Part shown: in pieces, positions 1-64,000 of the stretch
Position numbering within the stretch: the first letter of the stretch is position 1
Layout of the letters: every line of letters begins with the position of its first letter
Source of the DNA: Peribolospora baueri
Lineage: Eukaryota > Basidiomycota > Peribolosporomycetes > Peribolosporales > Peribolosporaceae
Length of the DNA stretch: 64,000 nt
Direction of reading: 5' to 3'
NCBI GenBank assembly: GCA_029717555.1
Contig: JAMDHS010000017.1
Coordinates: 1 to 64,000, forward strand
Notes under the pieces: generated by a model
What the model was told of the DNA's origin: nothing
Databases searched by the model: none
The model's input: the letters and a program-made list of their open reading frames with translations, nothing else
Made by a program: the position numbers and the translations under genes

Positions 1-750
1 CCCTTTCCCCCCCCCCCCCCCCCAAGGGAGCGAGGGGGAGGTGGCCGAGGTTGGAGTACAGGACATGCGACGTCGAAGCGTCGACGACGGCACGGGCGGC
101 GGATCCGAAAGCGTCCACGGCCATGCTGGATTGCACGGAGGGCTCGACTCCCGAGCCGGCGGAAGAAACCCTCGTCAATTAGACTGAGGTTGCTGCAATT
201 GTCGAGTAGGGCGTCGATTTCGGGCGCGCCCGAGTCGTTGGCCCGTGCCGCGATGGTCGTCGGAGCATTGCGTTTGTAGTCCGCGCCGCGGCCCAGGGTC
301 GGGTGGGCAACTTCGGGGGAAGGCGTCGTGGCGTGGAAACGATGCGGCGTAACGTTGTCCGTCGAAATTGTCGTGGTCGAAGTAGAGGGAGAGGAGATTG
401 GGGCGCGGGTAGGCGTGGTCGGGGCCCGAGGTCGAAACTCCCCACGTCGGGGACGAATATTGGAAGGAGGCCGTCACGACAATCCCAATGACTATCCACC
501 TCGAGCCGGATCACCGCCGAAACCTAGCGCATCAACCTTGCCAACATGAGCGACAAAACCAGCCAAGGTGGTGACTCTACTACCACTCCCTCTATCGAAG
601 ACTTCGCCAAGATGCTCGAACGCATCAAAGAGCTGGAATACGAAGCGAGAGGCGTCAGTGACGACAGGAGGACATATTCTTTGGGATTGTGGTGCACCCC
701 CGGATCGTACCTGATAGTCGCGTTTCAGGCCTGATGCTCCCAAACTCATC
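1..750. mobile_element. Possible LTR-retrotransposon-derived fragments (decayed)
   Basis: The window opens with a run of about 18 C residues and then sequence with no clean host gene. On the minus strand, roughly 150-300, a short stretch resembles the region around a retropepsin-type aspartic protease of LTR retroelements (peptide around ALLDNCSNLSLID). On the plus strand from 546 an ATG opens a short peptide beginning MSDKTSQGGDSTTTPSIEDF, which could be the start of a gag-like or unrelated small protein. The two lie on opposite strands, so they need not belong to one element. If this is a retroelement it is broken and incomplete, and no terminal repeats are visible because the window edge cuts it. 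Family (Ty3-like or Copia-like) and age cannot be fixed. Confidence 0.3.
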
Positions 751-1014
751 ATGTAAGACCAACGCAGGAAGGGAGCCCTTCTTCATAAGTGACCATCCCT
801 CTGATTCTATTTGTAGCGGCAAAAAATGGATGGGCCAACATCTTGATTGAAAAGCGAAGGCAAAAGAGTCCATGAAGAGAAAGCAGGGCCATCCGTGGAC
901 AGGCGACATAAGGGAGGAACCATGTCCAATATGGACAGGACAAAGCCAAGGAAGCCATGCCGAGCGTTTCATCTCGACATCCGTCGTTCAAAGTACAGAG
1001 TAAGCCAATTCTGA
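751..1014. other. Spacer downstream of the chitinase; no gene seen
   Basis: This short stretch lies between the left-edge fragments and the chitinase stop codon. It should hold the chitinase 3' untranslated region. I see no supported coding exon, RNA gene or repeat in it. Confidence 0.5.
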
Positions 1015-3775
<2,761 letters not shown>

Positions 3776-4273
3776 GGAATGCGAGTTGGAATTGCGTCCC
3801 CGACGCCGTCGCCGCCGGTCCTCCCGACGTGCACACCCCGATCGACTACTACGGCGTTAGGCGGACAATTGGCTCGCACGGTCCAACTACCGGTGTGTAT
3901 TATCTGCGTTATTATATGGCGAGCATCGTAGACTACTGCTGTTCTCGCTCGCTAACCGAAAGTGATAACGTAGCTCTCGTCTCCGAGGAATGAAGCCAAA
4001 CGCACGAACGCAGCATCATGCGGTGCCAAGGGCCTGTAAGCGGTCTGGCTGAGTTGACCAGCAGAGAAACCTGCCGCCTCGCTCACTCCAATCCCACGGA
4101 GTGTGCTCCGTGTGAGGATCGTTACCACTGTACTGTTCTGGCAGCGCCGGTTCCCGGAAAAAGAGCGGTCCTTTGGGCTAATCCTCGTCGTCGTCCATCT
4201 ATCGTAATACTTTTAACGACTCCGGCTCAACCCACTCTCCTCAAACGGACATACCGCCCGCCAGTGGCCCTTT
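3776..4273. promoter_or_regulatory. Spacer upstream of the chitinase; no gene seen
   Basis: About 500 bp separates the chitinase start from the stop of the CINP-like gene. It must contain the chitinase promoter and 5' leader and the 3' end of the CINP-like transcript. Several short open frames cross it, but none shows splice signals or recognisable protein sequence. Confidence 0.4.
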
Positions 4274-5213
4274 TCAGCCGTTCGACTCGTGCTGGCCCCA
4301 CTTGGAGAGCATGTCCGAAAGGTCTCCCACAGCTTCTTCCTCTCCCTTGTCAACCTTGGTGGCGACCGAGGGAAGTAAAAAAGCGAAAGCAACGGTCAGC
4401 CATGCAGACGGAAAAAAAAAGAATAATAATAATAATGGGTGCGAAAAAAAGGGAAGCCAACCCACCTCGCTCATGACTCTCCATCGTGCCACGAACTCCT
4501 CCACGCCGATCTCCTCGCTCGTAAAGTCCGCCAACAGCTCTCGCTTTGAGAGCAACTCGGCTTGGTACATGTGAAAGAGGTCGGAGACGTGTGCGAGCGA
4601 GGCTTGAGGGTTGAATCCTACTTGGAGCTGGGTCGTCGGGTTGGAGAGGCTGCAGGATGGGAAAAAGGAGGACGGGGGAAAGACGCAAATTCAGTAAGTA
4701 AAGTCACAAGCCAGCGCCTATCCTCCGACAAAATACCCTGGTGACCGGTTGCGGCTGCGTGCACTCACTAAATTTCCACCTCATAGAGCATGTTCTGCAT
4801 CTCCCCCACGATTGACTCCATCTTGAACAATTCATCTCTCACGCCCGACAAAGCCTCCTCCATTGACGCTTGCAATCGCGCCAATGTTCGCTCGCGGTGG
4901 TCACTTGTGGACATTGCACCCGCGGAGGCTGAGCGAAGGGAGAGCTGCTGGAGATTCCGCTGCTGTGTGCCGAGATTCTGGACGCTATTCGACAGGAGGG
5001 GCCGGCAGTCCAAGATAGGAAAGCGCGTCAGCGACATAAGTGAACACTAGCGCCCCTCCCACTTTCTTCTCTTTCAGCGTCCACTCACGTTGTAGCGAGC
5101 TGCGTAGAGGCAGCATGGCTCCGGTTAAAGGCCTGGGCGAGCGCGTCCGCATGATGGAGAATAGCAAGTGCTGGATTGTTACGCTGCGGCTGCTGCTGAT
5201 CCATGCCTGCCAT
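4274..5213 (-). CDS. CINP-like protein (possible subunit of a SPATA5-type ATPase complex)
   Basis: Exons (minus): 5213-5089, 4984-4769, 4649-4466, 4354-4274, with GT-AG junctions in phase, giving 201 residues. Human CINP is about 212 residues. The C-terminal part reads LFHMYQAELLSKRELLADF and then WRVMSEV. This matches the CINP pattern as I remember it, in which a MYRKELLLKR stretch is followed by a Trp-rich helix. The middle, around RLQASMEEALSGVRDELFKM, is a coiled coil like that of CINP. In animals CINP belongs to the 55LCC complex (SPATA5, SPATA5L1, C1orf109, CINP) acting in ribosome maturation and replisome unfolding; transfer of that role here is inference. I chose the start MAGMDQQQ because the frame upstream looks non-coding. 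It shares a 213-bp promoter with the COX14-like gene. Confidence 0.6.
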
Positions 5214-5426
5214 GTCCGTCTCCAAGAATGCTCGCCCGTTGGTTCTGAGATTCGGTGAATGCCAACGTCTACGCGATGATGGGCGGCGGCCCGTCGAGAG
5301 CGCGACTGCGGCACAAGGTGATCCGATCACGTCCGCTTCCTGGCTCGGTTCAACTCGACCCACGAAGTCTTCCTGACGCTTCCAAAGGCAGTAAAGCGAC
5401 AACTACGAGGAAGAAGATAGGAGAAG
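5214..5426. promoter_or_regulatory. Bidirectional promoter of CINP-like and COX14-like genes
   Basis: The start codons of the CINP-like gene (minus) and the COX14-like gene (plus) are only 213 bp apart and point away from each other. Both promoters and both 5' leaders must fit here. No TATA box or known binding site stands out. Confidence 0.6.
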
Positions 5427-5938
5427 ATGAGAGCGGCTGACATCGCACATCGTGTCACCGTCACCGGTCTTGCGGGGCTTACGGTGCGTAGCGATAAGCC
5501 GACTCTGCTCCTTGCCTCGCACGTCTTTTGACCTCGTCTCTGTACTCCGTTTCCTTCATGGACTGCCTGTCTTTCTTTCGTCCGCCGGACCGACCATCTC
5601 AACAGCTCTGGGCCTTCGGCGTGTCGATAATGGCGTACAAGAACAGAGTCGATATGCGTAAGGTGGGCAGCGATGGGCGGGAGGACCGATCACGAACGAC
5701 GCTCGCTCACCTTCCATACCTTTCGTTCGCTCTCCGTCGTCGTTCCTGCAGGCCGCGCTCATGAAGCACGAGATGGTGAGTTGTCTCGTCAAGCAAGTTT
5801 CCTACAAAGCGCCGCTGGCCGGCTTCCATCCTATGTCTTTACTACATGTGTTTCTCCTATCCCATGGCCCTTCGGCAGGAGGTCCTCCAGGCGTCGGAGG
5901 CGTCGAAGATCAACCCACCGCCAAGCCCGCCGTCGTGA
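5427..5938 (+). CDS. COX14: COX14-like cytochrome oxidase assembly protein, 65 residues
   Basis: A tiny gene of four exons: 5427-5483, 5606-5662, 5752-5775 (24 nt) and 5879-5938. All junctions are GT-AG and phase 0, and the product has 65 residues. It starts MRAADIAHRVTVTGLAGLT, runs through one hydrophobic segment (LTLWAFGVSIMAY) and ends in a charged helix and a Pro/Ser tail (KINPPPSPPS). Yeast Cox14 is 70 residues with the same order: a DTLHRLTVLTL start, one membrane span, a charged helix and a Pro-rich tail. Cox14 sits in the inner mitochondrial membrane and couples Cox1 synthesis to complex IV assembly. The match rests on length, layout and the DIAHRVTV motif. Confidence 0.72.
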
Positions 5939-6377
5939 ACGGGTCCCCTCCCCTTGCCTTCCCTTCCTTCGCCCGCGCGATAGATTACCCTCCGTCTTTG
6001 TATGATAGTCTTTCGTCGCCTGTAAGCCCCCACTCTGTCTGTTCCCTTTTACCCGCCGCCAGCATCATCAGCTGAGATCTCCGGGCGAACAAAAGAGCGT
6101 CTGTCGACCTGCCCATGCCGTTTGCCGGTCTCATGCAATGAATGGCCCGTGACGTCGCAAAGGACTTGGCAACTGCTTCCTCGTCCTCGTTCTCAGCAGT
6201 CACGCCCAGTCGAACGACGGGCGCCGCCCACCTCCGCCAGCACCAACAACTGGCTATGCCGGTCATTGCACGGACGAATGAGCCGCGTGGAAGACAAGAT
6301 CGACGAGCCGAAACCGCCCAGGGACGATCCGACATTCCGCGGAGAGCGTAGTCAAAGTTGCAAGCAGGGAAAGCGAT
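5939..6377. other. Convergent spacer between COX14-like gene and DUS2; no gene seen
   Basis: The COX14-like and DUS2-like genes are transcribed toward each other, so this stretch should hold both 3' untranslated regions. Short open frames cross it without splice signals or protein-like sequence. Confidence 0.45.
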
Positions 6378-7926
6378 CTACGACGCGACTCGTAGCTGCT
6401 CCTGTACACGCTGAACATCCACGACTGGGCCATCGGCTTGCCCGACATTGACGGGCATCTTCGGCATGGGCATCGTTGGCGCCCTTTTCTCCTCGCCCGC
6501 CTTCCTCTCCTTTTTATCGGCCAACACGACCCTCAACTCCTCCAAAACTTGCTCCACGTCTGTCTTCTTCAACTCGTCCACATCCACACCGAACACCGCC
6601 CCCAGCTCCTCGTACGTCTTCGACCGCGTCGTGCGGAGTCGAAGGTCCTGCCGGTCCTTGCGCTTCAGGTGCTCGGCCTTGGATTCGAGCTCCGGTTCTT
6701 CGCCGCCGCCGCCGCCGTCGTCGTCATCGCTCTTTTTCGCTGACGAGCCGGTCGTGGTCTTGATGTTCATGGATTGAATGACGTACTTGGCGTTTGCAAA
6801 ACTGTTGTTCAAAGCGGCAGCCTGTTTTGTGTGAGAGAGAGAGGACCAAAAAGATCGAATCGCACGTCGGCAAAGGACGAAAGGGAGACGGACAAAGGAG
6901 CGTGAGCAGACGTCCGACCCGGATGGACGGAATTGAACGCGTCTGGCGCTTACGTAGCGTATGTACTGGGGAACGACGACGGTGGAAGGGCTCGGTCCGC
7001 CGGGGTTGAAGCACGAAGGGTTCGCTTCGGCGCCGCGGGCGAGCATGATGGAGGTGACGCCGGTGATGCTCTTGATCTTGTCCGCGTCCCTCGTGCCCCA
7101 GCAGTCGCCGTTAGCGACGACGGGAACGGTGCCGCCGCTGATCTCGTTGACGAGATCCACGACGTCTCGAAGCCGCGTCAAGAGCGCAGGTTCAGAAGAA
7201 CGCATGTGCCTCGTTCGACAGTGCACCGTCAACGCGCTCACGCCCGTACCAATGATACCTCGCACGAGGTCGAGCGTGGCGTCGCGGTCCGGGAGGAGCC
7301 GGATCTTGGCGGTGACGGGCATGTCATCCGGCAGTTCGCGTCGGAGGGCGCGCAGAATGGAGAAAAGCTTGTCTGGGGTGGAGAGCAGCGCGGCGCCCAT
7401 GCCTCCTTCGGTAGAGAAGGGCTTTGGACATCCGCAGTTCACGTCCACGCCCGAGACGTCCTGCACCACCGTCTTGGCCGCCTGGACGGCCAGATCAGGG
7501 TCGGCGGTGCCGATCTGGAAAATGAGGTAAGGTTTCTCCATTGGATGTGTTGAAAAAAGAGGCTTGTCCTTTCTTCGGTACTCGACCACTCCCGTTCGCT
7601 CTGTCCTCGGAAAGAAAGCAGCCGAGCAGGGACAGACATCAACAAAGACGAAGGAAAGGAAACACATCCGGGTACAACTTTGCTTGCCCTGACCGCCTCT
7701 CCCTCCACCCGACTTTCGCTCGCTCGCTCGCCGCAAAAACTCACCATCAACAGATCGACGGCAGCCGACGATAGCTTTATCAACGATCTCGGGTCCCCAG
7801 ACGAGATCTGCGCCGTGTTGGAGACAGAGGAGTCGGGTGGGCAAGGTGGAGATGCGGACCATGGGGGCTAGGAAGAGTCCGTGCCAGTAGTTGAGTTTTC
7901 CCTTTGGCGGGAAGACGGCTGACGGG

Positions 7927-7966
<40 letters not shown>

Positions 7967-8357
7967 TGGCGGAGACGGATGGGGAGGTCGGGGCCGTGGA
8001 GGATTCCGTGGGGTGGTACGCGAGGGAGGAGGAGGAAGAGGAAGAAGAAGACGAAGACGACGACGAAGAGGCCAGCTTAGCCACGGATGTCGACCGCCGC
8101 TCGAGCTCAGGCGAACTCTCGTCGGCAGCTTGCTGATCTCCTTCTGGACCTGGCGAGAGTTTGACTCGCTTGGCCGGCGGGACGGCGTGACGTGCGTCTA
8201 GGGAAGAAGACATGACCGTACTGCTCGCGTCTGCACGGGCGGAGGTGTGAAGCTGGAGGAACTTGGAAGAACAGAAGCGATGGCGATGGGGCGTAAATGC
8301 GGCAAAGCAGCGGCGAGCTGGTGAAAGGGAGATGGGCGTCAAGCCGGATAAGAGCAT
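6378..8357 (-). CDS. DUS2: tRNA-dihydrouridine(20) synthase, DUS2/Smm1 family
   Basis: This FMN enzyme reduces uridine 20 in the tRNA D-loop. Exons (minus): 8357-7745, 7600-6954, 6821-6378, all GT-AG, giving 567 residues. The barrel starts at FLAPMVRISTLPTRLL. The catalytic cysteine lies in VNCGCPKPFSTEGGMGAALL, and KIRLLPD, VHCRTRHMR, VVANGD and MLARGAEANPSCF follow in the DUS2 order. The C-terminal helix KTYEELGAVF and a long charged tail follow. The N-terminus has runs of Ser (about 16) and Ala (about 10) encoded by triplet repeats. The first ATG gives an Arg-rich, hydrophobic leader (MLLSGLTPISLSPARRCFAA) that looks like a mitochondrial presequence. A second in-frame ATG (MSSSLDARHAVPPAKRVKL) would drop it and leave a basic PAKRVKL patch. 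Confidence 0.92.
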
Positions 8358-8525
8358 GAATCGGTGATGATGGTGGGCAGCGCGAGATCCGAGTCCGGAC
8401 AGGGTGCGTCAGTTGGTGAGATTTTGACTGCGGCAAAGATGCTCGACGTCCGTCCAGGGCCGTCGCCACGTGTCGCGCGTAATGCAGTCAACCCTGTTTA
8501 TAAGCATAAGAGTTGTGTAGCCCGA

Positions 8526-9198
8526 GTGCTATGCAGTATGCGGGAGGTTGACTGGTCTATGCATATTTGCCGCAGTCGCAACCACAGTTGCCGCAGTCGT
8601 TGCCACAGTCGATAGCGTCCATCAAGCTTTACTATAGAGTATTGCGTCCATCAAGACATGAAGTCCAAGCTTTACTATAGAGTATGTACACGTCATAACA
8701 CAACCATGTTCAAGAAGAAGCGTGTGCAGAAAAGAATTGTCGAAGATCGGTTTGTTTACGCTGCTCGTTGACATGTCCTTTGAAAGAGATAGTGAAACGC
8801 GGACAAGCACCCACGTGTAGTAATGTTAGAACTGACGGTGGATGACGAAAGTGGATCTTACTGGTTCGTTATTGTTAAGAGAGCATACAAAGAGGAAAAC
8901 CGGGGAGGTAGGAGGAAGACGGGCAGAACTAGGCCGCAGTAACAGCACAGTTGCCATGTCCGCTTTCAGCCGCGTAACCACGGTGCTCGTCGGTGCCAAT
9001 CTCCAACATCACGAGGATGCACGTGACCCTCAACCCTAACTATGCATGCCGAGGGCGCCTAACTGGTAAGGACGGCACCGGAGTCAGTGCTATGCAATAT
9101 GCGGTATGTTAGTATGCATATAGACCAGTGTTTTGGCTGGGATTAGTTGATTTTTGGCTGGGAACAAGCGGGAAAGGGAGATCGCTATGCACTATGCG
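8526..9198. repeat. Direct and inverted short repeats, possible non-autonomous element remnant
   Basis: GTGCTATGCARTATGCGG occurs at 8526-8543 and 9087-9104 with one difference, and a shorter copy (GCTATGCACTATGCG) lies at 9184-9198. Next to the first two copies sit ACTGGTCTATGCATAT (8551-8566) and its near inverse complement (9113-9129). A block of about 560 bp is therefore bracketed by mixed direct and inverted repeats. This could be a MITE-like remnant or simple recombination debris. No target-site duplication is clear. Confidence 0.35.
8624..8685 (+). repeat. 19-bp direct repeat
   Basis: AAGCTTTACTATAGAGTAT is present at 8624-8642 and again at 8667-8685. The preceding words (GCGTCCATCAAG) are also repeated, pointing to a small local duplication of about 40 bp. 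No coding frame uses it. Confidence 0.7.
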
Positions 9199-9581
9199 AA
9201 GGCATGCCTTAACAGACAGGGTTGACTGTAGCAAATCCCCGCCCCGAACATTGTTATACCCTCCCCGATCAGACGAATAGAGTTTCCGTGAGCCTTGCAG
9301 AGGCTCTGTTGCTTTTGGAAGGCCCCATATGTGACTTGCAGGGTTCCTGTTCGTCTTGCAGGGCCATCTGCCATCGTCACAGAGTGTCCGTCGATCATGC
9401 AAGGCCCTCTTCTTGTCTCCCAGGCCTCAGCTCCCCTGTTCGTACTCAGTCGAATGCCTCCCTCAGGGCAGTAGCCATAATTGCCCTGGTAGTAGCAGCA
9501 TAGCCATTTCACTGCTCATGCAGGAATGCGTGGAAACTGTGACTAACGATCTCATTTCCATTTCCGTAGACTACATCTCTT

Positions 9582-10191
9582 TTAGCTCTGCTCGCCCCGC
9601 TTCCTCTTCGTTCTCTTTTCCCCTCGTTCTGTAGACCGAGCATAGCGCACTATACTATCGATCTCTGCACGTGATGGTTGACGGAAATCTGGAGGGGGAT
9701 CAGAACCGTCGTATATAGTTTGTAGGCCTGTGGCACAAAAAATGAAGGAAATGTTACCACACACATAGAATAGCTGACAGTTGAAGAACGTACCTTTCAG
9801 AATGCGAGACACAGTGACACCAGAGTGTTTCATCTCATCGTACACGATAGCTCGAAGCCTGCGAGACATGGAAAGCTTGTGCCGTAGAGCGGAGCCAGGA
9901 TGTTTATTGCGCTGCCATATGTGTGCCTTTTCAAGGTCATCTGCTAGAATCTCGACCTGATGCAGATGTCGAATCAGAGACCAGCGACTTGGTGGATTCA
10001 GGCTCAGGCATAGGCATGAGGATGATCTTGCCACGTATCTTGGGAGGGCGTCCACGGCGTTGAGGGGTATTGATAGATGTCTGTGGATGATGGTTGCAGT
10101 GAGAATGGATTTGCAAGGCCAACACACACGATCGGATGGGGATGAAGAGCAGATAAACAGGATGGCAACAATGGATATTGCAACTGATCAA
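9582..10191 (-). pseudogene. Doubtful gene with AT-hook motif, possibly transposon-derived
   Basis: On the minus strand one frame from 10191 carries TPQRRGRPPKIRGK, a good AT-hook. In a shifted frame a helix-rich stretch follows (SMSRRLRAIVYDEMKHSG and VTVSRILK), and then a likely intron (about 9791-9726, GTACGT...CACAG). The last exon contains TIYDGSDPPPDF and ends in a lysine/arginine tail (ERGEKRTKRKRGEQS, stop at 9582). The AT-hook part and the helical part are in different frames. They are joined either by another intron ending near 9960 (CATCAG) or not at all. I do not recognise the family. It may be a small DNA-binding protein or a relic of a DNA transposon. Confidence 0.3.
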
Positions 10192-11012
10192 ATATTCACA
10201 CTAGAATCCCCAACTGTTGACGTGGGGTAGTCCGTATTACTCATGGTCAAGATATAACTGGTTGGGATGAAAAAGAAGATAAAAAGATAAAAAGTCAATA
10301 GGCAAATCATCTTGGACGATTGGTTGCCACCTTGGCTTCAGCATCTATATCTTTGATTGCCGGCCAGGCCCCGCAAAAAAAAGGGAGCCATTCATGTGGA
10401 GGAAAGCAGGCAGTTCACGTTAGGAAAAGAGGATGATAGTGTTGCGGGAGCGAGTAGTAGTTGTGGAAGCGATAAGGAGGAAGGGATGGAGGCAGAGAAG
10501 AGAGTAACGAGACGAAGAGAACTGGATCGATTGTTGTGGTTGTAGTTAAGGTGGTGGAGGTTCGGGGGTTGAGGGAAAAGAGGCGGGGATTCTGGGTACG
10601 GGGTGGGAATTAAGGGAGAGGGGTGGGGTGGGTCTTTACAGTGTCCTGGATGCGAGAGTTATTGCGGCCAAAACGCAGTTATCAGTCGCCGAAATTGCGG
10701 CGTGGAGAATAACAGATTTTCACGGCGGGAATCTGCGTTGCCCCGCAGCCTTCGTTCCGCTTTGCCAGCCATGGTCATCGATCGATCGATCCCATCCTCA
10801 AGGCACGTCGTACGTATGCGTTGTATGCATAGGTGTATCGTATCAAGCCCCGCCACTGGTGTCCAGCTTCGGGCCTTACGTAGAGTAGAGAGAAGAGACG
10901 AGGGAATGCTATCCATCCATGACAAGGGGAGAACAACCGGACTGCCGGTCTATAAAGGGAAGAAAGAAAAGACGAACGGCGCCCAATATAAAAATAAATA
11001 AATAAAGAAAGC
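10192..11012. other. Intergenic; no gene seen
   Basis: This stretch lies upstream of the AT-hook fragment and downstream of the long unknown protein. It includes A/T-rich patches (for example around 10990) that fit a 3' untranslated region. Open frames are short and unconvincing. Confidence 0.45.
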
Positions 11013-13886
11013 TCAAAAAGTGACTTCGAATCTCAACGCGCTCTCTCTCCCCCTCCTCGTACCAACGCCGCCGCCGTCACACTCGACCGCGGAAGGGCTC
11101 GGGCTCGGGCTCGGGCTCGCCGCTCGCCTCCTCCCATCCTTTCCGACCCAGGCTGTCGACTTCTTCCTCCCAGCGGCGGAAGCCTTGACGCCAGCGCCAC
11201 TTCGGCCCGATCGCGGCGACGAGCCAGAACCCGAACCAGAACCAGCGTGAGAAGCGGGAGCACGAGGCGCGGAGGGGGGCGGCCGGACGAGGAGATAACG
11301 ACACTTGAGCGGAGCGCGAAGCTTGTTGGCGCGGATCATGTTCAGCTCGAGGGTGAACATGAGCATGTGGGCCGAGTTGGAGACCAGCCTCGGTCGCGCG
11401 GGGGAGGCGACGCGGGGAGGGGCGGGCAGGGAAGGGGGAGGGGTATAAGTGCTGCCGCCGACGGACGAAGGGCGAACGTTGGATTCGCGCGCGCCAACGT
11501 CTCGTTGTTCCTTCCTCTCCCCTGCCGCCTCGCTGCGCGCACGAGTAGTCGCGCTCCCGACCGCGGCGGCGCCGGACGGCCTTCCCGCCCTCCGTCTCCC
11601 ACCCCTTTCCGCGCTGCTCGTCCTCCTCCGGCGCTTGACGACCGTGCCCAGTCTAACCCATCGATCCGGCGAAGACTCGCGCGACGACGGAGGCGACACC
11701 GGCGGCGAGGTCGGCGGCGAGACGGAGGCGTGAATCACTTTTTGGCCCAGGTCCCGGCCGCGGCCGCGGCCGCAAGCGGCACTCCGGGAGGAGGGTGGAT
11801 GGGGCGCAGAGCCGAGGGCGTCTGAGGGGACCGACTTTGTCTCCTCGGCCGCCTCGTCGTCGGAGACGCGGTCGACGGCATCGCCGTCCTTCTCGCCTCC
11901 GTCACCGCGACCTTGCCTTTTCACTCGTTCAGGCTCTTCTTTTTCCTCCTCATTCCGCCCCTTCTCGCTCTCGACGCTAACGTCGTCCACCACATCCTCC
12001 GGCTCCGTCGGTCCAACGAGACCAAACGTCTGCAGGCAAACGACCGAGCACAGTTCCGTTTCCGGGTCATTTCCTCTGGCGCCTTCAAAGCTCAGCAGCA
12101 CGCTCGCCGCCGCCCGTGCCCGCGAGGCTGAGCGGCACCGGAGGCTCCCGACGCGGCCCCTGGACGGTGTGGCGGAGAAGGGGGCGGTTGCGGCATCCGA
12201 GGCGTCCTCAGAGGAAGAAGAGTTCGTCTCGTCGTCGTCGTCGTCGTCGTCGTTGCCGTCGTCCAGTCGACCTCTGTGGCCCTCAAAGGACGTCGCGGCG
12301 CTCCTCTCCACAGAATTCCTATTGGCGTTCACCAGTCCCGGCACAGTCGACCGGGCCAGCTGGGCGATGCGCCGCGCAAACGGAGTGAGACCGTAGAGCG
12401 GCGAGAGGAAGAAGGACGAAGCGTGGGACGGGCGCGTGCCGCGAGGACGACGGCGCGGCGGCGCAGGCGAGGGGATCCGCGCGTCAGACGGGTTCGATGG
12501 ATCGGATGGCGTGGCGGGAGAAGGATCGGAAACGGAGCGAGAGTGGAGAGAAACGGGCGGTGACGGGCGTGCAAGCTCATCTTCTAGCTCGGAGGAGATG
12601 ACCAGCGGCGCGGCGTCCTGAGCCACCGCCTCGCGTCGTGCAGGGACGGAAGCGCGTGGAGAGACGCTGGGGAAGGCCGCGGGGGCGGATGGAAGCTGCT
12701 TCTTAGGCGCCACTGGTGCCTGTGCTCCATCTGTCGAGGAGGAATGGATGGGTGGGAAGAAGTAGGAGGCGTCGAAAACGCCTTCGCCGTCCGGAGGTGA
12801 AACGGGCGAAGTAGACAGACAAGGGGACGTGGGTGACCTGCTGAGGCCGGGCACGTCCGAAGTGACGGAGAGAGAAGAGGACGAGCCAGCGGTGCTCGCC
12901 GCACTGTGGGACGAACTGGACTGGGAGGAGGAAGCAGAGGAAGCGGGAGAAAGCCGGCTCGCTCGACCGGCGTCGTAATCGTCGAGAAGCACCTCGAGGC
13001 TTGCGTTGCCTCTGCGCAACGCTCGTGGCACGTCGCCAGGCGTGCCCTGATCAAGTCCGTTTTGGGTCCATGATTCCTCCTCGCCTTCCTCGGGAGGGAA
13101 GAGCGGCGCGCCGAACCTCCGGCCATCCCTGTCGGAGGCCGTCTGGACGGTCAACTTGGGCAACGGGAGCCTCGTACCGGCGGCGACGTTCGAGGTACGC
13201 TCCTGAACCTGAACCTGACCCTGACCGCCCCGAGGCGCACCATCGCGACCGGACTCGTGCTTGACGGGAATGCTCGAACACCTGCGACCGACGGCGACGT
13301 TGCTCGTGCCCACCGAAGGCCAAGCGGCGGTGGAGACGAACGCGGTGGGAGCGAGGTAAGTGGGCACGCCGAGGTCCACCACCGCGGTGTTCCGAGAGCG
13401 GCTGGCGGCGGGAGGACGGCGGGAGGTCCGTTTGCCACTGTAGAGCGTGGTGGGCGCGGCACGGGCGGTGATGGAGTCGTCGTCGAAAGAAGGATAGGGG
13501 AGGTCGAGAGCGCGCGATTTGCCCTTGTCTGAGGCCAGCGAGACGTCGACGGCTTCCCCTTCGCCAGGGAGATAGCCGCTCTGCCGTTGAGGCTTGCGCC
13601 GCTTCGCGGACGCCGTCGAGGACCCTGCCTTGGTGCGCGGGTGCGGGTGATCACCAGACCGGGCGGCATCGGCTCTCTTGCGAATAGAAAGCGGTGGGAT
13701 GACGCCGTATGGCTGCAGGCCGTTGGCGAGGATGTAGGCGATGGCGGCGCGATAGTCGAACGCGTCCTCCGCCTCGGCAATGTCGAAGAAAGGGAGGAAG
13801 GAAGACGAGCCTGAGGCCGACCGAGAGCGGTGGGTGGAGGTGGACCCGGGCAGGCGGTGAAAAGGGGGCAGGGTGGAGATGGACAT
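11013..13886 (-). CDS. Long disordered protein of unknown function, 957 residues, no intron
   Basis: A single uninterrupted frame starts at the first ATG (MSISTLPPFHRL). Most of it is low complexity, rich in Ser, Pro, Ala, Arg and acidic residues, with runs such as DDDDDDDE and SGSGSGSS. Only the two ends look folded. Near the N-terminus is FLPFFDIAEAEDAFDYRAAI followed by LANGLQPYGVIPP. Near the C-terminus is HMLMFTLELNMIRANKLRAP followed by LKCRYLLVRPP. I recall no family for these patches. The lack of introns is unusual beside its neighbours, and the same DNA also carries long antisense frames because of its base composition. A regulatory or scaffold role would be a guess. Confidence 0.7.
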   Translation of the reverse strand: MSISTLPPFHRLPGSTSTHRSRSASGSSSFLPFFDIAEAEDAFDYRAAIAYILANGLQPYGVIPPLSIRKRADAARSGDHPHPRTKAGSSTASAKRRKPQRQSGYLPGEGEAVDVSLASDKGKSRALDLPYPSFDDDSITARAAPTTLYSGKRTSRRPPAASRSRNTAVVDLGVPTYLAPTAFVSTAAWPSVGTSNVAVGRRCSSIPVKHESGRDGAPRGGQGQVQVQERTSNVAAGTRLPLPKLTVQTASDRDGRRFGAPLFPPEEGEEESWTQNGLDQGTPGDVPRALRRGNASLEVLLDDYDAGRASRLSPASSASSSQSSSSHSAASTAGSSSSLSVTSDVPGLSRSPTSPCLSTSPVSPPDGEGVFDASYFFPPIHSSSTDGAQAPVAPKKQLPSAPAAFPSVSPRASVPARREAVAQDAAPLVISSELEDELARPSPPVSLHSRSVSDPSPATPSDPSNPSDARIPSPAPPRRRPRGTRPSHASSFFLSPLYGLTPFARRIAQLARSTVPGLVNANRNSVERSAATSFEGHRGRLDDGNDDDDDDDETNSSSSEDASDAATAPFSATPSRGRVGSLRCRSASRARAAASVLLSFEGARGNDPETELCSVVCLQTFGLVGPTEPEDVVDDVSVESEKGRNEEEKEEPERVKRQGRGDGGEKDGDAVDRVSDDEAAEETKSVPSDALGSAPHPPSSRSAACGRGRGRDLGQKVIHASVSPPTSPPVSPPSSRESSPDRWVRLGTVVKRRRRTSSAERGGRRRAGRPSGAAAVGSATTRARSEAAGERKEQRDVGARESNVRPSSVGGSTYTPPPSLPAPPRVASPARPRLVSNSAHMLMFTLELNMIRANKLRAPLKCRYLLVRPPPSAPRAPASHAGSGSGSGSSPRSGRSGAGVKASAAGRKKSTAWVGKDGRRRAASPSPSPSPSAVECDGGGVGTRRGRESALRFEVTF

Positions 13887-16572
13887 GGCGAACGTCTGTG
13901 CGCACAAGTAGCCCGGCCGCGAGGTCTAGTGGTGCTGAGACGTGGGAGAAGGCGACCGAGCGTTACGATGGCATGAAGGGGGACGAGAGGTATGCGACGG
14001 CGGCAGTGGTGGTGGGAAGGTGAGGAGAAAGCCGAGCGAAGTGAGTGAGTGAATGACGATGTCCGACAGACGGCAAGGTCGCACGAAGGGACGCGGCGGC
14101 CAACAAGCGATCAACGAGCAAGCCAGGCTCGGACCCTGACGGTTCGAGGCTAGGCGGCCCTAGCGTGCGTAGCCGAGCGGGCCCAACGAGCGAGCCAGTG
14201 CTACCGTCCGTATTACGCGCGTCCAGTCCAGTCCAGTCCAGGGCCGTTCCGGTCGAAAGGACGGGAGACGGAGACAAACACGGAGACAGAGACGGTGTAA
14301 CCACGGAAGCTGGCGACCGGCACTCGGCACTCACCGTTCACCGCTCACTCAAGCAAACGCCGTCGACGGTCGATGCGGGTAGGTAGGTAGGTCGAGTTGT
14401 TGCAATAACGATGACGGTCCCCTCCTGGCTTGCCGCCCACGCCCAGCGCGGGCCAGTAAGGAGTGCTGCTCTCAGCGAGGCGAGGATGAATGGGGAGCGG
14501 AGGGAGGGAGTGGAGGAAGGCGGAGGTGGTGGGGCAGTTCGAATAGAATGGAGCCGTCCCGGGAGACCAACTATCCGTGGGAGGGCGCGCCCGGGGATCA
14601 ATCAATCAGCGATGGAGTCGAGTCGAGTTCGACGCACTGACTTGACTGTACTGCACTGTACGCACGGCCGAGGTCGAGACGGTGGGTCGTCGTCGAAATC
14701 CAAGACGAGGTACGGACGGATGGACGGATGGGAATGGACGGGGATGGGGAAGGGGAGGGAAGCAACCTGAACGGGGGTGGGACCGGGATAAGAACGGGAC
14801 GGGACGGGACGGAACGCGATCGCATTTGATTTCGCCCCTGCGCCGCGCACCATCGGCTCGGAACGCGGGCATCCGGCAACGAACGACGGAAAGAGGCGAC
14901 GTCGACCTCGGCTGGGACGATCGACCGACCAACCGACCGGAAGCAGGCGGATCACGGCCCACCTCGTCGGCCTCATCTTTCTGCCGGACCGCCTTGTTTG
15001 GCGACTGCTCCAGGTTCGACGGCCTAACCTGGCTTCGCTTGCTTAGTGAGTGCGAGTCGTCTGCCAGCGCGCCTTTCGTTCCGCCCCGGCCCGCCCAGCC
15101 ACGGCGTGAGCGGGTTCGGCGCAGTGGGCGTATGTGGTGCGGCCGTCGAGCGAGCGAGCTATGTGGAGTGCGGATGGGGGAATGGATGGACCAGCGTGCT
15201 TAAGCGGATAGACGATCAGGTGCGATGGGGTGATGATGGAGGCAACCACGCCAGTGACACGGTGACCGCTCGTCGTTCGGACGACCAGATCTCCGTCAGC
15301 CCTTTTCTCCTTCGAGATGGCTCCCACCACCTGCAATTCGTGACGACTCCAGTCTACATGCCGCCTACGGAGCCCTTCGCATCATCGTCTTCGTGCGTCG
15401 TCCGCGGTGGGCGGTGATGGACGAGCGAACGAACGGTAGTATCGACGGTCCGTCCGGCCGGCTCTTCTGGCTCATCGCACCACTTCCACTTCCGAACAGG
15501 GACCAGACAGACAGACAGCGCGCACCCGCACCGCACCCCAATATCTGAATCAGGCACGATCACGGACCGAACTTGAACTTGGCTCGTGCAAACCAACCGC
15601 CTCGCTCGCCGGACCGGACCGGACCGAGCCAATCCGAGCGCCCGCTTTTCACACGATGTTGGGACTCTTGAGTCGAGTCGAGTCCGATCTGGTGGACGGA
15701 TGGATAGATGGTGGCGACCGCGTCTGCTCCTCCCTACCTCACCTTGCCCTCTCTTGATTTGACGGATCACCGCGAGCCACGGCCACTTTTCGCGAGGCGG
15801 CGTGCACTTACGTCTCTGTATGAACATTTGCTCCTGCTCATCTCCCCGCACCATAGCTACCTTTCTGCTTCTCACCGTTCGTCGATGGCCAAATTCGCTC
15901 GCTTCATCCTCAAGCTCCCCCGTGTCGTCTGTCGCCGTCCCCGCTGCGGCTGCGGCTGCGGCTGCGGCTGCGGCTGCGTGGGCATTGTCCCGTTGCTGCG
16001 ACATAATGACCGTGCGACGCTTGTCCTCGTCAGACCGTCAGCGTGACCCTCGTCCCCCGGCTGGCTAGACGGGCACGGACGTCTCCGACGGACGATTCCC
16101 CAAGTTTGAGATGCCCGTCAGTGAGGCGCTCCCTCGGATCCGACACGTCACGTCCTTCGAGAAGAAGGAAGGATCGAATTCCGCTCGGATTGCCTGCCGC
16201 CCATCATCGAGTGGATCGCGAGCGAGCGAGCGACGTCTCGGCTTTTTCGTTTTCCTCGCTCGTCGCATTTCTCTTCTCTCTTCTATCGGACAAGCGACCG
16301 ACCGACCGACCGTCGTGGGTGGGCTTCATTCGATTCGCCCACCTTCCTTTGCACTCCCCCCGTGACGACCAGACGAAAGCTCCTAAAACATCTCCCCCGC
16401 CCAAGACGTCCAAGGCTTGGAGGAAAGAGGCGATCAATGTACGGGGGGTCGATGTACGTGTACCCAAGTCGAACAACCGTCCATCCTCGCACGGCCTTGA
16501 AACAACTCCATCTCTCCAACGTCACGCAGAGGAACCCGTCTTCCATGCGCGTGCCCGTCCCGTCCCGTCGTC
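13887..16572. other. 2.7-kb region without a firm gene
   Basis: This lies between the start of the unknown protein and the stop of VPS53. It contains short tandem arrays: (GGGAC)n near 14795-14812, (CCGGA)n near 15610-15627, (GCTGCG)n at about 15950-15980 and (GGTA)n near 14383. On the minus strand, 16004-15809 reads like a first coding exon: MSQQRDNAH, an Ala run, then the acidic ATDDTGELEDEASEFGHRR, ending at a strong GTAAGT donor. A possible later exon (NLEQSPNKAVRQKDEADE) lies near 15015-14962. I could not join them in phase, so no gene is called. Confidence 0.4.
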
Positions 16573-19500
16573 CTACCTCCCTGCCCCACCCCCATCCCTC
16601 GTCGAGTCCCTCCGAATGGCAGAGGTGACCATGCTCCCGAACCGCCTAAACTCGGAAAAGGCCTTGCTCCCCCCGCCCTGTTGCGGCGGCGACGAGGGAC
16701 GGTTGAATCCGTCCGTCGACCCGCCGCCGCCACCGAGACCGAATGGCCCCGTGCGACCCATCATCGGCGGGCTGCTCGGTCCACCCAATGCGTCCCCGCC
16801 GCCGCCGCCGAAGCCGAGGTGGAAGCCGGACGCGAAAGGCGAAAAGCCGGTGGGTGTGACGAGCGGCTGCGACAACGGTTGCGCTGGATCCATGTCGAGC
16901 GCGGTGAGGAAGGACGTGTCGGAGAGATCGTCAAGAGTGGATGTTTGGGAGAGGAAGAGGTCGAATAGCGAGTTCTGGTCCACTCGGCGCACTCCCTGTT
17001 TCGCAAACTCCCCATCCCGTTAGACACACACGGCCTTGCAGCTGCTACAAACAGAGCCGGAAATGCGACGCACCTTGAGATCGAGCATTTTCTGAAAGTT
17101 GGAGAAGCTACGATCTCCAATGAGGACGATGTAGTTCTGCACAAAGCCTTCGGGCGGGTAATCAGGCGTCATGATCACCTTGAGGATCGTCTCAAGGCGT
17201 GAGACGTGCTTGTTCACGTAGCGAGAGTACCTGCAATGGGCACCCGCGGAAGGAAATGGAAGTGAGCCCCGTGGCAGGACCGGACCGCCCGCCGCCGCTA
17301 GCACGTTGATCCTCACGACGTTGCCGCCGTCAATGTGGCTTCTTCCTCCGAGTACTTTGGAAGCTCTAGCAAGACAATTTTGACTCCCAAAATGTCCAGG
17401 AGCAGCTTTATTCGAACGCAAGGACCGACCGTCAGCACGTCCTCAAGAGCGTTGGTGAAGTCAGCTTACCTGTTCTGCGATCGTCTTGGAGATGGGCTTG
17501 AGCTTTACGATAGTCTGCGTGAATCGCGAGATGATGATGCTGCGAACAGACATGCATGCAAAAATTTAGACCGTCAGTTTCAAGCCACCGGCAGGTAGAT
17601 CCGTGGAGCTTGGATCAAGGCCGAGGCAAGTACGGCCGGCCGCCCTCACCCGATAGCCCTATCACAGAAGCTCCTCCAATACCGCTTGTTCTCCACCCTC
17701 TCCCTCACCGGCCTACCTATACTCCCCACCACCGCCGCCAGCTCGTCCACATACGCCGACGTGCCGCTGACGTGCTCGAGAGAGTGCCACGGTTGAGGCG
17801 GACGGAGCATGGCCGCGAAAGCGGGTTCGGTGGCTTGCTCGAGGTGGGAGACGAGAGAAGAGATAGAGGAGGAGATGACGCTGGCGGACGATGCGAGAGT
17901 AAGCCGCGAAATGAGCGAAGTGGACAAGGTTGGGAAGAATTAAATTCTCCACGCTCACCCCAAGAACACCTCCCTTTCATCCTCCAAGCTAACCCTCTCC
18001 TTAAAATCCTCATGGATCTTCTCTCGCAACTTGTCCTCGAGCTGCGAGACTGTCGTTGAGCAGTAGTCCGCCGTGTTGAGCACAAGACACGCTTTCAGGA
18101 GTTCGGTTTGGTTTGGACGTGAGTCGAACGATCTCCGGGACGGCGGTTCTGGTCTGAACGCCCGATCAAGCGGGTTCAGAGCGCGAGGCCAAATAGATGT
18201 CTAAGCGAAGAGGACGCGAAAGACGAACGTGTACGTTCCACTCACCGACCCAATCCATTCTTCACCAGCACTTCATCCGCGTAACCTCTGAGCCATTTCT
18301 TGTATACGCCACACAAGTCCAAGAACGGCGCCCGATTGCTGAGCTTCGCGCACGTCTCTAGTGTTTGTCGGTAGAAGAAGAAGAGTTCCGTCGAGGATGG
18401 TAGCACGGTCATGATCGGTTCCGTGTCCCCCCCGTGCGCTGTTGCGGAAGCTCCGCCAGCAGGGCCGGCTGTCGAAGCGTTAGGATGGGTCGAAGAAGAA
18501 TGATCGGCAGTAGGTTGGATGGGCATGGAGCGCCAGACGGAGAGCATGTCCGCGAGAGCTCTGTCCTGCGCCTCAACAAACACGCCGAGGTAGGGATCGA
18601 ATGTGCTCGCAAGCGTGGCTGGCGTCGTAAGGTTGGTCGATGCGGAGCCGACGAGCTCGGTGTACTGTGGATGCGCGTGTCAAAGCGAATCAGAGCTTGA
18701 TTTCGGCGAAAGATCAAACCCTTGGACTCACCGAAACGCCATATTTCTTGCTCAACCAAGCCTCAAACTCGAGCGTACTCTGCAAGCTCTCCAAAAGCAG
18801 CTGGACCCCTAGCGTCGGTCGAGCCTTGGCAAGGATGGCCTTCAGGTCATCTCTGAAAAGCGAATCAAATACGAGTCGTCAGAAAGATGAGGCAACAGGA
18901 AATAGAGCGAAGACTACGCGACCAGAGAAAATGAAAGAACAACTGACCTTGTGATCTCATTCCACTTGCTGCACAACCACCGCCCCACATCCCACTCCTT
19001 CATGAACAGTACGGCATGCTCCTCGTCGTGCGTTTTGAGTACCCTTCGAAACCACGCGAACCGGCGCGCGAGATTGTCCAATTGACCGGCCTGACGTGGC
19101 GACAGGTTTGCGAAAGTGGAAAACAGTCCGTGAACATTGACTGGTCAACACCGTCTGAGCAGCAGGAAAGCACTCACTTCGTCGGTAAGTCTGAAGATTC
19201 GTCGGTAGTCTCGCAACTGCAGTGCGCAGTACCAGTCCACGAGATGGTTCCTGTCGAGATGGTGGGGCAAAGGGAATATGACATGTGAAACGAGTGCAAA
19301 GGCCAGACGCAGAACTCATAAAGCTAACCTAGCGTCGTCCCCCAAAGCGCCGATGACCAAGCTCGCGTCAGCCATCGTCGCAGGACGCAGGCCGCGTGCT
19401 GCGCCGTCGTGAAGGAAGCTGGGGCGGAAGCAAGGAGGTGACGGTAAGTTAGCATCCAATACATGATCGTGCCCACTGAGATCGATCGAGTCTGCCTACG

Positions 19501-20509
19501 TGCGAGGGCTTCACGGCCATTCCTCCCGCAAAACTCACTAATCCTCAAAGTCCCGCATGCAGCTTTCTCTTGCCCTTCCCTGCAGCTCTTGGTTGACCCT
19601 CCACACAGCGGCAATCCTATCAACACTTGTGTATGGTCTGAAAAAGGCTTGCAAGCTTCTGACGGCTTGCAGTGTCTGCGCCATCTCTCGATAGGAGGAG
19701 GAGGACCGGGTGGAGCAGAGGCGAGAAAGGGTATCTGTTGAGGAAACTGTGGGAGGAAAAAGGGGATAGATCCAAAGAAATTCAGGTTAATAAGATCAAA
19801 AGACGTCGTCAAGTTACGCGCGGGAAGAACGCCTACCTAGCATCTGAAAGCGCTTGACCACGCTCATAGAAAGCTGGATGTTCTTCTTAGCAAGGTCAAG
19901 GGAGCGAATATCGCTGGTGATGTCGCGCACAACCACTTCTGACTCGGACGCCTTCTCTTGTATGCGTGAGAGCTGTTCGAAGAGAGCCTGTCGTTGGGAC
20001 AGAGGGTGAAAAAGAGCTCTCGTGAGACCGGACCATCCGAAGCAGAAGAGAAGAGTGGGAACTAAACCCTTCGCAGACTTACAGCAATCAACTCCTGAAT
20101 CTGCACTATACGCCCCCTCCCCCCTCCTCCATCTGCTCCGCCAGCACCATCCTCTCCTCCACCAGTTCGCTGCTCAGCATCGAGCTCGGCTCGCAGCTGC
20201 AAAATCTCGTCTTGGAGCTCTCTGATCTCGCTGCGGAGGCGGGCTTGGATCAAGGAAGCTTGGGAGAGAGACGATTCTGGGTCATGTAAAAAGAAAATTC
20301 AAGGCAAGAGAAAATAAGTAAAGTGAGCGCTGGAGTAAACAAAGTGACGGAAAGAGGAGATCGCTAGCCGTCGCGCAGAGACGGCCTTGCGACGACCCAC
20401 CGTCGGGAAAGAGTTCGTTGAGCGCATCCACCAAGCTTGTCTTCCCAAGGGCGGCGGAGAGAGTAGGAAACGGCGTCGGAGGAGCCATGGCGGTAGTGGC
20501 GGAAGCCAT
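16573..20509 (-). CDS. VPS53: VPS53, GARP tethering complex subunit, 15 exons
   Basis: GARP tethers endosome-derived vesicles at the trans-Golgi network. Exons (minus): 20509-20401, 20276-20083, 19987-19837, 19734-19539, 19418-19329, 19250-19178, 19090-18948, 18852-18732, 18664-18246, 18153-17959, 17880-17650, 17539-17470, 17405-17317, 17230-17074, 16995-16573. Every junction is GT-AG and in phase, giving 886 residues (family about 830). Near residues 100-150 the helices IQEKASESEVVVRDITSDIR and LDLAKKNIQLSMSVVKRFQM are the Vps53 N-terminal signature. Later come FDPYLGVFVEAQDRALADML, TELLKACLVLNTADYC, IIISRFTQTIVKLKPISKTI and RLETILKVIMTP, all in family order. The last exon adds a Gly/Ser/Pro-rich tail (FGLGGGGGSTDG) absent from short homologues. 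Confidence 0.95.
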
Positions 20510-21127
20510 GACCCGTCTCCTCAGAGCGGTGGAGCTCAGGTATAACTATAGCAAGTGAGACGGGTGAGCAACGAATGGCGGTTAAGTTCGGACGTGAGTG
20601 GCCTGTGCAGGCAACCGCAACTGATGTCACGTGCCTCGGTCTGACGTGCGCCTCCCTTTTCTCTTCGGCCTCATCGTCCTCGCTCCGTTTCAGACTGGCC
20701 CAAACCTGACCCGGCCCGGGTTGGCGGCCGATGCGGCCCCCTTCCCAACCCTCCACTCTCATCTTCCCTATTTCTTCGCTTACTTCGAGCTCTCAACACC
20801 CTCGAATATGATTGGCCTTATTTTACCGCCAACACGTGTGCGGCCAGTGCCTCTCGCGCTCAAGGCACCCAATTTTTTCTCGATTTAGAGCGTCCGGTTG
20901 CTCATGGGCTCAGGCAATGCGCGTCGGCGCGGCTTCTAGTCCTACTTTCCTGCTCCCTCCCGCGTACGTTGAGCTGCACATTCTCTCGGCAAAGAAGGAC
21001 AAGTAGGGCAGGGCATGGTTTGCAATGAGGTCTGAGCATTTCTATGTTGATCATGGACAATATCATTGGTTTATACAAAGTTCGTCTTCCGAAATGATAC
21101 CTGTTCGTCGTCATCCTAGCTATCTAT
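20510..21127. promoter_or_regulatory. Spacer upstream of VPS53; no gene seen
   Basis: About 620 bp between the VPS53 start and the stop of the FAD monooxygenase. It holds the VPS53 promoter and the 3' untranslated region of the monooxygenase. No gene or repeat is supported. Confidence 0.45.
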
Positions 21128-22799
21128 CTACTTAGGAGCCATCATGGTAGTCGGAGCCTCTGGGCGCCTTCCGCGGTCGTCAAGGAACCAGTTGAGCGAG
21201 TGGTCTTCGACGTGCTTGCGGACGCCAGTCCAACCGTACGCGTTGCGCTTCCGCTTGAGGTGCTGAGCGACTTCGTCATCTGCGTGGTTCTCGCAGCGGT
21301 AGCCGTACTGGAGGCACTGCGTGCGCGGGTCTCCCCAGAGGTTGGGCGTGCGGAGGTAGTGGATGCCTTCGAGCTCGACGCTCATGGCGCGGTCGCGAGC
21401 TTGCTGGTCCGGGCCGTCGGGGAACTGCCAGATGTGACCCTGGGTGATGGAACGTTCCTGCGTCTCCGTCGCCCTGTTCAAGCGCACATCAACGTAAATG
21501 TCAAGCGCCTCCTTCAAGGAGAGCTGGCCCTTGTTGACGTAATCCGTCACACGGCCCAAAACGGCAGCGTCCTCGATGGCCATGGCCGCCCCTTGGCCCA
21601 TGTGGGGGAACATGGAGTGGGCTGAGTCGCCGAGAAGGGTGACCTTGTAGCTCGGCGCGTTCCACGTCGGAAGGGGCTTGGTGAGGAGGAGACCCCAGCG
21701 AGTGCACCATGTCGTCGCCTTGATAATCTTGGCCACGACTGGGGCGAAATCAGCGAAGTCCTTGAGTGCTCCGGCCTGGCACTCCTGGTCCGGAGCGTCG
21801 GGCGGATTCGGGTCTTGCTGCGACGTGACGATGTTGATGTACTCGTTCCCACTCATGGGGCTGAAGGCGAGAACATAAAAATCGCTTGAGTTTCCGCTGT
21901 CACCGTAGGAAAAGGGAAGAGATAGAAAACTCACTAGGTGATAAAGTATTTGTTCTGGCCCATCCAGAGGTTCATCGCCGGCTCCTCGTACAGCTTGTTC
22001 AGCTCCTCGTCGACTGCGCGAAGGTCGGCGGTCTTGACGCTCATACGGTAAGCCGCGGCGTTGCCACCGGGGTTGTAAGGCTCCGCACCGGGGAACATGG
22101 TCCTGCGGAATACCGACTTGACACCATCAGCGCCGACGAAAAGGTCTGCCTTGACCACCTCGCCGGTGTGGAGGGTGACCGACGGCGCATCGACGTCGAC
22201 GGAAGAGACACGGGCGTTGGTGCGGACGATGACGCCGAGCTCCTCAGCGCGCTTGATGAGGCAGGTGAGCAGGTCGTGTCGGTGGAGCGTCCACCAGGGC
22301 GCACCCAGGTTGCGCTCCATGAGTGGGTTCAGGTCCGAACGGCCGATCGGCTTGCTAGTCTCCCATCGGTAGATACGGAAGTCTTTGGGCTTCACGGCTC
22401 GGTCGCCGAGGAACTTTGCCGCACCCCACTTCTGGAGCAGGTTGCTAACGTTCGAAGGTACCTGGATACCAGCACCGATCTATATACCGTGAAAAGAGAC
22501 GGAAGGGATCGGTTAGCGTCAAGAAGGAAGGGCACATAGATGGAACAGGCAAGCACACAGGCAAGCGCGAGGCCAGCACGAGGCTGCCGATTTTGGACAG
22601 CCCACGTCGTGGACACGCTCCGCAAGGCGACATGGCAAAACAAGAACAGAAAAGAAAAGATGCAACCGAATGTACTCACTTCACCGAGCTCGGGTGCTGC
22701 TTCGAGAATGGTGACCTTGCAGCCGGCGAGGGTGAGCGAGACAGCAGCGGCCACGCCACCGATGCCGCCGCCGACGATCTTGACGTCGAGAGATGGCAT
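21128..22799 (-). CDS. Group-A FAD-dependent monooxygenase, salicylate-hydroxylase-like
   Basis: A predicted NAD(P)H-dependent aromatic hydroxylase. Exons (minus): 22799-22680, 22479-21935 and 21896-21128, giving 477 residues. The second intron is only 38 nt. The N-terminal dinucleotide fold is VKIVGGGIGGVAAAVSLTLA (GxGxxG). The DG motif is LFVGADGVKS and the FAD-ribityl GD motif is VTLLGDSAHSMFPHMGQGAA. These three place it in the para-hydroxybenzoate/salicylate hydroxylase class. There is no signal peptide or membrane span. It is transcribed away from the alpha/beta hydrolase across an 813-bp shared promoter, which suggests joint regulation. The substrate cannot be read from the sequence; a phenolic acid or a polyketide-like aromatic are both possible. 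Confidence 0.9.
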
Positions 22800-23612
22800 A
22801 CTTGAATGAAGAAAAGACAGAGAGGAGGGCTGGGTCTAAGGGGATTGGGTGAAAGCCAGAGGGAACGATGCTGAGGGTAGAGTCCTAGGCTACAGCAGAC
22901 TGGCTCTTTTATATGCTAGACAGGTGTCTGTTGTCGCTCGGCCCAAGATAGCTCAGCTCATCTGCCGCCCATACGAGCCTGTTTTCCACCCTGCCTCTCA
23001 TCGCAGCGACAGGTAAACGAGAAAGAACGGATAGCGTTAGCTACATGCGCTGTGGGCCTTCCTTCGGGTTGGACTCTTGGTCGACTTGCGTGAACGCACT
23101 GATCGTGCAGTGGAGAGACAGAGATCCGTGCGGGGTAAATTAGGGAGGATATCCGGTGCAGACAACCGCGTCCCGTCGGATAGCTGAGATCCGCATCATA
23201 TCTATCCGGCGTACAGGGCCGAGGCCGGGGCCCCGCTTTGTCGGCTGGCCGCGTCGCATCTCGTCCCGGATACCTGCAGGAGTCCGGCTACCACATATTT
23301 GGTACCACAACATCTCAGCGGTGCACTCCCACTGCGTGAAGCCAGCGGCGGGTTAGGGTGCGCACGGGTGTGGGTCGTCTCGGTTCAGTTCGGCACGACC
23401 GCATCAGTCTCCACTTCCGGAGACAACGTCATCCTGTGCGGAGAAGCGAGTCCTGAGAAGGAGGGGGGGAGGCGACGTCTACTTTACAAATACCGGCCTT
23501 GCTACTTCCGCGCACCCCGGCACACGGATCTTCACTCTACCCAGCCTGAATCCTTCTTCTGCCCTTCTCAACGCCCCGCTCACAACAGACTATACAAGAA
23601 CGTTCCCACATC
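22800..23612. promoter_or_regulatory. Bidirectional promoter of monooxygenase and alpha/beta hydrolase
   Basis: The 813 bp between the two divergent start codons carry five copies of TATCCG or its complement CGGATA, at 23028-23033, 23150-23155, 23177-23182, 23203-23208 and 23267-23272. About 0.1 would be expected by chance in that 245-bp span. The copy at 23200-23212 (ATCTATCCGGCGT) is identical over 13 bp to 25652-25664 in the transcription-factor promoter. Zn2Cys6 proteins usually bind CGG-containing sites, so these are candidate sites for the cluster regulator. A palindromic GGATATCC overlaps the second site. Confidence 0.55.
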
Positions 23613-25271
23613 ATGTCTACTGTTCCGCTCAAGACTGTCGACCTCGCCTCCGGCATCACGGCCGCTTACCGCCAAGTGCCTGAGCGTTTCGATTCAGCGA
23701 AGCCGACTCTCGTCTTCCTGCACACTTTCACCAGCCACAGCTGGTATTACGGTGAGTGAGCCTCGGGCCTGATCGTGTATAGTTGATTCTGTTTCCCTTG
23801 GTTTCCAATTCATTAACACCGTGTTATCACCTGATTCACCGCCCATCGCTCATGTCGGCTTGCAATCTTTCCTCAGCCGAACAGCTCCAGAGCAAAGAGC
23901 TCACGTCCCGGTTCAACTTGCTGGCCATTGACGAGATCGGCCATGGCTACACCGAAGGTCCCCAAAAGTGGACTTTCTGGGTGTGTGACCGCTCGAGATT
24001 CAGCGTTTCCTGCCTTCTGTCTATTTTACTTGTTCCCATGCACAGCTTTCTGATATAGATTCGATCTGTTTTTCCAACTCCATCTGCCACGTCTTGCGCT
24101 GAACCAGGATACGGCCAAGATGGCGCTTGGTGAGTAATCTCTTGGCTTTATTCGGGAAGGAGGGATCCTGTCATGATGCGTCTTGTGGAAATCTGACGCA
24201 CATATCTCCGTCTTTTGATACTCTTATCTCCCATGCCGTTCCAGACGTCATGGTGAGTTAGCTCGCCACTTTTATGGAGTGAATGATGGTCCAGATTCGA
24301 TCGACTGATTTCTCACGGGCTTCCCCCTCGTTTGCGCATCTCGCTTCTCATTGCCGCATCTGTGGCTTGTTGCAGGACGCCGTTGGTGTCAAGAAGGCCT
24401 TTGCTTTGGGTAGCAGCCAGGGAGGTGCCATTGTCGCGCAAATGGCGCTACTCGCTCCCGAAAAGATTGCCGGTCTGATTGAAGCCGGGTGCGTATCCTG
24501 TTGAGTGTTTGGAATGGAATACTCTCGTACGTAAGACGAACCTGCCATGCTAACGTGGACGCATTTTTTTTTCCCTTGATGCCCTCGACAGGACGTCTCT
24601 GGACGCGGAAACTCAAGAGACTCGGGATCTCGGTTGCTGGAACGTGCCTGCCGTGGAAGCTGACTGGTACGCTATCCTGGACCCCGGACACGCTACCCCT
24701 AACTGGGTCGTGCCGGACAAGGCAAGTTCATTTTCTTTCCAAACGTCTGCCCTTGTTAGCACGGTGTTGGTTTGCTGACTTTCCGGCGCAATCAACTTCT
24801 TCCTTCACATCAGATCACCAACGACATCATGGGCGTCGGACTGGGCGAGGACGTTCCCGCTCCCTTCGGGGCTTATTGGAATGCTGAACACAAGAAGATC
24901 TTTGGCGGGCAAGAGGGTCGTGAGAAGCTCCTTCAGGCGTCCAAGTGCCTCTTCGAGCGCGACAGCTTGGTTCCAAAACTCGACTCCATTACCTGCCCGG
25001 TCCTCATCATCCACGGGACGAGGGACAACGTGTTTTCGATCCCGCTGGTTCACAAATGGGCGGCTTTGCTCAAGAATGCGAAGGTCCAAACTGAAATTAT
25101 CGAGGTCCGTTTGCTTTGCTTCGCGTTTTCAACAGCGACGGAGCCTGTGCCTGACTCTTTCTGGTTTTGCGCACCGCTGCACAGGGTGGGCACCATTTCC
25201 TGACGGTCAGTCACGCTCCCGAAGTGGAGAAGCTGGTGATCAACTTCATTGAGCAGAACACGAAGGCGTGA
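23613..25271 (+). CDS. Alpha/beta-fold hydrolase, enol-lactonase/C-C-hydrolase-like
   Basis: Exons: 23613-23751, 23877-23980, 24108-24129, 24245-24252, 24376-24488, 24592-24721, 24814-25104, 25185-25271, giving 297 residues. The 22-nt and 8-nt exons encode only KMAL- and DVM-like pieces but keep the phase. The sixth intron begins with GC (AAG/GCAAGT), a known minor donor. LVFLHTFTSHSWYY holds the oxyanion-loop region. The nucleophile elbow is GSSQG (S105), the acid is D243 in IIHGTRDNVF, and the histidine is in GGHHFLT (272/273), so the triad looks complete. The fold is shared by 3-oxoadipate enol-lactonases, C-C hydrolases and epoxide hydrolases, so the reaction is not fixed. Being paired head-to-head with an aromatic monooxygenase favours hydrolysis of an oxidised aromatic product. 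Confidence 0.88.
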
Positions 25272-25873
25272 GGCGCACGACGTCAACACTATCGTTCCCA
25301 CCATTCTCGTGATTTTTTGAATTTGTGACGTGTTATAGTACCCAGGTGTGGTTTTGTTATGTAGCCAAATGGCGGGCAGCGAGTGTGCTGAATTGGATGA
25401 CCACATTTACCGCATGTTGATCTGCCTCCGTCCATCTACCTGTTCGAGGGTACACCTCGGACGGACTGGCTTGACGGACCTCCGAACATAGCAAAGGGCT
25501 AGCTGATGTAAAAGCTCATGTGAGCGAACCGCTGAACATAGCAAAGGTGCCAGCTGACGTACAGGATGGCTAGACTACACGGGCAGAAGTAACGTAAGCT
25601 GCACGAGGATCAAGCGTTCTTATGAGGTCAGCATAGATCTCATGAACGGACATCTATCCGGCGTGAGTCGAGAGGAGCACGTATCCGAAGGGTCGGAAAG
25701 CTGCACAAAAGCCGTCGCAGTCACGTGAAGTCTCACGGAATCAGATTGGCGGGATCGAATAGCTCTGCGGCCGCATCGCCGATGGCCGGCTTGTGGGGCA
25801 CCGCAGCCCCCATGTCCCGTCGCTGAGTGGACACATCATCCTTCCTCCCTTCCACCATGGAGCTCCCTCCCTG
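25272..25873 (+). promoter_or_regulatory. Promoter region of the Zn2Cys6 regulator gene
   Basis: This 600-bp spacer separates the hydrolase stop from the first ATG of the transcription factor. Two TATCCG sites occur near its end, at 25655-25660 and 25682-25687. The first lies in the 13-bp word shared with the divergent promoter. This fits autoregulation, which is inference. A near-repeat of about 16 bp (GAACATAGCAAAGG) is seen at about 25486 and 25533. Confidence 0.45.
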
Positions 25874-28800
25874 ATGACCACCATTCCCGCATCGCCTGCT
25901 GTCCCTAGCCCCTCTCCTGGTCCATGGACCACACCGGCAGTCATACCTCCACCGCCACTGTCGCCAGCCTCCATCGCCGCCGAAGCCGCCCGCGCGCGAC
26001 GCCGAGTCAAGCCGGAGAAGCGCAAGCGAAGTGCCATCAGCTGCGACCTTTGCAAGGCCAAACGTATCAGGTGCAAGCGCTCGAAGCTTGGAGAACCTTG
26101 CGAGGCGTGCATCAAAGCAAAGGTTGACTGCACCCATGACGCCCCTCGAAAGATTCGCCGGGTGTTCGGTAGCGAAGCGGCAGTGCTGTTTCCGGGCCAT
26201 GCTTACCTCCCGACCTCCACACGTTCTTCCGGTCACGAGCGACGATCGTCTGGGCTCTCAGATCGTGGCGATGAGACGGGGATGCGTTTGAAGGCGTCGG
26301 TCTCGACGCAAAGGGCCGAGACTATGCCACGGCAGCCGTCCTCGTCGGTCTCTCCCGCTCCCCACGGACCAACTATCGATCACGACCGCCGCGCAAGCTC
26401 GACTGCCGCCGTGGCTACAGCTTGCTCAAGTACGTTCGGTGGTGATGCTTCCATAGGCCCTTCCACCGCAAACCCATCTCCCGAATCTTTTGTGCCGCCA
26501 GAAGCCGTGTCATGCGGTCCCTCTGCGCCTAGTGGTCCCGCATACGCGGAAGCTGGCCTTCGAGAATCGAGCTCGAGGCCGGCAGGTGCAGCAACGGGAT
26601 CATCTCCTGTTTCTCCGGAGACGGAAATTTCAACACTCTCGCCGGGCCTGTTGCAGGCTGACCTCCGGGGCCGCCCTCGATACGTTGGACCAAGCGCTTC
26701 GCTGCACTTCTTCGCCCAGCTGCGGGACATCATGTCCAAACACGAGCCCAACTCGGAATTCGTTCGAAACGGACTATTCCGCGCTCTTGCCAGCTTTGAA
26801 GACCCCTTGCAAGGCCCGGTCAAGGAAAGAGGACCGAAGGGCGGGGGAAGGGGCCCTGCGGACGGCCCCGGACGTCGCATGGAAAGCGGCTCTGCTCCAC
26901 CCTCGTCGTCGATTCGCGGAGCCTGGCCTAGTAGAGAGTGGAAAGGGCTTACGAAGACGGGTCCGCTTAAGATGCCTGCGAGATGGTGAGCATTTGCACA
27001 GAACACGTATTTCCTGTGTTTTGGGCACGTGCGGATTGACTGGTTGACACCGTAAATTGTTCCTCAGGCTCGCCGACACACTCGTTGAAGCGTTCTTTAC
27101 CCGCGTCCATGGCGACTTCGTTGTCTTTCATCGCGCGACCTTCTGGTGCCGATACGAGTCCATGTGGAACGCCTCTGGCTCCAATTTCGAGCAGGATTCT
27201 GCCTGGACGTGTTCCGTTTGCATGGTGCTGGTTCTGGGAGCTAGCGCCATAATGGGTAACGTCGCGCCATTCGGCAACAACAAGGGCGCCTCTGGAAATG
27301 GTACTGGTTGCCAAATCTCAAGCTCCCAAGCACAGTCCCCGGCGGACGCGGCACCGCGTACGGACTCGTACGGGTTAGCTGGCGTCGCATCGAACACTCT
27401 GAAGGGAATCCAACGGCGATATTACCGACATGTCGAGGCCCTCCTTCCCCGGGTTTTGTGCGGTTCGTCCCTCGCCAACATTCAAGCCATTCTTCTCGTC
27501 GCCGTATACATTCACAACGAGGACGAGAGGGAGGCCACGTGGAACCTGACGGGCTCGGCCGTGCGCATGGCGTTCGCAACCGGGATGCACCGCAAAGAGA
27601 GCGCTGGTGGCCAGCTCCAGAGCGAGTTCGGCACACTGGAACGTGAGATGCGAAAGCGTTTGTGGTGGACGCTTTTCACCTTTGAGCGGTTCCTATGCTC
27701 CAGCATGGGAAGACCGAGTTCGATCAATGACGACGACGTCGACGCCGACTTGCCTAAGGACAGCATCCTCGACACCAGCGACCAAGGCCCGCTCGGGTAT
27801 CTCTGTCAGAACGTGCGTTTATTTCAACTTGTCGGTCGCATCTGCAAAACTGTCTACAACCCCATCAATCAGCCCGAGGACAAGACTGCGGTGGCTGTGG
27901 CCCTGTTCGACGAACTGAAAGCGTGGCGAGAAGCCGTGCCCGCCCATCTTGATCTTGATATCCCGCAAATCCCCACGCACCGCCGCGCGCTACTCCTCCT
28001 GCATATCCAGTATCACAACGCCATCTCGCTCCTCACACGGCCATTTTTGATTCTTGAGACCAACGACGCCGGACCCAGTGACCCCTTCGCACACATGGAC
28101 GGACCGATTGGAGACGGACACTGGAAGCAACAGGCCGAACTCGCCTACACTTGTGTTAAATCTGCACAAGCGTGCGTTGCTTTGCTGCAGACCCTACGAA
28201 CGGAAGGCCTGTTCAACGCGACGACCTGGTTCGACACTTGGTGGACCTATAGCAGCGCCATGATCCTTGCCATACCGGTCATTTGGAAGCATGGGCGTCG
28301 AGCGCCTCGAGGTGACAACCAGAGAGGGATTCAAGGACGCCAAGCGACGGGAAGGAGCACGTTGGAATCCCCCGACGATGACGCGGGAAGACGAGGTGCT
28401 TCTGAGTCGGGCGGAGACATGCCAGTCGCTGAGCAAGCCGAATTGTCCGTAGCTCCAGCAGCGTCCTCTAACGGAAGCAGCCCCCCGGCCGTGCTCAAGG
28501 TTGAGACCGCCGAAAGGGCCAAGGAAGACTTTCGGACTTGCCTGGACCTGCTGGATGGGCTTGCCCTTCGCGGCACTCTAGCACGCTTTGCTGAGGTGAT
28601 GAATAACCTGGCCAAAGCCGTTGGCGTATCCGTCTCTCTGCGACACGGACGAGAGCGATCGGGGAGGAGAGGCCAGCCTGGCGCGAGGGAAGGGAACGCA
28701 GAGCGCCTCGGTTCATGCCACGAAGCGGGCACGCTGTCGGGGACTTCCAAGGTTCTTCAAGCGCACCTTTCTCGCGGCCGAGAACAGGCGAAAGTTAGGG

Positions 28801-29372
28801 TCGTTCCGGTTGAGCCCTCATCGGAAGCGTTTAACCTCCCTCGCCACGACCTTTCGCCGCTCACCTCGCCCAACAGCGTGGGACCTTCGCCCACTGGAGC
28901 ACAATCCATTCAGCAAGTCGACAGCAGCGCGCAGGCTTCCACTTCGAGAACGCCGTTCCCATTTCAAATGCTAACTCCGATGACGGGGCAGATGATACGA
29001 AGAGATAGCGTGTCAGGGGACGGATACGGGCTTCATAATGGCGCAGATGCGTCGAGTTTGGATGGCACCCTCGGGCCTAGCCCGGGCGCCATGTCCGATT
29101 TCCGCGCTCAACTACTGCATCCTCAGCACGATGGCAGCCGGGTGTACGACGACTGGGCCGGCGTCTTTGAAGGACCGCTGGGTATCTTTAGCGGACTCAG
29201 CATGACGGAGCCGGCCGGGGGTGGTGACGGCCTGTGGGGTGATCGAGCAGGCGTTGGTGTTGGCGCAATGGGTGGGACTGGTGTTGGAGATGAGAGGACG
29301 GCGTGGGAAGTGGCGATGAACTGGAATTGGGACCAGATCAGCTCTGCGCTCCTTCAGAGCAACCCTTTGTAA
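25874..29372 (+). CDS. Zn2Cys6 transcription factor with fungal regulatory domain
   Basis: Two exons, 25874-26985 and 27068-29372, with a GT-AG intron, giving 1138 residues. The binuclear zinc cluster CDLCKAKRIRCKRSKLGEPC continues with EACIKAKVDC, spacing C-x2-C-x6-C-x8-C-x2-C-x6-C (C57 to C86), after a basic stretch. The middle-homology region starts after the intron (LADTLVEAFFTRVHGDFVVF) and includes ILLVAVYIHNE, RMAFATGMHRK, RKRLWWTLFTFERFLCSSMG and GRPSSINDDDVDADLP, all typical of the fungal-specific regulatory domain. Long Ser/Pro/Gly-rich linkers lie between and after. The open frame reaches further upstream, but only through non-ATG codons, so I start at MTTIPASPAV. It sits inside the monooxygenase-hydrolase-methyltransferase group and is the likely pathway regulator. 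Confidence 0.93.
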
Positions 29373-30408
29373 CAACAGTGTATGTAGAAGAAATCCACGC
29401 ATCGTCCAGCTGTATTATGCCTTGGGTGCGTGCTCCCAGTGTCCGACAGTCTCGACTGTTGTGAATGCGCCCAGTTGCATTCGTCGGTCGAGGAGCGGGG
29501 ATCTGGCCGGCTAAAAGAACGCCTGCTCGGAGCGGGGATGAGAAGAGCGAAGACGGGTACCGCTCGTCCTTGGTGGATGGATCGCCGCGCGCCTGGAGCT
29601 GGTGCTGGTGGTCCGAGTCGCAGCCGGGAACCGTCCGCTCGGGCGCTCGAGACATGGTCACCATACCATGGCCGCCGGACGGGCATGTATGGTGGGACCA
29701 GTGGAGGCGCACTCGCACGTCTGTGGGGGAGAGAGATTGGGCTGCGGACGTACCGAGGGTGCAGATGCGGGCACGGCAATCGAGCGCGGCTCACAGCCTT
29801 GTCCCGGACTTGCGGAGCCTCCGACTCGGAACACGGCCACTCGGCATCGTTTATCCTGTACCACCACTGAGCTAAGTCCATGCCGAGCCATGTCCGACGA
29901 GGACGACAGCCGGTGGAGGCAGTCTCACCTTCCACCACTGACAGTAGCGCGTACAGCATCATTCCTATTGTCCGCGCTTCCGGCTCCGCATTCACTTAGT
30001 CTCACGCGGACCGCCCATTCACTTCCCCGTTTTCTACCCGTCTTCTTCCATCACAGCTTCCTGACGGCGACAGTGTGAGCGCTTGGAATACAGTCGTCCC
30101 TCGGCGCCGCACGGACGGGGGCGGAAGGCCGAGCGGGAATCCTGTCCGCGACTCGGCGGATCTGCCATGACTCGTCTACGCTAGCTACATCAAGTGGATG
30201 GGACCTGAGACGGGCGAACAAAAGGGACAATGATGACACCGACGACGAGGAAGAAGAAGTTCCGCCGTGAGCGCCTCCGCGTCCTCATCGACTGGCCAGG
30301 GCCAGCATCTATTTATTGTGTGGCTGCTTTCTCATGGATTCGCCCCATCACGGACGGTGCTCAGCCCACACTATATCCTCTTCTCGTTGCTGCTAAGGCC
30401 TTCTGGAC
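29373..30408. other. Spacer between regulator and O-methyltransferase; no gene seen
   Basis: About 1 kb holding the 3' end of the regulator and the methyltransferase promoter. No TATCCG site was found here, unlike the two promoters to the left. Open frames on both strands look like compositional noise. Confidence 0.45.
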
Positions 30409-32326
30409 ATGGGTAATTGGAACAAAGCTGCTCAGCTGAACGCTCTCAACGAGCTCGCGGCTACCGTAAAGGTCAGTCAGTACGTTACACTCGCTTCCTG
30501 TGGCCACTGGACTCACAGGATCGGTCGTGTCGCATACCCCTGCAGGAGCTCACCTCGTACCTCGAGAGCCAACCTGACGATGCACAAGTCCATCCCGGCA
30601 CCTGGCACTTTCCATGGACTCCGGCATCGGGGAAGACCGCGCATGCCTTGAGAAGGAACTACGAGTGGGTCGTGTAGCATCAGTGATCAGGGCGGCATTG
30701 GTCCGTCGCAACTTCTGAACTTCGGCTCCTCTTTCGTCCCCGCTACCAGGACCGTGCTGCGGAGCATACTGTCTCCCGGGCAGTACATTCTCGAAAACGC
30801 TCTAGCCATCGACGAAGCTTTGGCTATCACCACTCTCTTGGAATATGGCATCCCCGACCAACTTGACGAGGGGGAGGTGAAGAGCGTGGAAGAGCTCGCC
30901 AACAAGAACAACGCCCTTAGCGTCTCCCGCATCGAGGTCCTCCTTCGCCTCGCTGCCTCCTTTGGTATCTTTGAGGAAGCGGAGCCGCTGTCCGGCAAGT
31001 GGAGACATACCCCTCATAGTTTGATGTTGCGCAAGGACAGCTCTGTCCCCGTGTGGGCCTTGGTCGAGTATAGGTGCGTCCATCTGGGGATTCTACGCAG
31101 CATGCCTGTTTCTGTCTGCCTTGATCTTAATCGACGTAAATTTCTCTCATGTTGCCCCCCGGCTTTTCGACTTAACAGTAGCGGCGATTGCCTCAATGCG
31201 GTTATACGTCTCCCGGAGCTGTGCAAGAAGGACTCCGAGCACATGTCGGGCATCGAGTTGCTCTTCCAGAAGCACCGCTTCGTCATAAATGCAGAGGACT
31301 CGTTCAAGGCGGAGCTATTCAACATCGCCATGAAGGCTGCCAGCTCTTATCTGGCCCCTGGACCCTTCGAAGGTACGAATGACATCTGGCAAACACGGAG
31401 TTGGCGTTGGCCTCCCTGTGAATTCCTCGCCCGTGTTGCGCAGAGCACAGAGCTGAATTTCTTGCTTGCTTCACGGTGAACCCCCCGTAGACTATGATTG
31501 GGCGTCTCTCGGCAAGGACGTCACCGTCGCCGACTTGGGCGGCGGAATCGGAAGCCACGCAATGTACGCTCTTGCCCGTCATCCCAACTTGCGCTTCATC
31601 GTCCAGGATCAGGCGCATGTGGCCGAAGAAGGGCGCCAGGTGAGTAGTAGTATCCGGGCATCCCGTAAAGGTCAAAGCGCGGGCGAAAAGAAGAAGGGCT
31701 TGGTGTGACATTGGATTGTTCCGCCACATTGCCATTTGCGCTTTCGTTCAGTACTGGGCCAAACACATGCCCAAGGAAATGAACGAGCGCGTGGAATTCC
31801 AAGCGTAAGTACCGTATGCGTCGTGTTGTTGGCTGAGGGATAGCGAAGTGTCAATCTCATTGTTGTCTTGCCACACCTAACGCCCTTCTTTCATTTCGTC
31901 TAGTCACGACTTCTTCAAGCCACAGCTAATGCAGGTGGCTGACGTGTACTACATGAGCAGCATCATTCACGACTGGGACGACGAGGACGCGATCAAGATT
32001 TTGCGTGCCCTGAGGCAGAGCGTTCGGCCGGGTACGAAACGTGAGTCTTCAGGATTCCGTTCCGCTGTCATATCCTCGAGTTCTCATCCCCACCTCCCAC
32101 CCCGTCTATTGTCCTGACCAACTCAGTCCTCGACGCCGAAGTGGTCATCAAGCCGTACAATGACCGCTACACGCACACGATCTCCGTGCACATGATAGTG
32201 GCAGTCGCCGCCAAGGAGCGCACAGCCGAAGAGCACACCCGTCTTCTCAATGCGAGCGGATGGGAGGTGAAGAAGATTTGGGATACCAGGAGCGTATTGA
32301 GCATTATCGAGAGTGTCGCAGTGTAG
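30409..32326 (+). CDS. SAM-dependent O-methyltransferase, family 2
   Basis: A predicted methyltransferase for a phenolic or polyketide hydroxyl. Exons: 30409-30471, 30546-30587, 30691-31073, 31179-31372, 31491-31639, 31752-31804, 31904-32040, 32127-32326, giving 406 residues, the usual family length. The SAM site is VTVADLGGGIGSHAMYALAR. The segment YYMSSIIHDWDDEDAIKILR carries the His-Asp pair used for catalysis. The substrate-side helix region includes RIEVLLRLAASFGIFEE. The N-terminal splice is uncertain. A donor at 30588 gives a 103-nt intron like its neighbours; a donor at 30669 would give a 22-nt intron and 27 more residues. I prefer the first. It is separated from the regulator by 1 kb and oriented the same way. 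Confidence 0.88.
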
Positions 32327-32680
32327 GTCGTAGGCGAAACCTTGGTCCTCACCGTACAAGCTCTTCTCTATTTCTAAGCGTGTGATTTGAGTGCCCGGAA
32401 CGGCCGGGATTGCTGGGCATTCTCCGTTATCGCCCCCTGTTTGTTTGACCGGGCCTCGCTCCGCTGGTCGCAGGGAAACGGAAAATCCCCCTTCCCGTGT
32501 ATGTAAGCAGGATGGAATGCCACTCCACGTGGCTCGACCGCGGGTGCTGATCGATCGAATGAATGTGATCGGTGCGCGTTTGGCCGGCGTCGCTGTCTCG
32601 CTGCCGACCTCCTCCATAAACGGCGACGGCCTTTCACACGACGTCTCCATCTTTCGCTCCTCTTCACCCTAGTTCTCATC
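32327..32680. promoter_or_regulatory. Spacer upstream of the DDHD phospholipase; no gene seen
   Basis: A 354-bp gap on the plus strand with the methyltransferase 3' end and the phospholipase promoter. Nothing else is supported. Confidence 0.45.
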
Positions 32681-35600
32681 ATGTCAGACCGAACCGATGA
32701 GGGCGAAGTGCCCTCTCCACTCAGCGCCAGGTGGTTCCACGCGCGCGAGAAGGAATGGTCACCATTCTCCCCCAAGGACAGCACTGCGCTGGAGAAGGCT
32801 TGGCAAGCGCTGACGGACGAGGAGCGAGTGGAGCACAAACGCAGGAGAGAGAGGGAGCGTGCGGAGGCGGAGGAGAGCAGGAGGAGGAAGAGAGAGGGGG
32901 ACAAGGGCGCGGAGAAGATGTTGGTAAGCATCCATGAGGGTTTCGTCCCCGACCCTTCCGCCCTATCCTTCTCCGCCCTCGCTTCTATGGTCGGTGTCTC
33001 AGGCGCAGACTGGGTGAAGATACCAGGCAACAGTGGTCCTTCTTCGTCGCACGGAGACTTTGACGTTTGCTCTCCTTCGCTTTCTTCCAAGTCCTTGCCG
33101 TCGTCGGAAGGGGAGGGCGAGGACAGGGATGAGAGAAAGCAGAAGGGCGACACGGGAGCTGCCGCCGCGCCTGAGTGGACACCGAGAGACCCGAATGAGC
33201 CACTACCGCATTGGAGGGTGCCGGTCGCAGAAGACGCGCTGTACGAGGTTGACTTGAAGTCCATGAAGGTGAGCTGGGCCATCGTTCAAAAGTTAGCGGT
33301 CCACACGGTTTCCAGTTAACGGTCCCACCATTGTCACTCCTACCGCGGGTCTGCATCGCAAGCTCTTCCCGGTCTTCTGGAAAGGCGCGGAGCTGGACGT
33401 TCTGAGAGCTACCTGGTTCTACGACTCTGCAGATCGCTTCTTGCCCGTGGATAGAGATCTGGCGGACGACCTCGAGGAAGCGTATAGGTGAGCGTGCAAG
33501 CGGTGTATGCACCAGCCGGCCAATCTCTTATGACAGGGTCCTCGTTGAACGCGCGCCCTCGCCTCATTCCCTTTGCTTCTGCGCTGCCATAGACGTATTC
33601 AACCGTGGCAAGCCTCCTATGCCGAGAAGATGCGAGCAAAAGCGTCCGATCAGAAGGACAAGAAGGATGAAAAGGACAGCGACAAGGACGACCAAGTGGT
33701 ACGCCTGTCGTCCCTCAAGGACGGATATGTCATCTTCGTGGACGGAAAGTGCGCTCGGCTCTACACGTGGGTAACTCTCCTTGATTGTAGCGTGCCTACG
33801 TGGACCTTTACGCTGGTCAGCGTCGCTCATATTCGCTCGATCACTCGCAGCGGAGGCATAGTCGGCCGTCTGTCCGACTCCATTCGCGAAGCCTTCTCCT
33901 CCGTGGGCGGGTCACTCGTCCTCCGCGGCTTCGATGAGTACATGCGCCGACGTAGAGGCGAGAGGGACGGCAAGGCCAAGTCGCAGCCCAAGAGAGTTCA
34001 GACTCAACCAGGTCAACTGACGAAGGAGGCATCGAAAACAGGCGCCTTCGATCGACCAGCTGGTGCGGCGAAGCCGTCTGCGCCCCAGTGGAGTCGACGC
34101 CATTCCCAATCAAGAGATGAGGTAGAAGGAGACGATGAATCGGAAGGAAGCGGCGACGATGGTATTGGCCTCAAGACTTCCAACTTTTCCTGGCGGGAGA
34201 TGAACCTCTTCGACCTCCTTCCCGGTCGAAGAGCCGGGAACCAAGGACAGCGCCCTCAGAACGAAGAGGAGAGGCGAGAAGCGGTGACGAATGAAGGCCT
34301 GGACGGTGCACAGGAGAGGCACGCCCAGCCGGTGGACACGGTGAAGGACCTATTCGAGGACGACAGTGGGGTTGTTATCGGTGGACTAGGGGATGAAGAA
34401 GAGGCAAGCGAAATCGAACAGAGAGGTGGTGTTTCCGCTGCTGTGGAAGAGGAAGAGCTCTGTAAGGAGGAAGCCAACCGGTCGCCGGGAGACGAGGAGG
34501 TCACGGTAGAAGAGCCTCCCCACCTCGTTCTCGTCATCCACGGCATTGGTCAGAAGCTCGCGGAGCAGTGGGAGTCCTTCGACTTTGTCTATGATGTGGC
34601 CCGTTTCCGCAAGCTGTCGAAGTAGGTGGCGCCGAGCTTGAACGCCTCTCCGGTCTTGGCAGAGCTTCTGACGACTCTGGTTTATTGCCCCGGACTCAGG
34701 CGTCAAGCACGACAAGAAGGCGTCGCGTCTATCATGGGTGGCTGCCGTGCTCAGGTGATTTCCTGGACTTGGACCTTGGGCACGATGATCATGTCTGTTG
34801 ACGTTGCTCTCCATTCATGCCTCTGACGACATCTTGTCTTCAGTTCATACCCGTCTGTTGGCGAACGCACATCCGCTTCGAGAATCAGGAAAAGGAGGTC
34901 AAGGACGAAGTTCTGGACAACACTTTCTCTTTGGACGACATCAGCGGTGACAAGGACTCTATACCCCTCGTTCGGACGCTCATCAGTCATGTTATGTGAG
35001 CGGATTGCTACATTCGCTGGTCAAGGATGAAGATTGTGGTGGAATTTGGGCGACGTCTTCCCTTCGAGCTGACAACGGGAACTCTCTTCTTGTCGGGCAT
35101 ATGCTATATCGTCTTCATTCCGCAACGCACCTCACCCTCCGGCAGCCTAGATGTGCCCTTCTACCTCTCCGCCCACAAGCACAAAATGGTAGAAGCGGTG
35201 GTCGCAGAGGCGAATAGGATGTACCGCCTGTTCTGTCAGCGCAACCCTCGCTTCGCCGAGAATCCCAAGGTGTCCGTCATCGCTCATTCTCTGGGTGCCG
35301 CTCTTGCCACCGACATGTGAGTCTCCGTGCAGCTGCAAATCCTGCTCGGGTGGATGAGGGAGAAGAGGAGTTGATCGATCGCCCGTCCTCTCACTTCGAT
35401 CAGTCTCTCCCAGCAGCCAGACCACGTTCCACCGCTCTCGTCGACGCCGAAAGAGGAGCTCGAGACGCGCAAACGCTTTCTTTTCGACACCCAGCAGCTC
35501 TTCCTCGTTGGATCGCCCACCGCGTTCTTCCTCTTCTTGGACAAGGCGCAGCTCATCGCCAGGAGTGGACGATCTAGGGTCGTGGACGAGAGGAAGGGTG

Positions 35601-36792
35601 TGACGTTGGACGGGAGGGGCGTGTACGGCTGTTTGGCTGTGGATAGGTGAGCGTCCCCAAGCATCCTCGGACCGCGTGGTTCGGCGACGTGGGTGTGTGG
35701 CGATCCCGACGCTCATGGAGGTTTCCGGCGAACTGCTCGTGGCGGCGACGACAGCGTCTATAACGTATACAACAAGTCCGATCCGGTCGCTTACCGAATG
35801 AACGCCACGGTGGACTCGGAGTGAGTAGGAGCGGTGGGCTTGGCATTTTGCGTTTTTGCGCCGAACGCGTCCCCGTCGGATTACAGTTTGCGCTTTGACG
35901 TGTCCACTCACCTCTCACACTTGGTTTCTATGTCTGGCCTTCCACGAACTGTCGAATTGGACCGAACAACTCGAAAGATATGCCAAATACTTATCCCCAG
36001 TGCCCATTTCCTCAGCGGTTGAAGGCCTTCTCGACACGCTCGCCCTTCCGCGCCTATCGGTCACCAAGTTCTTGCAGTCTCGCAAAATTGCCTTTGAACC
36101 AGGATCGCCTACCGGGTCGAGGGCCGGCATTGACGCCAGGTCGGACCCTTCCAATGTTGCCGAGAGCGCTAGGAGCGATGGGAACCCAGAAGAGTCAGAG
36201 GGGACGAGCGGGCCGGGTTCAAAGGGGACGAACAGTCCACGGACGCCGCGAACACGGCCAACGATGACGAGAAGGAATGCTGAGCTGGAATTGGAGATGG
36301 AGAAGTTGGAGAGGGCGCAGCAGAGGTGAGGTGGTTGTTGCGTCTGCCTTTTGGTCCCCTCCGCGGATGACATCCCGACGTTAGCCTGAACGTGCTTTTT
36401 TTTTTTTTTATCTTTCGGAAATATGACCTGCCGCCGATCCGGGACGACAGGTTCAAAGCTCTCAACCCGCACGGATGTCTCGACTTCTATCTCGAACCGG
36501 ACAACTACGAGTATCTGGCCATGTTGTCCGCTCATCAGGGCTATTGGGAAGGTGCGGTCCGTCTTGCCACACTTTGTCGTTTTCACTGTGAAGAGGCGGC
36601 TGAGATATGTCTATCCCTTCCTTCTGCGTGTCCATCTATGATTGCTGTCCTTATCCAGACCCTCAATTCTCCGCGTTCGTCCTACTCCAGCTGTTCTCTT
36701 CGCAGCGAACGCTCGAGGCGGCGGGCGGAATGCTGAAAAGAGGCGAACAAGCCGTCACGGGCTTCGAGTCCGAGCGCAGCAGGGCCGAGTGA
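32681..36792 (+). CDS. DDHD-domain phospholipase A1 (phosphatidic-acid-preferring type), 12 exons
   Basis: This intracellular lipase should release the sn-1 acyl chain of phosphatidic acid or related lipids. Exons: 32681-33268, 33363-33487, 33593-33766, 33851-34621, 34700-34754, 34844-34995, 35146-35316, 35404-35646, 35755-35820, 35978-36325, 36451-36551, 36659-36792, all GT-AG in phase, giving 975 residues. The N-terminal part has EVDLKSMKLFPVFWKG and RATWFYD, the conserved block of the family. HLVLVIHGIGQKLAEQWESF gives the first lipase strand. The nucleophile is S670 in SVIAHSLGAALATD. The DDHD domain follows: QQLFLVGSPTAFFLF, VYNVYNKSDPVAYRMNATV, then RFKALNPHGCLDFYLEPDNY and SAHQGYWE. 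An insert in exon 4 and one in exon 10 are acidic and disordered. The closest studied relative I recall is the yeast YOR022C type. Confidence 0.93.
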
Positions 36793-37807
36793 GGCTCAAC
36801 CCGTGTGAATCGGGAGGGTCAGGGCTCTTATGGTACACGGCGGCGGGGGGATGGTGCGGGAGGAGAGGCGAGCGACGCCGGTGAGGGCGACGGCGAGGAT
36901 CAAGGGGCGAGCGAGAGACAGCCATCGTGGATCTCGACTCTAGCCAGCTCGTAGCGCGGGCTTCCTTTGGTATCGCTAGGTCATCCTCTCTTGGTGCGTC
37001 GGTGTGCTCGTGTCGTTCGTCTCGTGTCGCCTCGCTCGGTTCCTATGGGTTGCAACGAGCCGAGGATGTTTCATACTCCGGACCGGATCGTGCGACGGGT
37101 TCGATCAAAGAACTGAAATGCGAGACTTGGGCGTCGTTTGTAAGCAAATTAAAGGTCATCATCATCGGCCGGGCCGCGCCGCGATTACCGCCCGGCATGC
37201 GTTCATTTTTCACGAGGCAGTCCGTTGTCGCCTCGGAGTCGGGCGACGTCGTCGAGGGCGAGAGCGGAGCGAGACAAGACGACAACGGACGGACGTAGTT
37301 GCAGTCAGCCAGCCAGCGCGATCAGCCGGTGTCATCACCATCACCATCACCATCACCATCATCATCACCATCATCCTCATCATCATCATCATCAACTTTA
37401 TCATCTCCATCTCCATCCCTTTCAGCCTCGCAACGAGCATCGCCTTCCCTCCGTCCAAATCAGCCTCAACTCCCTCTTGCCCTGCCTCGCTCTTCCTCTC
37501 GCGTCCCGCAGCCCTCCTTATTCTGAACAGGCGCCCGTTGCCGTTGCCGTTGCCGAGCAACCCCAGCCGCCGTCGCCCATTCGCAACGCAGCGCCCCGCT
37601 TGCTTTGAGTTGCCACACTCGCAACCCTCCCCGTCGCCTGCCCGACTTTTAACTCTATCCCAGACAATTTCCACGGTCATCCAGAGGGCCCTGCTCGCCC
37701 TCATGAGCTTATACTCGCAACGTCGCTTTTGAAACGACGATCGTCATCCGTCCCCTCGCTCTCTGCCCTTGCTCTCTCTCCTCCCCTCATCCCGCCCTCT
37801 CCCCACC
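36793..37807 (+). promoter_or_regulatory. Upstream region of the CRAL-TRIO gene with CAT/CAC repeat
   Basis: About 1 kb between two plus-strand genes. It contains a tract of CAT and CAC triplets at about 37332-37394, then pyrimidine-rich sequence leading into the next start codon, as is common for fungal 5' leaders. No protein-coding exon is supported. Confidence 0.5.
37332..37394 (+). repeat. CAT/CAC triplet microsatellite
   Basis: About 21 triplets of CAT with interspersed CAC, bracketed by non-repetitive sequence. It lies about 410 bp upstream of the CRAL-TRIO start codon, probably in the promoter or leader. Confidence 0.8.
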
Positions 37808-40800
37808 ATGCCGCCAGCCACTTTCGCAGCCGTCGCACAGCGAGCGGCCGAGCTCCACCGCGCCTACGTCGAGCACAAGGACATGACGGAAGAGGTGCAA
37901 CGACTCGCGCTCGAATCGCTTGTCGACGAGGTCGTGCAAGAGCTCGGATTGGGTGACGAGGGCGCGGATAGGGCGGCGAGGTTCTTGGATGACACTGGTG
38001 AGGCGGAGAGAGCGCTGTCTGAGCAGCTTGGCTTGGAGACCGATCCGGCCCACCGCTGACGGGCCGCCTCTCGCACCGCTCCACAGCTTCCATCTTCCGC
38101 TTCCTCCGTCGCTCACGCTATAGCGTCCCTACCGCCCTCAACCTGCTTCGGGCGAACCTGATCTGGCGCTTGAATGCATCGGTCGACATGCTCTCCCTCG
38201 ACTCCCTCGACCCGCTCTACACCGGCGCCCCTTCTCCCTCTCCCTCTCTCTCCCCTTCTCCCCTCTCCACGCCGCAACTCGAACGGGACGAATCGTCCCA
38301 GCTCAACGGTTTTGTCCGCTCTCCAAGCCCCGTGAGGAGTGCCAGCCCGGATTCGGGAGGAGAAGGCGGCGGCGACCGCACGCCTCTCTTCCTCCTACCT
38401 TCTGCCATGCACGACAAGCTTCATCGCCCCACCGGGATCATCTACCTCCGAGGCGTGGAGCGCACGCCGGACGGATCTCTGGATGCGCTCAAGGAGTACA
38501 TCGTCTGCATGTTCGAGGTCTGCAGGCGATATCTGAAGAGTTTGAATGACCAGATCGACGGGGGGAGAAGAGGCGACGACGAGGATGTGGACGGGGATGG
38601 CAATGGGAGGAAGGCAGAGACGGAGATGCGGTTGCAAATGAGCATCGTGTTGGATCTAGAGGGCTCCGGGATCAACAATCTGGTGAGCACCGTCCTTCTC
38701 GTCGCCCGTTCACGCTCTTCCGTCCGCCGGTCGTGTGCCACGGTCACGGTCGAATGCAGCCGAGCTGACCGTATCGTGTTCTCTTCGGCCTCGCTCGGTT
38801 TCGATGGGGTTCGGTGACATGACAGGAACTCGAGCTCTTGCCGTTCATGGTTGACTTGCTCAAGAACCATTTCCCCGGCATGGTCGGCGCGAGTGAGTGG
38901 GGTATCGCGTGTTGTTGAGCCGACAGACGGCTGAAGTTCCCTTCTGCTTCCTTTCGTCAGTCTTCCTCCTCCACTATGGCTGGATGTACTCTGGCATGTG
39001 GCAGCTGGCGAAGCGCGTCGTCCCCGAGACCGCTCTCGCCCGCATCTTCTTTCCTAGCATCCAAGATCTTAAGCAGTTCTTCGATGATCCTCAGTTGCCG
39101 CAGGGTGAGAGCTTCTTCCCTATTGCCAATACGTGGTGGGCGTTCGCTGAGCTTTTGCGCTCGCTCGCTCGCTCGTCTCATCTCATTCATTCGTTGCTCT
39201 ACTACGTCCGAACAGCATGGGGCGGTTCCCTCCCACTTGACCTCACTTCTTCCTCCGGCTCCGACATCCCGCGCATCCACGGTAGGATGCAGCATTTCGG
39301 GCCCTGGCCCACCCAGACGAATTCTCAACCCTCCTCGCCTACCCAGGAGCGCCCGACCGGCACGCTCAGCCGGCGGCATAGCTTCGACTCTGTGCCCGAC
39401 ACGTTTTATTCTGCCCCTGGCTCGCCTCGCGTGTGGTCGCGCAGCATGACCCCGCGTGCGTCCCGACCGCCGAGCCCCGTGCACGAGCTCGACGATCCCA
39501 TGCTCACGCAGGAGACCACGCCGTCTCTGAAGAGGAAGCTCAGATCTTTGCAGATGACGAGAGGGCAGGAGCTATCTGGTGGGATGGATGGTTTGGACGG
39601 GTTCGGATCGAGCGGTGGGAGGAGGCAGAGGGTTGCTTCGGAGCCTCAGAACATGGATTTCCTCGCTGCGGCTGCTAAGAACCCGAAACATGGCAGCAGA
39701 GGCGCAACACCGCTACACTCGCCGAGTCTCGCGCGGTCTTCGCTCGCTCTACCGCCCGCCGCGAGCAGTCACGCTCATCACCATCACCGTCATCAGAGTC
39801 ACCGCCACGTGAGGTCCATCTCCTCCGCCAGCGATCTTTCTCTTGACATCTCCGCCAACGGCTTCCCACCGGCCGCGGCGTCGGCCGACCTGTGCTACAC
39901 CCCAACCTCGACACGCTCGAGCCACTACTCCTCCGCACAATCATCCTCCGGTGTCTCTCTGCGCCGCCCCGCGGCCGTGAGCCCGTTCTCGACGCGTGCG
40001 AGCTCTCCCGTGATGGGACGTAGCAGCGGCGGACCGGGATTGTCGTCCATTTCGTCCTTGCAGAATTTCAGGCTCGTCCTTCCCCAGCCGGGCGCGGAGG
40101 CTATGGACGAGACGGACAGCGAGGCTTCGTCGTCGGGGGCTAGTAGTCGGACCGAGGTCGCTGGCGGACGGAGGGGCGAGGAGGAGAGGAAAGAAAAGGG
40201 ACGTGGAGAGGAGGACGGTCAAGCACTGGCGCGCAAGCCCCTATCTCGCTTCTCGCCTTCCAATCCTCACTTTGGCTACCGTCTACCCGAGCCACTTCCC
40301 AGCGACGCAGCTTCCACTCCCCGTCCCCTCGTTTTGTACGGCACCAGCGGCGAAGCGTGGGGAGATGGTGGAGGAGGCCGCTTTGGCCCCTCGTCCGTCT
40401 ACTACCATCACCCTCAGTACCCGCGCAAGCGCAAGCGCGACCTCGTACGCACCCTCACCTATCTTTTCCTTTTGCGCCTCCTGACAGCCAACCGCGAGAT
40501 CAGGGCGCGGCTGGCACACGTTTGGAGGACGTTTGGGCAGACGATCGGGCTCGTCGACCACCGGAGGGAGGCGGAGGTGGCGGATGGGAGGAGGGCGAGT
40601 CGGAGCAGGAATGGGAGCACATCGTCGACGTCGAGGAGGAGAAGGTTGGCCGCTCGCGGATCGTCCACACCCGTCGCCTCGAGCCAGACCGGCGACACGG
40701 GCTTCCTCGGCACTGGCATCCGCATCCGCACCCGTTGGATCTACCTTTTCTGCATCCTCCTCTTCCTCTTCCACCGCTACGATGCCGCGACATGGGTGCG

Positions 40801-41218
40801 GCAACACGTGTACCTCCTCTCCACCGCTGTTTTGGAGCCATCTAGCCGGTTCCTCGGTGGCGGCGGCGGTGGCAGTGGTGGTGGCGGCAGACAGGGAAGG
40901 GGAGGTGGTGGTACAGGGAAAGGAAAGGGCACCCGACCGCTGTTCCCGTCCGGTCGCATTGAGTCCGCGCCGTCCTCTTCGTCTCCCTCGCCATCCTTCC
41001 TCCCCTCCACGGCCACTCCTCCCTTGTCTGGTGGCTTCGGCCTTGGCCTCGGCCTCGGGCCCGTCGTCGGTCGCGGCATCGCGCACCTGCCCATACCCAT
41101 ACCGAACGTGGATCCGATGGCGCACACGCGCTCGGGATTCCACATCCGGCAGAGGCTCGGATTGGGAGGCTTTGTCGGTATGGGCCCGGGGCGGAGCGCT
41201 CCGTCTCCTCGGGCGTGA
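37808..41218 (+). CDS. CRAL-TRIO (Sec14-like) protein with C-terminal membrane segments
   Basis: Sec14-like proteins bind phosphoinositides or other small lipids and shuttle them between membranes. Exons: 37808-37997, 38087-38682, 38826-38892, 38961-39104, 39216-41218, giving 999 residues. The CRAL-TRIO N-lobe is in exons 1-2 (SIFRFLRRSRYSVPTALNLL). The lipid-binding lobe continues with MSIVLDLEGSGINNLELELL, MVDLLKNHFPGMVGAIFLLH and PQLPQAWGGSLPLDL, the last being the usual LP-x-GG end. The rest is a long Ser/Pro/His-rich region with repeated SPxR motifs. Two hydrophobic stretches near the end (TLTYLFLLRLL and TRWIYLFCILLFLFHRY) suggest an anchor. Yeast Sec14 is about 300 residues, so this is a fused, anchored version. 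A Gly-rich tract follows the anchor. Confidence 0.85.
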
Positions 41219-42752
41219 CCGAATGAATTAATTATTCATCTGGCTGTTTGCAAAGTCACTTGGCTCGCGACGTTCTGTTCTTCGCTTTCTCGCACCGCAC
41301 GCCATCCCATCCCATCGCAGCACATGCACCATCTGTCCGTCCATCCTCGCTCCTACTCCGGCCCTCCCTGTCCTTTTCCCGTTTACCCCGCCCCTGTACT
41401 GTTACAGCTGCCGGCCCGGCCCGGCCTACCGTCCCTGGCCTGGCCTGGCCTGGCCTCTGGCTTGGTTGGAGCCATCGTGAGCCGTCGTATCAATCACGCA
41501 GCTCGCAGCACGCAATCAATGAACATCGCAAGCCCCCTGATGGACACCTCGAACGAAGCTCTCCCTCTCCGAGGGGTTGACAGCGGACACGGTTCCGAAG
41601 CTGGTTGGTAGAAGCGCTGGGGGACGACGCCGTACATCGATCGATCGATCCCCAGGCCCGGCGAAGGGCTAAAAGAAGATTCCGCGCACTTCTTGTTGTC
41701 TTCTTTTTTCATTGCTGCAGCCTGGGGCTAGTGGGGATCGTCCACGGATGGACGTATGGGGCATGTGAAGATTTAGAGAGGAAGGGAGGGGTGTGCGTCG
41801 AGCCCAAAGCAGGGACGGACGGACGGGCGGTGTTCGTGTGTGGCGATCGCGTCGGGAGGCTCTGTTCTGATCGAGCGGGGTCGCTTGGCTGTCCTTCCCT
41901 TCCCTTCATTCTCCGTCCGTCGCTCCACCTCGCCCCCGTCGAGGCTGCTCCGCTGGAGAGCCGGTGGCCGGGCTGACGTGGGTGGGTAGGCGAGGACGGC
42001 AATGCTGGACGCGTTTGGCGGGTGGTTGGGAGTCATCCATCCATCCATCTATCATCTATCTATTCTGGGCAAAAGACACCTGACCTGACGAGCGACTGCG
42101 ACTGCGTTCCCCACTCGTGCTTTTCGGAAAAGGTCCGAGAGAGGGGCGGCGTTTGGAGGCCATGCTGGGCGCGAGGATGGGGAAGGAACTGGACGAGGAG
42201 GGAGTGGAGCATGTGGTGGTGGTGTGTGCACTGGCTGTGCTGTGTTGTGGCCAGAGTCAGAGTTAAGCAAGCGTCTTGGCGAGGTTGGCGAGGAACGTCG
42301 TCGAACGGTGACTATTATGCAGTTCGCTGTCTGTGGGCGGTGGGGCCGAGCGAGAAGGATGTATGCGCATGGATGCATGCGCATGGATGTATGCGTCTGC
42401 TGCTCGCCCCCTCCCCTCCGCACACCGCCGGGCACGGGTGGGAGGAGGGATGGGATGCACGGAGGAAGACTGTCTCGGACTCTTGGCAGCCTTCACTTCA
42501 GCCTCCGCCCGAGCCCGACGAGGCAACGAAGGACGGAGAACAGAGTGACGGAGTGACGCTTGCTTGGCTTCGATCGTCATCGTCCCGATGAAGCGCAGTC
42601 GAATAAAGTCCGTCCACCGCTCCGCTCACACAAATACGATCCATCCACTCCGCCCCCCGAGTCCGTATTTGCCCCCCCTCCCTCCTCCCATCCTCCTTTC
42701 CCTTCCCTGGACACCACCACCCGAATCCCCACCGTCGTCGTCGCCACTCGCC
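41219..42752 (+). other. Intergenic, upstream of the aspartic protease; no gene seen
   Basis: A 1.5-kb stretch that includes the 3' end of the CRAL-TRIO gene and the protease promoter. Simple repeats of ATCC/ATCT lie at about 42036-42062. The last 150 bp are pyrimidine-rich. Long frames here are compositional. Confidence 0.45.
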
Positions 42753-44878
42753 ATGAAGACGTCCACGACCGTGTTGCCCTCGGCGCTCCTCGCCCTCGCC
42801 ACCGCCTTCGTTTCCGCTGCCCCCGCCCTCGCTTTCCCCTCCCCCGCATCTGAAGCAGAGGACGTCTTCTCCACACAACCGCACGTCGAGGCGAGAGTGT
42901 CCCAAGCCCAAGCCGAAGGCATCACCATCCCGCTCACCCACGTCCGCAGCCGCGCCGCCACCCTCGACCCGGCGCACCCTACCAAGCGCTCCCTCTTCAT
43001 CGCCTCCCTCAACGCAGAGGCGGACAGGCTGCGCGTCAAGTACGGTGCCAAGTCTCTCAACGCCAACGCCGCCAATCAGCGCAGGAGAGAGCGAGCCGAG
43101 GAGGCCTTCTTGGCCAAGAAGAAGAAGGCCTCCGTGTCGGGCGAGCCGCGGCAGGACGAGGCACTGGTGGAGAAGCGGCAGAGCGTCGCCCTGAGCGACT
43201 ACGGTGCCGACAGGTGAGCCCGGCGCGCCCCGCTGATCTCATCCACGCCCTCCGCGCGCCGTGTATGCGTCCGTGTATGCGCATCACCACTCAATTCTTT
43301 CCCTCCTCCACCCATTGCTGCTCCCTCTCTCTTGCCATGCCTCCGCAGCTTCTACTACGGCACCATCAGCATCGGGACGCCGCCGCAGAAGTTCGGCATG
43401 ATCCTCGACGTGAGCGTCATGAGATGGATAGATGCTTCGCTCTCCACCCGCGCCACGCTCACTCCTCTCTCCCTCCTGCAGACCGGCTCCTCAGATCTCT
43501 GGGTCGCCGACTCGTCCTGCTCAACCTCGCAAGGCTGCCCGTCCTCGTCGGCCAAGTACCAGTCCTCCCAATCCTCCACCTACATCCACTCTTCCACCCC
43601 CTTTTCCATCCAATATGGCTCCGGCGACACCGGCGGCAACCTTGCCGCCGACACGGTGTCCATCGGCGGCTGGACGGTACAGAACCAGACGTTCGCCCAG
43701 TCAACCCACGTATCTTCCAACACCCTCCAAGGTCCCGTCTCCGGACTCATGGGCCTCGGCTGGCAGTCGCTCGCCGAGTCCAACGCGACGCCTTTCTGGA
43801 CGTCCATCCTCGCCTCCGCCGGAGCGTCCGATCCCCTGTTCACCTTCTCCCTCAACCGCAACTCTGACTCGGCCTCCGCCGTGACCGACGGCGGCACGTT
43901 CACGCTCGGCAAGCTTGACTCGTCGCAGTACAAGGGAAGCGTCAACTATGTCAACATCCCGAATGGCGAAGAGGGCTATTGGCAGATTCCCCTCGATGGC
44001 ATCAGCGTCGGCGGAAACCAGGCCGTTCAGGGCGGTACTCAGGTCGCCGTGGACAGCGGCAGTGAGTGGCAAGCGGTGGCTCTTACCTCCCCATTGCATC
44101 GCCCGCTAATGGAATCCTCCCTTTCTCGCCTCCGGCAGCCACGCTGATCGGTGGGCCCTCCTCCGCCGTCGCGGCCCTCTATGCTCAGATCCCTGGCTCG
44201 AAGTCTGCCAGTGCGGCCGGCTTGCAAGGCTACTACACCTACCCCTGCTCCACCCAAGTCCAAGTGAGCTTCACTTTCGGTGGCGTCAGCTACAGCATGA
44301 ACCCGACGGACTTCAACTTTGGTGCCCTGTCCTCGTTCGACACGTCCGACTGCGTTGGTGCCTTTTTCGAGGTCGATCAGGGTTTCGGCGGTCAGGGCGG
44401 GCCGTCTTGGATCGTCGGCAACGCGTTCCTTAAGAACGTCTTTTCCGTCTTCCGGTACAACCCACCTTCGGTCGGCTTCGCCTCCCTCTCCGGCTCTTCC
44501 TCTTCCTCCTCCTCCTCCACTCCGTCCTCCGGAGGTTCCTCCTCCTCCGGCGGCGGCGCGTCCCCGGGCACGGTCACAGCCGTCACCTCCGCAGGCGGCG
44601 CCACCGGCACCGCGACGGGGACTATCGGCGGCGGCGGCGGCGGCGGACCTCTACCCACCATGCACCCCACCTCGGCCGCCTCCGGAGGCGGCGGCTCGGG
44701 CCTGCCCGCGCCCGTCGCGAGCCACGGCGTGGACTCGAGCGCGAGCACGAAGGGCGGCTCGAACTCGAACTCGAACTCGAACTCGAACTCGGCGGCGGCG
44801 CCCAGGTGGGCCGCTTCTTCCGTCCTCGGCGCCGTTGTCGCCCTCGTCGCGGCAGGCGCGGCGGCCGTCGTCGTCTGA
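42753..44878 (+). CDS. Secreted pepsin-like aspartic protease, GPI-anchored type
   Basis: Exons: 42753-43213, 43349-43409, 43482-44061, 44139-44878, all in phase, giving 613 residues. The signal peptide is MKTSTTVLPSALLALATAFV. A propeptide follows and ends at a KR site (VEKRQSVAL) before the mature strand FYYGTISIGTPPQKFG. The first catalytic site is ILDTGSSDLWVADSS (D174) and the flap contains FSIQYGSGD. The second site, VDSGTTLIGG (D365), is split by the last intron. The C-terminal fold ends with WIVGNAFLKNVFSVFRY. A Ser/Gly-rich stalk with (SN)n repeats and a final hydrophobic segment (SVLGAVVALVAAGAAAVVV) fit a GPI signal. It should act in the cell wall or outside the cell, like candidapepsin or yapsin relatives. 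Confidence 0.94.
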
Positions 44879-46266
44879 GGTCTCCGCTCAGCTCAGCTCA
44901 GCTCGAGCGGTCGCGGCACATTCGTTTGAGAGAAGAGGAAAAACTTGCACTCGGTTTCATTCAGGTGAAGAGATTTTCCAAACGGGACTCCTGGAGTGTG
45001 TGGGATGAGACGGGAAGATGTGGACGCCATCGACGGCAAGGGACGCGTCTGCGGGCTCGGGCGCATCGGAAGGGAGTGAGGCGGTGCGGTCGGGGTGACC
45101 GTCCGTCCTGTCCTGTCCTGTCTTTCGCCCGCGACGCCGTCCCGTCGGGCGCGTGACATTCCCTTATAGACATTATCATGGGTGGAATATCATGGATGGA
45201 TGGAGACATGGATGGCTGCGACGACGCTCGGCATGACGCTTTCGCCGGCGCCCGTCGTGTTCACTTGGAAAGTACGGGTATGGTCGCGACGCTGCGTTCG
45301 TGAAGCTCGTCGCGTTGGCCGGGCCGGAGAAGAACCGGAGACGTAGCTAGCCGCAGGAGCTCACACGCACGGACGCACGCGCGGGTCGGCCGATGTATAT
45401 AAGACGGGACGTCGATCTGGTGGTGGAGCCCTCGCTGTATTAATTCATTCATCCATCATGACCGCCGTTGGGTTGGCCCTTTCCCTCGTCCAGCTGCTGT
45501 GTACACCGGAGACGGCCCTCCTATGATCTTTAATCCACACGCAGATTTGGGTTTGTAGGAACGGTGTGATCTGCTGGGATACGTGAGCGACGCGCTCACT
45601 TTCGATAGACTTGGCTACAAGACAGGGACGTCTGGTTTTCTACTGCCACAGTATCCAGTTGTTTTCCTCCAGTCGTTTTCCTACTGCCACACAGCCACCC
45701 CCCAAACATTGGCAAGGAGAATCGAAAGATGTGACCGACGTGTGTCAGTTCGCTTACCACACAGCCTTCTGTCCCCCTATTCTTTCGTTGACCGAGCTCG
45801 TATCTCCTCCTTGTATGGACTCTGCTGCTCCCTACCGAACATATGTCATGCAGGTTCAGCAGCAGGGCCGGGCGCCTCGATGGCCAACCGAGCGTGTTGT
45901 CACCGTCGATGGAGACATGTGCACACATCCATCCATCCATCCATCCATCTGCCCGTCTCGTAAGCTGCCCGTGTCGCAAGACATGTTCGTCAGACTCGGC
46001 AGCGTGACCAGGCACACGTTGATTAGCATTTGCGTCGTCTTCGTCCATCCGTCTTCCGCCCTCCTCTTCGAGTTTGTCTCGCGTCCGTTGGTTGTTTGCG
46101 TCGGTGCGAGTGAGCGACTGACAAACGCGGCGACGAACGCGGAGCGAGGTCGGTCTAGTAGTCTACAAAAGGGAGGAGATCTGACGACGGTGGCCGTGGT
46201 CGTCCCCTCCCCCTCCCCCGTCTCGCTCGCTGCTTGTCGTCGTCGTCGTCATCATCGTCGGACACA
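44879..46266 (+). other. Intergenic with ATCC repeats; no gene seen
   Basis: About 1.4 kb between the protease and the next plus-strand gene. A short (ATCC)n tract lies at about 45926-45950. Open frames continue into the next gene only through non-ATG codons. Nothing protein-like is seen. Confidence 0.45.
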
Positions 46267-48582
46267 ATGCGCTCCGCTCGAGCTCGACTCGACTCCCTCC
46301 ACTCTCGCCCTCCCGCAGCAGCCCCAGCGTCGTCGTCATCAGCGACAGCGACACCGCCGAGCCGAGCCGGACTACTGGCGGTTGCCGCAGCACCGACGTC
46401 GTCCCGAGGCCGTTCCGCGGGCGTCCCTTGCCTGCCTGGATACAACATCAACACGCTCCACCACAACTCCTCGTATCCACTCCACCACCTCCCTTCCCTA
46501 TCCCCTCCCCACGGCCACAGGCCTCGCCCCGAATGGTGCGCTTCCGCCAGCTCGAGCTCGACGACTGTTAGGCAGCAGCTCCCAGTAAGCCCGTCCGCTC
46601 GCATCTGCGCACCCCCCTCCCCCCCCGGCCTCCCCACCATGGCTCACGGCCACCGTACCCTCCCGGAGGTACCCCTCGGCCTTCACCACGACGCCCACGC
46701 TCACTCTAATGCTGGCACCTCTCGTACTCCCATCGGCGGCGCCGGCCTTCTCACCCCTCCCTCCTCTGCTACCTTGTCCGCCTACGCCACCGGCAGAAGC
46801 GGTACTAGCAGCGGCGCCGGCGCCAGCGCGTCCGGCAAGGCCCCCGCCATCGACCCTGCGACTCTCAGATACCCGCTACCCTCGCCGGCGTCGTCTATGA
46901 CCTCCGCCAACGCCTTCGCATCTCACTCCGTCTCTCCTGCGCCGATCGACCGCGACCGACCCGCCGGGCTCACGCTGCACCAGCCTCGTGCCATGTATGC
47001 CTACGGTGGTGTTCGCGCTGCCCCCCTCCGCTCTCCCAGCTCCCGTTCTCCTCCTCCCGTCAGTCCCCGCGTGCCGTCCAGAACAGGCGCCGTCACCCCT
47101 TCGTCCTCCTCACGACCCCCTCAACCGCCCACGCCCACGCAGACCGAGCTCGCGAGCTTCGAGGCGCTCGTACGCGCCATGTACGACTCCACCGACCCAG
47201 CCTCGTCCGCGACGGCTTCGCGCGCCGTCGAGCGCACCCTCGCCAGCGTGCCGCCCAGTCACCGCGCGCACTACACCCGTCTCCAGGCGTCCATTCGTCA
47301 GCGTTGGCACTTTGAGCGCGCGCGCCAGCGCAGGGACGAGATGGAACGTCTCATCGACGGCACCGTTTCCGCCTCCGCGCTCAGCGCGTCCAGCAGGGCA
47401 GATCTGAGGGGCAAGGACGCGCGTGCGGAGCGCAGGACCCGCTTTGCCGCCTTCCTTCGTGCCCACTGTCGGCAGGGACAGATCGGCACCATGCCCTTCT
47501 TCGCCGCGCTCAGGGCCGCTATGTGTTTCCAGGTCAGGGCGGGTGGGAAGAGGGTCGAATGGGAGATCGACGACGCCCTTTTCATGGAAGCTGGACCCAA
47601 GGAGTGGGGCGAGGAGGCCGTGACCGTGCTCAAAGGCGTCTTGGGTTTCGATACAGAGGCGACTCGGAGAAAGCGACGAAGACGCTCCAACGAGGCCAAG
47701 GAGACCCTCCGCCCGGCCGGTGGACCGGACGCGCCCTCCTCTCAGGCCGTCTCGTCTCCCCCCACATCCACATCCGTGCTCGGGCCTCAAAGCCGGAGAG
47801 CGGAGGAAACGCCAGAGTCTCCCTTCCACGACCGAAGTGATCCCGCCGCTTCGAAGATGGCCGCCGGTGCTGAACCTCCATCTCAATCTCGCTCCAGGTC
47901 CATCTCGGACCCGTTCATAGACCCAGCCACCCCTTCCACCAAGGCTCTCGCCCCGTCGTCGCAGCAGGCCGCGCCTGCGCCGCCCGTGGCCGTCGTTCCG
48001 AAGCTCAAGCTGCCCTCGAGCCATGATGCCGACCGGCCGTCACAGGACTTGGACGACGTCTCTCTCCGCTCCATCTCCTCCCCTTCCGTCTCCTCCCTTC
48101 AGACGGACGAGAGCCATGACCTACGCATGGGCTGGATGTCCTCCGAGGACTCGAGCCCCCGTCCGCGCGTATGGATCATGCCGCCTTACTTTTCCAACTC
48201 GGAGCTCGTCGATCTCATCCGCCTCTTCCCGCCCTTTGTCCCCATCTCCAAGCGTCCGCGTTTCGGCGCGGCTGCCGTCGCGCACGGGACCGGGACCGGG
48301 GCGCGCAAGGAGGGATCCGACAATCCTGGCGCGCTTGAGGAGGGCCTCGGGGCAGAAGAGGAGGACGGAGAGGGGAATGTGGAAGACGAGGATGCGGACG
48401 CGGAGGCAGGCGATCGGTCTCGGAGAGATCGACGGGGCAGACGTGCCTTTGGCGGCTTCAAGACCGCCACCGGCCGCCTGCGCGCCGGCCTCGGACCCCG
48501 AGATCCCGGCTTCAGGGGGGGCATTTGGGAGCGGTTCGTACGCTGGCTTTTGGCGCTGTTCGGGCTCGTCAAGCTCGGTTGA
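46267..48582 (+). CDS. Unknown fungal protein with hydrophobic C-terminus, 771 residues
   Basis: A single intronless frame from the first ATG (MRSARARLDSLHSRPP). The first third is Ser/Pro/Ala-rich. The middle has a helical region that looks conserved: SFEALVRAMYDSTDPASSAT, YTRLQASIRQRWHFERARQR, RRTRFAAFLRAHCRQGQIGT and FFAALRAAMCFQVRAGGKRV, followed by EIDDALFMEAG. Then come disordered linkers, a second ordered patch (RVWIMPPYFSNSELVDLIRL) and a last hydrophobic amphipathic segment (RFVRWLLALFGLVKLG) that ends the protein. I do not recognise the family. The C-terminal segment could be a tail anchor or a membrane-inserting helix. Confidence 0.72.
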   Translation: MRSARARLDSLHSRPPAAAPASSSSATATPPSRAGLLAVAAAPTSSRGRSAGVPCLPGYNINTLHHNSSYPLHHLPSLSPPHGHRPRPEWCASASSSSTTVRQQLPVSPSARICAPPSPPGLPTMAHGHRTLPEVPLGLHHDAHAHSNAGTSRTPIGGAGLLTPPSSATLSAYATGRSGTSSGAGASASGKAPAIDPATLRYPLPSPASSMTSANAFASHSVSPAPIDRDRPAGLTLHQPRAMYAYGGVRAAPLRSPSSRSPPPVSPRVPSRTGAVTPSSSSRPPQPPTPTQTELASFEALVRAMYDSTDPASSATASRAVERTLASVPPSHRAHYTRLQASIRQRWHFERARQRRDEMERLIDGTVSASALSASSRADLRGKDARAERRTRFAAFLRAHCRQGQIGTMPFFAALRAAMCFQVRAGGKRVEWEIDDALFMEAGPKEWGEEAVTVLKGVLGFDTEATRRKRRRRSNEAKETLRPAGGPDAPSSQAVSSPPTSTSVLGPQSRRAEETPESPFHDRSDPAASKMAAGAEPPSQSRSRSISDPFIDPATPSTKALAPSSQQAAPAPPVAVVPKLKLPSSHDADRPSQDLDDVSLRSISSPSVSSLQTDESHDLRMGWMSSEDSSPRPRVWIMPPYFSNSELVDLIRLFPPFVPISKRPRFGAAAVAHGTGTGARKEGSDNPGALEEGLGAEEEDGEGNVEDEDADAEAGDRSRRDRRGRRAFGGFKTATGRLRAGLGPRDPGFRGGIWERFVRWLLALFGLVKLG

Positions 48583-50200
48583 CACATCGTCCCCAAGCTC
48601 GACCCGACGACGTCCCTCGCTCCTTTTTTCCTTTTTTATTTTTATTTTTCCGTCTTCACTTTGACCGCTGCGCGGCCTGGCCTCGCTCTCACGCTCGTTG
48701 CCACATAATCCGTTCCTTTCCCCATTCCTACCTTCCTTCCTTACTATACTCTGTTTTCCTTCCTCGCCTTATCATAGGCCCCCGCCCTTCTCGTTCCCGT
48801 CTTGTCTCCATCCTAGGACACTCCTTCTCCTTCCTTCCTTCCGCCTTCCGCCTTTTTTCGCGTCTCCCTCTCGCACCGTTCCGTACCTCTCTCTCTCTCT
48901 CGTGTCCCTCGATCGTCGCACCGCCACAACCTCATCTCGCACCGTCCTTTCCCAGTTCCCTGTCTCATTTATCAATGGAGCTCCTCGCTCAGGCCCAGAG
49001 CCGCACCTGTCTGTCCTGTCCTTCTATCTCCCTCCCGTCCCTCTTGGAAGTTTATACGTTTTCACTGCCTTCGGGCTTGGCAGAAAGACAAGACAAGACA
49101 AAAGACGAAGGTTGACCTCTCCTCTCTCTTTCGACTTCCGAAGCGCCGCAGACCTCCGTGCCCAGAGAGAGGTCCGGCTCGTCTCATACCCCATCTCGCA
49201 ACTCGATGCGATCGGATCGGTGATGAATCCCATCGTCACCGCCCATCGCCCCCGGTGGAAAAAAGATCGAAGAGGAATCGCCGTTCGCGGTCGGTCGGTG
49301 AGAAAGGGATCAATCATGTCCTGCCTCCGACATTCGTCCGTTCGTCCGTCCGTCCATCCGTCCGTCCGTCCGTTCGTCCGCCCAGGGCGTGGGTACGTAC
49401 GTACGTAGGACCGCCGCGCCGTCCGTTTTCCTATAGACTCGGTACCGGTACGGAAATACTGAAAAGACTGCCTGCCCCCCACCCTCCCACCCACCCAGTC
49501 GATTCAGATCCGAGGAACGGGCCCCCATCTCGTCTCAAGCGCGAGGGCTTCCCTCCCTAGGCGCTATTCGCCTGTGTTTGTCCCGGACTCACGCACGAAC
49601 ATGAGGGTGGGGTGAGTGGGCGTCGGCGTAGGGGAACCGCGTTTCTGCCCACCCGAGAATGAGGAACGAGCACGGCGGCCAGCCCAGCCCAGTGAAGGTA
49701 TAGAGAGAGAAAGACTGGAGAGAGAAAGGGAGAGGCATAACGCCGGTCGAAACCCAAAGAGAAGAAAGGAATGAGATGAAGAGAAAGATGAGGATCTCCA
49801 TCGCCGGCCGGTGGACGGAAGGTACGACGCATATGCAGCGGCCGCACGCATGCGCGTGTGCGTGCGTGCATACACGCGTGGGACGCCTTCCTTCAAGCCG
49901 CAGGAGCCTCCTCCTCTGCAGTGCCGCATGGCATTGCGTTGCGTTTCGTCCGTCGCGATTTGATCGACGTAACGCACGTGGCCGATTTTCAGGAGGATAA
50001 GCGAGGGCGGGATGGGAGAAAAGAGGGAATGCCGTGCATCAGAGCGGCACACGGACCGGTCCGCCGGGCGAGTGAAAAGAGAAAGGGAAGGAAGAGGACA
50101 AGAAGCGGTTGTGACCACGCGCTCTTTTGAGCGCATTTCTCAAAGAGGCGGAGAGAGAAGAAAAGGTGGAAATAAGAGAGAGACTGCAACTGCAACTGAC
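48583..50200. other. Intergenic with CGTC-type tandem repeats; no firm gene
   Basis: This contains the 3' end of the preceding gene (a pyrimidine-rich tract), a (CGTC/CGTT)n array at about 49336-49380 and a (GTAC)n tract near 49394. The last exon of the RPEL gene may lie near 50000-50200, but I could not place it. ORFs here are low complexity. Confidence 0.4.
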
Positions 50201-51643
50201 TGTTAAGAATTCCCTTGGACACCAGCTCGTCCGGGTTCGGACGGGCGGAGATTGCGTGGCCGAGACGGTCCTGTTCGATGTTCGAGGGGACGTCAAATTG
50301 TGTGACGACGGAGACGAAACGTGAGGCATGGCCCAGAAAGCTGGTGAACCTCTCGACAAGCTATAGGAGCCAGCCATGGGGTCTCCCGTCGACCCACCTC
50401 CAACTGGGCCTTCTCCAGTTCGGCGCGCTTAGCCTGCAAGCTGGGAGCGACGTTGGGGTCGCCCTTCAGTACGCCCTTCTCAAAAAGCTCCTGACGGCCC
50501 GGGCGTTGTTCGATCTTGTGCGCGAGCTTATCCTGTCAAAAAAAGCCACGAGAGCCCAAGTGTGTAAACCAAATGCCTTGTGCTTGTGCACCTCTCGGCG
50601 AGCCGTCAAATCTGACCTCGGGGTCTCCCGTCGACCCACCTCCAACTGGGCTTTCTCCAGTTCGGCGCGCTTAACCTGCAAACTCGGGGCGACGTTGGGG
50701 TCGCCCTTCAGTACGCCCTTCTCAAACAGCTCCTGACGTCCCGGGCGTTGTTCGATCTTGTGCGCAAGCTTATCCTGGTCAGAGCCGGAAAAGACAAGGA
50801 TGTAGAAGCAAGCGCAGAAGAAGTGAATTTCGGTATGCAGTGTTTGATTCAAGTGGTGGTACGGCCAGTGAGCCAAAAGCCCGGGAGGAGAGGAACGATT
50901 TGGAGCGGCGACAGCACAGGGGTCAAGAGGAAACCCACCTCGAGCTGCGAACGCTCCAATTCGGCTTGCCTAGCCTGCAGCGCGGGAGACACGTTGGAAT
51001 CTGAAACCGGGGCGTACGAGGGTTAGCGGCTCGGTCATGGAATGAACGGAGCGAGGCGCTTGCAGTGATGAGACCGGGAAAAGTGCTACAGCTCACTCTT
51101 AAGAATATTTTTATCCTGTGCAGAAGGAGTGAGGGACGGGTGAATGGAAGTCAAGCTATCCTCAGCCACGTGCCAGATACCGACAGACTCGATGGACTCG
51201 CTGGACGAGCCGATAAATGCTCGGGAAGAAGGGTCGGTGCGGTGCGACTTACCACCAGCTCGGTCTTCTCAGCCCTGTTCTTGAGCAGAGACTCGAGTTT
51301 GCCGCGGTTCTCCTCGAGCGGAGCGGTGGGCGAAGAGGAGCCTACGTGAGAAGGCAAAAGAAAAAGGACGAGGCCGAGACGGGGCGGGTGGAGTAGATTG
51401 GTCAGAAAGGCGGCAAGCGGTCTTAGAGAGAGCGACGGCGACGGCTCGTGCTTTGGGAGCGTTCAGCGGCCGTCCGGAAAGCGCCGTCGATTGCCAGTCT
51501 AGCTTGGCTAGCATGACGAGCCCAAAGCGGAGGGCCGGCTGTAAGGTCCCCACGTCTCCCTGTCGGCGGAACGCGTTCTTCCCCAAGGCGTGGATCTCGT
51601 CCAATGTCACGTCAGGATGCAGGTTCTCAGCTTACTCACTCAT
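50201..51643 (-). CDS. RPEL-repeat protein, four repeats, duplicated exon; 3' end uncertain
   Basis: RPEL repeats bind monomeric actin in animal MRTF and Phactr proteins; small fungal RPEL proteins are uncharacterised. Exons (minus): 51643-51640 (only ATGA), 51341-51253, 51115-51097 (19 nt), 51000-50939, 50774-50640, 50532-50398, 50270-50201, then unresolved. The start is MSSSSPTAPLEENRGKLESL. The repeats are SLLKNRAEKTELVDKNILK, two copies of LAHKIEQRPGRQELFEKGVL and LGHAISARPNPDELVSKGIL. Each is followed by a segment like DPNVAPSLQAKRAELEKAQL except the last. Exons 5 and 6 are both 135 nt and nearly identical, including intron edges. After GILN a donor (GTCAGT) is present in the same phase as the one after the first repeat, but no matching acceptor exon was found, so the C-terminus may be missing. 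Confidence 0.78.
50380..50780 (-). repeat. Tandem duplication of an RPEL exon with intron flanks
   Basis: The stretches around 50380-50540 and 50621-50780 match over about 160 bp with roughly a dozen differences. They share a whole 135-nt exon plus GTGGGTCGACGGGAGACCCC at the start of the following intron. The protein copies differ by one residue (V versus A). The period is about 242 bp. This looks like a recent local duplication that lengthened the repeat protein by one unit. Confidence 0.9.
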
Positions 51644-52381
51644 CGTGGAAGAGACGATAGAAGGTCGAAGAGGTCGAGGAGGTGACGGGGGCGGAGTGGA
51701 GAAGACGGTAAAGACAAAGATGGAGAAGGCAAGCTGTAGGGAGAGATGGAATGGCGGTCACGACGGCGCCGTCCTCGATCGCCCCGCACGGCCCCCTCGA
51801 TCCGTCGATCACATGGGCACGTGCGAGCACGTGACGAAGACCCTCTGCAAGGTTCTCTCGGTGAACAAGGAAATGGTGCGGTCAGCTTCTTGACCAACTC
51901 GTGCAATGGAACGGCTGAAGCGAGGCGAGGCAGGCGGTCGACGAACACGGACCGACGGAGCTGCCGTCCGACCTGTGATTGTACTCGGAACTCGGTTGAA
52001 ATAGACCCGCGCTTCCCCTCCGCTCCCTGCGACAACGAACGGCGCGAGGTCGCTGGCCCGGTGCTGCCAGCTTGCGTATCCGGATCGGCCTTTCTATCGC
52101 TCCCGCCTGTTTCATCGACGCGGGCGTGTGCTCTCGCTGCTGACCATCGAGTCGTGCCGCCGCGTCCGTCCTTTATCTAATCTCGTTCTGAGTGAGGCCT
52201 TTCTTTCGTCCGAAAGGCTCCCGATCGTTTTCGCCGCGGATGGCTCCGATCACTTTTCTTTTTTTTTTTTTCCCTTTTTTAACCCACGCCGGCCACTCAC
52301 CGCTCACCGTTGGACGAGGCGTGAGAGAGAAAAGCCGTTGCCGGCCGAGCGACCGGCCGTCGGACACCATCCTCTGCAAAC
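51644..52381. promoter_or_regulatory. Bidirectional promoter of the RPEL and Mtq1-like genes
   Basis: The two start codons are 738 bp apart and divergent. A T-rich tract (about 52257-52282) precedes the methyltransferase gene. No further motif is recognised. Confidence 0.5.
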
Positions 52382-53642
52382 ATGCGCGCCCCGTCCCGCT
52401 CCACAGCCGCGTCCCTCCCGCACCTTTTGACGACCCTTCGCAGACGTCTCCGAGCAGGATTCCCCGCCGAGGAGCGAGAGTCAGCGGATGCGCAGTTTCG
52501 GTGGCTTTTGGAATTTGCGCGCAAGGGCCAGGTCGGTGATGGCGTCGGACGCGGCGTCGGAGTGGGAGCAGCTGCCAAGGGCGAGGACGGGTGGAGGAGA
52601 AGGTTGGTGGGCATGGTGGACGATGTGGCGAGGAGGTGCATGCCTATCGCCTACGTTCTTGGTGCGTCCGTCTGGCGGTTTAAGCGTCGCTCGGCTTGTA
52701 ATGAGGGAGTGGCCACTTTGCTCGCTATTTCCATTCACACGTCCATTCCCTCTTCCCCCGCTCTTCTGGCCATCCGCGTTCGCAGGCACTCAGCCGTTCG
52801 GACCGGTAGAACTGCTGGTCCGGCCGCCGACGCTGATTCCTCGTCCGGAGACGGAATTCTGGGCTGACCGGCTCGCGGGGCTCATCTCACGCTCACGCTG
52901 TCCACAGCTCAGCCGATCGTCGTCGTCGGTGCCGGTGCCGGTGCCGCTGCGCGTGCTCGACCTGTGCACGGGCACAGGCGCCATACCGCTCCTGCTGTGT
53001 TCTGCACTTGCCGAGGGGACGGTGTGCGCGACAGCGGTGGACGTGAGTTCGGAGGCGGTGGCGCTGGCGAGGGAGAACGCGGAGAGGTTGGGCCGCTCGT
53101 CTTTGTCTTTGTCTTCAACGGCGACGACGGCGACGGCAGGGAGTGAGAAGAGAGGCACGTTTTCGCAACCGAGGCGAAACACGGTCGACGTGGTTCAAGC
53201 AGACATCTTCGACCCTGCCTTTTCTTCCCTCGTCAAGAAGCATGCCTTCGGCCCGCCGTGGGCGGCGGAAGAGGAAAGCGCGTACGTTCTGCTGACCGCC
53301 AATCCGCCGTACGTGCGACCGAGGGATTGGATGACACTCGAGCGGTCGGTGAGAGATTGGGAGGACCGGAGGGCGCTAGTCGGGGGAGGGGGGGACGGAT
53401 TGGATTTTTATCGGCGGATAGCCGAGCTGATCTCGGAGGACATTATCGTGGCCTCTTCGACGCCTGCGTCGTCCGCATGCCTACCGTCGGTGGTGGTCGA
53501 AGTGGGCGAAGACCAAACAGGGGCGGTGCAAGCGTTGTTAGAGGGGGGAACGAAGGGGAGGGTGAATCGGACGGAGGTTTGGAGGGACCAGTACGGCGTG
53601 GAGAGGGTCGTTGTTGGTTGGATGGGCGAGAAGGGCGGGTGA
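52382..53642 (+). CDS. HemK/PrmC-type release-factor glutamine methyltransferase (Mtq1-like)
   Basis: This enzyme class methylates the Gln of the GGQ motif in translation release factors; the Mtq1 type acts in mitochondria. Exons 52382-52661 and 52786-53642 give 378 residues. The N-terminus is basic and Ser/Ala-rich (MRAPSRSTAASLPHLLTTLR), which fits mitochondrial import. The helical N-domain leads to PIAYVLGTQPFGPVELLVRP and LIPRPETEFWADRL, the typical linker. The SAM site is VLDLCTGTGAIPLLL, and the catalytic NPPY motif is in LLTANPPYVRP. The C-terminal strand EVWRDQYGVERVVVGWM fits the family. The inserted Ser/Thr-rich loop before VDVVQADIFDP is longer than usual. Confidence 0.9.
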
Positions 53643-54056
53643 GGGATGGCGACGGTGCGAGAACAGATGAACTATGCGGGTCGAACTCGTAACAGGTACA
53701 ATCGCTGTGTATGCTCTATGTACACGCAGCGCTTCCGTGCCTTTTCCCGTATCTGTATCTGTGTCTGTCTGTGCCTGGACATTGGACGGAAACTTGGTGG
53801 AAGGATGGCGATGACGGCGATGATCGAGACGAAGGGATGGTTCGTCTGTCTGTCTGCTATCCTATCTATCGCATATCCATCTCCGTCCCTTCCTGTATAT
53901 GTAGGCTGGCTGGCGGGGATGTTATTATGTGAATGTGATGTGCATGTGGTCCGTCGTCGGTGCGATTTATGACACGGGCTGCAAGGCACGGAACGGAGGG
54001 CAAGCGTGCGTCGGTCAGGAGGACGGCTTATGCTCGCCGTTGTTCGTGCTGGACCC

Positions 54057-54116
<60 letters not shown>

Positions 54117-55390
54117 CCGTACTGTACTGTACTATGGGGAAGTGGTTACGTGTCAAGGACCACGTATGGCACGGCGTGGACGGATGGCGTGCGTGCGATG
54201 CACCGCCCCTCGTCCCCGTCTCGTCCCATATGCGGACCGTAGCGTAGACGGTGCGGTAGCCGCGTAAGGTGCATGTTCTGGCGTGGACGACGGTGGTGGG
54301 GAGGATGGATGGGAGACGACGCTGAGCACGAGGACGAGGACGCGCACGTGCTGGTCGCTTTCTTCCCTCTTGCCTCCGATCACTCAGGAACGGCGTCGCG
54401 CCCATCTGGCTGGCTGTTTCGGGTGGTTCAGCCGATCAAGGCGAGCTAGCTAGCTCTGGCGACGCGAGGTCCAAGACAAGACATGCTCGGCGCCGTCGGG
54501 AAGAAAAAAAAGGACAAAGAGGGAGACGGGGACAGCGAGGGCCAGCGAGCAGCAACAAGTGAGCGGTGCCATGGCGAGGGAGGTGCACATATACACACAA
54601 TGTACATAAGAAATACTACATACCACATACATACGACATACGTACGTACGTACAACGTACACACGGGGATCGACTGCGGCGTGCGCTGGGCACTGGCTGG
54701 CTGGGCTGGGGAGTCGCTGTTCGCTTTGGCGAGTATGTGCCGTGTGTATGCGCGTGGGGTCCATGGGCGCCAGACTAAGCCTGGCTTGAGACTAGACGCC
54801 GTGGCGAGTGGCGAGCGAGGGTCGAGGTCGTAATGCGGCTAAGAGTAAGAGCGACGGCCGGGTTGGTTGGTTATTTTTTTGTTAATCCCCCTTTCTTACT
54901 CGCCCAATAGTCGTCATTTTTGCCGCGCCGCCCTCGCCTGGCCGACAGAGAGACAGCCCGACGCCGAAGCGCGCCGTCGCCGTCGCCATCGCCATCGCTA
55001 TCGCCGTCGCCGTCGGCCTGTCTCATTTTTGTCTTCATCTCATCCACACCATCATTCTCGCCGTCGCTCTCGCTCCCGTCTCGTCCTCCCCTCGACTCTC
55101 TCCGACTCTTCTCTCCTCCTCCTTCTTCCTCGCCCTCGCCATCCCCCTTCCTCGCTCCCTTCTCTGCCGCCTGCCCTCCTCTCTCCCCCTTCTCTTCTCG
55201 TCTCCCCGCCCCGCTTGCACTCCCCCTTGCTCCCCTCTTCTCTCTTTCGCACACGCACACCTACAGTGCATACCCTACACAAGCCTCTCGTCTCGGATCG
55301 CCAAGCACCCGCGCACAAGTCGCAGCGGACGGTGGGTGAGACGACGACGACGACGACGACGACGACGAGTGGCCTGCCACCCTTGCGGCC
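53643..55390 (+). other. Intergenic with a long GTT microsatellite; no gene seen
   Basis: A 1.7-kb spacer between two plus-strand genes. It holds the methyltransferase 3' end, a long GTT tract, a (GTAC)n tract near 54640-54653 and then a CT-rich leader for the next gene with CGTC and GAC triplet runs. No exon is supported. Confidence 0.5.
54058..54116 (+). repeat. (GTT)n microsatellite, about 20 units
   Basis: An almost perfect run of GTT triplets about 59 bp long. It creates artificial open frames (poly-Val, poly-Leu, poly-Cys) that should not be called genes. It is likely to vary in length between strains. Confidence 0.95.
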
Positions 55391-58051
55391 ATGAGCACGT
55401 TCACGTCCCCCACCTCCCGCGACTTTCGCGTCCCCATCGACGGCACCGGCGCCAGGGCAAAGTTCACCATCGCCAATGCAAAGTCTAGTCGCAAGCCTGG
55501 CGCCTCCGCCGCCGCCGCCGCAAAGCTCGCCGCCGATCCCAGGGGCTCTCCTCTCTCTCAGCCCCAGGTCGGCATCGGCGGTTGGACGACCTCCCGTTCC
55601 CTCTCCGGCACGCCCTCCAGCTCCTTCGACGGCGGCTCCCGGAGCACGGACTGGGGCCTCGGCATCTCCTGGGACGCCCGCGCTCGCAACGGCGCCCACC
55701 ACGCCGAGGAGAGGAATACCGAGGAGCAGATACGCGAGGACGACGCCGTCGACGGCGGCTACAGGAGCCTCTACCTCCCCAGACCCGACGGCCGCCCTTC
55801 CACCGCCGGCTCCGCTAGGACCGCGCCCGCCTTCGGCGCCAACGTCGCCTCCCCGGCGGCCCCCTACTCCCTTCACAGGGACGCTCAGAGCTCCACTTCC
55901 ATCGACGAGCTCCCCCCCAGGTCGTCCGGCTCCGGCTCGGAGAGGAGCGTCCCGTCCTTAGCGTCCCCGCGCGGATCCACGTTCGCCACCGACGACCTCA
56001 GGAGCCCATCCTTCCACTCGACACGCTCCCCTCGCCTCCAAGGCACCCCTCCGGCCGCCGGCTCGCCCGCGATGGGTGTCCATCGCCCCCTCTACCCCGA
56101 CTCGACGGCGACGTCCTCCACAGCCCAGTACGACCGAGCGAGCACCCACTCGCCCGTGCCTGGCCGCAACACTTTCGTCCCCGCTCCTCCCCCCCTGCCG
56201 CCCTCCGGCACCCCTCCGCCGACCGCTTTCGTGCCCCCGCTCGCTCCTCTTCCTCCTCCCATACGCCCTCGAGACGTCCCCGGGACGTCCGGTCGTGGCG
56301 GCGTCATCCCCGATGGCGCCCCCCGTCAAGAACTCGCCAGATTCAACAGCTATCCCGCCCCTGATCCCTACGCCGACAGACCATCGATGAGCGACGCCGC
56401 CGCCGCCGCCGGCCGTCGCGTCGCCCGGTCCAGGCCGTCCTTGGACAACATCCGCGGTCCTCTCGCCAGCCTCTCCGGGTCGGCCAAGGAGGTGCGCGGG
56501 TCCCTTCGCGGCGCGGGCACCGCCGCCGGTAACAAGCTCAAAGACGCCGGGGCGTCCATCTGGGCTCTCAAGGACCGGAAACGGAACGGGACGTTCAAGA
56601 CGCTCTTCTCCCAGAGAAACCAGTCTCGCCAAACCTTGAACACACAGTCCCCCGGTTCTCCCTACGACTCGCCGCCCATCAAAGCGGGTGCACAGCTTGC
56701 TCCGTCCGGGTCGTCGTTCAGGAGTCAGGACTTCTCCTCCTCCTCCGACCTCGGCGACCTCTCCCACCCCCCATCCCATCCCTTCCCCACCTCTCAAACG
56801 TACACCGGTAGCAGGCCATCCGAGGACAGCATCGGCTACGGCGATCATCGAGGCCAGATGACCTCTCCTCCTCGGTCCTACGCGCCCTCCCGGTCCATGT
56901 CGTCATCGCTCCCGCCGCGCATCGATCTTCCCCTCCCCGATTCCGGCGCTCTGTTCGAGACGGAGGAGGAGAGGGCGGCGAGGCAGAGGGAGGTTCGCCT
57001 CCGGGAGGAGAAGCGGCTCCAGAGGGCCAGTCGGCTGCCCCCCGAGTACATCCTCAACCTCCCCGGCATCGACACCTCCGATTCGTCCGAGGAGGAGGAT
57101 GAGGACGAGGTGAACTACGCTCGCGATGACTCGAGATACGCCGAACGAAGCCTTTTCGGCGGCTATACCTCTCCCCCCGTCCCGACCTCCTCCATGTCCA
57201 TGGACGAGGAGGAGGACGAGCCCGCGCACTCGCTGACGCTCGACGTACCTCTCCACGACGAGCATATGGCCACCCACTCGGACGCCGTCTCCTATTCATC
57301 CCGTCCCGACTACGCCACTTCGTCCTACTCTGCCCTCCCCGACTTGGCGCCCACCATCCAGGTCGAGGTCGAGACTGGCTATCTCTTCCCCGACCTCGGT
57401 CGCTTCGACGACAACAGGCACGACGATAGGCAGGTGCCTCTGGAGGACCAGACGTCGCCAGAGCCTGGCGCGTCGTCGTCAACGTATGGGTGCACGCCGC
57501 CTGGATTGAGACGCTTCGACCAACAGCAGAAGCGGCAACAACACCAGCAGCAGCACCAGCCGTCGAAGCGCTCGCCCCCGCGACCCGTTCAGACCGTGCC
57601 CACCGACGCAACGCCGCACTCCGAGTCGGATGAGGAACAGTGGGCGGCGACAGTGGCGTACATCGCCAGGGGGCCGACGCCCACGTTCCACGACTATGTC
57701 ACGCCTCAGGAGCGAGAACGGGAGCGGGAACAGGAACAGGAAAGGGAACGAGAACGAGAGCGAGAACGGGAACGTGAACGGGAACGAGAACGAGAGCACC
57801 AGCACCGGGAGCAGGCGCAGATGGCGATGCGGCCAAAGGTGACGACGGCGCAGCCTCCGCCTCCACCGCCATCGCTGTTTTCGAGGGTCGAGAAGGACCT
57901 TCCTCCGACCCCTGACGCTTCGCCTGACTCTGAGCAGTCGCTGGAGGAACAGCAGCGGCGACACGTCCGCCCTTCGTTCGACCACCAGCGTCAGCCCTCT
58001 TTGGCCCCCTCCCACCAAGCCCGCCACCGCGACCAACCACAACTGCAACGC

Positions 58052-58085
<34 letters not shown>

Positions 58086-61000
58086 GGTCGCCGGCGCTGG
58101 GCGCGGTCGACAGCTCGCAGCCACCTCCGGGCTCGGTCGCCGGCGGCTCCTTCTCTTCCACCTCCGTCCAGCCTTCCCGTCGTCCGTCCAAGGAGGCCTC
58201 CATCGACACCACCTTCGACACCTCCAACTCCTCCATAGACCACCATCGCGACCAGCCCTCCACTCCGCCCACCACCGGCTCGCCCTCCATCCACGCCGTC
58301 GCCAGCCCTTCTCTCGGCCCCAGACCCTCCATAGACGACAATGCTTACGTCCCCGCTGGCTCGCCTTTGCCCCCCAAGGCGACCGAACTACCCTTCACCG
58401 GTGGCGCCCCTTCCGCCGCGGCCGCCCGCGCAGAAAAGGCGATACCCCGTCTGCCTCCCCTCATCGTCCCTCTTCCCGCGCCAGCGACGACGGCCGCTTC
58501 TCCCGCCGCCGCCGCTCCTTCCTCCACCGCTGACCCCGCTCCTCCCGCCGCCGCCACCAAACCTGCTCCTCCGCCTCCCATCGTGGATCCGGACGTTCCG
58601 GCCGGAATGAAACGTCTGCCGACAGGGGAGATCGTCAATCCCGAGACGTACGTGCCCAAGAACGCCCTCGTGCGTGCGCCGCGCAAGAGGAAGGCGGACG
58701 ACGGAAGGCGTCCCGGAGCCAAGTCTCGCCCGTCCGCCTCTTCCGCGGCGTCGGCGGTGGCGTCTTCCAAGGGGCGCGCCATGGAGCCTTCCAAGGACGG
58801 AGGAAGTGGAGTGGTGGTGGTGGCTCATGCTGAGCGATCACGAGCCGTCGGTAATGGAGAGGACGACGCGGAGAGCTCTTCTTTGGCGGTAAGGAAGGCG
58901 CAAGCGGGCGAGGAAGACGAAGACGAAGAGGGAGAGCAAGGCGAGGAGGAAGTAGAGCCGTTCGAAGCGCTCACCTCGGCCGCGTGGGAAGAAGTGGAAC
59001 AAGCGCTGTCAAGGTTCAAAGAATTCAAAGATCCCCGAACGTCCCCCTCCTCCTCCGCCGCCGCCGCCGCCGGCGCCGCTTCGACGCCGCAGCCGCAGCC
59101 GATGGATAAAGGTTCCCTCCTCCGCTCCGTCCTTTTACCCTTCCTCGCTCTCGAATCCGATCGTACCAAGCCTGAGGTGTCGGACGGTCCGTTTGCGGAT
59201 GGGAAAGTTAGGAGGGCGTTGTTCTTTGAGTGGTGAGTTTGTATCCTTTTTTTCGTACATTCGGGAGAGAGTGGAGGAATGATGGGGTGGTATGGCCGAC
59301 AAAGTCGGTGCTGACGCTAACAAACGTTCGGTCTTCGTCTCCACTTCCTTCCCGTTCGTTCATCCTCATGTCCCAGGATCCGCCATCTTCTTCTCGAGCT
59401 CCAACACGTCCAGACCTCGGCCGACCGAGGCGCCATCCTGGAGAGCATCGCTTGCATCATCGAGAGTCGCACTTTTTCCCCTCCCGTGCTTTCCGAGGAC
59501 ACAGAGGACGAAGAGAGATTCTCGTCCGTCTTCGGACACATCCTCTCCTACGCCATCGGCGAGCTCAACAAGAAGGGCGTCTACCAGAACACGCTCATCT
59601 TCTCCGGAAGGCTTCTCGCCGTCTCCTTCTTCCGCGTTCCCGGCGTCGCCCACAAGCTCCTCAGCGTGCTCGTCGTCCATCGGTTCGCCCTCGAGCGCGT
59701 CGCCGTCGAGGCTGAATGGGAGGACAAGTGAGTGGGAGTGAATTGGCGAGGAGAGCGTGGTAAGAGGGAGGGAAGGAGGAAAGAAGGAGACGGATGCGCT
59801 GACGTATGGGCAATTTCGATTTTTTTGTCGTCCGACAGTCGACCAGACGATTTGGACCTATACCGGTCTTTCTTCCCCGCCCACCTGCAGAGCCTCTGCT
59901 TCACCGACGCGCGCTCCTACCTGACCAACCTCGAGCAGAGCGCGACCCACCCCACGGACCCGGAGAACGACAAGTTCCTCGTCCGGCAGGCCGAAGTGGA
60001 GGTGGAGATGACGGGCAACTGGCTCCGAAGGTGGCAGTCGGACGACTCGGAGCTCTTCTTCTCCTTCTGTCGCTCTTACCATCGTCAGCTCGCCCAGCTC
60101 TTTGCCAGCATCAGGTCTCCCAAGACCGTCGTCAGGCGCTTCTTCGGCGCTCCCGGATACGCTCACTTGGCGACGTGCGTCCATCAGAAGTGTCTTTCGC
60201 TCGTCCATCGTGACATCCTCTCCGTCACGACTCTCTCTTCCCAGAAAAACTTGTGAGCCTTTTTTTTTCTTCCTTCATCCCATCACAACCTTCCACCGCG
60301 TCCCAACTTTCGGCCGCTCCGCCCGAAACTCGACGAGAAGCGTTTAGATGTTTCGCTGACGCCCACGCCCTCCTTTCGTCCCTTTCCTTCTCCGACCGCT
60401 CGCAGCAACCCGGGAGAGACGGCCAACGTGCTCACGGGGAGCACGAGCGGCAAGCCCCGGCACCTTGAAGCGGCCAACAGGCGTTGCACCGCCGTCGTGG
60501 TGGACAGCATCCGCGCCATGTCGGGCAAGGACCGCATCTTCGGTCCCATCCTTGGCGTGCACGTCAAGTCGCTCGTCAAGCGCACCTCCCTCTACGACGT
60601 ACAAGGCGTCTTTTGTCTCCTCGACTGGCTCGACGGCGTCTTCACACAGGCAGAGATCGCAGAGATCCCCACCATCGATACCCTCATCGATATCCCCTTT
60701 CTCATCGAGACCATTTCCCTCCTTCTCGAGAAGGCGGATCACGCGTTGGCCCTCATGCGCGCCATTTCGGTGAGCTTTATGGAGGTTCCCCATGTCGCAA
60801 AACCCCTGTCGAAGCGCGTGTGTGTGTGTTCGTTGGCTTGATCTGACGTTGTTGTGTTTCCTTACCTCGTCCGCCTCTACCGCGTACATGACCCTACAGT
60901 TCTGTTACACCCACTTCGCCTTGCTCACCAGCCGAAAGAAGTATCGCATCCAGTTTTGCGAGGAGACGCTCTTGAAGACCACCATCTTCCAAAAGCTCTT

Positions 61001-62493
61001 CCTCTCCTGGTCTTTCACCATTCGCGCCTACTTCCTTCACTTGCTCGTCTGTGAGTCGTCTCCCAGCGATCGTTCATCTCGGGAGCTTTGGTCCGGATCG
61101 CCGTGACCGCGTGTCCCCGGGAACTTACGCTGATCCATTACTGTTTGCGTCTGTCCGTTCGTTCGACCCTCCAGTCCGCCTCGCCCGCATTGGCGATTTT
61201 CCGAACCCAGATGACGACCCGAAAGGGCGGACTGCCGTGCACATCACCCGGCTCTTCAATCAACGTCTCGATGAGATTCGCAAGAGGCACGACGAGCTCG
61301 AGCCGAACTTGTCGGACAGTGAGAGCGAAGCGGCAGAGTCAGAGGACGAGGAGGACCCTTGCAAGCTCCGGAGGCGCACGGTCACCTCTTTCGTCAGCAC
61401 CATCCGTCACACTCCTGCCCCTCGCAAGTCGATTCAACAGGGTTCCAAGGCGGAGCGCGTTCTCGGTATCGGCATGCCGGACCCCGTCCTCACCGCAAAG
61501 GGCCCGCCAGGCAAGAGCCAGTTCGGCAGGGCGAAGCAGTGGCTGCGCGGACTCGGCGCGAAGACGCCAAAAGCGAACAGGGCACCCAAGCTCGGAAAGC
61601 TTGGCGGCGGCGGCCGCGTCCCTGGCAGGAGTGAGGACGGGTACGATAGCGCGGGGCTGGAATCCCCTTCCTTGACCGACTCGCCCAACACTCCCCTCTA
61701 CGAGAACGATGGGGAGATGCAAGATCTTGAGGAACCGCGCGCCTCGGATGGCGATATCCCCGAGGAGGACGAGGGCACCGCTGGCGACTCTGGTGAAGAG
61801 GACAACAGCTTCTTCGAGTTCAACTTTGAGGCCGCTCGCCCCCCCTCTACCATTTCCGTCCCCGAGTCCGACGCGTCCTTCGATCTACAGTCGCCCACTT
61901 CGCCCGGCCTGCCGGCCGACGGTCACAACCCGCTGGCTGCGCCTTCACCTCGCTCGTCCACCGCATCGCCTCGCGTCTCTCGCGCCTTCTCCAAGCGTTC
62001 TTCCATCCTCCCTCCGCCCGCGCTCGACATCCTCGGCGGAAGTCCCGAACCTCCGGTGCCGGAAATTCCGGCCATGTTCGCCAAGAAGCCGGTGGGATAT
62101 GAGAAGCAGCTCCACGTGTACGCGGTGCAGAGCCTCGTAAGTGTCGTCTCTGTCGTGTGTTCTTCCCAAAGCTAATCAGCTTGGGCCAGGCAGACCGGAC
62201 CGGACTGGACCGGCGGTGGCTGACTCGAGTTCCTTTGCACTCCGCCCTCGCCTTCACATCCTCTTTCAGCGGGAATACGAGTCGACCGTTATCGTGAGTT
62301 TCGGGAGACCGGTTCCTGACGTCCATGCCTACCTTGCCTTTTTCACTCTGCGCGCAAGCTCACGGTTTTTCACGACTTTTTTTTTTACTCTCTTCGCTGG
62401 GAACAGGAACACGACGACTTCTTCTCCAACCCGGAAAACACCACCGTTCCCCGTCTCGCCGTCTCCTGGCCCAACTTGTGGAGCAACGATTGA
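55391..62493 (+). CDS. UPF0592/DUF1765 fungal protein, 2064 residues, 8 exons
   Basis: Exons: 55391-59232, 59377-59727, 59839-60252, 60406-60769, 60900-61050, 61175-62136, 62270-62293 (24 nt), 62407-62493, all GT-AG in phase. The first 1200 residues are disordered and rich in Ser, Pro and Ala, with a long Arg-Glu array (ERERERERERERE) and a 9-10 residue Gln run. The conserved part starts near GKVRRALFFEWIRHLLLELQ and continues with GVYQNTLIFSGRLLAVSFFR, PDDLDLYRSFFPAHLQSLCF, FFGAPGYAHLATCV, DSIRAMSGKDRIFGPILGVH and FQKLFLSWSFTIRAYFLHLL. This order resembles the fungal DUF1765 family (S. pombe UPF0592 proteins), which is uncharacterised. The last part, with GYEKQLHVYAVQSL and VPRLAVSWPNLWSND, closes the domain. 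The assignment is from memory and not tested. Confidence 0.82.
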
Positions 62494-62805
62494 ACGATCG
62501 AGCTTTCTTGCCTTTCCCTCGTCACATCGCACGTTCCTCGCACCACTTTCATCACTCTTTCCCCTCCCTTCCCTTCGTCTTTGTTCGCTACCTATTACCC
62601 CGTCAGCTGGAGTTCCTTTCGTATTCTTTCCGCCGTGTACCTCTTGCTCGCTCTTCCTTTGCAATCTCTCGTTCGGACCGGGTTCTTTTTTTTTTTTTTT
62701 TCGCTCAGGATACACTCCTTGGCGAGAAACGCATTCTCCACACGTTCCAATCTAATGACGACTCGATTTACATCCCGTCGCACGTCCCGTCCATCAGTCC
62801 GTCAG
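62494..62805. other. Convergent spacer between UPF0592 and WD40 genes; no gene seen
   Basis: The two genes end facing each other 312 bp apart, so both 3' untranslated regions lie here. A T run of about 16 bases is at 62686-62701. Confidence 0.5.
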
Positions 62806-64000
62806 TCAGTCGGAGCAATCGGACGTCGTGCGCAGCTGCATGTCCCGATGAAGGTAGAACGAGGGCCACAGAAATTTGGACCCTTGTTGCTGCTTCCTCC
62901 TTCCCCTCCGCCGCCCGTCGTTCATCGGCACCGGCACGTCCGCCACCCCTTGCCGGGGAGGAAATTGCTCGGGGGCAAAGTCGAGAGTGAAGAGACGGTC
63001 GTCGACCGCTCCCCAGACGCGGGAGTGCTCGAGCGCCACCGAATACACCGGCGAGCTCCGCGGGTGGGCGGCGAAGATGGACCAGCCTTCCTTGGGCATC
63101 CTCCTGTCCCACACCTTGACGCTGCTGTGCCGCGCCGTGCCGGCCACGACGTGGCAGTCGTGTCCGCCACCTTGTTCCAGGCAGTACACACTGCTGTTGT
63201 CCATCGGGTCCAGAAGGGCGAGCGATGGACAGAGTCCTCGCGATCGTGTGCCATCGTCTCTAGAGAGGGTGACGGCGGGGCAGCGCGTGTCGTACAGTCG
63301 CACCACGCCGTCGTACCAGCCGGTCAGGATGGTGTAGGGCTCGTAAGGAGGCGAGGAAAGCCCATACACCGCCGACATTCTCGCCGTGCCAAACAGAGAT
63401 ATCGGGCTCTCTAGCAATCCAGTCTCGGTCAAAGTGAACATCTGGACGGGCGGGGGGAACGGGCGGGGTGGCGAATGTCAGATGGCCCGGAACAAGAGTT
63501 GCTTGGCCCGTTCCAACCGGTTGGTCGGTCGAATAGCTCACCTGAAGCGGGTCCCTCCCCTTCGTGCCCACCGTCAAAGACTTCCGTGGTCCTCGCAAAG
63601 ACAGCGCGGCGCTCCAGGGTCGACCTGGCAATGACACCGAGCCAAGTGGACGCCACTCGGGATCTCTTCGCTCCGAGTCGTACACTGACACGGTGCCATC
63701 TCTGGAAGCGACGGCGATGAGACCATCTTCTGCGTGTAGAGCTTGAATCGCAGAGCCCGTGGCTGGCCTCTTCGATAGCGGAAGATGGCTTGGCCCAGCT
63801 CGGCCACCAGCACAAACCACAGCGTCGTTGTCTCTTCGTCCCCGCCCTCCATTGCCGTTGATGGACCTGGGCTTTTCCTTCTCCTTCCAGCCTTTCTCCT
63901 CTTGCAAAGCGTCCAGATCCAAGAGTTGCACCGCGCCGTCCGCCTGACCGACGACCATGCGACCACCTGAGCGATCGAGAAAGGCGCTGGCGGTCACGTC
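62806..64000 (-). CDS. WD40-repeat protein, C-terminal part; runs off the right edge
   Basis: Two exons are visible on the minus strand: from beyond 64000 to 63542, and 63441-62806, joined in phase by a GT-AG intron. The frame stays open past the window edge, so the N-terminus is missing. Blades are seen as GGRMVVGQADGAVQLLDLDA, GLIAVASRDGTVSVYDSERR, EPYTILTGWYDGVVRLYDTR, and CHVVAGTARHSSVKVWDRRM followed by SPVYSVALEHSRVWGAVDDR. An insert rich in Lys and Glu lies between two blades. The order of blades is compatible with an F-box/WD or other propeller scaffold, but no second domain is in view, so no partner can be named. Confidence 0.85.

Follow-up and report, generated by a model that had tools for sequence, protein, structure and literature searches.

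A putative three-gene module for aromatic-acid oxidation within a four-gene locus of Peribolospora baueri

Introduction

Do four adjacent genes of the basidiomycete Peribolospora baueri make up one metabolic pathway, or are some of them merely neighbours? The question is raised by positions 21128..32326 of a 64,000-nucleotide stretch of DNA (hereafter the 64-kb window), for which an earlier note had proposed a single pathway comprising a group-A FAD monooxygenase, an alpha/beta hydrolase and an O-methyltransferase together with a Zn2Cys6 regulator.

Results

Gene models and enzyme classes

All four genes were present, and clean spliced models could be built for each of them, splicing in frame and without internal stops; 16 of the introns are GT-AG and one is GC-AG. 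The monooxygenase gene (21128..22799, minus strand, 465 aa) has exons at 22680-22799, 21935-22479 and 21128-21860, the final base of its stop codon being 21128. It is followed on the plus strand by the hydrolase gene (23613..25271, 297 aa, 8 exons), the upstream region of the regulator (25272..25873), the regulator gene (25874..29372, 1138 aa, exons 25874-26985 and 27068-29372) and the methyltransferase gene (30409..32326, 406 aa, 8 exons), whose stop codon ends at 32326. The adjacency described earlier is thus real, and the set is located between a VPS53 gene and a DDHD gene. The former (approximately 16800..20545, minus strand) has exons matching Vps53_N (3.4e-12) and VPS53_C (2.9e-17), while the latter, a DDHD-type phospholipase gene (approximately 32681..36800, plus strand), has an HGIG stretch at ~34.5 kb and a single exon in ORF 36371-36733 that matched DDHD with an E-value of 3.1e-5 and 24.7 bits, slightly under the cut-off of 28.3. 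Both flanks therefore remain housekeeping-like, as had been claimed. A Pfam scan of 20 flank and gap ORFs (10 + 10), which is a part of the window, found no polyketide or peptide synthase, and the reported absence of such a synthase holds for these ORFs.

The enzyme classes were borne out by Pfam scores over the cut-offs: FAD_binding_3 with 87.3 bits (cut-off 22) for the monooxygenase, Abhydrolase_1 with 85.7 bits (25.8) for the hydrolase and Methyltransf_2 with 95.9 bits (22.3) for the methyltransferase. The catalytic motifs of all three, read from the sequence and alignments, are intact. Group-A flavoprotein monooxygenases carry GxGxxG, DG and GD fingerprints, which appear in the monooxygenase as GGGIGG, GADGVKS and GDSAH and, together with the FAD_binding_3 score, place it in this group. 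The best PDB match of the methyltransferase was the O-methyltransferase gedA, to which its HDWDDE stretch and two later Glu residues could be aligned; these His/Glu/Glu residues, which are presumably catalytic, and the Pfam score mark it as COMT-type. The regulator matched Fungal_trans with 96.5 bits (cut-off 23), and its N-terminal part by itself gave 23.4 bits for Zn_clus (cut-off 21), a match unreported on the whole protein; it can be classed as the Zn2Cys6 protein expected beside the enzymes. The search returned one close relative of it.

No function has been assigned to the family of the hydrolase, which has members in some fungi and in actinobacteria. Ser105, Asp243 and His273 are invariant in 18/18 aligned sequences (the query and 17 relatives) and form a putative catalytic triad. 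A fold search with the predicted model of a Lyophyllum relative gave, among the 50 matches listed, general esterases along with enol-lactonases, perhydrolases and other proteins, all sharing 15-21% identity with it. An assignment as 3-oxoadipate enol-lactonase PcaD was rejected, at 66.3 bits against a curated NCBIfam cut-off of 255.85. Fumarylpyruvate hydrolase, encoded by fphG in ascomycete gentisate clusters, has a fold other than alpha/beta hydrolase and differs in this from the enzyme of the locus.

A promoter word ahead of three genes

The monooxygenase and hydrolase genes lie head to head, and because their start codons are only 813 bp apart, the region between them (22800..23612) is a putative bidirectional promoter that probably serves both genes. 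Of the shared promoter claimed earlier, the divergent arrangement was seen as such, and the sharing is deduced from it. The word TATCCGG occurs 8 times in the 64-kb window, with three copies in the divergent region (23150 and 23203 on the plus strand, 23266 on the minus strand) and one ahead of the regulator (25655), where it lies within the 13-mer ATCTATCCGGCGT that was also found in the divergent region. The 1036 bp ahead of the methyltransferase contain no TATCCGG and have no word of at least 10 bases in common with the divergent region. The distribution of the word, which precedes the monooxygenase/hydrolase pair and the regulator and is absent before the methyltransferase, therefore suggests a three-gene unit of monooxygenase, hydrolase and regulator that would be co-expressed. 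The methyltransferase may be a mere neighbour of this unit, and its membership is doubtful.

First, simpler promoter-word controls were weak, being matched by ~6% of 2,954 and 11% of 1,470 random pairs. A shared 13-mer of equal complexity was found in 439 of 19,645 random segment pairs. The full pattern was matched by 0 of 19,670 random segment pairs, using a criterion set after seeing the pattern, and the spaced pair was found at 2 places in 22.1 Mb as compared to 1 place for the backwards control. No CGG-N-CCG spacing was common to all three upstream regions; spacings of 4 and of 8 to 11 or so were shared by two of them, which is unconvincing when each spacing has 26-57 matches across the window. 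Three stretches around monooxygenase relatives on contig C106 contained no TATCCGG, and the stretch of a hydrolase relative had one copy within the gene and one ~2.7 kb upstream.

Diverged relatives of the monooxygenase, hydrolase and methyltransferase are encoded on other contigs, and two different members of the set were found together in none of 12 genome stretches, 11 of which surround enzyme relatives or dioxygenases. Likewise, a homologue of the monooxygenase, regulator or methyltransferase was found in 0/75 bacterial loci with the hydrolase family (ORFs of at least 90 codons, E up to 1e-5, flanks of up to 8 kb per side, several loci being shorter). The commonest bacterial neighbour family other than the hydrolase occurred in 16/75 loci, a rough count in which ORFs were chosen by codon-position GC; an alternative count was swamped by antisense frames of GC-rich DNA. 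The scattered relatives, the bacterial loci and the weakness of the simple word controls would all suit chance neighbours, in which case a region without housekeeping genes would happen to hold a divergent monooxygenase-hydrolase pair as well as a regulator and a methyltransferase with no link to it. I consider this explanation rather unlikely, however, as a rare word is clustered in the divergent region and found again ahead of the regulator, and no close paralogue of the regulator was found in its own genome. The promoter word supports adjacency beyond chance for three genes only, leaving out the methyltransferase. A single four-gene pathway is not supported, in view of the missing word before the methyltransferase and the bacterial loci.

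The same upstream region weighs on the idea of a tailoring or detoxification cluster, in which one small aromatic would be hydroxylated, hydrolysed and O-methylated under one regulator. Such a cluster would explain why the four genes are contiguous with housekeeping genes on both sides, and why the methyltransferase is intact and closest to gedA among solved structures, but it is unlikely: the upstream region of the methyltransferase lacks the word and any longer match, and none of the 20 ORFs scanned in the flanks and gaps showed a core synthase.

Relatives and likely substrate class of the monooxygenase

The best-scoring solved relatives of the monooxygenase were 8gsm (labelled 4-hydroxybenzoate decarboxylase, 270.5 bits), 8r2t (labelled FAD-binding protein, 262.5 bits) and 8x38 (decarboxylative vanillate 1-hydroxylase, 255 bits), MNX1/VhyA-type decarboxylative 1-hydroxylases with the same group-A fingerprints, and the fourth match fell to 168.6 bits. 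In a quick tree with a midpoint root and a long query branch, the monooxygenase was placed in a 6-row set (SH-aLRT 95) with black-yeast proteins (Exophiala, Fonsecaea) and others, outside a 74-row clade (98) holding 8r2t and 8x38; an 82-row branch (support 92 under this root) united the two. 8gsm was found on a different main branch of the drawing, among long branches, despite its top PDB score. The monooxygenase pocket has PWW and PHMGQ where the 8r2t/8x38 clade has PYY and PYRAQ, and QGAAMAIEDAA is common to both. Membership of that clade was rejected on the tree, and since the enzyme lies outside it and has another pocket motif, it was not directly assigned to 4-hydroxybenzoate or vanillate.

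A salicylate or 3-hydroxybenzoate hydroxylase, leading into a catechol or gentisate route, would agree with this position outside the clade, with a relative in the same group (P0027) that carries the source name salicylate hydroxylase, and with the top NCBIfam models, 3-hydroxybenzoate 6-monooxygenase and salicylate 1-monooxygenase. Yet the scores of these models, which are intended for bacterial and archaeal annotation, are far under the curated cut-offs (200.1 bits against 459 and 153.6 bits against 446.35), and PDB chains labelled salicylate hydroxylase or monooxygenase scored >100 bits below the decarboxylative enzymes, making this assignment improbable.

Intradiol dioxygenase matches were found on contigs C94 and C142, with a hydroxyquinol-type gene on C94. 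A second homogentisate-type dioxygenase was considered as a methoxyhydroquinone enzyme and rejected, the genome having one HgmA_C match (a count of at least one). Because the solved structures closest to the monooxygenase are those of decarboxylative aromatic-acid hydroxylases and a hydroxyquinol-type dioxygenase is encoded elsewhere in the genome, catabolism is favoured, in line with the earlier leaning.

Discussion

With moderate confidence, I read the locus as a small module under local regulation that oxidises a plant- or lignin-type aromatic acid. The Zn2Cys6 protein, once the substrate or a related inducer has activated it, would bind TATCCGG-type sites both upstream of its own gene and in the divergent promoter. 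The monooxygenase would then hydroxylate the ring, probably with loss of the carboxylate, to yield a hydroquinone- or hydroxyquinol-type product, and the hydrolase may open or trim an ester or lactone, either ahead of this step or following it. Ring cleavage would be left to dioxygenases encoded away from the locus, and the methyltransferase may cap a phenol as an accessory enzyme or be no more than an unrelated neighbour. Counting against this module, a ring-cleavage enzyme and a transporter are absent from the four genes, and among the 20 ORFs from flanks and gaps the Pfam scan found neither a ring-cleavage dioxygenase nor a transporter.

A search of the open literature found no published description of such a cluster. 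In the cited part of a study on Candida parapsilosis, the Zn2Cys6 activators Otf1p and Gtf1p, whose role was shown by deletion and gel shift, are encoded inside the 3-oxoadipate and gentisate clusters (PMC8929692). The locus resembles these clusters in its local Zn2Cys6 protein amid aromatic-acid genes, and the gentisate cluster also in having a flavoprotein hydroxylase, which there is MNX2, but it lacks their ring-cleavage dioxygenase and further pathway genes (PMC8929692). Ascomycete gentisate (GC) clusters, as far as the cited excerpt describes them, likewise combine a FAD hydroxylase (salicylate hydroxylase sahG), a C6 regulator (ctfG) and a hydrolase (fphG), and are listed as alike also in patchy distribution, whereas neither a gentisate nor a stilbene dioxygenase nor a transporter is encoded by the genes of the locus (PMC3914699). 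The vanillate route of Aspergillus niger (vhyA, mhdA, omeA) also pairs a flavin hydroxylase with an esterase, OmeA being likened by its description only in the portion cited (PMC8336404). There, vhyA (NRRL3_9897) is apart by locus number from omeA and mhdA (NRRL3_10110 and 10111), and omeA, unlike the hydrolase gene of the locus, adjoins a ring-cleaving dioxygenase gene (PMC8336404). For white-rot fungi, the cited section gives a route from 4-hydroxybenzoate via hydroquinone and trihydroxybenzene to ring cleavage (PMC12915361).

It is plausible that the locus represents a new variant of the known fungal aromatic-catabolism clusters. That a distinct PWW/HMxQ-type monooxygenase subfamily and the fungal/actinobacterial hydrolase family serve an undescribed aromatic-acid route under a TATCCGG-recognising regulator, the monooxygenase for example making a lactone or ester that the hydrolase opens, seems very doubtful. 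The routes that carry plant- and lignin-derived aromatics into the central metabolism of fungi are known only in part, and here the locus contributes two groups of enzymes whose substrates are unassigned, a regulator for which the search found few relatives, and a candidate binding site.

Gene models and flanks of the locus

The window covers the first 64 kb of contig C87 (294,108 bp) of the 22.1-Mb P. baueri genome (178 contigs), and its spliced genes, Zn2Cys6 regulator, and VPS53 suggest fungal DNA. The four adjacent genes described in the earlier note were borne out, as the monooxygenase (minus strand; exons 22680-22799, 21935-22479, and 21128-21860; 465 aa), the alpha/beta hydrolase (23613-25271, eight exons; 297 aa), the Zn2Cys6 regulator (25874-26985 and 27068-29372; 1138 aa), and the O-methyltransferase (30409-32326, eight exons; 406 aa) all gave spliced models with a clean frame. 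All four proteins scored above Pfam cut-offs, Zn_clus passing when the N-terminal part of the regulator was scored alone. VPS53 forms the left flank, and the right flank is a DDHD gene whose DDHD exon scored slightly below the Pfam cut-off. Splice sites were picked by hand on frame and homology, without transcripts; 16 of the 17 introns are GT-AG and one is GC-AG. Three ORFs from the interval that separates the regulator and methyltransferase genes were tested, and none carried a Pfam domain. Elsewhere in the window, a dihydrouridine synthase gene (Dus; 6381-8408, minus strand) and an open frame of 970 codons with a high codon score and no Pfam match at 0.001 (11016-13925, minus strand) were observed.

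A shared upstream word

TATCCGG, a candidate site for the regulator, occurs eight times on the two strands of the window: three times in the 813-bp divergent region between the monooxygenase and hydrolase start codons (23150 (+), 23203 (+), and 23266 (-)), once upstream of the regulator (25655 (+)), once in a methyltransferase intron (31651), and three times in the rest of the window (8344, 52077, and 60153). The 1036 bp separating the regulator from the methyltransferase contain no copy. The divergent region and the region upstream of the regulator also have the 13-mer ATCTATCCGGCGT in common.

Controls for these words were drawn from 184 kb of the genome's own sequence. A word of at least 13 was common to 6.2% of 2,954 random pairs, the 7-mer enrichment score was attained by 10.7% of 1,470 random pairs, a 13-mer was common to 439 of 19,645 pairs (2.2%) at equal word complexity, and the full pattern (a rare 7-mer with three spaced copies and one in the partner) was found in 0 of 19,670 pairs; with heavily overlapping segments, and with criteria fixed only once the word had been seen, these figures are indications, not probabilities. 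Across the whole genome, the spaced TATCCGG pair was found in two places, and its backwards control in one.

The monooxygenase

The three best PDB matches of the monooxygenase were 8gsm (labelled 4-hydroxybenzoate decarboxylase, 270.5 bits; possibly VibMO1), 8r2t (an FAD-binding domain protein, 262.5 bits; possibly an MNX1), and 8x38 (decarboxylative vanillate 1-hydroxylase, 255 bits), with tropone 2-monooxygenase next (168.6 bits). Its scores against the NCBIfam salicylate and 3-hydroxybenzoate hydroxylase models were far under their cut-offs. One paper classes TvMNX1, CpMNX1, and VibMO1 together as 4-hydroxybenzoate-type decarboxylative hydroxylases, and gives a route from 4-hydroxybenzoate via hydroquinone and trihydroxybenzene to ring cleavage (PMC12915361).

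Of 7,999 candidate relatives scored, 7,739 passed E<=0.001, and the best 120 of these were placed in a quick, midpoint-rooted tree with the query and three PDB stretches (124 rows). The query grouped with P0026, P0027 (Exophiala viscosa), P0028 (Fonsecaea monophora), P0063, and P0097 (SH-aLRT 95), outside a 74-row clade containing 8r2t and 8x38 (98); an 82-row branch united the two (92), and 8gsm fell in the opposite main branch, amid long rows flagged unsafe. The exact place of the query is unsure, given its long branch and the midpoint root of a quick tree. The pocket region was compared in 21 of the 124 rows: the query reads GAPWWTLHR and PHMGQGAA, PWW recurs in its five group members together with HMAQ or HLAQ, and the compared rows of the 8r2t/8x38 clade have PYRAQ (7/7) and PYY or TYY behind a glycine (5/7). 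Against this grouping, the next stretch of the query, QGAAMAIEDAAVLG, is closer to the 8r2t/8x38 clade than to QGAATSMEDGA, the form in its own group, and overall identity barely discriminates (P0026 42.8%, 8r2t 40.9%, over the stretch compared). I take the protein to be an aromatic-acid hydroxylase, for which decarboxylation is likely.

The hydrolase and the regulator

Among 1,109 candidates, 25 hydrolase relatives were found at E<=0.001, led by proteins of Lyophyllum atratum and Collybia nuda (48% identity), with Alternaria, Ascochyta, Hortaea, Sanghuangporus, and Rhodococcus among the further sources. Ser105, Asp243, and His273 are unchanged across all 18 aligned sequences. For a predicted structure of the Lyophyllum relative (mean pLDDT 92.8), the 50 matches listed include esterases, enol-lactonases, and alpha/beta hydrolases of other kinds, with identities of 15-21%. 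A PcaD assignment was rejected, the score being far under the cut-off. The family also occurs at 75 bacterial loci (67 labelled Actinomycetota, eight Pseudomonadota), and at none of them was a monooxygenase, regulator, or methyltransferase homologue seen within the up to 8 kb per side covered (less at several loci). In a tree of the family, the query falls with the Lyophyllum and Collybia proteins (96/64, not starred). The bacterial sequences are nested in a group where the outer members that carry a name come from fungi; with a midpoint root, this would fit transfer in either direction.

For the regulator (query residues 40-760), eight relatives at E<=0.001 emerged from 7,991 candidates scored: the nearest, P0146, shares 75% identity over 47%, and the next in rank are from Lojkania enalia (27%) and Emericellopsis atlantica (25%). 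The best other match in its own genome reaches 37% over ~100 residues. The regulator is thus not broadly conserved, within the reach of a word-based search. Separately, an upstream frame of five codons (25857-25876) has the context CCACCATGG; its TGA stop and the regulator ATG overlap (TGATG), a possible case of reinitiation control.

Relatives elsewhere, ring cleavage, and extent of the proposed cluster

Diverged relatives lie on other contigs (monooxygenase on C106 and C121, hydrolase on C101, methyltransferase on C115, C92, C162, C31, and C4). Twelve stretches of the genome were retrieved, and of those around C101, C106, C115, and C121 none contained relatives of more than one of the four genes (C92, C162, C31, and C4 lay outside the comparison). 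A second monooxygenase exon match on C106 (170402-170911, 39% identity) had no hydrolase or methyltransferase homologue in the stretches compared, and a further FAD_binding_3 gene was seen ~120 kb off on C87 (144103-145368).

Three known systems offer a comparison: two aromatic-acid clusters of Candida parapsilosis with internal Zn2Cys6 activators, Otf1p and Gtf1p, demonstrated by deletion and gel shift (PMC8929692); ascomycete gentisate clusters with a salicylate hydroxylase, a C6 factor, and a fumarylpyruvate hydrolase (PMC3914699); and vanillate use in Aspergillus niger, with VhyA, MhdA, and the esterase OmeA (PMC8336404). The P. baueri locus resembles these in outline but has no gene for ring cleavage, and both of its main enzymes fall in groups without an assigned substrate.

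Intradiol dioxygenase matches were found on C94 and C142, and one HgmA_C match on C141. The C94 exon matched hydroxyquinol-type enzymes best (82.6 to 61.2 bits), followed by a chlorocatechol enzyme (35.1). A TATCCGG copy ~0.5 kb upstream of the C94 frame is unremarkable, because the word occurs about once per 12 kb; on C142, two such words lie 84 bp apart (8298 and 8382 of stretch L043), ~10 kb from the dioxygenase match. Given these matches on other contigs, downstream ring cleavage is possible in P. baueri, encoded outside this locus and not clustered with it.

The earlier note had proposed one four-gene pathway, a reading that is upheld in part. The monooxygenase, hydrolase, and regulator stand as its best-supported unit, the membership of the methyltransferase is doubtful, and the cluster is, on sequence grounds, a hypothesis that I hold with moderate confidence.
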